Source: Lichina pygmaea (lineage: Eukaryota; Ascomycota; Lichinomycetes; Lichinales; Lichinaceae). Taken from it: a stretch of DNA of 64,000 nt. Positions 1-64,000 of the stretch are shown one piece after another. The notes below the pieces were generated by a model. The model ran no database searches and was not told the DNA's origin. It saw nothing but the letters and a program-made list of their open reading frames with translations. The DNA lies in NCBI GenBank assembly GCA_963422465.1, contig OY730171.1:124001-188000 (forward strand). Direction: 5' to 3'. Both the position numbers and the translations under genes were made by a program. The stretch's first letter is position 1. Every line of letters starts with the position of its first letter.

Positions 1-143
1 CTATTGATCAGGTGTCACCTCCACCATGTTCCACCAAACCCCTTCGCACTCCTTGACACTCCTCTCCTGCAAGAACCAACCCGCCTTCCACCTCTCGCCC
101 TAATCCTATACTCAGATAGGACAGTACAGTACAGACTGCAACA
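1..143 (+). repeat. Ty3-A LTR, 3' end only (cut by window edge)
   Basis: This stretch matches the last 140 or so bases (R/U5 side) of the complete Ty3-A LTRs at 3218-3847 and 9189-9782, and ends in the same CAACA terminus. LINE-A sequence begins directly after it. The rest of the LTR, and any internal region, lies left of the window, so it could be a solo LTR or the 3' LTR of a plus-strand element. It marks an insertion that truncated L1 inside its reverse-transcriptase domain. Confidence 0.85.
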
Positions 144-1876
144 CCTTCCTTCCAGACTTTTTCCACTTGGGAGGTTAGAAGGAAAAGTGCTGCTTCTGTG
201 GATCTTCCTTTCCTAAAGCCCATCTGGATATCTGGCAATAGTCCAGCTTCTTCTGCTATCTTGCTTAGTCTGGCTGCAGCAATAGCTTCTATCAGCTTGC
301 CTGTTGTGTTTAGCAGAGCTATAGGGCGCCAGGCTTTAGCTTGATTGTAGGTTCCCTTGCCAGGTTTCCTCAAGCAGACTGTTTTTGCACTCTTAAATCT
401 TTCAGGGAAGTACTCCAGTTTCCAGCATGTTGAAGTCAGAATAGCTAGAGCTTGGCAGAACCTAGGCCCCAGAGCTCTCAGAAATCCATTTGGCAGCTTA
501 TCTCTCCCTCCTGCTGTGAAAGGTTTCTTCTTGGCCAGAATTTGCTCCACTTCTTCACATGTTACCTCCTGGGAGAGCTGTATCTCAGAGATAGTCTGGG
601 AGCTTTCTGAGCCTGGTTCTGGAACTAGAGCTTTTGGAAAGAACTGCTGTGAGAAGGCTTTAGTCTTTTCCTCAAAGGTTTTGGCTATTCCTTCTTGTGT
701 TTCCAGGTCAGGAACTAGAGGAAGATCAGGAGTCTTGTTGGCTTTGGATCTTCCCCACTTTGCAAGCTTCCAGAACTTTGAAGAGCTGGCCAGCTCATGG
801 ATTTGGTGTCTGAAAGTGTTCTGTTTTCCATCTCTGACTGCCTTTTTCTTGAGCTTAGTTGCTTGCTCAAGTTCCTCTTGACTTGCTTGTCTTTTTTGCA
901 CTTTTCTTCTTACTCTTCTTTCCTCTTTAACCTTGTTTTGGATCTCTTGATTCCACCAGGGGACTGAGTGGCCAGATTGCTTCTGGAGCTGTGTGGATTT
1001 GCTTGCTATTTCTTGGAGAAAGTTGTCAAGATACTCCAAGTACTCATCCACTTCATATTTGTCTTGGAAGTGGAAGGGCAGGTGTAGCTTCTCACACTCT
1101 ACTCTTGCAAGGTTTGAGTCCAGTGTTCTCCAGTTTCTTTCTGGTTTCCAGATTTTCCTTGGAGGATCCAGGTCCAGGCAGGTTAGTACAGGTCTGTGGT
1201 CAGACCCATGAAAGAACTGAAGAGCCACTTTGGAGAAAATCAGAGAGTTAGAAAGAGAAGAAGAAATAAAAGACAGATCAATAGAAGAACATGGTTTTTC
1301 AGAAAGAGATCTTGCTCTGGTAGGGGTGAAAGGTGCAATAGCTAAATCCAGATTTAAATCTTTCATTAGGTCTTGAAACTTGTTTGCAGTCTCAGAGTAC
1401 AGTCTTCTTTTCTTTGACCAGTCTGGGTGGTGAAGATTTGAGTCTGTGAGAAGAATATGTTGTCCTTGTTCTTGTAAAGCATTTTGGAGTAAACAGAGAA
1501 GAGCTTCTGATGCCTCTGTGTAGTTTTCTTGACTTGATGGGGTGAAGTAGAGATTATGTACCCAAAGAGAAGTAGGAGAGTTTTCCAAGTAGATTTCAAG
1601 AGAAACAAAGTCTTTATTCCAGAAGGTAGGATGAAGAGAAGAGAGTTTCAGATTTTTATTAATAAGAAAAAGTGTTCTGCCAATCTCTGAACAGTAGAGA
1701 GGAAGAAAGGAAGAGAAAACAGTTGAAGTGCTTGTTTCTAGGTGAGAGTTTTTCCAGGGCTCTTGAAGTGCAATAATGTCCACCTCTTGGAGAGCTGAGG
1801 TTGCTAGCAGTAGCTCTTGGACTGATTGGCTTTTTTGCACATTATACTGGAGAAGTGTCAGCTTTGTGTCTTTCAT
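144..1876 (-). pseudogene. L1 ORF2, N-terminal 577 codons (endonuclease plus start of reverse transcriptase)
   Basis: This is the replicase ORF of a Tad-like LINE, which would nick the target and copy its own RNA there. An apurinic/apyrimidinic-type endonuclease domain fills roughly residues 1-235: LQYNVQKS with Asn12, ALQEPW with Glu39, TDSNLHHPDW, IDLSFIS and GSDHRPV. A basic linker follows, then the first reverse-transcriptase blocks (KPGKGTYNQAKAWRPIALLN, MGFRKGRSTE). The frame is open until the LTR junction at 143/144, so the catalytic FADD block is absent. The start ATG (1874-1876) overlaps the ORF1 stop as ATGA. The relatives L6 and L8 are nearly identical. Confidence 0.9.
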
Positions 1877-3217
1877 GCAGACATCTCAGCATCAAAGATC
1901 TTGAAGGAGTTAGCTGGTAGCTTTCCTCCAGAGTTGGCTGATCTTGAAGAAAGAATTTGCACTTCTGGGAGTGCACCTCTGAGTCACTCTGAGCTTCTGC
2001 TTGGCTCAGCTGTTTTACGTTTTTTCCCTCCTGGTAGAGACTGAGAGAGAGGGAAAGACATAACTGGGGGGGGTTGTAGAGCTGGAACAGAGGTAGCTGT
2101 TGGGATCTCATATTTTCCTGGGCGTGTGTTCCATACTTCTCTTGCCTTCTTGGCTGCTTCCTGGCGTACTGGACAGACACTAGCCCAGGCTGGGTGAGCT
2201 CCTCTGCAGTTGCAGCATTTTGGCTTGAGAAGCTGTTCAGGAACTTGGCAGGCTCTTCTTTCATGCTGGCCTCCACAGGCACCACACACAGCTTTGTTCT
2301 TGCAGAAGTGTGCTTGGTGCCTATAGCCAAAGAACTTGAAACATTGTGCAATGACTGTGTCTGCCAGGAAAGGTTCTGCTTCATGCATCCTGTGCCCCAG
2401 CACTAGCCCACTCTCAATCAAAAGATTAGCTTGTTCAGGGGTAGCCAGATCCAGGTGGAGAGAGGTAACTGGCTTCTTTTGAGCTATAGCCTTCTTAGAC
2501 TAGTAGGCTCTCAGGATAGTGATTTGTTTGCTCAGAGATGGGTTGCTGTTCTGGATTATCTGGCAGGTTTTCTCCAGGTCTTCAGGTTGGATATCTTCTG
2601 TTCTGACTCCATGGATCAGAACTGGGAATCTCTTGGGCTGGATGGTTGCTTCCTTTGTGAAGATAGCTGATACCCAGGCAGGGTTTTTCTCTAGGAAGAC
2701 TTTAGTCTCTTGGCTTTCTGTGTTAATAAGGATATCCCCTGAAGGAAGTTTCCTTACTGCTCTGACCTGCTTGTTGTAGGGACTGGGTAGTCTGTCTTGA
2801 AGAGCCTGTAAAAGCTGGATGTGAGTTCTATTAGCCATGTCAGGTGGCTGGATACCAGGATGTACAAGAACTTCTTTGAGAATTCTTGCAGGTAGAGGGA
2901 TTTGTGCTGGAATGGATTTTTGGACAGCCTGGGCATATGATGGCTTGGCTTCTTGTTTGTCCAGCCGCTTGTTGATATTCTCCAGCTTCTGGAAGATTCT
3001 GTTGGTGAGGCCAGTAGAGCTAGACTGGGCTTCTGTAGAGAAGGAGTTCTTTTTGATATTTTCCCAGCTTTTCAGAATAGATTCTGGGACTGGTTGGGTT
3101 TTGATCCAGGAGTCTACTAGTTTGTAGTCATTCTGGGGAGCTAGTTGGAGGGTAGGAGAGCTGGACTGGGTGCTAGGCAGACTGGAAGCTGGTTGGGAGA
3201 GTATAGCTGGTGTAGCT
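1873..3217 (-). pseudogene. L1 ORF1 (nucleic-acid-binding Gag-like protein), main part
   Basis: This is the ORF1 RNA-binding protein of the LINE. Three C-terminal zinc knuckles are visible (the first degenerate, then CGACGGQHERRAC and KCCNCRGAHPAWASVC). Upstream is a conserved domain with KLPSGDILINTE and a block LATPEQANLLIESG shared with L3, L9 and LINE-B. Two in-frame stops are seen relative to L3: TAG at 2500-2502, where L3 has Trp, and TGA at 1984-1986. The first 17 or so codons lie beyond the Ty3-A insertion, at 9783-9834. Confidence 0.85.
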
Positions 3218-3310
3218 TGTTACGACCCAGGAGGAACACAGTCTTTATATACTCACAGAAAGCAGCAGACAGGATACTGGACAGAAGTACCAGACAGCGT
3301 GACACGGGAA

Positions 3311-3326
3311 CCGGTCACGTGACCGG
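3311..3326. promoter_or_regulatory. Perfect palindrome with CACGTG core in U3 (repeated at 9281-9298)
   Basis: CCGGTCACGTGACCGG is a perfect 16-bp palindrome. In the 3' LTR it extends to 18 bp (ACCGGTCACGTGACCGGT). CACGTG is the classical E-box bound by bHLH factors, so this is a plausible activator site for the LTR promoter. Being symmetric, it could serve transcription in either direction. The otherwise unrelated U3 of Ty3-A2 and Ty3-A3 keeps GTCACGTGAC (37517-37526, 43458-43467, 62698-62707). Confidence 0.55.
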
Positions 3327-3374
3327 CGAGACAAACCAGGGGGTGCTCGCCGCAGCATGCATATGCACGAACAA

Positions 3375-3594
3375 GTGAGCAAAGTGAGCAGAGCTCACCC
3401 AGCTCGCCGCAGCGTGCATGAAAAGTGAGCAAAGTGAGCAGAGCTCACCCAGCTCGCCGCAGCGTGCATGAAAAGTGAGCAAAGTGAGCAGAGCTCACCC
3501 AGCTCACTGCAGCGTGCATGAAAAGTGAGCAAAGTGAGCAGAGCTCACTTATCTCACCGAGTGAGCAAAGTGAGCAGAGCTCACTCTGCTCACG
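3375..3594. repeat. 50-bp tandem array in Ty3-A1 5' LTR U3
   Basis: Units begin at 3375, 3425, 3475 and 3525 with GTGAGCAAAGTGAGCAGAGC. The last is followed by a partly rearranged copy up to 3594. Within each unit GTGAGC pairs with the following GAGCTCAC, so each can form a small hairpin. The array sits directly upstream of the TATA-like box, where an enhancer would act. The same array in the 3' LTR (9345-9528) is 36 bp shorter. Confidence 0.85.
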
Positions 3595-3865
3595 AACTGG
3601 GCACTATATAGCCAGGTGATAGTTCCCCTATGGAACGATCGTCTTCAACTCATGTTGTGATCCAGACAACTAGATCTACTTCAATACAATCCTTTTGTAC
3701 GAAGCTGTTGATCAGGTGTCACCACCACCACATTCCACCAAACCCCTTTGCGCTCCTTGACACTCCTCTCCTGCGAGAACCAACCCGCCTTCCACCTCTC
3801 GCCCTAATCCTATACTCGGATAGGACAGTACGGTACAGACCGCAACACTTTGAAGACCCTCAAGG

Positions 3866-5365
3866 ATGAGTACCTCAGGAGTAACCAACCCCAACTTCCC
3901 AGATGGAAAGATTAGCGTCGCCAAGCCAGACCTGTTCTACGGCGAAAGAAACAAGGTTGACGACTGGCTCATGCAACTCCAAGTCTACTTTCAATTCCAA
4001 CCAGAGACAAAGCTGCCTAAGGAGAAGTGGCCCCTCTTCGCAACCACTTACATGAGAGGCAATGCTTATCGATGGATCAAGCCCTACGTCAACAAACATC
4101 TCTCAGGGAACGGAGACCACGACGGCACAACAGAATGGATGACAAAATGGACGCGATTCAAGGACGAGATCAAAAGGATCCTTGGACCATCTAACAAAGA
4201 CAAAGTGGCTATACGAATGATCCAGCACATCAAACAACAACGCTCAGCCGCAGAGTACACCACGCAGTTCAAACAATACTCAGTACTGACTGACTGGGAT
4301 GACGACGCCCTGATGGTCATGTACTGATGTGGACTCAAGGAAAACGTGAAGGATGAGATCACCTTCGACGGACGAGCAGTTGACACACTGGATGAACTCA
4401 TCGCACAAGCAATCAACATCGATGACAAGCTATTCGAGCGAGCGATGGAGAAGCGCCACGATGGAGGATACAGCCACCCCGCATGGCATGTGAGCAACCA
4501 CTACAAGCCGCCTAACAAGGCACCACCACATGATCCATATGGCTATGCACCCATGGAACTGGATGCAGTCCACCACAAGGGAAGGTTCACGAAGGGAAGG
4601 AACAACAAAAAGAGGAAAGCACTGAAGTGCTATGCCTGTGGCAAGCTAGGCCACATGGCGAAAGACTGTCGTTCAAAGAACAAGGTGCACCGACAGCAAC
4701 TTAATACGCTCGACGGAGACTGGAATGTCATCGAGCCAGAGGACCCACCAGGAGAGGCTCAGCTATCCCTCGAACAATGGGACGACTACGATCAGATATT
4801 GGAAGCAGCCCACCAACTGGCAACATCAGGAGGCAAGGACCTACCAGAACTAACAGGTCAGGACAAGGGACAGGAGCCCTTAACCACCTCTGATGGGGAC
4901 CGAGACAAACCCGCGTCTATCAAAGAAGAAATACCACGAGGAAGCTATGCTTACAGCATGGACCCACGAAATCTACGGCACGGTGAACTACAGTGGAGGT
5001 TTTGCACGAAGCACTACTGCACCTACCACGAACAACTACGAAGGTACGGAGGACATTCACCCTACCACGCCACCTGCCACAAGCATTGGGTCAATTGCGA
5101 GAAGGATGCGTGTGAGATCCATCTTTGGGACAAATGCCAACACACCGCATTCCCCGGGCACACACATGATTGGCACGAACGCCTCATGTTCCTACAGCAA
5201 GGCAACAACTACAACTGCTACATTGACAATTGGCAGTACTGCCTCAAGCCTGGATGTGACAAGCATCAGCAAGACAAATTCATGAACGGATTCCTCAGAA
5301 CTGATGGGAATGGCTGGACCCATTGCCCAGTCAGTGGTAAGACACTTCGATCGGGAAAAGACTGA
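3866..5365 (+). pseudogene. gag: Ty3-A1 gag
   Basis: This is the structural polyprotein of about 500 aa, starting 18 bp after the LTR. The N-terminal capsid-like part (KPDLFYGERNKVDDWLMQLQ, then KEKWPLFATTYMRGNAYRW) is typical of fungal chromoviruses. A single CX2CX4HX4C knuckle (CYACGKLGHMAKDC) lies near residue 255. The C-terminal 125 residues are unusual: three copies of W-x2-C-x4-C-x2-H begin near residues 377, 408 and 456 (bases 4994, 5087, 5231) in a Cys/His-rich domain that I do not recognise from other Ty3 Gags. It is broken at about one place. Confidence 0.88.
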
Positions 5366-5403
5366 ACTCCCTTGTCAAGGGGCGACATCGGGAGCTCAAC
5401 AAC

Positions 5404-8400
5404 ATGACCCCTAGCAACGCAAAGCACCTGCGATTGCCTGTGTCACTACATGCCAACACGCCAGTACAGACATACGCACTTGTTGACTCTGGAGCCAGTG
5501 GAAACTACATCTCAAGACAACTTTACGATACCCTCGGCACTGGAAGGAGACGCAAGCAGCAGCCCTATCAGCTCGCGATGGCAAATGGACAGACAGAGCT
5601 AGTCTGCCATGAGACGCAGCCAATGGAAATGGTTACCGGACACCATGCTGAAAGGATCCACCTTGATATCGTCGAGTTGGCCACTCAGGATATCTATTTG
5701 GGGATGCCTTGGCTAAAGAAGCACAACCCAGTTGTTAACTGGAAGACAGGAGTACTCACGTTTAGGAACTGCACTAACAACGCAGCTCGGACCTGTTACC
5801 AGCCGCAGAAGGCGTGGACAGATGAGGGAAGGAGTCCTCAGTGGAACCTCACCGACAGAAAGGACAACTCTCAAAAGAAGAGGTCCGCCTCGACAGGCAC
5901 ACCCCGGAACCAGGTGGCCAAACAGTCAGAGATGAAGAGAGAGGAAGTTGTTAACCCTCTGGAGATCCCTGAAGAGTACTGACCTGGGTATGATAACCTC
6001 TTTCAGGAAGAGACAACGACAGCAGCGTTGCCTAAGCACCAACCTTGGGATCATGAGATCAAGTTGCAACCAGGGACGGAGCCAGGATTTGGACTAATTT
6101 ACCAGTTATCAGAGAAAGAGCTCCAAGTACTTCGCGAGTACCTGGAGGAAAACCTGAAAAAGGGTTTCATTCGAGAATCTCAATCACCAGCAGGATACCC
6201 GATACTATTTGCACCAAAGAAAGACGGAAGTCTTCAACTTTGTGTGGATTACAGGAAACTCAACAACATTACCATCAAAAACTGATATCTGTTGCCAAAT
6301 GCGAACGAATTGCGAGACAGGATCAGTCAAGCTACAATCTTCACCAAGCTGGACTTGAAAGGAGCATACAACCTGATACGCATGAAAGAAGGAGAAGAAT
6401 GGAAGACAGTCTTCAGAACCCGATACAGACACTACAAGTATCTGGTTATACTATTCGGACTCACGAACGCACCAGCAACATGTCAAGCATTGATCAACAA
6501 CGTCATCAGAGCACACCTGGACCAAACAGCTATCACCTACCTGGACGACATTCTTGTCTACTCGAACACGCAACAGGAACATACCAAACATGTGAAGGAT
6601 GTTCTACGATGCCTACAAAAGGCAGGGCTCAAGCTCAACCCGAAGAAATACGAGTTCAACAAACCGGAAGTTGAATTCCTCGGATACATCATAGGGATTG
6701 AAGGGATCAAGATTGACCCTGAGAAAATCAAAGCGATTCAGCAATGGCCAACACTGACATCAGTTAAGGAAGTACAAGCCTTCCTAGGATTTGCCAACTT
6801 CAACCGACAGTTCATCAAGAACTACTCACAGATGGCAACTCCACTGACAGAACTCACGAAGAAGGACGTGGAGTACCGGTGGACGGAGAGACAACAAAAA
6901 GCATTCCAACAGCTCAAGGACGCTTGCGCCAAGGAACCAGTTCTCCTCAACTTCAAGACAGGCCAACCGACGCGAATCGAAACAGACGCTTCAGACCAAG
7001 CAGTGGGAGCATGTCTATGCCAACAGGCAGACGGCAAGTGGCACCCAGTTGCCTACTACTCACGCAAAATGTCACAAGCGGAACGAAACTATGATATCCA
7101 CGACAAAGAGCTACTGGCAGTCGTCAACGCACTCGAACACTGGAGAGTGTACGCAGAAAGCAGTTCCGAACTCACTGTTCTCACAGACCACAAGAATCTG
7201 ACAACATTCACGACAACCAAGAAGCTGAACAGACGGCAAGTCAGATGGGCTGAACTCCTCGGGCAACACAAGTTCAAGATCTTGTACACCCCTGGACAAG
7301 ACAATGGGAGAGCAGACGCACTAAGCCGACGAAAAGACCACATGGAAGATGATGAACGCCAAGGAACGATCTTACAGCAGGACCAGCAAGGAAACCTGGT
7401 GCCTCAACCACAGATCAACAAGCTCACGGCAGAAGACACTGAAGAACTAATAAGGAACTACCACGATAATCCAGCACATGGTCACCCAGGAATCACCAAA
7501 ACCACAGACCTGATCCAACGGGCAGGGAACAATGTCATTAACCTCTGACAACATGTCACAAACTACATCAGCAAGTGTCTACTATGCCAGAAAAACAAAT
7601 ATGGGAGACACAAGCCATATGGAGAAGGACACCCGAACACAATACCGAGAGGCCCGTGGGAAGATGTGTCAATGGACTTCATCACAAAGCTACCCAAGTC
7701 CAAAGACCCAGTCACAGGAATCACCTACGACTCAATTATGGTGATTGTGGACAGATTCACAAAATACCTAATAGCGGTACCATTCAAGGAAACCCACACA
7801 GCAGAACAGTTGGGACACCTCTTACTGGACAGATTAGTCAGAGACCACGGAGTTCTGATCACAATCATTACAGACAGAGACAAACTCTTCACATCCAACT
7901 ACTGGAAGACAATCAGTGCAGCCATGGGAACAAAACCCAAAATGTCTACGGCCTATCACCCACGAACCGACGGCCAGACGGAGCGAGCGAACCAAGTCCT
8001 GGAGACTTACCTACAGCATTACATCAACAAAACCCACAGTAATTGGGTACAGTTATTACCGGTGGCACAGCTGGCAATCAACCAGCACAGATCAGACTCA
8101 ACAAAGGAATCGCCATTTTTTGCCAATTTTGGACGACATGCAAACATCGGGATGCCAAGCAGAGCTTCACCAAACGCGGAGAAAGCACTCCAACACGACA
8201 AGCTCCTACGACAAACGCACACGATGATGAGGCACTACCTTCAAGAGACCTCAGAAAGAATGCAACGCCAAATGGACAAGAAATCGAAAATGGCACCTCA
8301 GCTGAAGAAGGGGGATAAAGTCTACCTCCTCACAAAAAATTGGAAAGCCAAGAAACCAAGAACAAAGAAACTGGACCATGTCAAGGTCGGACCATTTTCA

Positions 8401-8736
8401 GTCGAAGAAAAAACTGGACCAGTCAACGTCAGACTGCGACTACCAAGGGATGCCAGAGTCCATCCAAACTTTCATATATCAATGATTGAACCAGCCGACC
8501 AGAGCACACCCTTGCAGGAAACATTTCATCACCAACCCGAAGAAGAACAAGAGTTCGAGGTTGAACAGATCCTGGCTAGAAAAGGTCAGCAATACCTTGT
8601 CAAGTGGAAAGGATACCCAGACTTGGAGAATACCTGGGAACCACTCAAGAACCTCGCGAACTGCCAGCTTCTTCTGCAACAGTTTCGGCAGGAGCAGGAC
8701 CGAACAGCTCGGCCTGCAGGAGGGACATGTCAATGA
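5404..8736 (+). pseudogene. pol: Ty3-A1 pol (protease, RT, RNase H, integrase, chromodomain)
   Basis: Domains in order: aspartic protease with LVDSGASGNY near residue 28; RT with [20 protein letters not shown] and the catalytic YLDDILVYSN (about 6535-6564); RNase H with IETDASDQAVG and DKELLAVVNALEHW; integrase with a HPGI zinc-finger region, MDFITKLPKSKD, ITDRDKLFTS and YHPRTDGQTER; and a C-terminal chromodomain with FEVEQILARKGQQYLVKWKGY and ENTWEP (about 8545-8670), which reads histone methylation in characterised chromoviruses. Gag and pol lie in different frames. The region is broken at about three places. Confidence 0.92.
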
Positions 8737-9145
8737 CTGATCGAGTCAAATCCTCGCCATCCGACTCCATCTCTTTCACCAAGCACTGAAGCTTCTGCCT
8801 CGCACGGACCTCGGCGCCCTCCAACACCTTTCGTTTCCGAGACAGACAAGCCTGCACTGTGGCAAGTTGTTCAAAGAGTGCATCACGTGTTGCCTCGTCA
8901 GCGGCAACATCCTCACGGAGGTTGTCCCGGGACATGTTCAAAGATTCCCAGGACACAGAGACACAAGACCTTCCGCGCCGAGTGCACGCAGCACATTTCA
9001 ACTTATCGTCTTCTCCCGGCATCTGGAAGCATGGACGACCACGGAGAACACAAAAGTCGCAGGGCGTACGCGAAACAAAACCCCGATCGCGAATTTGAGC
9101 AGCCAGCTGAGTTCGGCTAACAGTCGCACGTGACTTTGGAGGCAT
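8645..9145 (-). CDS. Antisense Zn2Cys6 / coiled-coil protein carried by Ty3-A1
   Basis: This open frame of 166 codons runs opposite to the element. Its start lies 44 bp from the 3' LTR, and its 3' end overlaps the end of pol by 92 bp (convergent). Residues about 29-61 have the exact spacing CX2CX6CX11CX2CX6C of the fungal Zn2Cys6 cluster (CDFCVLRGRPC, then CAACTRRGRSC). Residues about 68-135 are rich in spaced Leu, Lys, Arg and Glu and look like a coiled coil. No signal peptide or membrane segment is seen. The same protein is found at 42814-43314 and 62850-63350 and, with the same architecture but a diverged sequence, in Ty3-C at 34729-35238. The function is unknown; a DNA-binding regulator or chromatin factor is my inference. 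It looks whole here. Confidence 0.75.
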   Translation of the reverse strand: MPPKSRATVSRTQLAAQIRDRGFVSRTPCDFCVLRGRPCFQMPGEDDKLKCAACTRRGRSCVSVSWESLNMSRDNLREDVAADEATRDALFEQLATVQACLSRKRKVLEGAEVRARQKLQCLVKEMESDGEDLTRSVIDMSLLQAELFGPAPAETVAEEAGSSRGS

Positions 9146-9170
9146 GACCAGATTTCATCAAGACGATGAA

Positions 9171-9188
9171 AGATGGAGAGGAGGATAG
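9171..9188 (+). other. Polypurine tract of Ty3-A1
   Basis: AGATGGAGAGGAGGATAG lies immediately upstream of the 3' LTR (first base 9189). This is the expected position of the plus-strand DNA priming site. Equivalent purine-rich runs ending in TAG precede the 3' LTR in Ty3-A2 (43341-43358), Ty3-C (35346-35362) and, on the minus strand, Ty3-A3 (62806-62822). Confidence 0.75.
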
Positions 9189-9782
9189 TGTTACGACCCA
9201 GGAGGAACACAGTCTTTATATACTCACAGAAAGCAGCAGACAGGATACTGGACGGAAGTACCAGACAGCGTGACACGGGAACCGGTCACGTGACCGGTGA
9301 GACAAACCAGGGGGTGCTCGCCGCAGCATGCATATGCACGAACAAGTGAGCAAAGTGAGCAGAGCTCACCCAGCTCGCCGCAGCGTGCATGAAAAGTGAG
9401 CAAAGTGAGCAGAGCTCACCCAGCTCGCCGCAGCGTGCATGAAAAGTGAGCAAAGTGAGCAGAGCTCACCCAGCTCACTGCAGCGTGCATGAAAAGTGAG
9501 CAAAGTGAGCAGAGCTCACTCTGCTCACGAACTGGGCACTATATAGCCAGGCGATAGTTCCCCTATGGAACGATCGTCTTCAACTCATGTTGTGATCCAG
9601 ACAACTAGATCTACTTCAATACAATCCTTTTGTACGAAGCCGTTGATCAGGTGTCACCACCACCACGTTCCACCAAACCCCTTCGCGCTCCTTGACACTC
9701 CTCTCCTGCGAGAACCAACCCGCCTTCCGCCTCTCACCCTAATCCTATACTCGGATAGGACGGTACGGTACGGACCGCAACA
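9189..9782 (+). repeat. Ty3-A1 3' LTR
   Basis: This 594-bp LTR matches 3218-3847 throughout except for a shorter U3 tandem array (9345-9528) and about a dozen scattered substitutions. It ends CAACA and is followed by the target duplication TAGCT (9783-9787), after which the L1 ORF1 resumes. Confidence 0.93.
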
Positions 9783-10330
9783 TAGCTCTGGTGTTACTTT
9801 CTGAAGAGGTGGGTTTTTTCTTCTTGGGAGCCATGTTAGAGATTGTTTGGCACTGGTTTGGTGTTTTCTGTCTGCAGAGTACTGCCAGAAAGAAGAGTCA
9901 CCTGGTTTCCCAGCAGTAATAATCTAGTCCTGGGACCAATCCCCAAGACTAGACTTTCCTGGGCAGCTTTTTCCAACTAAGCTCTGGGCAAAGCTAGAAG
10001 TATTAACCTAGACTAGGGACCAGACCCCCTATCTAGACTTTCCTTGAGTCAAAGACTCTGCTAGCTCCAGAGTCAGTCAGACTCTAACTATTCCTCTTAT
10101 CCTGAGACTCTTTCTCTGGTTGTGGGTAGATTGCTGGTTGTTGAAGAAGAAGATTGTGGATTCAAGATCACAACTTTTGACAAACAGGCGTGGTTCTCAA
10201 AGGTGATGGGTTTTCACCTTAAGGTTTGAGTGGTTTCAGAGAGGAACTTGGCTGTTTTCCAGAATATATGACAAATTGTGGTTTTTGTCAAAAATGATGG
10301 TCCTTGAAGGACGTGGTTCTGGGAAGAGTT
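9783..10330 (-). mobile_element. L1 ORF1 start and 5' untranslated region
   Basis: The ORF1 start codon is at 9832-9834, followed by a lysine-rich N-terminus (MAPKKKKPTSSES) that reads on into the block at 3217 across the TAGCT duplication. Upstream, 9835-10330 is the LINE 5' UTR. It aligns with the 5' UTRs of L3 (18464-19090) and L9 (53569-54187), including the conserved stretch around CACAACTTTTGACAAACAGG. No gene is seen in the UTR. Confidence 0.85.
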
Positions 10331-11325
10331 GCCTGTGAAGTGATAGACCACCAGAGGTGTTGTGCAGGCACTCTGGACACCTCTGTGAAGTGACATCAGC
10401 AGAACAGAGGACTTTGACCAAACTGGTTATGAAAACCACCTGACAGATGTCTACTGTGTACACTACAGTCTGAAGCCAGTCTTGCAACTGGTGGATGTGA
10501 AGTCTAGACACCTGACAGGGCATCTCTCGAGTAGACAAAAAAAGTTTCTATCATGCACTCTTTTTCTAGCAGAGTCTGCAGCAGCTGATACATCAAGGAT
10601 CTTGTTCTAGGAGAAGAGCAATGTCTGTACTGTAGTGTTGTTAATCAAACAGAGACTACATGTTAAAGAAGGCAAGCAGGTGGCACAAAGAGTTTCTGCC
10701 ACTCTAGTACCTAAGGGCTGTGTGATAGTCAAAGTGCTGGCTTGATAGTTTTGCCTAAAGTCTTGCCACAGATTCTCTTCAGGCCACCTACAGACTGGGG
10801 CTAGAGCACTGGAGGTTCTCCAGTGGGCCACCACATATATCTGGGGTCCCACAGGTGACAGTGGGCAGATAGAGACTTCTCCCTACTTGGTTAGTGGACT
10901 GGAAAGACAGTCCTGCAGGTGCTGGCATAGTCTGTAGAGTCTGTAGAGTCTGCAAGGCATAGTCAGCCTCTGTACAAGAGATCTACAGAGGTAACATGAA
11001 ACAGTGAGAGCTGTGGAGTGTGGTATATAATAGCAGTGACAGCAGTAGAGTCTGGGCCTACTACAAGACTGTCTATATAGCCTGAGAGGACAGAAGCACA
11101 TGCCAGTCTGTACAGAGTGCAGACTGAGACTGCAAATAACAGACTCAAGAAGCAAACTGCAGTTGGAGTGTGGGCTCCAGGCTGGCAACCCAGTGCTCTG
11201 AAGCAGGACCTAGAGGTGAGTGTACACAGTACAGCGCAAAAAGTCTCAGGACTGTAGGGAAGTGTGGCAGAGACTCTGCAAGGGATAGTGACTCTGTGCT
11301 ATACCTTGTCATAGCTCAACTGTAG
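10331..11325 (-). repeat. Repeat R, copy 1 (noncoding, unclassified)
   Basis: This 995 bp is the reverse complement of most of 20229-21350, with roughly 80 percent similarity by eye over aligned stretches. There is no shared open frame between the copies, no RT, transposase or gag motif, and no obvious terminal repeats. Both contain a TATATAG-like core (ATATAGACAGTC) in the same place. This copy has almost no CpG left where the other copy retains it, so it is the more decayed. It is cut by the 5' end of L1 on the left and the L2 fragment on the right. It might be a solo LTR or part of a longer nonautonomous element. Confidence 0.7.
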
Positions 11326-12698
11326 TCTGCTTGCTTTTGGCTATTCTCTGAAAAGCAATCTTCTGAAGTTGAAGAACACACATCTCAAATGTCTATCCTG
11401 AGCTGCAAGACATAGGATAGTCTTCTCTTCTGAGAAATATAAAATACTTTATTTTTCCAGAAGAAGATCAGACAATCTCCAGCTTCAGCTAAGACTAGGG
11501 GATGTGGTTCTGAAACCAAAAGAAGAAGTGCAAGTACTAGGAGTGTACCTAGATTCAAAGCTCCACAAGTATAAACACCAGAGGATTATTTTTCAAGAAG
11601 CACAGAAAGCACTTTCCTCTCTTTCTAGAACTTCTTACTCAACTTGGGACTTCCCAGTTCTGACATCAAATCTTGTGTACACTGCCATACTCAGATCTTT
11701 TTTAAGCTACACAGTGGGGATCTGGTTCAACCCTCTAAGAAAATCTTCTAATATCTCTTCTCTGATCTTATTTCAAAAAAGATGTCTAAGACTTATTGGA
11801 GGTGCTTTTAAAGCCACTCCTTCTTTTCTATTAGATAGTGAGCTTTTTCTTTTACCTCTAGATCTCTACTTTAAATTTCACACAGCCTGTTTTCTTTCTT
11901 CTTTCCAAACCTCCTCTCTGAAAAGCTTTCTTGACAGCATCTTTTCTACTATTTCTGTCTATACTTCTACACTGAGAAAATCTTTAAAGAAATCTCCAAC
12001 TATCTTTTCCAACTGGAAATTCACTTGGTTAAGCCAAATAACTACTAACCAGGCTAGTTCAAAGAAAGAACTACAAAAACTTTTTACTAAAGAATAGAAA
12101 GACTAATAGAAAGAGAAGAAAAAAGAAGCTTCCCAGGTTGGCAGACTTTCTGCCCAAAGTCACACAAAGATAATCTGGAGCTTTACAAAAAGCTACAGAA
12201 AGCTGAGGCAAGTCTACTACTACAAATCAGAACTGGGAGAATTAGTCTGGCAAGTTTTCTATTCAGAGCTGGAGTTCCTGATTTTGCCACCTCTTTATGC
12301 ATGTGTGGCCAAGCAGAAGAAACTGCAAAATATATTACTTCTTCATATTCTCTATATTCAAGACAAAGACAACAAGCTTTCTTTAATCCCCAAGACTTTA
12401 CTATAATTATTTCAAACCCAGAGCTTCTACAGAGGTTTCTACACTGGTTTATGTTTTTGAAAAGACTGAACCAGTTTAATCTAGCTTTCAAACTCCACTA
12501 TTCCCACTCCAACATCTAGATCTTTTCTCTCTACCAGATACTTCAAGATTTCTTTTGTTACAACTTCTAGTCACACCCTGTCTTCAGTTTTTATTTCTCT
12601 AAAGGTTTTCTGAAGAAGTTTATTATTAGCTAGAAGATCTGCATGGCTGTAAAGCTACTATCAGTGTAAGAATCAAATAAAAAAATAAAAATAAAAAT
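11326..12698 (+). pseudogene. L2: LINE-A 3' part (end of ORF2, 3' UTR and tail)
   Basis: The fragment starts just after the RT catalytic block (LLAF-SLKSNLLKLKN) and runs through the C-terminal region (KPKEEVQVLGVYLDSK, FQKRCLRLIGGAFKATPSF) and the degenerate CCHC (CMCGQAEETAKYIT) to the stop at about 12520. A 3' UTR follows, ending in CAGTGTAAGAATCAAAT plus a short A-rich tail (to 12698). Several in-frame stops interrupt it, for example TAG at 12095-12097 and a second one just downstream. It abuts repeat R on the left and a Ty3-A fragment on the right. Confidence 0.88.
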
Positions 12699-13652
12699 AC
12701 CCAATACTATTTGCACCAAAGAAAGACAGAAGTCTAACTGAAGAGATCAAGATTGACTCTGAGAAGATCAACGCAATTCAGCAATAGTCAACACTGACAT
12801 CAGTCAAGTACAAGTCTTCCTAGAATTTACCAACTTCAACTGACAGTTCATCAAGAACTACTCACAGATAGCAACACCACTGACAGAACTCACAAAGAAG
12901 GATGTGGAGTACTGGTAGCAGAAGAGATAACAAAAGTATTCTAACAGCTCAAGATGCTTGTGCCAAGAAACCAGTTCTTCTCAACTTCAAGACAGGCTAA
13001 CTAACACAAATTAAAACAGACACTTCAGACGAAGTAGTAGGAGCATGTCTATACTGACAGGCAGATAGCAAGTGGCACCCAGTTACATACTACTCACACA
13101 AGATGTCACAAGTGGAAAGAAACTATAATATCCACAACAAAAAGCTATTAGCAGTTATCAATACACTCAAACATTGGAGAGTGTATGTGGAAAGCAGTTC
13201 TGAACTCACTATTCTCACAGACCACAAGAACCTGACAATATTCACAACAACAAAGAAGCTGAACTGACAACAAGTCAGATAGGCTGAACTTCTCAGGCAA
13301 CACAAGTTTAAGATCTTGTACACCCTCAGACAAGAAAATAGGAGAGCAGACACACTAAGCTGACAAAAAAACCACATGGAAGATGATGAACACCAAGAAA
13401 CAATCTTACAGCAGGACCAGCAAGAAAACCTGGTGCCTCAACTACAGATCAACAAGCTCACAGCAGAAGACACTGAAGAACTAATAAGAAACTACTATGA
13501 TAACCCAGCACATAGTCACCCAGGAATCACTAAGACTACAGATCTTATCCAACAGGTAGGAAAAAACATCATCAATCTCTGACAACAAGTTACAGACTAC
13601 ATCAGCAAATATCTACTATACCAAAAGAACAAGTATAGACAACACAAGCTAT
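12699..13652 (+). mobile_element. Ty3-A internal fragment (RT end, RNase H, integrase start), highly decayed
   Basis: The sequence aligns with Ty3-A1 between about 6195 and 7610, with part of the RT region missing. It has no LTRs. It is broken in many places (more than ten), and nearly all CpG positions of Ty3-A1 are TG or CA here, so it is the oldest Ty3-A piece in the window. It lies between the 3' tails of two LINEs facing each other (L2 plus, L3 minus). Confidence 0.85.
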
Positions 13653-13825
13653 TTTTTTTTTTTTTGATTTGATTCTTACACTGTTTGTAGCTTTACAGCC
13701 ATGCAGATCTTCCAGCTAATAGTGAACTTCTTCAGAAAACCTTTAAAGGAATAAAAACTGAAGACAGGGAGGTGACTAGAAAGTGTAGCAAAAGGAAATC
13801 TTGTAGTGTCTGGTAGGAAAAGCTT

Positions 13826-16800
13826 CTAGATGTTGGAGTGTGAATAGTGAAGTTTGAAAGCCAGATTAAATTGGTTTAGTCTTTTCAAAGACATAAACCA
13901 GTACAGAAACTTCTGTAGAAGCTCTGGGTTTGAAATAATAGTAGTGAAATCTTGGGGGTTAAAGAGAGCATGTTGTCTTTGACTTGAGTAGAGAGAGCAT
14001 GAAGAGGTGATATGCTTTACTGTCTCTTCTGCTTGACCACACATGCATAGGGGGGTAGGAAAGTCAGGGACTCCAGCTCTGAAAAGAAAACTTGCTAGAC
14101 CAATTCTCCCAGTTCTGGTTTGCAGTAGTAGACTTGCCTCAGCTTTCTGTAGCTCTTTGTAGAGCTTTAGGTTGTTGTAGTGAGGTTTTTGGCAAAACAC
14201 CTGCCATCCAGCATAGCCTTTTCTTTTCTTCTCCTCCCATTGGTTTTCCCACTCTTTAGTAAAGAGTATTTGTAGTTCTTTCTTTGAACTAGCCTGGTTA
14301 GTAGTTATTTGACTTAACCAAGTGAACTTCCAATTAGGAGAGATAGTTGAGGATTTCTTTAAAGGTTTCCTCAGTGAAGAAGCATAGGAAGAAATAGTAG
14401 AAAAGATACTGTCAAGAAAGTCTTTCAGAGAGGAGGTTTGGATAGAAGATAGAAAACAAGCTGTGCGAAATTTAAAATAGAGATCTAGAGGTAAAAGAAA
14501 AAGCTCACTCTCTAACAGAAAAGAAGGAGTGGCTTTGAAAGCACCCCCAATAAGTCTCAGACATTTGTTTTGGAATATGATAAGAGAGGAAATATTAGAG
14601 GATTTTCTGAGTGGGTTGAACCAAATTCCCACTGCATAGCTCAGTACAGATCTGAGTATTGCAGTGTACACAAGGCGTGCTGTGAGAACTGGAAAGCCCC
14701 AGGTGGAGTAAGAGGTTCTAGAAAGAGAAGATAGTGCTTTTTGTGCTTTTTGAAGAATAATTCTCTGGTGTTTGTGCCAGTGGACTTTGGCATCCAGGTA
14801 CACTCCCAATACTCGCACTTCTTCTTTTGGTTTTAGAATCACATTCCCAAGTCTAAGCTTGAGCTGCAGATTGTCTGATCTTCTTCTGGAAAAATGAAGT
14901 ATTTTATATTTCTCAGGAGAGAAGACTATTCCATGTCTTGCAGCCCAAGATAGACATTTAAGATGTGTATTCTTCAACTTCAGAAGGTTGCTTTTAAGAG
15001 AGTGTCCAAATGCAAGCAGATTTGTATCATCTGCAAATCCCAGAGCAGAAACACCAGTAGTAGGAGAATGTACAGTCTCATGAAGTTCAGAAATATAGAA
15101 TAGAAAAAGAATAGGAGACAAAGGGGAACCTTGGGGAACTCCACAGTGAATAGGAATAGAAGAGGACTCAGAGTCATCAAAAACTAGGGTGGTGGTACGT
15201 CTGGTACAGAAAGAGAAGATCCAAGAAGTTAGCCAGAGAGGGATTCCTTTTCTCTCCAGAATCTTTTGAAGAATCTCTGGAAGAACTCTGTCATATGCTC
15301 CTGAGATGTCCAGAGAAAGTAGAGATGCAACCATGCCTTCTTTCCAGACTTTTTCCACTTGGGAAGTTAGAAGGAAAAGTGCTGATTCAGTTGATCTGCC
15401 TTTCCTGAACCCCATCTGGATTTCTGGCAAGAGTTTAGCCTCTTCTGCTACCTTGCTTAGTCTGACTGCTGTAATAGCTTCCATCAGCTTGCCAGTTGTG
15501 TTTAGCAGAGCTATTTGGCACCAGGCTTTAGCTTGGTTATAGATTCCCTTGCCAGGTTTTCTTAGACAGACTGTTTTTGCATTCTTGAATTTCTCTGGAA
15601 AGTATTCCAGTCTCCAGCATGTTGATGTGAGAACAGCTATAGCTTGGCAGAACTTGGGACCCAGAGCTTTCAGAAATCCATTTGGCAGCTTGTCTTTTCC
15701 TCCTGCTGTAAAAGGTTTCTTCTTGTTCAGAATTTGCTCCACTTCTTCAGTGGTAACCTCCTGAGAAAGCTGGATCTCTGGGGTACTCTGGTGACTTTCT
15801 GTACTTGGTTCTGGAACACGTGCTTCTGGAAAGAATTGAGCTGAGAAAGATTTTGTCTTCTCCTCAAAGCTTTTGGCTAGTCCTTCTTGAGTCTCCAGAT
15901 CAGGGACCAGAGGAAGATCAGGGGTCTTGTTAGCTTTTGATTTTCCCCACTTTGCAAGCTTCCAGAATTTTGAGAAACTGGCTAGCTCATGAACTTGTTT
16001 TCTGAAGGTGTTCTGTTTGCCTTCTCTGACAGCTTTCTTCTTGAGCTTAGTTGCTTCTTCTAGCTCTTCTTGGCTTGCCTGTCCTCTGAGCACTTGTCTT
16101 CTTATTCTTCTTTCCTGCTTAACTTTAGTTTGGATCTCTTGGTTCCACCAGGGGACTGAGTGGCTAGATTGCTTCTGGAGTTCTGTGCATCTGTCTGCTA
16201 TTTCTTGGAGAAAGTGGTTAAGATATTCCAAGTACTCATCCACTTCATGTTTATCTTGAAAGTGGAAGGGCAGCTGCAAATTATTACACTCTTGTTTTGC
16301 CAGGTTTGTGTCCAGTGTTTTCCAGTTCCTTTCTGGCTTCCAGGTTTTTCTTGGTGAGTCCAGGTCCAGGCTAGTTAGCACAGGTCTGTGGTCAGACCCA
16401 TGAAAGAACTGCAAAGCAATTTTAGAAAAGATTAGAGAGTTAGAAAGAGAAGAAGATATAAAGGAAAGATCAATAGGTGAACAGGGTTTGTGGGAAAGAG
16501 ATCTAGCTCTTGTGGGTGTAAAAGGTGCAATAGCTAACTCCAGATTTGAGTTTTTCATTAGAGTTTGGAACTTGTGTGCAGTGTCAGAATAGTCTTCTTT
16601 TCTTTGACCAGTCAGGGTGGTGAAGATTTGAGTCTGTAAGAAGAATATGCTGCCCTTTTGCTTGTAAAGCATTTTGGAGTAGACAGAGAAGAGCTTCTGA
16701 TGCTTGTAGGTAGTTCTCTTGACTTGAGGGAGTGAAGTATAGATTATGCACCCACAGAGAAGTAGAGGTGTTTTCCAGATGAATTTCAAGAGAAACAAAG

Positions 16801-17066
16801 TCTTTACTCCAGAAAGTAGGGTGGAGAGATGACAGATTCAGGTTTTTGTTAATAAGAAAAAGAGTTCTACCAATCTCTGGAGAATATAAAGGAAGAAAAG
16901 AAGAAAAAACAGTTGAGGTGCTGGTTTGAAGGTGAGGATTCTTCCAGGGTTCTTGAAGTGCAATAATATCTACTTCTTGAAGAGTTGGGGTTGCTAGAAG
17001 TAGCTCTTGGACTGATTGGCTTTTCTGCACATTGTATTGAAGAAGTGTGAACTTTGTATTCTTCAT
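13826..17066 (-). pseudogene. L3 ORF2 (endonuclease and reverse transcriptase), one frameshift
   Basis: This is the replicase of about 1080 aa. The endonuclease is at residues 1-235 (LLQYNVQKS, ALQEPW, TDSNLHHPDW, SPIDLSFIS, GSDHRPV). The RT is at roughly 480-760 (KAWCQIALLN, GFRKGRSTES, SLDISGAYDRV, GVPQGSPLSPILF, and GFADDTN near residue 678). The C-terminal part has a CX1CX8HX4C knuckle (CMCGQAEETVKHITSSC). No RNase H domain is visible. A 2-bp deletion near 16590, compared with L9 and L6, shifts the frame within the endonuclease. The start overlaps the ORF1 stop as ATGA. The rest is open, so this copy is young. Confidence 0.92.
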
Positions 17067-18463
17067 GTAGACATTTCATCTTCAAAGATCTTGAAGGGGT
17101 TGACTGACTGCTTTCCCCCTGTGTTTGTTGATCTTGTAGACAGAATTTGCACTTCTGGAGACTCTCCTCTGAGTCTCTCTGAGCTTCTAGTTGGCTCTGT
17201 GGTTTTCTGTCTTTTTCCCCCTGGAAGAGTCTGTATGAAGGGGAAAGTAACTGGAGACTGTGTGACTGGGACAGTGGTAGCAGTGGAGATCTCATACTTC
17301 CCTGGGCGGGAAATCCATGCCTCTCTTACCTTCTTGACTGCTTCTTGGCGTACTGGGCATGTGCTAGCCCAGGCTGGGTGAGCTCCTTTGCAGTTGCTGC
17401 ATTTTGGCTTTAGCAGTTGCTCAGGGATTTGGCAGGTTCTTCTTTCATGCTGGCCTCCACAGGCACCACATACAGCTTGATTCCTGCACAGGCGAGCTTG
17501 GTGTCCATACCCAAAGCACTTGAAGCATTGTGCCACCACTGTGTTAGCCAGAAAAGGCTCTGCCTCATGCAATCTGTGGCCCAGCACTACTCCACTCTCA
17601 ATTAGAAGATTGGCCTGTTCCGGGGTGGCCAGATCCAGGTGGAGTGAAGTAACTGGTTTCTTTTGAGCTATAGCCTTCTTTGACCAGTAGGCTCTTAGAA
17701 TAGTGATTTGCTTGCTCAGGGATGGGTTGCTGTTCTGGATAGTCTGGCGAGTTTTTTCCAGGTTTTCTGGCTGGATGTCTGTGGTTCTGACTCCATGAAT
17801 CAACACTGGGAATCTCTTGGGTTGGATAGTTGCTTCCTTGGTAAAAATAGCTGATATCCAGGCAGAGTCTTTCTCCAGAAAACTCTTAGTCTCTTGGGTT
17901 TCAGTGTTAATAAGAATGTCCCCTGAGGGAAGTTTTCTCACTGCTCTGACTTGTTTATTATAGGGACTGGGGAGTCTGTCTTGGAGAGCTTGAAAAAGCT
18001 GGATGTGAGTCCTGTTGGCCATATCAGGTGTCTGGTTACCAGGGTGGACAAGAACTTCCTTCAGAATCCTTGGAGCTAGAGGGATTTGAGCTGGGATATG
18101 TTTCTGAACAGCCTGGGCATATGATGGCTTGGATTCTTGCTTGTCTAGCCGCTTGCTAATATTCTCCAGCTCCTGGAAAATCTTGTTGGTCAGACCAGTG
18201 GGGAGAGACTGGGTTTTGGTGGACTGGGCTTCATTAGTACAAGAGTTTTTCTTAATATTCTCCCAGCTTTTCAGTACAGATTCTGGGGTAGCTTGAGTCT
18301 TGAGCCATGAGTCCAGTAGGTTGTAGTCATTCTGGAGAGCTGGATAGGGGGTAGAAGAACTAGGCTGAGTACCAGCAGAACTGGGAGCTGGCATTGTTGG
18401 AGAAGGTGTTATTTTTCTGGTAGTGTTCTGGGAGGAGTCCGGTTTCTTCTTTTTGACAGGCAT
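17063..18463 (-). CDS. L3 ORF1 (zinc-knuckle nucleic-acid-binding protein), intact
   Basis: This open frame of 466 codons would coat the LINE RNA. I chose the start at 18463 (MPVKKKKPDSSQ) rather than an ATG 42 bp upstream, because the basic KKKKP start is shared with L1 (MAPKKKKP) and with LINE-B (MSKKKPEK). A short helical, Lys/Glu-rich segment (LENISKRLDKQESK) is followed by a conserved domain containing RAVRKLPSGDILIN and LATPEQANLLIESGVVLG. Then come three knuckles: CFKCFGYGHQARLC, CGACGGQHERRTC and CSNCKGAHPAWASTC. It ends TGA, overlapping the ORF2 ATG by two bases. Confidence 0.9.
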   Translation of the reverse strand: MPVKKKKPDSSQNTTRKITPSPTMPAPSSAGTQPSSSTPYPALQNDYNLLDSWLKTQATPESVLKSWENIKKNSCTNEAQSTKTQSLPTGLTNKIFQELENISKRLDKQESKPSYAQAVQKHIPAQIPLAPRILKEVLVHPGNQTPDMANRTHIQLFQALQDRLPSPYNKQVRAVRKLPSGDILINTETQETKSFLEKDSAWISAIFTKEATIQPKRFPVLIHGVRTTDIQPENLEKTRQTIQNSNPSLSKQITILRAYWSKKAIAQKKPVTSLHLDLATPEQANLLIESGVVLGHRLHEAEPFLANTVVAQCFKCFGYGHQARLCRNQAVCGACGGQHERRTCQIPEQLLKPKCSNCKGAHPAWASTCPVRQEAVKKVREAWISRPGKYEISTATTVPVTQSPVTFPFIQTLPGGKRQKTTEPTRSSERLRGESPEVQILSTRSTNTGGKQSVNPFKIFEDEMST

Positions 18464-19090
18464 AGGGTAGGTAACCTGCACAGTGGGTTGTTCACAAAGG
18501 GTCACCTGGTTCCTAGCAGTAATTGCACAATCCTGGGACCACTCCCCAAGACTGTACTTTCCTGGGCAGTCTTTTCCAACTAGACTCTAGGGAAATCTGG
18601 CTGTATTAACTCAAGCTGGAGACCACACCCCCTGCCTGAGCTTTCCTAGAGTTTTTCAACTCTACCAGCACTAGAGGCAAGCTCTAAACTATTTCTCTTA
18701 TCCTGGGAGCCCTGATCTCCTTGATGCTAGATGTTTCTCTTGAGAGAAGTTCAAGCTGTTATCTGTCTGACTGGGAGTACTTACTCAATCCTGGGACCAC
18801 ACCCCAAGACTGAGTGTTCCTAGGTAATTGGGGCCTGTCCCCAGTCTTTCAGAATCCCACTGGCCACTCTCTGCCTTGTTATAGATAGTCTGTTGGTTGT
18901 TGAAGTTGAAGATCGAAGATTCAGAGATCACAACTTTTGACAAACAAGCTGGGTTACCCAAAGTGATGGGTTTTCACCTTAAGGTTTTGGTGGTTCCCAA
19001 CAGATACTCGCTTGGTTTCCAGAACTTCTGACAAAGTCCGGTGATTATCAGAAGTGATGGTCCTTGAACGTAGTGGTACTGGGAAGAGTT
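18464..19090 (-). mobile_element. L3 5' untranslated region
   Basis: This noncoding leader of about 630 bp matches 53569-54187 closely and 9835-10330 more weakly. It contains repeated short stretches of the type CCTGGGACCAC-CCCAAGACT (near 18533 and 18793). LINE-A elements are expected to carry an internal promoter in this region, but no specific motif can be assigned. Confidence 0.75.
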
Positions 19091-19091
19091 T

Positions 19092-20228
19092 TGGTTTGAA
19101 TAGAAAGATGAAAGAAAACATGCTGTTCTCAGCTTGAAGTATAAGTCTAGAGAGTGTAGAAATAGTTCTGATTCAAGTAGGAAAATAGGAGTGACTTTAA
19201 AGACACCTCCTATAGTTCTTAAACATTTATTTTGGAAAGTAGATAATGAAATATTATTAGAGAGTTTCTTTTGGGGATTGAGCCAGACTCCTACTGCATA
19301 AGTAAGAAGAGATCTTAGTATAGCAGTGTAGACATGACATGCTGTTAGGACTGGTAGTCCCCAAGTAGAGTAGGTTGTTCTGGATAAAGCTGAGAAATAT
19401 TTGGAGACTTTCTGTGACATGATTTTTTGGTGTTTTTTCCAGACAAGTTTTGAGTCAAAGTAAAGTCCCAAGATACGCACTTCTTCTTTTGGTTGAAGTA
19501 CCACTTCTCCAAGTTTTAGACTGAGCTGAAGATTGTCTCTTCTTCTTCTAGAAAAATGGAGAAGTTCATACTTTTCAGGTGCAAACTTCATACTATGTTT
19601 TCTTGCCCAGTCCTGACATTTGGAATGTGTAGACTTCAACTTGAGAAGGTTGCTTTTCAAGGAAGAGGAGAATGCAAGAAGATTAGTGTCATCTGCAAAA
19701 CCAAGTGCTGAAACTCCTTTCTCAGGGGTGTGTACAGTATTGTGCAGTTCTGAGATATAGAAAAGAAATAGAATAGGAGAGAAAGGTGATCCTTGAGGGA
19801 CTCCACAGTATATAGGGAACTGGGGGGATTCTGAGTCATCAAACACCAGAGAGGTAGTACGTGAAGTAGTGAAGGACAAGATCCAGGATACAAACCACTT
19901 AGGAATCTTTCTCTTAATCAGGATCTTTCTGAGAACTTCTGGCAAGACTCTGTCATAGGCTCCAGAGATGTCTAGAGAGAGAAGACTAGCAATCTTTCTT
20001 TCTTTCCAGATCTTTTCTACCTGGGAGGTCAGACGAAAAAGTGCTGATTCTGTTGATTTTCCTTTTCTGAATCCCATCTGGATTTCTGGCAAGAGATTTT
20101 CTTTCTCAGCTAGTTCACTTAGTCTTGCAGCTGTAATAGCTTCCATTAGCTTCCCAATTGTATTCAGGAGAGCTATAGGGCACCATACTTTTGCTTGACA
20201 GTAGGATCTCTTGCCAGGTTTCCTTAGG
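19092..20228 (-). pseudogene. L4: LINE-B reverse-transcriptase fragment
   Basis: A LINE-B ORF2 piece of about 379 codons, open throughout. It contains the RT core: GFRKGKSTES, SLDISGAYDRV, CGVPQGSPFSPILF, GFADDTNLL and HFSRRRRDNLQ. It matches L10 (about 58380-59520) at roughly 97 percent by eye. It is cut on the right (RT N-terminus) by repeat R and on the left by the 5' end of L3, so neither LINE terminus is present. Any reading on into 18974-19090 is fusion with the L3 leader and not real coding. Confidence 0.88.
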
Positions 20229-21350
20229 CTCACAGTCGTACTATGCCAGAACATAGTGTAGAGTTGGCACCCCCCCACAGGGTCTCTACCACACTTTCCC
20301 ACAGTCCCGAGGTCTCTTGCACTCCGCCGTACGTGCTCACCCCTGGGATCCTGCTTCGGAGCACTGGGTCACCAGTCCAGAGCCCACACTCCAACTGTAG
20401 TTTACTCCCTGAGCTTGTTGTTTGCAGTCTAAGCCTGCACTCTGTACAAACCGGCATGCACATCTGTCCTCTCAGGCCATATAGACAGTCTTGTAGTAGG
20501 CCCAGGCTCTACCTCTGTCACTGCCATTATATGCCACACCTCACAGTTATTAACTGTTTCATGTTACCTTCGCAGATCTCTTGTACAAAGGCCGACTATG
20601 CCTCGCAGGCCTTACAGACCCTGCAGGCTGTGCCAGCACCTGCAGGGCCACCTTTCCAGCCCACTAACCAAGTAGGGAGGAGTTTTGCTTGGTCCGCTGT
20701 CACCTGTGGGACCTTGGTTGCACTTGTTGGCCTACTGGATAACCCAGTCCCCCAGCCTCAGATTGTGGATTGTACGAAGAGACTTCATGGCAAGGCCTTA
20801 CGCAAAACCATCAAGCCAGCACTTTGGCTATCACACAGCCCTTAGGCACTGGAGTGGTGACATCTCCTCATACAACCACTCTTCTTCTTTAACAGGTGGT
20901 CCCTGTTCAATTAACAACACCACAGTGCCAAGGCCACTCCCCCTCTAGCAGATCCTCACGTGTTAGCTGGAGACTCTGCTAGGAGGGTGACATGATGAGA
21001 ACTCCTCTTGACTACTCCAGAGGTGCCCTATCAGACACCTAGACTTCACATCCACCAGCTGTGGGGCTGGCTTCAGGCTGTAGTGTACACAGTAGTTGTC
21101 TGTCAGGTGGTTTTCATCTCCCAAGCTTGGTCGCAGTCCTCTGTTCTACTGTAGCTGTTTCACAGGGGTGTCCAGGGTGCCTGCACAACACCTCCAGTGG
21201 CCTATCACTCCGCAACACCCGCAGCTTGACCAGTGACTTGATTAACTCTCAGTGCAGTGACTACGAGCAGTCTGGGAAGCCACCCGCTATCAACTGCCCT
21301 GAGGTTCCCAGCCTGCACCACGTAGAGCTTTGAGTTGTTGCAGGCCAGGG
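20229..21350 (+). repeat. Repeat R, copy 2 (noncoding, unclassified)
   Basis: These 1122 bp correspond in reverse orientation to 10331-11325 and extend about 120 bp further at the right end. Unlike its surroundings this copy is rich in CpG and in GC, so it is either young or protected from deamination. The open frames in it (for example at 20243-20845) are not conserved in copy 1, so I read it as noncoding. Its left flank is LINE-B (minus) and its right flank is LINE-A (plus), so no target duplication can be read. Confidence 0.7.
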
Positions 21351-21670
21351 GGAAAAGATAAGCTGCCAAATAGATTTCTGAAAGCTCTGGGTTCCAAGTT
21401 CTGCCAAGCTATGGCTGTTCTCACATCATTATAGTGGAGACTGGAATACTTTCCAGAGAGGTTCAAGAATGCAAAGACAGTCTGTCTAAGAAAACCTGGT
21501 AAAGGATGCTATAACCAAGCTAAAGTCTGGCACTCTATAGTTTTGCTAAACACAACTGGCAAGCTGATAGAAGCTATTACAGTAACTAGGCTAAGCAAGG
21601 TAGTAGAAAAAGCTAGACTTTTGCCAGAAATCTCTATAGACTTCAGGAAAGAAAGATCAACTGAATCAGC
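21351..21670 (+). pseudogene. L5: short LINE-A ORF2 fragment
   Basis: This fragment of about 320 bp of the RT N-terminal region aligns with 28795-29115 of L6 (GKDKLPNGFLKALG through the GFRKGRSTES block). It is decayed, with in-frame stops (for example TAG in place of the Gly codon of LPNGF, and a TAG in the region corresponding to LTSTCW). It is truncated on the right by the Ty3-B LTR. Confidence 0.82.
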
Positions 21671-21972
21671 TGTGACAAGGCAATAGCAGAGCAGAACTCA
21701 AGCCTAACTGATTCGGTAACCTTGACCTGACTTGGCCTGAGACTTGAGACTTGGATTGATGTACAAGACGAAAGACAAGGAAGAAAGAAAAAGAGAAAAG
21801 AAGAGAAGAAGCTAGGGGAGCAGGAGAAGTTCTTATAGGCAGGGGATCAGGCAACAGTGGAGCAAACAGGCAACAGTGCAGATGGAACTTTCCAGCAAGG
21901 TGTGTGCAGATGGAACTTCCCGGCAAGGTGTGTGACTTATGCCAGATATGCAACTGGGCCAGAACTGTGACA
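21671..21972 (-). repeat. Ty3-B 3' LTR, with adjacent polypurine tract at 21973-21990
   Basis: This 302-bp LTR is 29 bp longer than its partner because a stretch around GCAGATGGAACTT-CCAGCAAGGTGTGT is duplicated in tandem. Read on the minus strand, the bases just before it are GAAGGAGGGGGGTAA, a clear polypurine tract that fixes the element's direction. Confidence 0.9.
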
Positions 21973-22089
21973 TTACCCCCCTCCTTCACATAGCAAACTC
22001 CTGTGAGTCTCAGGCTGCTTGTGGGTGTAGTTCTGTGGCTGTGGTTTCCTTGGGTATTTCTCATGGAAGTTGTAGATGGTGTCTTTGGT

Positions 22090-25000
22090 GTTGTCAAGAT
22101 GCTTAATAGACTCTTCAGTGGCATCTTCAATTGGCTATCCAGACTATTTGACCAGGTACTTGAACTTCTGTCAAGATGTTGCTGGCTTGGAGTCAAGAAT
22201 TTCTTCAACCTAGAACTCTTCATCTGTGTCTTGACTAATGACAGGGCCAGAGTGTTTATTTGATTGGTCAGGGATAGGATTAGCAGATGTCAGACATAGA
22301 AGGGAAACATGAAAGATAGGGTGGATCTTGAGAGTGTGTGGAAGCTCTAGATGGCAGGCACAGCTTCTGACTGTCTTCAACATCTTGAATAGTCCAATCC
22401 ACTTGTTGTCAAGCTTTTTGCATGGGTGGTGTGTCCTGATGTTCTTGGTATTCAGCCAAACAAGATCTCCAGTTTGATAGGACAGTGACAGGACTTGATG
22501 CAAATTGGTAGTGTGAGCTTGAGCTTTCTGGGATAGTCGGAGTTCAGCTTGCAACTGTTCCAGAATCTGCGTCATTTCTCCAGAGATTTCCATAGCATCT
22601 TGGTTGCAGGCTTCACTTGTGGGTGTGATGCTGAGCTGTGGATGGAACCCTTTGTTGGCAAAGAACAGTGACATGCCAGAGGAATCAGACTGGGAGTTGT
22701 TCTGCGTGAACTCTGCCAGAGGAAGCCATTGGACCCAGTCATCCTGGAGATAGTTGACATAGGATCTCAGGTAGTGTTTAAGTTCCTGATTCTCTTGTTC
22801 TGTCTGACCATCTGTCTCTGGGTGGTGTCCTGAGGATAGTTGTAGCATGATGTCAAGATGGGCACAGAGTACTTTCCAGAATAAGCTGACAAACTGACCT
22901 TCTCTGTATGAGACAATACTCCTGGGTAAGCCATGGGTACAGACAACAAACTGGATGAACATCCAGACAAGATGTGAGGTTGTTATCTCAGCACATAGCA
23001 CAAAGTGGTGTTCTTTGGTAAGACAGTCAGTGATAACCCAGATGTGCTTGGCACCAGGGAAGCAGGCATCTCTTGACTTGGGCAAGTCAGTAATGAAATC
23101 TATAGCCAGATCCTGCCAATATTGCTGAGGCATGGGAAGAGACAACAGCTCTCCTTGGTGATCACAGGCAGACTTTGCTCAAGAGCAGACATGACAATTC
23201 CTGATGTACTACTGTATGATGTTCACTATCTTTGGCTAATAGTACCAACAAGACAGAAGATTGTGGGTCTTGGTAATCCCAGTGTGGCCAGCTATTGCTT
23301 GGCCATAGGCTTCTTGGAACAGGTGTAGGTGTAGCTCATTGTTCTTAGGGATCTAGAGTCAGTTCTTGTAGAAGAGACAGTTATTTTCCAAGCTGCAGTC
23401 TGAGAGAGACACTTCTTGACTGTGCCTGACACTATCCCTTAGCATCTGTGACACTGTTACCACTGGATCACCTTCAGCAAGGTTGTTATAGGTAGCTTGG
23501 TTGATGTCTGAAAGAGGTGCAGCATCAGGTTCAGTGTCAACTGGTACAGCTTCTGAACATCTCAGGATCTGGATAGACTTGACTTGAACCTCTGAATGTG
23601 CAAGATTCTTGGGCTTGAGGACAACTTGCTCCATGAAGTCTTGACAGGGATCACTGTCTGACAGGAGGTCTTGGGAACATTGAGTGAGGGTCTCAGCCTT
23701 GCACTAACTGCCTGGACAGTAGCTGATCTTGAAATTGAAGTGTGACAAGAACTTGCTCCAACAGGCTTGACAGTGGGGAAAGTACTTTGACAACATGAAG
23801 TACTCCAAGTTCTTGTGATCAGAGATCACCTTGACAGGTTCTGGAGATCCTTTAAGCTCTGCTCACTATTCTTCAAAAGCACAGACAATTGCCAGCAACT
23901 CTTTGTTGTAGATCTTGTAGTTGCATTCTGCCAGCAGGTGGTGGTGTGACAAGAAGGCAACAGGGTGTAGAACTCCTTCATGGTCTGGCTGTGACAGGAC
24001 AGCACCAGAGACATAGTCAGAAGTGTCAGTCTCAACAACACACTCCTTCTCCAGATCAAAGTGCTGTAGGATAGGTGCAGTGCTGAACATCTTCTTGATA
24101 CTTTCAAACAAGCGCTGCTCTGGGGTTTCCCACTTGAAGGCAACATTCTTCTTGGTCAGAGCTGTGAGTAGGGATGCAAGCTTGGCAAAGTCTTTGATAA
24201 ACTGGCAGTAGAAGTTTGCAAAGGCAATGAAGCTCTGCACTTCCTTGAGACTGGCAGGAGGCTTCCACTCCTTGATGGTGTCAGACTTGGCTGGGTCCAT
24301 GCTCACAGATCTGGGTCAGCTGTCTTCAGTGGCAGACTGAATGATGAGGCCAAGATACTTGACTTGATACACTTCAAAGTTGTACTTGGAGATGTCAACT
24401 TGCAGGCTTGTGTCTTGTAGTCAACTGAGAACAAGCTTGACATGCTTGCAGTGTTTCTTGAGTGTCTGACTGTAGACAAGGATGTCATCCACATAGGCAG
24501 TGCCAAAGAAATCAAGGATGTCAGGTCCCAAAACATCATTAATGTAGTTCTGGAACATGCTTGGAGTATTGGCAAGACCAAAGAGCATGACAAGGTATTT
24601 GTAGAGGCCTGAGTGTGTGTGGAACACAGTCTTCCATTCTTCACCTTCCTTCATCTGGATACAGTTGAAGGCATCAACAATGTCAAGCTTGGTGTACCAC
24701 ACAGCTTTGCAAAGCTGGTCCAACATCTCCCGGATCAGTGGCAGGGGGTAACAGTTCTTGATGGTGATAGTGTTGAGTACTCTGTAGTCTACACAGAAAC
24801 ACAATCCACCTCCTGGCTTCTTGACAAAGAGGACTGGTGCAGCAGCAGGTGATGAAGATACTTGAATAAAGTCCTTGTTCAGGTTCTCTGTCAGGTACTT
24901 CTTGAGAACTTCAAGTTCTTCTCTGCTCATGCTGTACAGAGGTCCAGAGGATGCCTGGGTTCCTGGTTCTATCTTGATCTTGTGGTCAACTCCTGGACGT

Positions 25001-25700
25001 AGAGGAGGAAGCTTGTCAGTGTCATCCTTGCTGAAGATGTCCAGGAACTTGTGGTACTGAGCAGGGAGAAGTGTGGCAGGATCCACACACTTCTTTGGCT
25101 TCAACACCTGCTCAATGTCTCTCAGAGAAACACTGAACACCTGGTGATCTGGCTTGGCAGCAAGAAGAGAAAATGTGGCAGTATTGATGGGGATTGGTGT
25201 GGCAGAAAGGGGCTTGGGATCCTGAGGCTTTCCAGCAGACATCTTGACTTCAAGATCCAAAGAGATTGGATAGCCATTGTTTGACTTGAGGCATGCAGAT
25301 CAGCAGTGATCTGACTTGAACATGATTAAGGTGTTTGTCCAATCAATATGTGGCCTGTGCTTCTGGAGCTATGGCATCCCCAGAATCACATCATAGTGAA
25401 GACCAGGAGACACAAAGAGAGAGACTTCCTCCTGGTGCACGCCATGTGCTGTGGTCATGATTATCTTGGTGAGATGTGTGGTTTATGACATCTTGCCATC
25501 AAACAATCACAATGTGCAGAGGTAGGGGAGAGGTTCTTGGTGAAGAGACTGCACAAAGAAAGCACCAATGCAGCCAAATACTGAACAGCCAGAGTTAATG
25601 AGAGTATTGCACTTGAATTTCCCATCTACAATACAAGGAAGAAACAAGCACTTGCTGTCCAACTGCTGGTCTGGAGACAGATAGCCAACATGGAGATTGT
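22090..25700 (-). pseudogene. pol: Ty3-B pol (protease, RT, RNase H, integrase, chromodomain)
   Basis: Protease remnants lie near 25600-25640 (LINSGCS) with LGMP further on. RT has FVKKPGGGLCFCVDYRVLN and YVDDILVYSQ (24470-24850). RNase H has VETDTSDYVSGAVLSQ and NKELLAIVCAFEE (23866-24100). The integrase has WQDLAIDFITDLPKSRD, a C-terminal-type GDLVWLNTKNIRT block, and YRPSGHHPETDGQTEQ-like sequence (22210-23145). A chromodomain start (FEVEEILDSK) follows near 22150-22215. It is broken at more than ten places. Confidence 0.88.
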
Positions 25701-25728
25701 TTTCATATCCTTGGGCACAACAATAACC

Positions 25729-26690
25729 AAGGACTACTTGTTTTCCAACTCTGGAGTAGTCTCAACAGTGGCAGACTTGGTGGTGGTCATGGTGGTGGCA
25801 ACAACAGGCATGCTTTTCACTGGACAGAAGGTTGAGATATGACCTTGGTTTCCACAGTAGAAGCAGAGGCTTTTGCTTTGGTGATGTTCTTGCTCTTCTG
25901 GTGTCAGCTTAGAGTGGCTAAGATCCATGGTAGGACTTGGTGGCTATGGTGTGAAGGCTGGCTTGATGAACCCTGGACACAGAACTGAAGCTTCTGACTG
26001 TGGAACTGAGGCTTGGGTGGGAGGTGCTTGACGTGGACAGTGAGAGTTGGCAGAAGTGGCACGCAACTGGTTGTCCTGCAGCTGGCATTCCTCAACAAGC
26101 TTCTGATAGCTGATGTCCTTGAGGTTGATGCTGACAAGCTGCTTGGCAAGCTCTTCAGAGACAGCATATTGAAGATGGCACTTCAAGGTCTTGGTGTTAA
26201 AGTCTGTGTGTAGAGTATACTGATTGAACTCTGTGAAGAACTTGGCAAAGGAATAGTTGGTCTGACACAAGGTGATAAGCTTTCTCTGAGCTAGGAACTC
26301 TGGGTCTGGGTCAGAGAAGGTGTTCCGGAGATCTTGGACAATGTCCTGCCAGTCAATGTACTGGCCAGCCATGATCTTAGCTGAGATATAGAACTGCGCA
26401 GTGCCAGTTGTGTGTGAAAAGACATACATAATCTGCGATGTTTCCGTGGGGTACTGGTCAGTGTTGAGTGTTATCTTGAGTGATAGTAATGTGATGAAGC
26501 TCTCAAGCTTCTTATACATGATTTCTGTGTTTCCTCCATCACCACTGAAGATCTCTGGGTCAGCAGTATGTTCAGACTTGGACTTGGGAGTGGTGTTTGT
26601 AGCTTGAATTTAGATGAACTCTGCAAACATGTTGTGAAGGAACTTGTCATTTCCAGTAACTGGCATGGCTTGGTCTGGTTGTTGAGACAT
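25729..26690 (-). pseudogene. gag: Ty3-B gag
   Basis: The start is near 26690 (MSQQPDQAMPVTG). The capsid-like region includes GTAQFYISAKIMAGQYIDW and LRNTFSDPDPEFLAQRKL. A CX2CX4HX4C knuckle (CFYCGNQGHISTFC) lies near 25830-25870. There is no Cys/His triple repeat like that of Ty3-A. Gag appears to run directly into the protease region in one continuous arrangement. It is broken at about two places. Confidence 0.82.
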
Positions 26691-26748
26691 GACAAGAATA
26701 TGAACATGGCTTGGTGAAGTATGTTATGGTTGGGTTGGTCTTTTGTAG

Positions 26749-27021
26749 TGTGACAAGGCAAGAGCAGAGCAGAACTTGAGCCTAACTGATTCAGTGACCT
26801 TGACCTGACTTGCCTTGAGACTTGAGACTTGGATTGATGTACAAGATGAAAGACAAGGAAGGAAAAGAGAAAAAAAGAAGAGAAGAAGCTGGGGGAGCAG
26901 GAGAAGTTCTTATAGGCAGGGGATCAGGCAACAGCGGAGCAAGCAGGCAACAGTGCAGATAGGACTTCCCAGCAAGGTGTGTGACTTGTACCAGATATGC
27001 AACTGGGCCAGAACTGTGACA
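26749..27021 (-). repeat. Ty3-B 5' LTR
   Basis: This 273-bp LTR has the same termini as 21671-21972 and lacks the internal 29-bp duplication. The base following it at 27022 continues in LINE-A ORF1 sequence within the zinc-knuckle region, so the insertion or recombination point lies inside L6. Confidence 0.9.
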
Positions 27022-27433
27022 TGTGGTGCCAGTGGAGGCCAGCATGGAAGGAGAGTCTGCCAAGTTCCTGAACAGCTTCTCAAGCCAAAATGCTGCAACT
27101 GCAGAGAAGCTCACCCAGCCTGGGCCAGTGTCTGTCCAGTACACCAGGAAGCAGCCAAGAAGGCAAGAGAAGCATGGAACACACGCCCAGGAAAATATGA
27201 GATCCCAACAGCTACTTCTGTTCCAGCTCTACAACCTCTCCCAGTTATGTCTTTCCCTCTCTCTCAGTCTCTACCAGGAGGGAAAAAACGTAAAACAGCT
27301 GAGCCAAGCAGAAGCTCAGAGAGACTCAGTTGCACTCCCAGAAGTGCAAATTCTTTCTTCAAGATCAGCCAACTCTGGAGGAAAGCTACCAGCTAACTCC
27401 TTCAAGATCTTTGATGCTGAGATGTCTGCATGA
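27022..27433 (+). pseudogene. L6 ORF1, C-terminal end
   Basis: It begins within the zinc knuckles (GGQHGRRVC, CCNCREAHPAWASVC) and ends FKIFDAEMSA followed by TGA, which overlaps the ORF2 ATG at 27430. Compared with L3, a net 2-bp loss near 27330 shifts the frame between the SRSSERL and PEVQILSS segments. Confidence 0.82.
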
Positions 27434-29534
27434 AAGACACAAAGCTGTCACTTCTCCAGTATAATGTGCAAAAAAGCCAATCAGTCCAAGAGCTACTGCT
27501 AGCAACCTCAGCTCTCCAAGAGGTGGACATCATTGCACTTCAAGAGTTCTGGAAAAACCCTCACCTAGAAACAAGCACTTCAACTGTTTTCTCTTCCTTT
27601 CTTCCTCTCTACTGTTCAGAGATTGGCAGAAAACTTTTTCTTATTAATAAAAATCTGAAACTCTTTTCTCTTCATCCTACCTTCTGGAATAAAGACTTTG
27701 TTTCTCTTGAAATCCACTTGGAAAACTCTTCTACTTCTCTTTGGGTACATAATCTCTACTTCACCCTATCAAGTCAAGAAAACTACACAGAGGCATCAGA
27801 AGCTCTTCTCTGTTTACTCCAAAATGTTTTACAAGAACAAGGACAACATATTCTTCTCACAGACTCAAATCTTCACCACCCAGACTGGTCAAAGAAAAGA
27901 AGACTGTACTCTGAGACTGCAAACAAGTTTCAAGACCTAATGAAAGATTTAAATCTGGATTTAGCTATTACAGCTTTCACCCCTACCAGAGCAAGATCTC
28001 TTTCTGAAAAACCATGTTCTGCAATTGATCTGTCTTTTATTTCTTCTTCTCTTTCTAACTCTCTGATTTTCTCTAAAGTGGCTCTTCAGTTCTTTCATGG
28101 GTCTGACCACAGACCTGTACTAACCTGCCTGGACCTGGATCCTCCAAGGAAAATCTGGAAACCAGAAAGAAACTGGAGAACACTGGACTCAAACCTTGCA
28201 AGATTAGAGTGTGAGAAGCTACACCTGCTCTTCCACTTCCAAGACAAATATGAAGTAGATGAGTACTTGGAGTATCTTGACAACTTACTCCAAGAAATAG
28301 TAAGCAAATCCACACAGCTCCAGAAGCAATCTGGCCACTCAGTTCCCTGGTGGAATCAAGAGATCCAAAACAAGGTTAAAGAGGAAAGAAGAGTAAGAAG
28401 AAAAGTGCAAAAAAGGCAAGCAAGTCAAGAGGAACTTGAGCAAGCAACTAAGCTCAAGAAAAAGGCAGTCAGAGATGGAAAACAGAACACTTTCAGACAC
28501 CAAATCCATCAGCTGGCCAGCTCTTCAAAGTTCTGGAAGCTTGCAAAGTGGGGAAAGTCCAAAGCCAACAAGACTCCTGATCTTCCTCTGGTTCCTGATC
28601 TGGAAACACAAGAAGGAATAGCCAAAACCTTTGAGGAAAAGACTAAAGCCTTCTCACAACAGTTCTTTCCAAAAGCTCTAGTTCCAGAACCAGGCTCAGA
28701 AAGCTCCCAGACTATCTCTGAGATACAGCTCTCCCAGGAGGTAACATGTGAAGAAGTGGAGCAAATTCTGGCCAAGAAGAAACCTTTCACAGCAGGAGGG
28801 AGAGATAAGCTGCCAAATGGATTTCTGAGAGCTCTGGGGCCTAGGTTCTGCCAAGCTCTAGCTATTCTGACTTCAACATGCTGGAAACTGGAGTACTTCC
28901 CTGAAAGATTTAAGAGTGCAAAAACAGTCTACTTGAGGAAACCTGGCAAGGGAACCTACAATCAAGCTAAAGCCTGGCGCCCTATAGCTCTGCTAAACAC
29001 AACAGGCAAGCTGATGGAAGCTATTGCTGCAGCCAGATTAAGCAAGATAGCAGAAGAAGCTGGACTATTGCCAGATATCCAGATAGGCTTTAGGAAAGGA
29101 AGATCCACAGAAGCAGCACTTTTCCTTCTAACCTCCCAAGTGGAAAAAGTCTGGAAGGAAGGCATGGTTGCATCCCTACTCTCACTGGATATCTCAGAAG
29201 CCTATGACAGAGTTCTCCCCAAGATACTACAGCAAATTCTGAAAAGAAAAGGAATACCTGCCTGGCTAGCTTCCTGGATCTACTCCTTCTGTGATAAGTG
29301 CTCTACCACTCTTGTCTTTGATGATTCTGAGTCTTGTTCAATTTCTATTCATTGTGGAGTTTCTCAAGGTTCTCCATTATCCTCTATTCTTTTTCTATTC
29401 TACATTTCTGAATTGCATAAGACTGTGCATACTCCCTCTTCTGGTGTATCTGCCCTGGGGTTTGCAGATGATACAAATCTGCTTGCTTTTAGTCACTTGT
29501 TGAAAAGTAATCTTCTGAAGTTAAAGAACACACA

Positions 29535-29966
29535 TGTTAAGGCCTAGGCCGGAACGGCCCAGGTAAGCGAGGGAGAGGTGTTAGTCATGCGGAACAACAT
29601 CCGACCGATCTGGTGGACAAGCAAGAGCTAAGCGAGGAGCTTGTCCGGTGGACGAGCAGGAGCTAAGCGAGGAGCTCGTCCGGTGGACAAGCAGGAGCTA
29701 AGCGAGGAGCTCGTCCACGCAAAAGGATGATACCCCTCGAGGAGACCCCCCCCCTTGGGGCATCTGTATAAAGACCCCCAAAGAGCCCGGAGGGATTAGC
29801 TCTCCAGGCTGAACACATACAAGCAATACAAACCCATCGTACAGAGACAATAGCACAGGAGAGTTACCCCACCTGTCTATTCCTCTACCAAGTCCCTGTC
29901 TAAGAATCCACCCACGAAGCAACAGACCGTACTGGTTTCTGTGTGAACCCGGCCCAGCCTTTAATA
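29535..29966 (+). repeat. Ty3-C 5' LTR with three 35-bp hairpin units
   Basis: This 432-bp LTR carries exact 35-bp units at 29612-29646, 29647-29681 and 29682-29716. Each has the inverted pair GGACGAGC / GCTCGTCC (or its GGACAAGC / GCTTGTCC variant) around GGAGCTAAGCGAG, so it can form a hairpin. A TATAAAGA box follows at about 29767. The 3' LTR has three more units, which accounts for the entire length difference. Confidence 0.92.
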
Positions 29967-30004
29967 GTTTCAGCCTCTAACGTACAGGACACTGACTCGA
30001 TACA

Positions 30005-31318
30005 ATGGTGGATCCACGCAGCCCTACCCCTTCTCAGGCAGCCCAAGCCCAGGCTGTTCAGTCAGCTCAGGCCCAGGCTGTCCAGGCGGCACCTATTGTT
30101 AACCTACCCCCGAAGCCCTTGAAGGTAGGTGCCCCGAAGAGGTACGATGGATCCAGGGGAGGACTGGAGTTGTTCTTCTCACAACTGGAGCTCTACTATA
30201 GGTTCAACACAGCCCAGTTCCCAACAGACCAGGAGAAGGTGCTATTTGCAGCCTCCTACCTGGAAGGACCAGCCTTCGCTTAGTTCAACGTCTACTTAAG
30301 GGATTACCTAGACAATCAGGCAGACCCCACGGAGCAAGAAGACAATACCCGACAGGTCATGGGAAGCTTGAAAACCTTTAAGACAGCCATGGGAAAGACG
30401 TTTGGGATCCTTGATGAGGAAAGGGATGTGGAACGAAAGCTCCAAGCACTGCGGCAAACTGGATCAGCATCAGAATTTGTGGTGAAGTTCCAACAACTAG
30501 CAGTGAGGACCCAGTGGGGGGACAGTGCACTAACAGCACTATTCTACCAAGGCCTCAAGGAACAAGTCAAGGACGACATCGTGCGAGGAGACTGACCAAC
30601 CGAGCTCTACGAAATGATTGAGACTGCGGCTCGCATTGACGACTGACAGTTTGAGAGAGAGCTTGAGAAGCGAGGCAAGCAGACAAAACCATGGGTGAAG
30701 AAAAAGCCAACACCTGCCAAAGATAACTACAGCTTGGTACCCATGGAAATCAATGTGGTGGAACCACGAAAGAAGAAGACACGAAAGTGTTACAACTGTC
30801 AGAAAGTGGGCCACCTTGCGGTAAACTGCAGAAGCAAGAAGAAGAACAAGGAGGGCAAAGGGAAGCAGTTGAACACCACAAGTGTCTGGAAAGGCAGGGA
30901 GATGGAGGAGCCCCAGAGGGCCCCCCAAGGCACACTGCCCCACAATCACCCTGAGGCGGCACTCCTCAGAGAGGAGGACAACCTCCGACAACACGCCGAA
31001 AAACTCGAGAACATGCTCCAAGAAACCTTGGACTGCCTTGACAAGGTCTGAAGGAGGGTCAACAAGATCCACTGGGAGGAAGACTTGATCTCCGAGTTTG
31101 ACACAACCGGCTACATAGAGGAACAGGTTGACGACAAGGAAACCCAGCCACCACCAGTCCCCAACAAACCTGTCCTTCGACAACAGGACGCAACCCTATC
31201 AGAAATAGGGGAGACGCAAGTGTCACGATGGGTTGACGATACCCTCAGCATCACACAGGTCAGAGATATTGCTGATGATTGCAACCAAGACCTGAGGGAA
31301 CAATGCACCACCACATGA
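30005..31318 (+). pseudogene. gag: Ty3-C gag
   Basis: It starts MVDPRSPTPSQAAQAQ with an Ala/Gln-rich N-terminus. A capsid-like region (KPLKVGAPKRYDGSRGGLE, then ALYYRFNTAQF-like sequence) follows. One CX2CX4HX4C knuckle (CYNCQKVGHLAVNC) lies near residue 265, and then an acidic, Glu-rich tail. The Cys/His triple repeat of Ty3-A is absent. It is broken at about three or four places. Confidence 0.85.
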
Positions 31319-34300
31319 TGCAAACGACACGTGGTAGAGTGTCAGGCCCAGGGCCTAGGCAGCTCAAAAAACTAGCAGCGCTCTTCAAAACTGGGGTCGG
31401 AAGAGCAGGCAAGACAACACCCTGGGAGGAAGGAGTCAAGCCGAGTCTTGACGCAACAGCCTGCAGCCCGCACTTTCACATCAAGATCAGAGTCAATGGG
31501 CGGTTGGCTAAGGCCATGATTGACTCTGGTGCAACTGGCAACTTCATGTCGGAAAGCTTTGCCAGAAGAAACAAGGTTCCAGTCCAAGGCAAGAGAGACC
31601 CCTACCAGTTGACGGTAGTGGACGGAACACCACTCTCCAAAGACAAGGGACAAGTGACAAAGGAGACCAAGAGCCTGAGACTGAGTGTCCATGGCACGAT
31701 GATCAGAACAGAAGAATTCGACTTGGTCCGGATACTACACAAAGTTATATTGGGACTTCCATGGTTGGAAAAACAAAACCCAAGGATTGACTGGAAAAGA
31801 AGGCAACTAGTCTTTCCGGATAAGACACTGGTCATGTCAGAACCAGGGGTGACGATTAAAGAAATCTCACTGACATGGTGGAAGAAATACCACCAGCGCG
31901 GGGAGGCCTGTGTGGTCTGGATGAAACCCCGAACACAACAACTTTGCACTACGCAAGACGCCGTGGGCGAGACTCAGGCACCGCAGTTGCCAAGTGAGTA
32001 TAAAGAATACCAGGAGATGTTCGAAGAAACAGCGATCGCAACGCTACCAGAACATCAGGAGTGGGACCACAAGATTCCGCTGGAAGACAGAAAAAAACCC
32101 ACACACAGCCCTATCTACGCTCTGTCAGCAAAAGAGCTTGAGGCCCTGAGAGACTACCTGGACGAGAACCTAGTGAAAGGGTTCATAAGACCTTCAACAT
32201 CACCGGCTGGATACCCGATATTGTTTGTGCCAAAGAAGGACAGCAAATTACGACTGTGCGTTGACTACCGGCAGCTTAATGCGATCACGATTAAGAATCG
32301 CTACCCGCTACTGTTAATATCGGAAATCCAAGACTGGATCCAAGGAGCCAAATAGTTTACCAAGTTCGACATTCAAGGTGCTTTCAACCTGGTTAGGATG
32401 AAAGACAGCGAAGAATGGAAGACAGTCTTTCGTACGAGGTACAGGCACTACGAGTATACCGTGATGCCATTCAGCCTTACGAATGCACCAGCGACATTCC
32501 AATCACTTATTAACGCTGTCCTCCGACAATACCTGGACATATTTGTCACCGCTTATATCGACGACGTCTTGGTATACACCAATGGAACCTTGGAGGAGCA
32601 CAAACAGCATGTCAAGAAGATCCTACATACGCTCCAGAGAGCAGGGATGAGGTTACGCCTGGATAAAAGTGTTTTCCACACAAAGGAAGTGGAATATTTG
32701 GGGTTGATCCTGACAACAGAAGGAATCTGAATGGACGACACGAAGACGGCAGCAGTACGAGACTGGCCAACACCCAAAAAAATCTCAAAGAAGTACAATC
32801 CTTCCTAGGGTTTGCAAACTTCTACTGATGATTCATCAAGGACTACTCAAGAACAGCAGCAGCCTTGACAGAGTTAACCAGAAAGAACAAATCTTTCAGG
32901 TGGGGGGAGAGCCAACAAGCGGCCTTCCAGGAGTTGAAGGATAAATTCATCTCCACACCCATTTTGGCATCATTTGATCCTGAGAAGAGGATCATTCTGG
33001 AGACTGATGCCTCAGACCAAGCATTGGGATCCTGCTTGTGTCAACCAGACGCTGACAACCGCTTACACCCTGTCGTGTACTGATCGAGAAAGTTCTCTGG
33101 CCCAGAACTGAGGTACAATGTTCACGACAAAGAGTTGTTAGCAATCGTCGACGCATTCCAAGAATAGAGGCCTTACTTGGAGGGGGCAAAATACACGATA
33201 GATGTGTACTCAGACCACAAAAACTTAGCTTACTTCACAACGACAAAGAAGCTAAACTGACAACAAGTTCGATGGGCAGAGTTGTTAGCATCATACAACT
33301 TCTAAATCCTCTACTGGAAGAGCACTGAAAATGCTTGAGCGGACGCCCTCAGCAGGCGACCAGACCTGATGGATGAGAAAACAACAGAGGAACACCCAAT
33401 CCTAGCGACAAAAGGACAAACCTTGGTCTATGCCCAACCCCAACTGGCAACAACAGAAACAAAGAGTCCACTCCTTACCCTCAGCCACAAGACGGCAAAC
33501 AAAAAGGAAATTGTGCCAGAAAGAGCACAAGAGGAGGTGATCCAGAGGCACCATGACAGGTCTTTGCATGGACACCCCGGGTGAGACAAAACCTTGGAGA
33601 AAATCCAAAGGAACTACTGCTTCAACAGAATGAAGTGCAAGGTGACAGAGTTCATCCGCAACTGTGAACAGTGCGCGAAGAACAAACCATCAAGGCATAA
33701 GCCCTACGGGCAGGCACAGCAGATGGACCTACCTGAGGCACCATGGGAAACTATCATGATGGATTTCATGGTCAAGTTGCCAAAGTCAACAGACCCAGCA
33801 ACAAAGGTGGTATACGATAGTATTCTGGTGGTTGTTGACAAACTCACCAAATACACCCACCTGGTCCTGTGGAAAGAGTCAGGAACCGCGAACGAACTTG
33901 CGAGCGTCCTACTCAGAGAGCTGGTAAGCCACTGAGGGCTACCAAAGACAATTATCTCAGATCAAGACAAACTCTTCACCTTGAAATTCTGGAACATGTG
34001 GACAAGGCAACTTGGCATTGATACAAGGATGTCAACAGCCTACCACCCACAAACTGACAGACAAACTGAGCAGACAAACCAGACAATGGAGCAGTATCTA
34101 CAACACTACGTCAACCACCAGCAGGACAACTGGGTGGAACTGCTACCAATAGCCCAGTTTGTGTACAACAACCAGCAACATAGCGTGACAGGGATGACAC
34201 TGTTCTTTGCGAACTACAGAAGAAACCCCTGATGGCAGGCAACAGCAGGAGGCAACGTTGTCGATGTTAGCAAACTCGCTGCTATGCACAAGATGATGAA

Positions 34301-34784
34301 AACAACAATCAACTGTGCCCAGAACACTACTGCCCGCCAATTACACGACAAAAGGTTGAAGGGACCAACCCTGGAAAGGGGGGATAAGGTCTACCTATCA
34401 ACAAAAAACCTGCGCTCGAAGTGACCGAGCAAAAAGCTGGACCATGTACAAATCAGACTATTCAAAATCGAGAAGCGCACTGGGAAAGTCAACTATCGAC
34501 TGAGACTGCCATGAAAAGCAAGGATACACCGAGTATTCCACATCTCACTGCTCGAACCAGCACCCAGCGACGCAGAGGTCAAAACAGAATGGAACTTTGA
34601 GGACGATGAAGAAGAGTACGATGTCGAAAGGATCCTGGATAGTCGGAGAAACAGACGGAAAACTGAGTACCTGGTGAAGTGGTTACGATTTGACAAAGAG
34701 GAGAATTCGTGGGAACCAACCAAGAACTTCAGCTCTGTGATAAACCAGAAACTGGTGGATTACCACCAAGCAAATCTGCAGTGA
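31279..34784 (+). pseudogene. pol: Ty3-C pol (protease, RT, RNase H, integrase, chromodomain)
   Basis: Protease has [11 protein letters not shown] (near 31520). RT has [19 protein letters not shown] and YIDDVLVYTN (near 32555). RNase H has ILETDASDQALGSC. The integrase has a zinc-binding segment ending CEQCAKNK, MDFMVKLPKSTD, ISDQDKLFT and YHPQTDRQTEQ. The chromodomain (YDVERILDSRR, EYLVKWL, SWEPTKN) lies at about 34615-34760. It overlaps gag by 40 bp in another frame, an arrangement compatible with ribosomal frameshifting as used in some members of the family. It is broken at about ten places. Confidence 0.88.
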
Positions 34785-35238
34785 CCAGGTCTGACGGAGA
34801 CAACAGCTCGAGAGAAGCCAAAGCCTCTGAAGAGAAGACATCCTCAAAGGACAGCGGAGCAGCAGCTTGACAGGCCTCCCGTTCGCAGATAACGCGGAGG
34901 GCCTCTTGTTCCTGAGCATCGAGGGACTCTTGATCCTTGATAGCTGACAGCTCACGATGGATGGCATCGGCCTCCTTCTGTGAGAGATGACCCAGCTGCC
35001 GGCGGAGGCAGATCTGCCGGGGAAGTAGTTTTGACAGTTGGTCATCAGTCTCCCGCAGCTGAGCCTTGAGCTGCTCGCGCTCAAGTTCCATCTTCTTCCA
35101 TTCTGATTCCGAGAGATGAAGGTCGCAGCGACAACCCTTCTCGATGCACCGACAACAAAAAGATGATGCAGAACTCACAACACACTTGGCGTGGTCATGA
35201 CGACAAGCACTGCATGTGATTTTTGATTCCTTGCCCAT
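34729..35238 (-). CDS. Antisense Zn2Cys6 / coiled-coil protein carried by Ty3-C
   Basis: The frame is 169 codons, open throughout. It starts 125 bp from the 3' LTR and overlaps the end of pol by 56 bp. The N-terminus carries CX2CX6CX8CX2CX6C (CSACRHDHAKC, then CCRCIEKGCRC), a match to the Zn2Cys6 spacing, although two extra cysteines make the ligand assignment uncertain. Residues about 40-110 (WKKMELEREQLKAQLRE, QLSKLLPRQICLRRQLGHL) have strong heptad-like Leu spacing. Position, orientation, length and domain order match the Ty3-A antisense protein, though the sequence is much diverged. It looks whole. Confidence 0.75.
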   Translation of the reverse strand: MGKESKITCSACRHDHAKCVVSSASSFCCRCIEKGCRCDLHLSESEWKKMELEREQLKAQLRETDDQLSKLLPRQICLRRQLGHLSQKEADAIHRELSAIKDQESLDAQEQEALRVICEREACQAAAPLSFEDVFSSEALASLELLSPSDLVTADLLGGNPPVSGLSQS

Positions 35239-35362
35239 TTTGCCAACACGACAAGAGAGAAAACCACGACGACGAGTTCAAGTTGTCTGGCTTTGGTTCA
35301 TGGCAAAAGAGGAGCAGGAACAAAAAGGATCTGGGGACAGAACCCTTGGAGGGAGGGGATAG

Positions 35363-35899
35363 TGTTAAGGCCTAGGCCGGAACAGCCCAGGTAAGCGAGG
35401 GAGAGGTGTTAGTCATGTGGAACAACATCCGACTGATCCAGTGGACAAGCAAGAGCTAAGCGAGGAGCTTGTCCGGTGGACGAGCAGGAGCTAAGCAAGG
35501 AGCTTGTCCGGTGGACGAGCAGGAGCTAAGCGAGGAGCTCGTCCGGTGGACGAGCAGGAGCTAAGCGAGGAGCTTGTCCGGTGGACAAGCAGGAGCTAAG
35601 CGAGGAGCTCGTCCGGTGGACAAGCAGGAGCTAAGCGAGGAGCTTGTCCACGCAAAAGGATGATACCCCTTGAGGAGACCCCCCCCCTTGGGGCATCTGT
35701 ATAAAGACCCCCAAAGAGCCCGGAGGGATTAGCTCTCCAGGCTGAACACATACAAGCAATACAAACCCATCGTACAGAGACAATAGCACAGGAGAGTTAC
35801 CCCACCTGTCTATTCCTCTACCGAGTCCCTGTCTAAGAATCCACCCACAAAGCAACAGACCGTACTGGTTTCTGTGTGAACCCGGCCTGGCCTTTAACA
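35363..35899 (+). repeat. Ty3-C 3' LTR with six 35-bp hairpin units
   Basis: This 537-bp LTR carries six 35-bp units from 35440 to 35649, twice as many as the 5' LTR. Outside the array the two LTRs differ by only a handful of substitutions. It ends TTAACA and is followed by the duplication ACACA, after which L6 ORF2 resumes. Confidence 0.92.
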
Positions 35900-37204
35900 A
35901 CACACCACAAATGTCTATTCTGGACTGCAAGACATGGAATAGTCTTCTCACCTGAGAAATATAAAATACTTCATTTTTCCAGAAGAAGATCAGACAATCT
36001 TCAGCTCAAGCTCAGACTGGGGAATGTGATTCTCAAACCAAAAGAAGAAGTGTGAGTACTTGGAGTGTACCTAGATGCAAAGCTCCACTGGCACAAACAC
36101 CAGAGGATTATTCTTCAAAAAGCACAGAAAGCACTCTCTTCTTTTTCTAGAACTTCCTATTCTACTTGGGGCTTTCCAGTTCACACATCATGTCTGGTGT
36201 ACACTGCTATACTGAGATCTCTACTGAGCTATGCAGTGGGGATCTGGTTTAACCCTCTAAGAAAATCCTCCAATATCTCTTCTCTTGTTTCATTTCAAAA
36301 CAGATGCCTAAGACTTATTGGGGGTGCTTTCAAAGCCACTCCTTCTTTTCTATTAGAGAGTGAGCTTTTTCTTCTACCTCTAGACCTCTACTTTAAATTT
36401 CGCACTGCCTGTTTTCTTTCTTCTATTCAAAACTCCCCTCTCAAATACTTTCTTGACAGTATGTTTTCCACTATTTCCAGCTATGCCTCTCTCTTGAAGA
36501 AACCTTTAAAGGAATCCTCAACTATCTCTCCTAAGTGGAAATTCACTTGGTTAAGTCAAATAACTACTAACCAGACTTGTTCAAAGAAAGAACTACAAAA
36601 GCTCTTTACTAAAGAGTGGGAAGACCAATGGGAAGAGAAGAAAAGAAGAAGCTATCCAGGCTGGCAGACTTTCTGTCAAAAGCCACACAAAAACAATCTG
36701 AAGCTCTACAAAGAGTTACAGAAAGCTGAGGCAAGTCTGCTACTGCAAATCAGGACTGAAAGAATTGGTCTGGCAAGTTTTCTTTTCAGAGCTGGAGTTC
36801 CTGGCTTCCCTACCCCACTATGTGTGTGTGGCCAAGCAGAAGAAACTGCAAAACATATCACCTCTTCATGCTCTCTTTATTCAAGACAAAGACAACAAGT
36901 CTTCTTTAATCCCCAAGACTTCACCACTATTATTTCAAACCCAGAGCTACTACAGAAGTTCTTGTACTGGTTTATGTCTTTGAAAAGACTAAACCAGTTT
37001 AATCTAGCTTTCAACCTCCACTATTCCCAATCCAATACCTAGATTCTCTTCTCTTACCAGAAACTTCAAGATTTCTCTTGTTACATTCCCTAGTCACACC
37101 CTGCCTTCAGTTTTTATCCCTTCAAAGGTTTTCTGAAGGAGTTCACTATTAGCTAGAAGATCTGCATGGCTGTAAAGCTATTACCAGTGTAAGAATCAAA
37201 TAAA

Positions 37205-37417
37205 AATTACCTTCTCAAGTTTGTAGACTGGTTCTTGGTTTTGGAAGACTTTTCTTCTTAGTTTTCTCTCCTTTTTAATTTTCTCTTCAATCTCTTGGTT
37301 CCACCAGGGAACAGTGTACTTTGAGTCTCTCAGAGGTCTTGTTGTCTTGTCAGCCAATTCTTGATGAACTTTGTCCAGATTCTCCAGATAGTTGTCCACT
37401 TCCTCTCGGTTAAGTAG
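37205..37417 (-). pseudogene. L7 ORF2 fragment (linker after endonuclease)
   Basis: These are about 70 codons of LINE-C ORF2 (NREEVDNYLENLDKVHQEL, TVPWWNQEIEEKIKKERK), corresponding to L10 at 57240-57420. They end on the left where the A-rich tail of L6 begins, and on the right at the Ty3-A2 LTR. The last bases, AGTAG (37413-37417), are repeated at 43958-43962. Confidence 0.82.
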
Positions 37418-38018
37418 TGTTACGACCCAGGGGATGAGAGCCACTTATTTATAGGCAATCAGGCCACGGGCCAGGCAAGAGGACACTATGGAAGTCAAGT
37501 GACCAACCAACAAGGGGTCACGTGACTGTCAAGACACACACAGGAGTCTCGACGCAGCATGCATGAAGCATTGAGACAATCTCACCAGTCTTGACGCAGG
37601 GTGCATGAAGCATCAAGACAGTCTCACCAGTCTTGACGCAGGATGCATGAAGCATCGAGACAATCTTACCAGTCTTGACGCAGGGTGCATAACATGGTGG
37701 GACTGTCAAGACAATCTCACCTGTCTTGACGTCAAGACTGTCAAGACAATCTTGATTGTCTCAACAGGCCAGCACTATATAGTCCAGTGATAGTTCCCTT
37801 ATGGAATGATCATCTTCAACTCATGTTGTGATCCAGACAACTAGATCTACTTCAATACAATCCTTTTGTACAAAGCTGTTGATCAGGTGTCACCACCACC
37901 ACGTTCCACCAAACCTCTTCGTACTCCTTGACACTCCTCTCCTGCGAGAACCAATCTGCCTTCCACCTCTCACCCTAATCCTATACTCGGATAGGACAGT
38001 ACAGTACAGACCACAACA
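37418..38018 (+). repeat. Ty3-A2 5' LTR (second U3 type)
   Basis: This 601-bp LTR pairs with 43359-43957 (599 bp). The U3 has GTCACGTGAC (37517-37526) and a tandem array of about 42-bp units (around 37545-37690) built on GTCTTGACGCAGGGTGCATG and its pairing partner TCAAGACAATC. Next come a TATATAG box near 37777 and the R/U5 segment shared with Ty3-A1. Confidence 0.9.
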
Positions 38019-38036
38019 CTTTGAAGACCCTCAAGG

Positions 38037-39536
38037 ATGAGTACCTCAGGAGCAACCAACCCCAACTTCCCAGATGGAAAGATTAGCGTTGCCAAGCCAG
38101 ACCTGTTCTACGGTGAAAGAAACAAGGTTGACGACTGGCTTATGCAACTCCAAGTCTACTTTCAATTCCAACCAGAGACGAAGCTGCCCAAGGAAAAGTG
38201 GCCCCTCTTTGCAACCACTTACATAAGAGGCAATGCTTATTGATGGATCAAGCCCTACGTCAACAAACATCTCTCAGGAAACAGAGACTATGACAGCACA
38301 ACAGAATGGATGACAAAATAGACGTGATTCAAGGACAAGATCAAAAGGATCCTTGGACTATCTAACAAAGACAAAGTGGCTATACGAATGATCCAGCACA
38401 TCAAACAACAACGCTCAGCCGCAGAGTACACCACGCAGTTCAAACAATACTCAGTACTGACTGACTGGGACGATGACACCCTGATGGTTATGTACTGACG
38501 TGGACTCAAGGAAAACATGAAGGATGAAATCACCTTTGACGGACAAGCAGTCAACACACTGGATGAACTCATCACACAAGCAATCAACATCGATGACAAA
38601 CTTTTCGAGCGAGCGATGGAGAAACACCACGACAGAGGATACAGCCACCCCGCATGGCATGTGAGCAACCACTACAAGCCGCCTAACAAGGCACCACCAC
38701 ATGATCTATATGGCTATGCACCCATGGAACTGGATGCAGTCCACCACAAGGGAAGGTTCACGAAGGGAAGGAACAACAAAAAAAGGAAAGCACTGAAGTG
38801 CTATGCCTGTGGCAAGCTAGGCCACATGGTGAAAGACTGTTGTTCAAAGAACAAGGTGCACTGACAGCAACTTAATACACTCAACAGAGACTGGAATGTC
38901 ATCAAGCCAGAGGACCCACCAGGAGAGGCTCAGCTATCCCTCGAACAATAGGACAACTACGATCAGACATTGGAAGCAGCCCACCAACTGGCAACATCAG
39001 GAGGCAAGGACCTACCAGAACTGACAGGTCAGGACAAGGGACAGGAGCCCTTAACCACCTCTGATGGGGACTGAGACGAACCCGTGTCTATCAAAGAAGA
39101 AATACCACAAGGAAGCTATGCTTACAGCATGGACCCACGAAATCTACGGCACGGCGAACTACAGTGGAGGTTTTGCACAAAGCACTACTGCACCTACCAC
39201 GAACAACTACGAAGGTACGGAGGACATTCACCCTACCACACCACCTGCCACAAGCATTGGGTCAATTGCGAGAAGGATGCGTGTGAGATCCATCTTTGGG
39301 ACAAACACCAACACACTGCATTCCCCGGGCACACGCATGATTGGCACAAACACCTCATGTTCTTACAGCAAGGCAACAACCACAACTGCTACGTCAACAA
39401 TTAGCAGTACTGCCTCAAGCCTGGATGTGACAAGTATCAGCAAGACAAATTCATGAACAGATTCCTCAGGACTGATGGGAATGGCTGGACCCATTGCCTA
39501 GTCAGTGGAAAGACACTTCAATCAGGAAAAGACTGA
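38037..39536 (+). pseudogene. gag: Ty3-A2 gag
   Basis: This region is collinear with the Ty3-A1 gag (3866-5365), same length. The knuckle CYACGKLGHMVKDC and at least the first two W-x2-C-x4-C-x2-H units (WRFCTKHYCTYH, WVNCEKDACEIH) of the C-terminal Cys/His-rich domain are retained. It is broken at several places. Confidence 0.88.
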
Positions 39537-39574
39537 ACTCTCTTGTCAAGGGGTGACATCGGGAGCTCAACAAC

Positions 39575-42500
39575 ATGACCCCTAGCAACGCAAAGCACCT
39601 GCGATTGCCTGTGTCACTACACGCCAACACGCCAGTACAGACATACGCACTTGTTGACTCTGGAGCCAGTGGAAACTACATTTCAAGATAACTTTACAAC
39701 ACCCTCAGCACTGGAAGGAGACGCAAGCAGCAGCCCTATCAGCTCACGATGGCAAATGGACAGACAGAGCTAGTCTGCCATGAGATGCAGCCAATGGAAA
39801 TAGTTACCGGACACCATGCTGAAAGGATCCACCTTGATATTGTCAAGTTGGCCACTCAGGATATCTATTTGGGGATGCCTTGGCTAAAGAAGCATAACCC
39901 AGTTGTTAACTGGAAGACAGGAGTACTCACGTTTAGGAACTACACTAACAACGCAGCTTAGACCTGTTACCAGCTGCAGAAGGTGTGGACAGATGAGGGA
40001 AGGAGTCCTTAGTGGAACCTCACCGACAGAAAGGACGACTCTCAAGAGAAGAAGTCTGCCTTGACAGGCACCCCCCGGAACCAGGTGGCCAAACAGTCAG
40101 AGATGAAGAGAGAGGAAGTTGTTAACCCTCTGGAGATCTCTGAAGAGTACTGACCTGGGTATGATAACCTCTTTCAGGAAGAGACAACAACAGCAGTGTT
40201 GCCTAAGCACCAACCTTGGGATCATAAGATCAAGTTGCAACCAGGGACAGAGCCAGGATTTGGACCAATTTACCAGTTATCAGAGAAAGAGCTCCAAGTA
40301 CTTCGCGAGTACCTGGAGGAAAACCTGAAAAAGGGTTTCATTTGAGAATCTCAATTGCCAGCAGGATACCTGATACTATTTGCACCAAAGAAAGACGGAA
40401 GTCTTCAACTTTGTGTGGATTACAGGAAACTCAACAACATTACCATCAAGAACTGATATCTGTTGCCAAATGCGAACGAATTGTGAGACAGGATCAGCCA
40501 AGCTACAATCTTTACCAAGCTGGACTTGAAAGGAGCATACAACCTGATACGCATGAAAGAAGGAGAAGAATGGAAGACAGCCTTCAGAACCTGATACAGA
40601 CACTACGAGTATCTGGTTATGCTATTCAGACTCACAAACACACCAGCAACATGTCAAGCATTGATCAACAACATCATCAGAGCACACCTGGACTAAACAG
40701 CTATCGCCTACCTGGACAACATTCTTGTCTACTCGAACACGCAACAAGAACATACGAAACATGTGAAGGATGTTCTACAATGTCTACAAGAGGCAGGGCT
40801 CAAGCTCAACCCGAAGAAATGCGAGTTCAACAAACTGGAAGTTAAATTCCTCAGATACATCATAGGGATTGAAGGGATCAAGATTGACCCTGAGAAAATC
40901 AAAGTGATTCAGCAATGGCCAACACCGACATCAGTTAAGGAAGTACAAGCCTTCCTAGGATTTGCCAACTTCAACTGACAGTTCATCAAGAACTACTCAC
41001 AGATGGCAACACCACTGACAGAACTCACAAAGAAGGACATGGAGTACTGGTGGACGGAGAGACAACAAAAAGCATTCCAACAGCTCAAGGACACTTGCGC
41101 CAAGGAACCAGTTCTTCTCAACTTCAAGACAGGCCAACCGACACAAATCAAGACAGACGCTTCAGATCAGGCAGTGGGAGCATGTCAATGCCAACAGGCA
41201 GACAGCAAGTGGCACCCAGTTGCCTACTACTCACAAAAAATAACACAAGCGGAATGAAACTATGATATCCACGATAAAGAGCTACTGGCAGTTGTCAACG
41301 CACTCGAACACTGGAGAGTGTACACAGAAAGCAGTTCTGAACTCACCATTCTCACAGACCACAAGAATCTGACAATATTCACGACAACCAAGAAGCTGAA
41401 CAGACAGCAAGTCAGATGGGCTGAACTCCTAGGGCAACACAAGTTCAAGATCTTGTACACCCCTGGATGAGACAATGGGAGAGCAGACGCACTAAGCTGA
41501 CAAAAAGACCACATGGAAGATGATGAACACCAAGGAACAATCTTACAGCAGGACCAGCAAGGAAACCTGGTGCCTCAACCACAGATCAACAAGCTCACGG
41601 CAGAAGACACTGAAGAACTAATAAGGAACTACCATGATAATCCAGCACATGGTCACCCAGGAATCTCCAAGACCACAGACCTTATCCAACAGGCAGGGAA
41701 CAATGTCATTAACCTCTGACAACATATCACAAACTACATCAGCAAGTGTCTACTATGCCAGAAAAACAAACATGGAAGACATAAGCCATACGGAGAAGGA
41801 CACCTGAACATGATACTGAGAGGCCTGTGGGAAGACGTGTCAATGGACTTTATCACAAAGCTACCAAGTCCAAAGACCCAGTCACAGGAATCACCTACAA
41901 CTTGATTATGGTGATAATGGACAGATTCACAAAATATCTAATAGCGGTACCATTCAAGGAGACCCACACAGCAGAACAGTTGGGACACCTCTTACTGGAC
42001 AGATTGGTCAGAGACCACGGAGTTCTGATCACGATCATTACAGACAGAGATAAACTCTTCACATCCAACTACTGGAAGACAATCAGGGCAGCCATGGGAA
42101 CAAAACCCAAAATGTCTACAGCCTATCACCCACGAACTGACAGCCAGACAGAGCGAGTGAACCAAGTCCTGGAGACTTACTTACGGCATTACATCAACAA
42201 GACCCACAGCAATTGGGTACAGTTATTACTGGTGGCACAGCTGGCAATCAACCAGCACAGATCAGACTCAACAAAGGAATCACTATTTTTGCCAATTTTA
42301 GACAACATGCGAACATCAGGATACCAAGCAGAGCTTCACCAAACACGGAGAAAGCACTCCAACATGACAAGCTCCTACGACAAACACACACAATGATGAG
42401 GCACTACCTTCAAGAGACCTCAGAAAGAATGCAACGTCAAATAGACAAGAAATCGAAAATGGCACCTCAGCTAAAGAAGGGGGATAAAGTCTACCTCCTC

Positions 42501-42872
42501 ACAAGAAATTGGAGAACAAAGAAACCAAGAACAAAGAAACTGGACTATGTTAAGGTCAGACCATTTTCAGTCGAAGAAAAAACCAGACCAGTCAATGTCA
42601 GACTGCGACTACCGAGAGACGCTCAGGTACACCCAAACTTTCACATCTCAATGATTGAATTAGCCGACCAGAGCACACCCTTGCAGGAAACATTTCATTA
42701 CCAACCAGAGGAAGAACAGGAATTCAAGGCTGAACAGATCCTGAAGAGAAAAGGTCAGCGATACCTTGTCAAGTGGAAAAACTACCCAGACTCGGAAAAT
42801 ACCTGGGAGCCACTCAGGAACCTCGCGAACTGCCAGCTCCTCCTGCAGCAGTTCCGGCAGAAGCAGGACTGA
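39575..42872 (+). pseudogene. pol: Ty3-A2 pol
   Basis: This region is collinear with the Ty3-A1 pol: protease (LVDSGASGNY), RT, RNase H (ASDQAVGAC), integrase (ITDRDKLFTS, YHPRTDSQTER) and chromodomain (KAEQILKRKGQRYLVKWKNY). It is broken at more than a dozen places. Confidence 0.88.
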
Positions 42873-43314
42873 ACAGCTTGGCCTGCAGCGTGGACGTGTC
42901 AATGACTGTCGCTGACAAGTCTTCACCATCCACCTCCATTTCAGCAATAAGACACTGGAGCTTCTTCTTTGCTCAACTCTCAGCACCCTCAAGAACCTTT
43001 CACTTTCAGGACACACAAGCCTGCAGCTCGGCAAGCTGCTCAACAAGAGCATCCCGCTTGGCCTCATCAACAGCCAAATCCTCGCGAAGGTTATCCTGAG
43101 TCATGTTCAGCAACTCCCAAGAAAGTGACACACAGGACTTCCCACGATGAGTGCATTCAGCGCACTTCAACTTATCATTGTTTTCAGACATTCAGAAGCA
43201 GGGCTTGTGGTTCAAAACACAGAAGTCACACGGAGCAAGCAACACAAAGTTATGATCACAGATCTGGGCTGCCAGTTGGTTTCAGTAAGCAGAGGCACAT
43301 GATTTTGCAGACAT
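42814..43314 (-). pseudogene. Ty3-A2 antisense Zn2Cys6 / coiled-coil ORF
   Basis: This 501-bp region has exactly the length of the Ty3-A1 antisense ORF and the same position, with its start 44 bp from the 3' LTR. The cluster CDFCVLNHKPC and CAECTHRGKSC, the SWELLNMTQDNLRED block and the helical part are recognisable. It is broken at a few places, in keeping with the state of the whole element. Confidence 0.75.
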
Positions 43315-43358
43315 ACTCAAGAATTCATCAGGATGATGAATGAAGGAGAGGAGGGTAG

Positions 43359-43957
43359 TGTTACGACCCAGGGGATGGGAGCCACTTATTTATAGGCAAT
43401 CAGGCTGCTGGCCAGGCAAGAGGACACCATGGAAGTCAAGTGACCAACCAACAAGGGGTCACGTGACTGTTGAGACACATGGGAGTCTTGACACAGCATG
43501 CATGAAGCATCAAGACAATCTCACCAGTCTTGACGCAGGGTGCATGAAGCATCAAGACAATCTCACCAGTCTCGACACAGGATGCATGAAGCATCAAGAC
43601 AATCTCACCAGTCTTGACGCAGGGTGCATAACATGGTGGGACTGTCAAGACAATCTCACCTGTCTTGACGTCAAGACTGTCAAGACAATCTTGATCGTCT
43701 TGACAGGCCAGCACTATATAGTCCGGTGATAGTTCCCTTATGGAACGATCGTCTTCAACTCATGTTGTGATCCAGACAACTAGATCTACTTCAATACAAT
43801 CCTTTTGTACGAAGCTGTTGATCAGGTGTCACCACCACCACGTTCCACCAAACCCCTTCGCACTCCTTGACACTCCTCTCCTGCGAGAACCAACCCGCCT
43901 TCCACCTCTCGCCCTAATCCTATACTCGGATAGGACAGTACAGTACAGACCACAACA
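43359..43957 (+). repeat. Ty3-A2 3' LTR
   Basis: This 599-bp LTR is the partner of 37418-38018, with the same U3 type and array (about 43490-43630) and the same CAACA end. The flanking AGTAG (43958-43962) is followed by LINE-C endonuclease sequence. Confidence 0.92.
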
Positions 43958-44696
43958 AGTAGTGGTGGAATAGGGGGAAGATTCTTAGCTTCTTTCTTAA
44001 CTTGGTCCAGATCTAGTGTTCTCCAGTTTCTTTAGTGGGTTCTGGCTTTCTTTGGTGTTTTCAGACTTAGAATTATCTGAACTGATCTGTGGTCTGAACC
44101 TCTGTGGAAGTCTAGGTTAATCTGGGAAGAAATAAAGAAATTAAGAAGTGATATAGAAATAAAAAATAAGTCAATAGCAGAGGAGGGAGACTCTACCAGT
44201 GTTCTTGCTCTTGTTGGTGTGAAAGGTGCTATTGCCAGCTCTAGTCCTTGATCATCTGTGAGTTCTTTGAACTTAGTAGCTAGTTCAGCGTAGAGTTGGG
44301 AGGATTTTGACCAGGATGGGTGGTGGAGGTTTGAGTCAGTCAGAAGAAATATTCTCCTTCTTTCTCCAGTGCCTGGGCCAGTACATCCAGTAGAGCTTCT
44401 TCTGATATACTCTGTAGTTTTCCTGGCTTGTAGGTGTGAAGTACAGGTTATGTACCCAGAACACTTTTGCTTACACTCTTATCTCCAGTGATGTTAAATC
44501 CTTACTCCAGAACACAGAGGTTATAGCTGACCTCTGTATTCTTCTGTTGATTAGAACCAGAGTTCTCCCTAGCACTTGGTCTTGAAGAGAGTAGAAGGCT
44601 GAGAAGACTGTTGAGGTACTTGTTTCCTGGTATAGATTTCTCCAAGGTTCTTGAAGTGCAATCAGATCTACTTCCTGGAGTCTGGGGTTAGCTAGT
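43958..44696 (-). pseudogene. L7 ORF2 fragment (endonuclease domain)
   Basis: A decayed LINE-C endonuclease region. Read on the minus strand it matches L10 56520-57200, with recognisable TDSNLHHPSWS-like, AIDLFFIS-like and GSDHRSVQ-like segments, plus TPTRARTLV. There is no long open frame. The left edge carries AGTAG from the Ty3-A2 insertion and the right edge GGGGTTAGCTAGT (44684-44696) from the L8 insertion. Confidence 0.8.
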
Positions 44697-47083
44697 TTTT
44701 TTATATTTTTTATTTGATTCTTACACTGGTAGTAGCTTTACAGCCATGCAGATCTTCTAGCTAATAGTGAACTCCTTCAGAAAACCTTTGAAGGGATAAA
44801 AACTGAAGGCAGGGTGTGACTAGGGAATGTAACAAAAGGAATCTTGAAGTTTCTGGTAAGAGAAGAGAATCTAGGTATTGGATTGGGAATAGTGGAGGTT
44901 GAAAGCTAGGTTAAACTGGTTCAGTCTTTTCAAAGACATAAACCAGTACAAGAACTTCTGTAGTAGCTCTGGGTTTGAAATAATAGTGGTGAAGTCTTGG
45001 GGATTAAAAGAGACTTGTTGTCTTTGTCTTGAATAAAGAGAGCATGAAGAGGTGATATATTTTGCAGTTTCTTCTGCTTGGCCAGACACAGATAGTGGGG
45101 TAGGGAAGTCAGGAACTCCAGCTCTGAAAAGAAAACTTGCCAGACCAATTCTTCCAGTCCTGATTTGCAGTAGCAGACTTGCCTCAGCTTTCTGTAACTC
45201 TTTGTAGAGCTTCAGATTGTTTTTGTGTGACTTTTGACAGAAAGTCTGCCAGCCTGGATAGCTTCTTCTTTTCTTCTCTTCCCATTGGTCTTCCCACTCT
45301 TTAGTAAAGAGCTTTTGTAGTTCTTTCTTTGAACTAGCCTGGTTAGTAGTTATTTGACTTAACCAAGTGAATTTCCACTTAGAAGAGATAGTTGAGGATT
45401 CCTTTAAAGGTTTCTTCAAGAGAGAGGCATAGCTGGAAATAGTGGAAAAGATACTGTCAAGAAAGTATTTGAGAGGGGAGTTTTGAATAGAAGAAAGAAA
45501 ACAGGCAGTGCGAAATTTAAAGTATAGGTCTAGAGGTAGAAGAAAAAGCTCACTCTCTAATAGAAAAGAAGCAGTGGCTTTGAAGGCACCCCCAATAAGT
45601 CTTAGGCATCTGTTTTGAAATGAAACAAGAGAAGAGATATTGGAGGATTTTCTTAGAGGGTTAAACCAGATCCCCACTGCATAGCTCAGTAGAGATCTCA
45701 GTATAGCAGTGTACACCAGACGTGATGTGTGAACTGGGAAGCCCCAAGTAGAATAGGAAGTTCTAGAAAGAGAAGAGAGTGCTTTCTGTGCTTTTTGAAG
45801 AATAATCCTCTGGTGTTTGTGCCAGTGGAGCTTTGCATCTAGGTACACTCCAAGTACTCGCACTTCTTCTTTTGGTTTGAGAATCACATTCCCCAGTCTG
45901 AGCTTGAGCTGAAGATTGTCTGATCTTCTTCTGGAAAAATGAAGTATTTCATATTTCTCAGTTGAGAAGACTATTCCATGTCTTGCAGCCCAGGATAGAT
46001 ATTTGAGGTGTGTGTTCTTTAACTTCAGAAGGTTACCTTTCAAGGAGTGACCAAAAGCAAGCAGATTTGTATCATCTGCAAACCCCAGAGCAGATACACC
46101 AGAAGAAGGAGTATGCACAGTCTCATGCAATTCAGAAATGTAGAATAGAAAAAGAATAGGGGATAATGGAGAACCTTGAGGAACTCCACAATGAATAGGA
46201 ATTGAACAAGACTCAGAATCATCAAAGACAAGAGTGGTAGAGTGCTTATCACAGAAGGAGTAGATCCAGGAAGCTAGCCAGGCAGGTATTCTTTTTCTTT
46301 TCAGAATTTGCTGTAGTATCTTGGGGAGAACTCTGTCATAGGCTCCTGAGATATCCAGTGAGAGTAGGGATGCAACCATGCCTTCCTTCCAGACTTTTTC
46401 CACTTGGGAGGTTAGAAGGAAAAGTGCTGCTTCTGTGGATCTTCCTTTCCTAAAGCCCATCTGGATATCTGGCAATAGTCCAGCTTCTTCTGCTATCTTG
46501 CTTAGTCTGGCTGCAGCAATAGCTTCCATCAGCTTGCCTGTTGTGTTTAGCAGAGCTATAGAGCGCCAGGCTTTAGCTTGATTGTAGGTTCCCTTGCCAG
46601 GTTTCCTCAAGCAGACTGTTTTTGCACTCTTAAATCTTTCAGGGAAGTACTCCAGTTTCCAGCATGTTGAAGTCAGAATAGCTAGAGCTTGGCAGAACCT
46701 AGGCCCCAGAGCTCTCAGAAATCCATTTGGCAGCTTATCTCTCCCTCCTGCTGTGAAAGGTTTCTTCTTGGCCAGAATTTGCTCCACTTCTTCACATGTT
46801 ACCTCCTGGGAGAGCTGTATCTCAGAGATAGTCTGGGAGCTTTCTGAGCCTGGTTCTGGAACTAGAGCTTTTGGAAAGAACTGCTGTGAGAAGGCTTTCG
46901 TCTTTCCCTCAAAGGTTTTGGCTATTCCTTCTTGTGTTTCCAGGTCAGGAACCAGAGGAAGATCAGGAGTCTTGTTGGCTTTGGACTTTCCCCACTTTGC
47001 AAGCTTCCAGAACTTTGAAGAGCTGGCCAGCTCATGGATTTGGTGTCTGAAAGTGTTCTGTTTTCCATCTCTGACTGCCTGGG
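44697..47083 (-). mobile_element. L8: 5'-truncated LINE-A with 13-bp target duplication
   Basis: A minus-strand LINE-A insertion with its A-rich tail at 44697-44715. It is truncated in the ORF2 linker at 47080 and flanked by GGGGTTAGCTAGT (44684-44696, 47084-47096). Three extra G bases (47081-47083) at the 5' junction match neither the LINE nor the target. The 5' truncation with a duplication of this size is the signature of target-primed reverse transcription. Confidence 0.93.
44871..47080 (-). CDS. L8 ORF2, C-terminal 735 codons, open but lacking a start
   Basis: The frame is open from the truncation point to the stop. It covers the linker after the endonuclease, the RT (KAWRSIALLN, GFRKGRSTEA, SLDISGAYDRV, CGVPQGSPLSPILF, GFADDTNLLAF), the RNLQ/KPKEEVRVLGVYLDAK block and the C-terminal knuckle, which here reads SVSGQAEETAKYITSSC instead of CxC and so has lost its first two cysteines. 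Without an endonuclease or start codon it cannot be an autonomous gene. The lack of stops shows the insertion is recent. Confidence 0.85.
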
Positions 47084-48759
47084 GGGGTTAGCTAGTAGAA
47101 GATCTTGACATGTCTGGCTTTTCTGCATGTTATACTGGAGAAGGTTGAGAGTTGGTGTACTCATCAAACCTCTGGGTTAGAATCCACAAGTATCTTAAAA
47201 GAATTTTGTTTTGGAAGATTAGTGGTAGTCTTCAGGTTTTGCAGAAAGGTTGCTTGAGAGCTAAGTCTTGCACTTGATCTGGTTCTCACCACCTCTCCCT
47301 GTTTTCTTTCCTTCCTATCCTCTCTATCAGATAGATTATGGCTTCTTCCAGTATTAGTGGTCTGGCTTGGAGAGAAGATAAAAGTGGAAGAGATGTTTTC
47401 TGGAGTGGTGTATTCCCCAGGTCTGGTGAGCCAGGATTCTCTAGCTTTCTGTGTAGCCTCCTGCTTTTTAGGGTAGACTTTTTCCCAAGCAGAGTGCTTC
47501 CCTCCACAGTTAGCACATTTGGGAACTAGCTTTTCTTGAGGACTTAGACAATCTCTTCTGGCATGTTTTCCTCCACATGCCAGGCACTGTGCTTAAGCTT
47601 GGCAAGTTCTTGCCTGGTGTCCAAACTTTGAGTATTTATAGTATTAGACCACTGATGTATCCAGAAGTGCTAGCTCTACTTCATAGATCATGTGGCCAAG
47701 TACAACTTCTCTCTTGATCAGTAGATTAGCTTGCTCAGGTGTTGCAAGATCTATGTGCAGAGATGTCATATATTTCTTAAGAAGTTTGGACTTTCTGGTC
47801 CAGTAGGTTCTCAGGATTTTGACCTGGTTTTCTATACCAGGGTTTTGTCTGAAGATAGTCTTAGTTATCTCTTCCAGGTTGTCTGGGTTAAAGTCCTTTG
47901 TTTGAACTCTATTAACTATGACTGGGAAGATTCTGGAAGAGATCTTGGCTTCTTCAGAGAACACTGCAGAGATCCAGTCTTTGTTCTGCTCTAGCTGGGT
48001 CTTGGCTGAGGGAGATTCGAGAGAGATGATAATATCACCAGAAGGGAGCTTTCTGACTGCTCTGATATCTTTCTGGCAAGATGTAGGGACTTTGTTCTTG
48101 ATAGTCTGCACAAGCTGGGAGGGTGTTCTGTTTCCTGTCTGTGCTGTTTGGACTCCAGGTCTGATAGTAATCTCACTGAAGATTCTCTGAGGGAACTGGA
48201 ATTTCCTGAACTGTAGCTTTCTGGACTGCTTGAGTATAGAAGAGATTAGATGCTGGTGTTTGTATATTTTTTTTAATTCTGTCCATTCTCTGGAGAACTT
48301 TCTGGATCTCTTGTCTGGTGGTGGAAGGTGTGGCTATATAGCTTGCTAGCTGGGTGGTGATTTTCTTCCATGCTTCCTGTACCTTTGGGGGAGCTTTAGA
48401 CTTGTTTAGCCAGACTTCAACAATCTGGGATACTGGCAGTATGTTTTCTCTAGCTTGTTGATCTGGTGTTACCAGAGAGATATCTTGTTAGCTTGGCCCT
48501 GGGGGAATAGATAAAGAAGAAAAGCTAGATTGGATGTTGGGGGGTCTGGGAGCCAGTATAGGGATTAGTGCTCTAGAGCTGTATTGGGGAGGACTGGGTT
48601 TTTTCTTTTTTGAAGCTATTACTCTGGGTTAGGTCTGGGAGTATTCACCTAGACTAGGGACCAGATCCTCTATCTAGACTTTCCTTGAATTCTTACATTC
48701 TACCAGCCAAGAGTAGAGCTCAAGTTATTCCACTTTTCCACTCTCTGTTTTCCTCTTGA
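47084..48759 (-). pseudogene. L7 (LINE-C) start of ORF2, ORF1 and part of 5' UTR
   Basis: ORF2 begins near 47167 (STPTLNLLQYNMQKSQTC). ORF1 runs from about 48625 (basic ASKKKK start without a clear ATG) to about 47170. It contains IRAVRKLPSGDIIISLE, LATPEQANLLI and a degraded zinc-knuckle region at 47480-47640, and matches the LINE-B ORF1 best. Several stops and frame changes interrupt it, so only the middle third (47644-48111) is open. From about 48625 to 48759 lies 5' UTR. Confidence 0.78.
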
Positions 48760-48931
48760 TTTTTTGATTTTGATTTGATTCTTACACTGTTTGTAGCTTT
48801 ACAGCCATGCAGATCTTCCAGCTAATAGTGAACTTCTTCAGAAAACCTTTAAAGGAATAAAAACTGAAGACAGGGAGGTGACTAGAAAGTATAGCAAAAG
48901 GAAATCTTGTAGTGTCTGGTAGGAAAAGCTT

Positions 48932-51900
48932 CTAGATGTTGGAGTGTGAATAGTGAAGTTTGAAAGTCAAATTAAATTGGTTTAGTCTTTTCAAAGACAT
49001 AAACCAGTACAGAAACTTCTGTAGAAGCTCTGGGTTTGAAATAATAGTAGTGAAATCTTGGGGGTTAAAGAGAGCATGTTGTCTTTGACTTGAGTAGAGA
49101 GAGCATGAAGAGGTAATATGTTTTACTGTCTCTTCTGCTTGACCACACATGCATAGGGGGGTAGGAAAGTCAGGGACTCCAGCTCTGAAAAGAAAACTTG
49201 CTAGACTAATTCTCCCAGTTCTGGTTTGCAGTAGTAGACTTGCCTCAGCTTTCTGTAGTTTTTTGTAGAGCTTTAGGTTGTTGTAGTGAGGTTTTTGGCA
49301 AAACACCTGCCATCCAGTATAGCTTTTTCTTTTCTTCTCCTCCCATTGGTTTTCCCACTCTTTAGTAAAGAGTATTTGTAGTTCTTTCTTTGAACTAGCC
49401 TGGTTAGTAGTTATTTGATTTAACCAAGTGAACTTCCAATTAGGAGAGATAGTTGAGGATTTCTTTAAAGGTTTTCTCAGTGAAGAAGTATAGGAAGAAA
49501 TAGTAGAAAAGGTACTGTCAAGAAAGTCTTTCAGAGAGGAGGTTTGGATAGAAGATAGAAAATAAGCTGTGCGAAATTTAAAATAGAGATCTAGAGGTAA
49601 AAGAAAAAGCTCACTCTCTAATAGAAAAGAAGGAGTGGCTTTGAAAGCACCCCCAATAAGTCTCAGACATTTGTTTTGGAATATGATAAGAGAGGAAATA
49701 TTAGAGGATTTTCTGAGTGGGTTGAACCAAATTCCCACTGCATAGCTCAGTACAGATCTGAGTATTGCAGTGTACACAAGGCGTGCTGTGAGAACTGGAA
49801 AGCCCCAGGTGGAGTAAGAGGTTCTAGAAAGAGAAGATAGTGCTTTTTGTGCTTTTTGAAGAATAATTCTCTGGTGTTTGTGCCAGTGGAGTTTGGCATC
49901 CAGGTACACTCCCAATACTCGCACTTCTTCTTTTGGTTTTAGAATCACATTCCCAAGTCTAAGCTTGAGCTGCAGATTGTCTGATCTTCTTCTGGAAAAA
50001 TAAAGTATTTTATATTTCTCAGGAGAGAAGACTATTCCATGTCTTGCAGCCCAAGATAGACATTTAAGATGTGTATTCTTCAACTTCAGAAGGTTGCTTT
50101 TAAGAGAGTGTCCAAATGCAAGCAGATTTGTATCATCTGCAAATCCCAGAGCAGAAACACCAGTAGTAGGAGAATGTACAGTCTCATGAAGTTCAGAAAT
50201 ATAGAATAGAAAAAGAATAGAAAACAAAGGAGAACCTTGGGGGACTCCACAGTGAATAGGAATAGAAGAGGACTCAGAGTCATCAAAAACTAGAGTGGTG
50301 GTACATCTGGTACAGAAAGAGAAGATCTAAGAAGTTAGCCAGAGAGGGATTTCTTTTCTCTCCAGAATCTTTTGAAGAATCTCTGGAAGAACTCTGTCAT
50401 ATACTCCTGAGATGTCCAGAGAAAGTAGAGATGCAACCATGCCTTCTTTCCAGACTTTTTCCACTTGGGAAGTTAGAAGGAAAAGTGCTGATTCAGTTGA
50501 TCTACCTTTCCTGAACCCCATCTGGATTTCTGGCAAGAGTTTAGCCTCTTCTGCTACCTTGCTTAGTCTGGCTGCTGTAATAGCTTCCATCAGCTTGCCA
50601 GTTGTGTTTAGCAGAGCTATAGGGCACCAGGCTTTAGCTTGGTTATAGATTCTCTTGCCAGGTTTTCTTAGACAGACTGTTTTGGCATTCTTGAATCTCT
50701 CTGGAAAGTATTCCAGTCTCCAGCATGTTGATGTGAGAACAGCTATAGCTTGGCAGAACTTGGGACCCAGAGCTTTCAGAAATCCATTTGGCAGCTTGTC
50801 TTTTCCTCCTGCTGTAAAAGGTTTCTTCTTGTTCAGAATTTGCTCCACTTCTTCAGTGGTAACCTCCTGAGAAAGCTGGATATCTGGGGTACTCTGGTGA
50901 CTTTCTGTACTTGGTTCTGGAACATGTGCTTCTGGAAAGAATTGAGCTGAGAAAGATTTTATCTTCTCCTCAAAGCTTTTGGCTAGTCCTTCTTGAGTCT
51001 CCAGATCAGGGACCAGAGGAAGATCAGGGGTCTTGTTAGCTTTTGATTTTCCCCACTTTGCAAGCTTCCAGAATTTTGAGGAACTGGCTAGCTCATGAAC
51101 TTGTTTTCTGAAGGTGTTCTGTTTGCCTTCTCTGACAGCTTTCTTCTTGAGCTTAGTTGCTTCTTCTAGCTCTTCTTGGCTTGCCTGTCCTCTGAGCACT
51201 TGTCTTATTCTTCTTTCCTGCTTAACTTTAGTTTGGATCTCTTGGTTCCACCAGGGGACTGAGTGGCTAGATTGCTTCTGGAGTTCTGTGCATCTGTCTG
51301 CTATTTCTTGGAGAAAGTGGTTAAGATATTTCAAGTACTCATCCACTTCATGTTTATCTTGAAAGTGGAAGGGCAGCTGCAAATTATTACACTCTTGTTT
51401 TGCCAGATTTGTGTCCAGTGTTTTCCACTTCCTTTCTGGCTTCCAGGTTTTTCTTGGTGAGTCCAGGTCCAGGCTAGTTAGCACAGGTCTGTGGTCAGAC
51501 CCATGAAAGAACTGCAAAGCAATTTTAGAAAAGATTAGAGAGTTAGAAAAAGAAGAAGATATAAAGGAAAGACCAATAGGTGAACAGAGTTTGTGGGAAA
51601 GAGATCTAGCTCTTGTGGGTGTAAAAGGTGCAATAGCTAACTCCAGATTTGAGTTTTTCATTAGAGTTTGGAACTTGTGTGCAGTGTCAGAATATAGTCT
51701 TCTTTTCTTTGACCAGTCAGGGTGGTGAAGATTTGAGTCTGTAAGAAGAATATACTGCCCTTTTGCTTGTAAAGCATTTTGGAGTAGACAGAGAAGAGTT
51801 TCTGATGCTTGTAGGTAGTTCTCTTGACTTGAGGGAGTGAAGTATAGATTATGCACCCACAGAGAAGTAGAGGTGTTTTCCAGATAAATTTCAAGAGAAA

Positions 51901-52171
51901 CAAAGTCTTTACTCCAGAAAGTAGGGTGGAGAGATGACAGTTTCAGGTTTTTGTTAATAAGAAAAAGAGTTCTGCTGATCGCTGGAGAATATAAAGGAAG
52001 AAAAGAAGAAAAAACAGTTGAGGTGCTGGTTTGAAGGTGAGGATTCTTCCAGGGTTCATGAAGTGCAATAATATCTACTTCTTGAAGAGTTGGGGTTGCT
52101 AGAAGTAGCTCTTGGACTGATTGGCTTTTCTGCACATTGTATTGAAGAAGTGTGAACTTTGTATTCTTTAT
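48932..52171 (-). pseudogene. L9 ORF2 (endonuclease, RT, CCHC), two point lesions
   Basis: A frame of 1079 codons with all motifs of LINE-A ORF2: LLQYNVQKS, ALHEPW (Glu kept, Gln changed to His), TDSNLHHPDW, GSDHRPV, SLDISGVYDRV, CGVPQGSPL, GFADDTN near residue 678, and CMCGQAEETVKHITSSC near residue 1005. The start codon reads ATA instead of ATG, at 52169-52171. One stop (TAG at 50327-50329, Trp in L3) interrupts the RT. Both are G-to-A changes on the coding strand. No RNase H domain is visible. Confidence 0.92.
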
Positions 52172-53568
52172 GTAGACATTTCATCTTCAAAGATCTTGAA
52201 GAGGTTGACTGACTGCTTTCTCCCTGTGTTTGTTGATCTTGTAGACAGAATTTGCACTTCTGGAGACTCTCCTCTGAGTCTCTCTGAGCTTCTAGTTGGC
52301 TCTGTGGTTTTCTGTCTTTTTCCCTCTGGAAGAGTCTGTATGAAGGGGAAAGTAACTGGAGACTGTGTGACTGGGACAGTGGTAGTAGTGGAGATCTCAT
52401 GCTTCCCTGGGCAGGAAATCCATGCCTCTCTTGCCTTCTTGACTGCTTCTTGGTGTACTGGGCATGTGCTAGCCCAGGCTGGGTGAGCTCCTTTGCAGTT
52501 GCTGCATTTTGGCTTTAGCAGTTGCTCAGGGATTTGGCAGGTTCTTCTTTCATGCTGGCCTCCACAGGCACCACATACAGCTTGATTCCTGCACAGGCGA
52601 GCTTGGTGTCTATACCCAAAGCACTTGAAGTATTGTGCCACCACTGTGTTAGCCAGAAAAGACTCTGCCTCATGCAATCTGTGGCCCAGCACTACTCCAC
52701 TCTCAATTAGAAGATTGGCCTGTTCTGGGGTGGCCAGATCCAGGTGGAGTGAAGTAACTGGTTTCTTTTGAGCTATAGCCTTCTTTGACCAGTAGGCTCT
52801 TAGAATAGTGATTTGCTTGCTCAGGGATAGGTTGCTGTTCTGGATAGTCTGGCGAGTTTTTTCCAGGTTTTCTGGCTGGATGTCTGTGGTTCTGACTCCA
52901 TGAATCAACACTGGGAATCTCTTGGGTTGGATAGTTGCTTCCTTGGTAAAAATAGCTGATATCCAGGCAGAGTCTTTCTCCAGAAAACTCTTAGTCTCTT
53001 GGGTTTCAGTGTTAATAAGAATATCCCCTGAGGGAAGTTTTCTCACTGCTCTGACTTGTTTATTATAGGGACTGGGGAGTCTGTCTTGGAGAGCTTGAAA
53101 AAGCTGGATGTGGGTCCTGTTGGCTATATCAGGTGTCTGGTTACCAGGGTGGACAAGAACTTTCTTCAGAATTCTTGGAGCTAGAGGGATTTGAGCTGGG
53201 ATATGTTTCTGAACAGCCTGGGCATATGATGGCTTAGATTCTTGCTTGTCTAGCTGCTTGTTAATATTCTCCAGCTTCTGGAAAATCTTGTTGGTCAGAC
53301 CAGTGGGGAGAGACTGGGTTTTGGTGGACTGGGCTTCATTAGTACAAGAGTTTTTCTTAATATTCTCCCAGCTTTTCAGTACAGATTCTGGGGTAGCTTG
53401 AGTCTTGAGCCATGAGTCCAGTAGGTTGTAGTCATTCTGGAGAGCTGGATAGGGGGTAGAAGAACTAGGCTGAGTACCAGCAGAACTGGGAGCTGGCATT
53501 GTTGGAGAAGGTGTTGTTTTTCTGGTAGTGTTCTGGGAGGAGTCTGGTTTCTTCTTTTTGACAGGCAT
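52168..53568 (-). CDS. L9 ORF1 (zinc-knuckle protein), intact
   Basis: A frame of 466 codons from MPVKKKKPDSSQ, chosen over an ATG 42 bp upstream for the same reason as in L3. The domain order is that of L3. The knuckles read YFKCFGYRHQARLC (first Cys changed to Tyr), CGACGGQHERRTC and CSNCKGAHPAWASTC, so the first zinc site is probably lost. It ends TAA where L3 has TGA, from the same base change that removed the ORF2 start. Confidence 0.9.
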   Translation of the reverse strand: MPVKKKKPDSSQNTTRKTTPSPTMPAPSSAGTQPSSSTPYPALQNDYNLLDSWLKTQATPESVLKSWENIKKNSCTNEAQSTKTQSLPTGLTNKIFQKLENINKQLDKQESKPSYAQAVQKHIPAQIPLAPRILKKVLVHPGNQTPDIANRTHIQLFQALQDRLPSPYNKQVRAVRKLPSGDILINTETQETKSFLEKDSAWISAIFTKEATIQPKRFPVLIHGVRTTDIQPENLEKTRQTIQNSNLSLSKQITILRAYWSKKAIAQKKPVTSLHLDLATPEQANLLIESGVVLGHRLHEAESFLANTVVAQYFKCFGYRHQARLCRNQAVCGACGGQHERRTCQIPEQLLKPKCSNCKGAHPAWASTCPVHQEAVKKAREAWISCPGKHEISTTTTVPVTQSPVTFPFIQTLPEGKRQKTTEPTRSSERLRGESPEVQILSTRSTNTGRKQSVNLFKIFEDEMST

Positions 53569-54187
53569 AGGGTAGGTAACCTGCACAGTGGGTTGTTCAC
53601 AAAGGGTCACCTGGTTCCTAGCAGTAATTGCACAATCCTGGGACCACTCCCCAAGACTGTACTTTCCTGGGCAGTCTTTTCCAACTAGACTCTAGGGAAA
53701 TCTGGCTGTATTAACTCAAGCTGGAGACCACACCCCCTGCCTGAGCTTTCCTAGAGTTTTTCAACTCTACCAGCACTAGAGGCAAGCTCTCAACTATTTC
53801 TCTTATCCTGGGAGCCCTGATCTCCTTGATGCTAGATGTTTCTCTTAAGAGAAGTTCAAGCTGTTATCTCTGTCTGACTGGGAGTAGTTGCTCAATCCTG
53901 GGACCACACCCCAAGACTGAGTGTTCCTAGGTAATTGGGGCCTGTCCCCAGTCTTTCAGAATCCCACTGGCCACTCTCTGCCTTGTTATAGGTAGTCTGT
54001 TGGTTGTTGAAGTTGAAGATCGAAGATTCAGAGATCACAACTTTTGACAAACAGGCTGGGTTACCCAAAGTGATGGGTTTTCACCTTAAGGTTTTGGTGG
54101 TTCCCAACAGATACTCGCTTGGTTTCCAGAACTTCTGATAAAGTGCGGTGAATATCAGAAGTGATGGTCCTTGAACATAGTGGTACT
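53569..54187 (-). mobile_element. L9 5' untranslated region
   Basis: This noncoding leader is almost identical to 18464-19090. It has the conserved CACAACTTTTGACAAACAGG segment (near 54036-54056) and ends at 54187 beside the target duplication. No open frame or promoter motif can be assigned with confidence. Confidence 0.78.
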
Positions 54188-55025
54188 GTTTTCCTCTTGA
54201 ACTGGGAGTACTTACTCAATTCTGGGACCACACCCCAAGACTGAGTGTTCCTAGGTAATTGGAGCATGTCCCCAGTTCTCCAGAAAACCACTAGTCTCTC
54301 TCTCTCTTATTATTGGTAGTCTGTTACTTGTTGAAGTTAAAGATTGTAACAAAAAACTCTTCCCAGTACCACATCATCAAAGGACCATCACTTTTGACAA
54401 TCAGCGGATTTGGTCATAAGTCCTGGAAACCAGTCGCGAAGCTTACCCACTTCCCAAGAGTGAAAACCCATCACTTTTCTGAATCAGGCCTATTGGTCAA
54501 AAGTTGTGATCCCAGAACTCACGTCTTCTTGCTTCAACTACCAACCACCCAGCCACAACAAGAGTGAGAGGGACCAGAGGTATTCTGAAGGACTGGGCAA
54601 AGCTCTACCTACCTTGGAACAATCAGCCCTGAGACTAAAACTCAGGATTAAGCCAGCACTCCCAGTCTATCAGAGATAAAACACAAAACCTCTCCTAAAA
54701 GTGAGAAACATCCACCAACAAGGAGATCAGAGCTCCCAGGATAAGAGGAATAGTTTAGAGCTTGCCTCTAGTGCTGGTAGAGTTGAAAAACTCTAGGAAA
54801 GCTCAGGCAGAGGGTGTGGTCTCTAGCTTGAGTTAATACAACCAGATTTCTCTAGTCTAGTTGGAAAAGACTGCCCAGGAAAGTACAGTCTTGGGGAGTG
54901 GTCCCAGGATTGTGCAACTACTGCTAGGAACCAGGTGACCCTTTGCGAACAACTGGAAGAAGCCTCCAAAAGAGCCTCACCAATCCCAGCCAAAAAAACT
55001 GCTGGAAGACACCTAAAATCATATA

Positions 55026-56429
55026 ATGTCAAAGAAAAAACCAGAGAAAGAGAAAGAAAACCAGTCTTCTCCAAGCTCCCAGCAACCCCCAGTGGCTAAC
55101 TCCCTGACAGACCAATCCCAGACTCAAGAAAAAGAAGAAGAGAAGGGGCTGACACCTCCCCAGCTAGTGGAAGAATGGCTTATCCACACAAAAGCTCCCC
55201 AACACATTAAAAAAGCATGGGATAGTATTCTGTCCAAAGTGGCAGAAGCTCTGGACAAAGATGTCTCCACTCACTCACCTAACTCCCAGAGTCTCCAGAA
55301 GATACTTGAGAGACTGGACAGCATTGAGAAACAAGTCCAAAAACAAAACACCAAGCCAACATATGCCCAGGCAGCCCAGAAAACAGTAGGACAGGAAATC
55401 CCTGTTCCAACCAGAATCCACAGTGAAATCACTATCAGACCTGGAACTCAGACTGGCCAGCTAGCAAACAGAACACCAGCCCAGCTTATGGAAGCTCTCA
55501 AGAAGAAAACACCACTCTCCTGCCAAAAAGAAATAAGAGCAGCCAGAAAACTACCCTCAGGAGATATTATAATCTCTCTGGAAACTCCTCAAGCCAAGAC
55601 TCAGCTAGAGGAAAACAAGGACTGGATCCCAGCTGTCTTTACAGCAGAGGCCAAGATATCACCCAGAATCTTTCCAGTGCTAGTCCATAGGGTGCAGACA
55701 AAAGACTTCAAGCCAGAAAACCTGGAGAAAACAAAAAAGACAATCTTCTCCCAAAACCCTGGGATGGAAAGTAAGATCAACATCCTAAGAACCTACTGGT
55801 CCAGAAAAGCCAAACTCCTCCAGAAGCCAGTCACATCTCTACATCCAGATCTAGCTACCCCAGAGCAAGCAAACCTCCTAATTGAGAAAGGAGTAGTTCT
55901 AGGATACACTCTACATGAAGTAGAACCAGCCCTGCTAGCAACATCAGTCACCCAGTGCTACAAATGTACTAGGTTTGGACACCAAGCACGCACTTGCCAA
56001 ACCCAAGCCCAGTGCACAGCCTGTGGAGGAAAGCATGCCAGAAGAGACTGCCAGACTTCTCCAGAAACTCTAACACCAAAATGTGCAAACTGCAAGGGAA
56101 ACCACCCAGCCTGGTCAAAGTCCTGCCAGAAAAAACAGGAAGCAATCCAGAAAGCAAGGGAGGTATGGCTAGCAAGACCAGGGAGGTACACAACAGCTCC
56201 CAGACTAGCTCTACCTCAGACTCCCTCAACACAAGAAAAAAAGCCAAGTCTACAAGACAGACAAGAAGCTAAGAAAAGAAAACAAGAGGAAGTACTAAGA
56301 GCATGCTCAAGCTCAAGACTGAACACTCAGCTCCCCACTTTCCCACTTGCACAGAACTCAGAGTTCCAAATCAACATACCCAGAAAAAAAGCTACTGAGA
56401 TCTTGGAAGACTCTAGCCAAGAAGATTAA
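55026..56429 (+). CDS. L10 ORF1 (LINE-B zinc-knuckle protein), intact
   Basis: A frame of 467 codons, starting MSKKKPEKEKENQ and very rich in Lys, Glu and Gln over the first 45 residues. A likely coiled coil (LQKILERLDSIEKQVQKQN) lies at about residues 90-110. A conserved domain follows (IRAARKLPSGDIIISLE, LATPEQANLLIEKGVVLG), then three knuckles: CYKCTRFGHQARTC, CTACGGKHARRDC and CANCKGNHPAWSKSC. A charged tail (QEAKKRKQEE) follows. The stop TAA overlaps the ORF2 start as TAATG. The role is inferred to be binding of the LINE RNA. Confidence 0.92.
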   Translation: MSKKKPEKEKENQSSPSSQQPPVANSLTDQSQTQEKEEEKGLTPPQLVEEWLIHTKAPQHIKKAWDSILSKVAEALDKDVSTHSPNSQSLQKILERLDSIEKQVQKQNTKPTYAQAAQKTVGQEIPVPTRIHSEITIRPGTQTGQLANRTPAQLMEALKKKTPLSCQKEIRAARKLPSGDIIISLETPQAKTQLEENKDWIPAVFTAEAKISPRIFPVLVHRVQTKDFKPENLEKTKKTIFSQNPGMESKINILRTYWSRKAKLLQKPVTSLHPDLATPEQANLLIEKGVVLGYTLHEVEPALLATSVTQCYKCTRFGHQARTCQTQAQCTACGGKHARRDCQTSPETLTPKCANCKGNHPAWSKSCQKKQEAIQKAREVWLARPGRYTTAPRLALPQTPSTQEKKPSLQDRQEAKKRKQEEVLRACSSSRLNTQLPTFPLAQNSEFQINIPRKKATEILEDSSQED

Positions 56430-59400
56430 TGAGTTACTCCACACTTAACCTTCTCCAGTACAATGTCCAGAAAAGCCAGACATGCTAAGAACTTCTACTG
56501 GCAAACCCTAGACTACAGGAAGTGGACATCATCACTCTGCAAGAACTCTGGAAAAACCCACACCAAGAATCAAGCATCTCTACAACATTCTCAGCCTTCT
56601 ACCCTTTACAAAGCCAGAAGCTAGGGAGAACACTTGTTCTTGTTAACAGAAGAATTTTGCGGTCATCTATAAGCCTAATTTTCTGGAGTAAAGATCTAGT
56701 CTCCTTGGAGATAAGAGTTCAAACAAAGTCATTCTGGATCCACAACCTCTATTTCACACCAACAAGCCAAAGGAACTATAGAGAGTCAGCTCAGACTCTT
56801 CTAGACCTACTGGAACAAGCTATCCAAAAAGAGGGTGAACATATTCTCCTGACAGACTCAAATCTCCACCACCCAAGTTGGTCAAAGTCAAGCCAGCTAT
56901 ACTCAGAACTGGCCTTATCCTTCAAGAACCTAACAGACAAATAGGGACTAGAGCTGGCAATAGCTCCCGACACACCAACAAGAGCAAGAACTCTTCTAGA
57001 ACCACCTTCATCAGCAATTGATCTTTCTTTTATTTCAAGTTCTTTACTTAATTCTCTTATTTACTCACAAACTAACATGAGATTCCACACAGGGTCAGAC
57101 CACAGACCAGTGCACACAATTCTCAGTCTGGAGACTCCAAGAAAAACCAGAACAGACAAAAAGAACTGGAGAACTCTGGATGCTAGTCAAGCAAGACAAG
57201 AAGCTGATAACCTACCACCTATTCCATCTCTAACCAGCAAGAAAGAAGTGGATGATTACCTGGAAAGACTGGACAAAACTCTCCAAGAAATTGCAAACAA
57301 GACAACCCAACCTTGCAAAGAGTCCAGGTATGCAGTACCATAGTGGAACCAGGAAATTAAAGAAATAATCCAGGAGGAAAGAAAAGTAAGAAGAAAAGTA
57401 CTCCAAGGCCAAGAGGAAACCACCAGACTAGAGGAGATAACTAAAAAGAAAAAGAGTCTGATCAGACAGGCCAAAAGAAAGACATTCAGAACACATCTCC
57501 ACCAGCTAGCAGAAACCCAGGACTACTGGAGAATTGCCAAATTTTTGATTTTTTGATTTGATTTTGATTTGATTCTTACACTGATTCGGCTGTTAAGCCA
57601 TGCAGAACTTCTTGAAGGATTTTTGTCTCTGGTAGACTTGACTCGGGGACCTCACGCATTTACTGTACACCCCATGGTTTGTAGTGTACGTACTGTGGGA
57701 AAACCCCAAACCCTGTAGGGAAATAGGAAAACCACAGTAATGAGGGTTTTGTGGATCTTGACGGATATTGGGTGAGCTATTTCTTGAGGGTTTTCATACA
57801 TCTTGCGAGGAGTACATCTTAGACAAGTTCTATGAATCTCGGGGGTTTTTGTGGCAGAATGTGGGGTGGGTCAGATTTGAACTGACGACTAGTTTAGTCA
57901 GGTTCTCCAGGCCTGACACCACTAGTTCCGGGTCATGGGTGCCACGTAGTGGGAAACTCTCACCAGCTTCCCGCTACACCATGCCGCCCCAGAATTGCCA
58001 AATGGGGAAAAGAAAAAGCTGGCAAAGTTCCTGACCTACCAATAGTCCCAGAACTTATAGGACAACAAGGACAGCTGGCAAAGTCTTTTGAAGAGAAAAC
58101 AGAAGCTTTCAGGACTCAATTCTTCCCTCTTCCCCTACAGCCAGAGCCAGAGAAACAGGACCTGCCAGAAGAAACCCAGGAATGGCAACTATCCCAAGAA
58201 GTCTCCAAGGAAGAAGTACAAGAGGTTCTAAAGAAGAAAAAACCTCTCTCAGCACCAGGCCAAGATACTCTACCAAATGGATTTCTAAGAGCACTGGGAG
58301 ACCCTTTCAACAAAAGAATTACTAAGGTTTTGGAGGCTTGCTGGAGACTGGAATACTTTCCAGACAGGTACAAGTCAGCCAAGACAATCTTCCTAAGGAA
58401 ACCTGGCAAGGGATCCTACTGTCAAGCAAAAGCATGGCGCCCTATAGCTCTCCTGAATACAATTGGGAAGCTAATGGAAGCTATTGCAGCTGCAAGACTA
58501 AGTGAACTAGCTGAGAAAGAAAATCTCTTGCCAGAAATCCAGATGGGATTCAGAAAAGGAAGATCAACAGAATCAGCACTTTTTTGTCTGACCTCCCAGG
58601 TAGAAAAGATCTGGAAAGAAAGAAAGATTGCTAGTCTTCTCTCTCTAGACATCTCTGGAGCCTATGACAGAGTCTTGCCAGAAGTTCTCAGAAAGATCCT
58701 GATTAAGAGAAAGATTCCTAAGTGGTTTGTATCCTGGATCTTGTCCTTCACTACTTCACGTACTACCTCTCTGGTGTTTGATGACTCAGAATCCCCCCAG
58801 TTCCCTATATACTGTGGAGTCCCTCAAGGATCACCTTTCTCTCCTATTCTATTTCTTTTCTATATCTCAGAACTGCACAATACTGTACACACCCCTGAGA
58901 AAGGAGTTTCAGCACTTGGTTTTGCAGATGACACTAATCTTCTTGCATTCTCCTCTTCCTTGAAAAGCAACCTTCTCAAGTTGAAGTCTACACATTCCAA
59001 ATGTCAGGACTGGGCAAGAAAACATAGTATGAAGTTTGCATCTGAAAAGTATGAACTTCTCCATTTTTCTAGAAGAAGAGACAATCTTCAGCTCAGTCTA
59101 AAACTTGGAGAAGTGGTACTTCAACCAAAAGAAGAAGTGCGTATCTTGGGACTTTACTTTGACTCAAAACTTGTCTGGAAAAAACACTAAAAAATCATGT
59201 CACAGAAAGTCTCCAAATATTTCTCAGCTTTATCCAGAACAACCTACTCTACTTGGGGACTACCAGTCCTAACAGCATGTCATGTCTACACTGCTATACT
59301 AAGATCTCTTCTTACTTATGCAGTAGGAATCTGGCTCAATCCCCAAAAGAAACTCTCTAATAATATTTCATTATCTACTTTCCAAAATAAATGTTTAAGA

Positions 59401-60126
59401 ACTATAGGAGATGTCTTTAAAGTCACTCCTATTTTCCTACTTGAATCAGAACTATTTCTACACTCTCTAGACTTATACTTCAAGCTGAGAACAGCATGTT
59501 TTCTTTCATCTTTCTATTCAAACACACTACCCAACTTTCCTTCTACACTTCTCCACAAACTACACAGTCAGATTTCTCTCTATGTTTCTTCTCTCAGAAC
59601 TACACCAAAGTCTCTGACAACTATTTCTCTAAACTGGAGAACAGTCTGGCTGGAACAACTAACTACTAACCAAGACTTCTCAAAGAAAAGTCTACAGAAG
59701 GTTTTCCACAAAGAATAGGAAGCCAGATGGCAGGTAAGCAGAGGAAATTGTTCTGCTATTTGGGACATGTTCACCAGAAGGCCACAGAAGAAAAATCTCA
59801 ATATCTTCAAAGATTTGAGAAAGGCTGAGTCTAGTCTATTTCTTCAAATTCTGTCAGCAAGAATAGGACTGGCCAGTTTTCTTTTCAGAGCAAATGTTCC
59901 AGACTTTAACTCCCCTCTATGCACCTGTGGTTTTGGAGAAGAAATAGCCCAACACATCACTTTTTTCTGTAACAAATTTTCAAACCAAAGACAACAAGTC
60001 CAATTCCCTCTACAAGATTTCCCATCTATCTTATTCTTCTCCAAGCTACTTCCTAAACTTCTTTTCTGGTTTATGTTTTTGAAAAGACTTGACCAGTTCA
60101 ACCTAGCCCACCAACTCTCTTTCTAA
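56429..60126 (+). pseudogene. L10 ORF2 (LINE-B), interrupted by a SINE and five stops
   Basis: Endonuclease motifs (LLQYNVQKS, TLQELW, TDSNLHHPSW, AIDLSFIS, GSDHRPV) precede the SINE. The RT core (KAWRPIALLN, GFRKGRSTES, SLDISGAYDRV, CGVPQGSPFSP, GFADDTNLL) and the C-terminal knuckle (CTCGFGEEIAQHITFFC) follow it. The frame is the same on both sides of the SINE's target duplication (RIAK / WGKEK). In-frame stops lie at 56486-56488, 56942-56944, 57341-57343, 59188-59190 and 59716-59718, all explainable by C-to-T or G-to-A. Confidence 0.9.
57543..57990 (-). mobile_element. tRNA-headed SINE with a LINE-type 3' end and 13-bp target duplication
   Basis: This 448-bp insertion is flanked by AGAATTGCCAAAT (57530-57542, 57991-58003). 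On the minus strand the head holds an A-box-like stretch (GTGTAGCGGGAAGCTGG, near 57962-57978) and a good B box (GTTCAAATC, 57874-57882), the parts of a Pol III promoter. A unique body of about 250 bp follows. The last 40 or so bases (57572-57612) match the LINE-B 3' end (60275-60314: AAGTTCTGCATGGCT and CAGTGTAAGAAT). It ends in a tail of AATCAAA-type repeats. No protein is encoded. Confidence 0.88.
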
Positions 60127-60307
60127 GCTCTACCAAGTCAACTGTTTGTTTTAACAAATAGCTACATGTACAAATTTCCTTAGCTACTGTATATTCCACA
60201 AGATTTTCCCTAGTCTCTCCCAAGCTCCAGTTTTTATTCCTCCAAAGATTTTCTGGAGAAACAAACATGTACCTAGAAGTTCTGCATGGCTCTACAGCTA
60301 AATCAGT

Positions 60308-60697
60308 GTAAGAATAAAATAAAATAAATAAAATAAATAAAATAAATAAAATAAATAAAATAAATAAAATAAATAAAATAAATAAAATAAATAAAATAAA
60401 TAAAATAAATAAAATAAATAAAATAAATAAAATAAATAAAATAAATAAAATAAATAAAATAAATAAAATAAATAAAATAAATAAAATAAATAAAATAAAT
60501 AAAATAAATAAAATAAATAAAATAAATAAAATAAATAAAATAAATAAAATAAATAAAATAAATAAAATAAATAAAATAAATAAAATAAATAAAATAAATA
60601 AAATAAATAAAATAAATAAAATAAATAAAATAAATAAAATAAATAAAATAAATAAAATAAATAAAATAAATAAAATAAATAAAATAAATAAAATAAA
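60308..60697 (+). repeat. 9-bp minisatellite (AAATAAAAT)n at the 3' tail of L10
   Basis: About 390 bp of almost perfect AAATAAAAT repeats, some 42 units, starts directly after GTGTAAGAAT at the LINE-B 3' end. A period of 9 is a multiple of 3, so several frames are open by accident. It most likely grew by slippage or unequal exchange from an ordinary LINE tail. Confidence 0.95.
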
Positions 60698-60874
60698 GTT
60701 TGTAAAGTTTGGGATCACAACTTTTGACAAACAGGTTGAGTTTTCGAGAGTGATGGGTTTTCACCTTAAGGTTTTGGTGGTGTGAGGGTGGAACTCAGCT
60801 GGTTTCCAGGACTTCTGACAAAATGCGGTGATTGTCAGAAGTAATGGTCCTTTTATGTAGGTCTACTGGGAAGA
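60695..60874 (-). mobile_element. L7 (LINE-C) 5' end
   Basis: This is the outermost block of L7. After the target duplication it continues with CACAACTTTTGACAAACAGG, and ends near 60874 at GGGAAGAG, the terminus also seen in L1 and L3. It follows naturally on the L7 5' UTR at 54201-54349. Confidence 0.8.
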
Positions 60875-60881
60875 GATTGAC

Positions 60882-61116
60882 TGGATAGTTTCTTTATAGA
60901 ATAATCATCTTCAACTTATGTTGTGATCCAGACAACTAGATCTACTTCAATACAACCTCAGTCTTGTATGAAGCTACTGATCAGGTGTTGTCACCACCAT
61001 GTTCCACCAAACCCCGTCACACTTCTTGACACTTCTCTTCTACAAGAACCAACCCACCTTCCACATCTTGCCCTAATCCTACACTTGGGTAGGACAGTAC
61101 AGTATGGACTACAACA
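60882..61116 (+). repeat. Ty3-A LTR fragment (R/U5 part), decayed
   Basis: It aligns with the last 235 or so bases of the Ty3-A LTR (from GATAGTTCCCC to CAACA), with about 12-15 percent change, so it is older than the other LTRs. U3 is absent and no internal region follows. The flanks are the L7 5' end and L11 ORF1. Confidence 0.85.
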
Positions 61117-62206
61117 CTGGAGAACTTTCTGGATCTCTTGTCTAGTGGTGGAAGGTGTGGCTGTGTGGCTTGCTAGCTGGGTGGTGATTTTCTTCCATAC
61201 TGTCTGTACTTTTGGGGGAGCTTTAGACTGCTTTAGCCAGACTTCTACAATCTGGGATACTGGCAGTGTGTTTTCTTCAGCTTATTGATCTGGTGTTGCC
61301 AGAGAGGTATCTTGTTGGCTTGTTTCTGGGGGAATAGATAAAGGAAGAGAGCTGGATTAGATCTTGGGAGATCTAGGAGCCAGTATAGAGATTGGTGCTC
61401 TAAAGTTGGTTTTTTTTTGATTCTTACACTGATACTAGCTTTTCAGCCATGCAGATCTTCTAGCTAAAAGCGATTTTCTTCAGAAAACCTTTAGAGGAAT
61501 AAAAACTGAAGACTGGGGGTGACTAGAGGATGTAGCAAAAGAAAATCTTGTAGTGACTGGTAGAAAGAAAACTTCTAGATATTAGAGTGTGAATAGTGGA
61601 GTTTGAAAGCCAGATTAAACTGGTTCCTCTAAAGTTGTATTGGGAAGGACTGGGTTTTTTCTTTTTTGAAGCTATAGCTCTGGGTTTCCAGTAGTGATAC
61701 TTTTAGAGAGTTGAGAGAGTTGAGAGAGAGAGAAAGAAGAGTACTCTGACTTCCCAGCAGTAGTGATCTAGCTCTGAGTCCAGATCTCAGAGCTAGACTT
61801 TCCTGGGCAGCTTCTTCATTCCTTCTAAGCTCTGAGTTAGGTCTGGAAGTATTCACCTAGACTAGAGACCAGACCCCCTATCTAGACTTTTGTTAAATTC
61901 TTAGATTCTGCCAGCCAAGAGCAGAGCTCAAGTTATTCCACTTTTCCAGACTCTCTGTCTTCCTCTTGAACTGGGAGTACTTGCTTAATCCTGGGACCAC
62001 ACCCCAAGACTGAGTGTTCCTAGGTAATTGAGACCTGTCCCCAGTTCTCCAGCAAGCTACTGGCTTTTCTCTCTCTTGTTGTTGGTAGTCTGTTACTTGT
62101 TGAAGTTAAGGATCATGGAGTCTGGGACCACAACTTTTGACAGACAGGTTGAGTTTTCCAAAGTGATAGGGTTTGACCTTAAGGTTTTGGTGATTTGAGG
62201 GTGGAA
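61117..62206 (-). pseudogene. L11: LINE-C fragment (ORF1 N-terminal part and 5' UTR)
   Basis: The blocks 61117-61408 and 61627-62206 (the latter including the duplicated CTCTAAAGTTG) match L7 at 48287-48759, 54201-54349 and 60695 onward. ORF1 N-terminal sequence runs to about 61672, and the 5' UTR to 62206, where the next LTR cuts it. It carries stops and no long open frame. It is split by L12. Confidence 0.82.
61409..61626 (-). mobile_element. L12: 218-bp LINE-A stub with 11-bp target duplication
   Basis: It contains only the LINE-A tail, 3' UTR and the last 15 or so codons of ORF2 (corresponding to 13665-13880), bracketed by CTCTAAAGTTG (61398-61408, 61627-61637). This is a severe 5' truncation of the usual target-primed type. 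Confidence 0.92.
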
Positions 62207-62805
62207 TGTTGCGGTCTGTACCGTACCGTCCTATCCGAGTATAGGATTAGGGCGAGAGGTGGAAGGCGGGTTGGTTCTCGCAGGAGAGGAGTGTCAAGGA
62301 GTGCGAAGGGGTTTGGTGGAACGTGGTGGTGGTGACACCTGATCAATAGCTTTGTACAAAGGATTGTATTGAAGTAGATCTAGTTGTCTGGATCACAACA
62401 TGAGTTGAAGATGATTGTTCCATAAGGGAACTATCGCCAGACTATATAGTGCTGGCCTGTCAAGATGATCAAGATTGTCTTGACAGTCTTGATGTCAAGA
62501 CAGGTGAGATTGTCTTGACAGTCCCACTATGTTATGTACCCTGCGTCAAGACTGGTGAGATTGTCTCGATGCTTCATGCATCATGTGTCAAGACTGGTAA
62601 GATTGTCTTGATGTTTCATGCATCATGCGTCGAGACTGGTGAGATTGTCTTGATGCTTCATGCATCATGCGTCGAGACTCCTGTGTGTGTCTCGACAGTC
62701 ACGTGACCTCTTGTTGGTTGGTCACTTGACTTCCATGGTGTCCTCTTGCCTGGCCTGCGGCCTGATTACCTATAAATAAGTGGCTCCTATCCCTGGGTCA
62801 TAACA
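62207..62805 (-). repeat. Ty3-A3 3' LTR (second U3 type)
   Basis: The termini on the plus strand are TGTTGCGGTC and GTCATAACA. The tandem array (about 62535-62680) and GTCACGTGAC (62698-62707) are those of Ty3-A2. Beyond its inner edge, at 62806-62822, the minus strand reads as a purine-rich tract. Confidence 0.9.
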
Positions 62806-62849
62806 CTACCCTCCTTTCCTTCATTTATTGTCCTGATGAATTCTTGAGT

Positions 62850-63350
62850 ATGTCTGCAAAATCATGTACCTCTGCTTACCAAAACCAACTGGCAGCCCAG
62901 ATCTGTGATCATAACTTTGTGTCACTTGCTCCGTGTGACTTCTGTGTTTTGAACCACAAGCCCTGCTTCCGAATGTCTGACAACAACGATAAGTTGAAGT
63001 GCGCTGAGTGCACTCATCAGGGAAAGTCCTGTGTGTCACTTTCTTGGGAGTCACTGAACATGACTCAGGATAACCTTCGCAAGGATTTGGCTGTTGATGA
63101 GGCCAAGCGGGATGCTCTTGTTGAGCAGCTTGCCGAGCTGCAGGCTTGTGTATCCCGAAAGTGAAAGGTTCTTGAGGGTGCTGAGGGTCAAGCAAAGAAG
63201 AAGCTCCAGTGCCTTGTTGCTGAAATAGAGGTGGATAGTGAAGACTTGTCAGCGACAGTCATTGACGTGTCTGTGCTGCAGGCCAAGCTGTTCAGTCCTG
63301 CTTCTGCCAGAACTGCTGCAGGAGGAGCTAGCAGTTTGCAAGGTTCCTGA
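62850..63350 (+). pseudogene. Ty3-A3 antisense Zn2Cys6 / coiled-coil ORF
   Basis: This 501-bp region opposite to the element starts 44 bp from its LTR, as in Ty3-A1 and Ty3-A2. The cluster is fully conserved in spacing (CDFCVLNHKPC, 11 residues, CAECTHQGKSC) and is followed by SWESLNMTQDNLRKDLAVDE and a helical segment with regularly spaced Leu. It is about 60 percent identical to the Ty3-A1 protein over 100 residues by eye. It looks almost whole, with about one break. Confidence 0.78.
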
Positions 63351-64000
63351 GTGGCTCCCAGGTATTTTCCGAGTCTGGGTAGTTTTTCCACTTGACAAGG
63401 TATCGCTGACCTTTTCTCTTCAGGATCTGTTCAGCCTTGAACTCCTGTTCTTCCTCTGGTTGGTAATGAAATATTTCCTGCAAGGGTGTGTTCTGGTCAG
63501 CTAATTTGATCATTGAGATGTGAAAGTTTGGGTGTACCTGAGCATCTCTCGGTAGTCGCAGTCTGACGTTGACTGGTCTGGTTTTTTCTTTGACTGAAAA
63601 TAGTCTGACCTTAACATGGTCCAGTTTCTTTGTTCTTGGTTTCTTTGTTCTCCAATTTCTTGTGAGGAGGTAGACTTTATCCCCCTTCTTTAGCTGAGGT
63701 ACCATTTTCAATTTCTTGTCTATTTGACGTTGCATTCTTTCTGAGGTCTCTTGAAGTTAGTGCCTCATCATTGTGTGTGTTTGTCGTAGGAGCTTGTCAT
63801 GTTGGAGTGCTTTCTCCGTGTTTGGTGAAGCTCTGCTTGGCATCCCGATGTTCACATGTTGTCCAAAATTGGCAAAAAATAGTGATTCCTTTGTTGAGTC
63901 TGATCTGTGCTGGTTGATTGCCAGCTGTGCCACTGGTAATAACTGTACCCAATTGCTGTGGGTCTTGTTGATGTAATGCCGTAAGTAAGTCTCCAGGACT
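63292..64000 (-). pseudogene. pol: Ty3-A3 pol, C-terminal part (integrase end and chromodomain)
   Basis: Chromodomain (KAEQILKRKGQRYLVKWKNY, ENTWEP) at about 63350-63470, the GDKVYLLTRNWRTKK and HPNFHISMI segments of the integrase C-terminus, and the YINKTHSNWVQLL region near the window edge. Collinear with Ty3-A2 at about 42180-42872. It is broken at a few places. Confidence 0.85.

Follow-up and report, generated by a model that had tools for sequence, protein, structure and literature searches.

Between subfamilies of a chromodomain Ty3 retrotransposon, a frame lying antisense between pol and the 3′ LTR evolves as protein-coding sequence, with its position kept in subfamilies A and B, and we regard it as almost certainly a coding gene. 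Its predicted product combines six cysteines, spaced as in the fungal Zn2Cys6 cluster, with a long predicted helix. The gene was studied in a 64,000-nucleotide stretch of Lichina pygmaea DNA (hereafter the window), from a genome of 32.5 Mb in 8 contigs. The element carrying it spans 3218-9782, has LTRs of 630 and 594 bases with a 5-bp TAGCT duplication on both sides, and ends its pol in a chromodomain (PF00385, E 2.2e-16 in Pfam); in the window copy gag-pol is split over several frames (Table 1). As the initial annotation had described it, the frame is complete from ATG to stop over 166 codons and its cysteines (residues 29, 32, 39, 51, 54 and 61) have the zinc-cluster spacing; where a coiled coil had been proposed after the cluster, a long helix is predicted by the structure models. 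Outside pol lie 136 of the 166 codons, and the final 30 overlap it. Position and orientation are those of an antisense accessory ORF between pol and the 3′ LTR (aORF-3R), also in the subfamily B copies. The earlier description of three Ty3-A copies of one length and one distance from the LTR holds only in part: register and distance are kept (44 nt vs 43), but only the copy at 8645-9145 is intact, and the other two, about 63-65% identical in protein and interrupted by stops, belong to another subfamily, here called B.

Table 1. Coordinates of the Ty3-A element, its antisense gene and LTR landmarks, and related antisense frames in the window.
Feature	Position	Strand	Remarks
5′ LTR (TGTTACG...GCAACA)	3218..3847	+	flanking duplication TAGCT at 3213-3217
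gag-pol: zinc knuckle, protease, RT/RNase H, integrase, SH3-like, chromodomain (about 8554-8691)	3848..8736	+	broken frames
Antisense gene, 166 aa	8645..9145	-	final 30 codons overlap pol 3′ end (8645-8736)
Zinc-cluster segment CX2CX6CX11CX2CX6C	8963..9061	-	cysteine spacing and models
Predicted 63-residue helix (residues 66-128), probable coiled coil	8762..8950	-	structure model
Polypurine tract between antisense ATG and 3′ LTR	9175..9188	+	by eye
3′ LTR	9189..9782	+	flanking duplication TAGCT at 9783-9787
TATATAAAG, putative antisense core promoter	9214..9222	-	77 nt before antisense ATG, 33 nt inside LTR edge
Perfect LTR palindrome ACCGGTCACGTGACCGGT	9281..9298	.	whole in only 5/57 A copies
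Palindrome core GTCACGTGAC	9285-9294	.	53/57 A copies; common to LTRs of subfamilies A, B and C
Subfamily B copy of antisense gene	42817..43314	-	5 in-frame stops
Subfamily B copy of antisense gene	62850..63347	+	1 in-frame stop
Antisense zinc-cluster ORF, second Ty3 family, 169 aa	34729..35238	-	LTRs from 29535 and 35363-35899, flanking ACACA

The length of the frame is by itself weak evidence, since shuffling the internal region 400 times produced antisense ORFs of at least 166 aa in 33 cases. The six-cysteine pattern is beyond chance and more telling than ORF length. Translating the 64 kb in all six frames gives four occurrences, three of them without an internal stop, and all four are antisense and close to the 3′ end of a Ty3 element; 40 Markov shuffles contained no stop-free pattern.

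Searching the genome with the antisense protein returned at least 150 matches (150 scored among 510 candidates), the second subfamily being represented too; the count is of copies carrying the gene. Stops, mostly TGA, interrupt 142 of the 150 scored matches, and 8 are stop-free. Sixty subfamily A copies (L009-L068) were fetched out of the 150 scored matches. They average 10.3 changed codons where 12.6 are expected and 1.4 stops where 0.9 are expected, and so the copies inside subfamily A look close to neutral decay; 5 of the 54 gapless copies are stop-free. Because 2042 of the 3575 C/T changes scored in those 54 copies (the 6 with gaps were left out of this count) fall at CpG, within-family dN/dS was judged uninformative. 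Classical repeat-induced point mutation (RIP) has a CpA bias; CpG transitions dominate among the A copies instead.

Constraint on the frame is apparent when the subfamilies are compared with one another. The comparison used the non-overlapping codons 1-136 (408 bases outside pol) and one copy per subfamily, namely the window copy for A, L074 or L075 for B, and L076 for C, a single copy from a rearranged locus; L088, in which the frame starts inside the gene, was left out. As the B and C copies were picked among stop-free matches, the absence of stops in these comparisons is not counted. The 122 base differences between A and B are distributed 28/21/73 over the codon positions of the antisense frame, and those between A and C 17/19/46. 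Estimates of dN/dS are 0.07 (A-B), 0.21 (A-C) and 0.09 (B-C), and from transversions only, 0.21, 0.38 and 0.18, respectively, values that CpG transitions cannot produce. Given that A-B dS is near saturation, we place the weight on randomising the same changes: 38 codons are changed against a randomised mean of 72 (A-B), 30 against 51 (A-C) and 36 against 69 (B-C), with none of 5000 randomisations as low as the observed number in any of the three pairs, an outcome that CpG-aware classes left unchanged for A-B and A-C. In each of the three pairs, pN/pS is also lower in the antisense frame than in any of the other five (0.24, 0.29 and 0.24; 0.34, 0.34 and 0.38 in the mirrored frame -2). The 30 pol-overlapping codons, where pol confounds the signal, give 1.7-2.0 (A-B), 0.11 (A-C) and 0.25-0.40 (B-C). 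The dN/dS clearly below 1 that had been named as support is therefore seen between subfamilies A, B and C, but not within the family, where copies mostly decay.

The Zn2Cys6 cluster of Gal4-type proteins (PF00172) follows the pattern CX2CX6CX5-12CX2CX6-8C, and the antisense protein has this spacing. Three database searches returned 23, 213 and 197 proteins at E ≤ 0.01, the best 120 being examined in each of the two larger sets. Among the 39 proteins examined that are at least 155 aa long, the window protein being one of them, 37 have the six-cysteine pattern, with a C3-C4 spacing of 8-11, and the pattern persists in relatives whose identity is as low as about 40-60%. In the AlphaFold models of two members, each CxxC is followed by a short helix, and a single helix of ~63 residues is predicted as well; the Foldseek rows for them are Gal4-type Zn2Cys6 proteins in 16 of 17 and 18 of 19 cases, no row being significant. 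Pfam Zn_clus gives no match to the window protein (P0001) and matches 11 of 30 relatives weakly (best E 0.0019), with P0133, for example, at 13.1 bits against a cut-off of 21. Membership of the Zn_clus family did not survive this search, the curated score never being reached by the window protein or its relatives; the zinc cluster and long helix themselves are supported by the models and the fold comparison, albeit below the Pfam threshold. The models make it quite likely that the protein has a Zn2Cys6-like cluster with a dimerising helix.

Gal4-type proteins such as PUT3, HAP1, GAL4, LEU3, AlcR and PPR1 share with the antisense protein the cysteine spacing and, as predicted for it, the two short helices and the post-cluster helix, whereas the antisense protein stays below significance in Pfam and Foldseek and is very small, without the larger regulatory domains that the family usually has. 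It also differs in the first half of the cluster. In Gal4-type clusters basic residues there contact CGG; these were sought and are not there, the first halves reading CDFCVLRGRPC, CDFCVLNHKPC, CDWCCSQGIDC and similar. The second half has a well-conserved TRRG-like stretch. PDB sequence searches produced nothing meaningful (GAL4 at E 4.1, with the profile query only), and none of the 63 and 37 pattern matches in IMG/VR and in bacterial/archaeal genomes was confirmed by tblastn. One relative bears the precomputed label PF27583. Other weak Pfam rows, among them DUF3716 (E 0.028, P0143) and coiled-coil families, were set aside. A bZIP of the HBZ type was also rejected: the six-cysteine segment precedes the helix, and Pfam returned no bZIP row at E ≤ 10.

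On the antisense strand of the A LTR, a TATA is found at the place of TATATAAAG in all 60 fetched copies, and of the 16 copies fetched for subfamily B, 15 have TATAAAT at about -79, while the remaining one is without an LTR. With the usual TATA geometry, the distance of 33 nt from the LTR edge in A would bring the start site to the LTR/internal junction, and the gene is probably transcribed from this antisense TATA, to judge from its sequence and placement. The LTRs of A and C are related (pieces 75-81% and more alike), and the U3 of subfamily B is widely diverged from both. Four landmarks are common to all three: the LTR edge, the antisense TATA, GTCACGTGAC and the sense TATA, with GTCACGTGAC placed between the two TATA elements. 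The window contains five GTCACGTGAC sites, all in LTRs of the Ty3-A lineage (9285-9294, 3314, 37517, 43458 and 62698); the palindrome counts of Table 1 and the CpG count that follows leave out 3 of the 60 A copies. The CpG of the palindrome is retained in 55 of the 58 sequences aligned and has rank 2 among 96 CpG-type sites, for which the median is 60%; this is only suggestive, the site having been examined after it was noticed and the top rank belonging to another LTR CpG. Of 151 relatives, 15 (14 of one subfamily and 1 distant) read through a peptide NT.LP before the start Met, which corresponds to the antisense LTR edge and polypurine tract as B encodes them; translated in this way, they suggest that the same LTR placement probably holds in other genomes.

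At two loci (L089 300-1000 and L088 1-170) an LTR of opposite orientation abuts a reversed 3′ internal part, and the zinc-cluster gene is thus downstream of a sense LTR promoter. Sense-oriented elements were considered for L089 (subfamily C) and L088 and rejected, the LTR abutting the gene at two different points; since the junction is covered only by L089's own place (40 scored among 1219 candidates), both are read as rearranged copies.

A cysteine-pattern search also identified an antisense ORF with CX2CX6CX8CX2CX6C in a second Ty3 family, which has a protease by Pfam and, by eye, a chromodomain-like pol end near 34784. A genome search with this ORF gave no fewer than 150 matches; among the 150 that were scored, 113 are stop-free. 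Pfam found no zinc cluster in this ORF, and the 260 nt upstream contain no TATA. Compared with three copies, 178, 1619 and 317 of 5000 randomisations were as low as observed, and codon 1 is Ile in all three fetched copies, so that the coding evidence for this ORF is weak. It resembles the Ty3-A gene in position, size and its six cysteines (C3-C4 spacing 8) but not in sequence, BLASTP giving E 0.006 in a single comparison and out of register; a profile comparison was in register with a probability of 5.5. With similarity this marginal by both methods, the claim that the two antisense families are homologous was dropped. The same layout in two families suggests a possible general feature of some fungal chromoviruses. 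In a third Ty3 element (21600-23133 (-)), near 22-23 kb, inspection by eye places the polypurine tract and an LTR-like start shortly after pol and shows no antisense six-cysteine ORF, which makes this element a natural contrast inside the window.

The reading that we prefer, if tentatively and at somewhat under an even chance, is that a chromodomain Ty3 retrotransposon here carries an accessory gene whose antisense mRNA encodes a dimeric zinc-cluster regulator of the element's own LTR. The TATA at the inner edge of the 3′ LTR would drive a short antisense mRNA starting near the LTR/internal junction. The protein would dimerise through the long helix, enter the nucleus and act on the element's own LTRs, with the palindrome GTCACGTGAC as candidate site, and this action would set the amount of gag-pol RNA. 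Action on its own LTR, argued by analogy, is in itself rather doubtful. HBZ of HTLV-1 is likewise encoded by an antisense gene near the 3′ LTR with an LTR promoter, and is a nuclear regulator with a dimerising coiled coil; the proposed scheme would be functionally similar, the zinc cluster replacing the bZIP. HBZ differs in being a spliced bZIP gene of an animal retrovirus, and no homology is claimed. One account (PMC7264820) refers to a promoter for antisense transcription within the 3′ LTR of HTLV. A wider form of the scheme, in which more than one family of fungal chromodomain Ty3 elements carries an antisense Gal4-like regulator that binds an LTR palindrome and balances bidirectional LTR transcription in an HBZ-like feedback loop, captured more than once or predating the family split, is speculative and on balance improbable.

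The chief rival accepts a real accessory factor that is no transcription regulator: cluster and helix would bind RNA, Gag or integrase, and the protein would help packaging, nuclear entry or cDNA targeting together with the chromodomain. Coding constraint, which is established independently of any target, suits this proposal too, and so do the missing DNA-contacting basic residues of the first half beside a conserved TRRG-like second half, and the adjoining chromodomain (Ty3-A) or chromodomain-like pol end (second family, by eye). We nevertheless think it unlikely, given that the fold-search rows, none significant, are nearly all sequence-specific DNA-binding proteins, and that antisense expression would uncouple the protein from gag-pol, which would suit a regulator better. 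It is considerably less probable that the antisense RNA itself matters, through double-stranded RNA, silencing or as a decoy, with the protein secondary; the antisense TATA at the LTR edge is consistent with this, and a possible regulator role has been raised for plant elements in part of one account (PMC7264820). Selection acting by codon position and amino acid argues against it, 73 of the 122 A-B differences being at third positions and changed codons being about half the expected number. Similarly improbable is a role towards the host or other elements, the protein altering host gene expression or competing with related Ty3 families. The presence in one genome of at least 150 matches for each of two families would fit such a role, as would the role that HBZ has in host cells, but no host target or domesticated single-copy relative emerged in passing, and the database relatives come without gene context. 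A functionless overlapping frame kept open by composition or by pol would account for the unremarkable ORF length and for the near-neutral decay within the family, but is scarcely credible, contradicted as it already is by the codon statistics between subfamilies, drawn from 408 bases outside pol, and by relatives at about 40-60% identity that keep the six-cysteine pattern.

The Ty3-A gene has a regulator-like architecture and codon-level constraint, and candidates for both its promoter and a binding site are at hand; this makes self-regulation directly testable, and the small protein and a 600-bp LTR suffice for such a test in yeast. Antisense accessory genes of this kind can be missed both by gene annotation and by transposon masking. 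The initial annotation had offered the arrangement as one with no fungal precedent, which needs correcting as far as the antisense gene itself is concerned. Zhao et al. reportedly described brtn in 2011 in Boty-like Ty3/gypsy elements of Botrytis cinerea and Sclerotinia. In Boty from Botrytis cinerea, published accounts, in the parts concerned, put brtn after pol and ahead of the 3′ LTR, in antisense orientation, and they report a Monilinia transcript, with no strand given, resembling pol and BRTN (PMC7264820, PMC8365987, PMC4227169, PMC5987419). By these descriptions, which are the basis of the comparison, brtn shares with the Ty3-A gene its location and antisense orientation as an extra gene, and the elements concerned are in both cases fungal Ty3 elements that have a chromodomain; a zinc cluster is unmentioned in the parts of the accounts that describe it. 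Plant aORF-3R genes (gene23 of maize Grande, rice RIRE2 and TRP28 of Retand) have the same place and orientation and are conserved in most copies, the gene23 protein being nuclear and TRP28 a predicted DNA binder according to sections of two accounts (PMC7264820, PMC11963269). They differ in their plant hosts and in a long pol-LTR region (2.9-6.6 kb in Retand), and the word zinc is absent from the main texts of both accounts (PMC7264820, PMC11963269). In its relevant part, one of these accounts (PMC7264820) gives the role of antisense accessory genes in LTR retrotransposons as unknown. Across the titles and abstract openings covered, with most subscription journals outside this scope, there was no antisense gene with a zinc cluster for any fungal LTR element, no codon-level constraint test and no second fungal family of this layout. 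An antisense gene at this place is therefore already known from plants and Boty; the zinc cluster, the codon-level constraint and the second fungal family would be additions to the literature so covered.

Retroelements are abundant in the window: a scan of 10 further large ORFs showed a reverse-transcriptase, protease or Tf2-type domain in 8 of them. The ORFs at 52168-53568 (-) and 55026-56429 (+), which encode 466 and 467 aa, have no Pfam match at E ≤ 0.001. Reverse-transcriptase frames are also found at 8-1876 (-), 13826-16672 (-), 18974-20254 (-), 27430-29547 (+), 44871-46529 (-) and 50327-51661 (-), and two of these six carry an endonuclease domain and are LINE-like.
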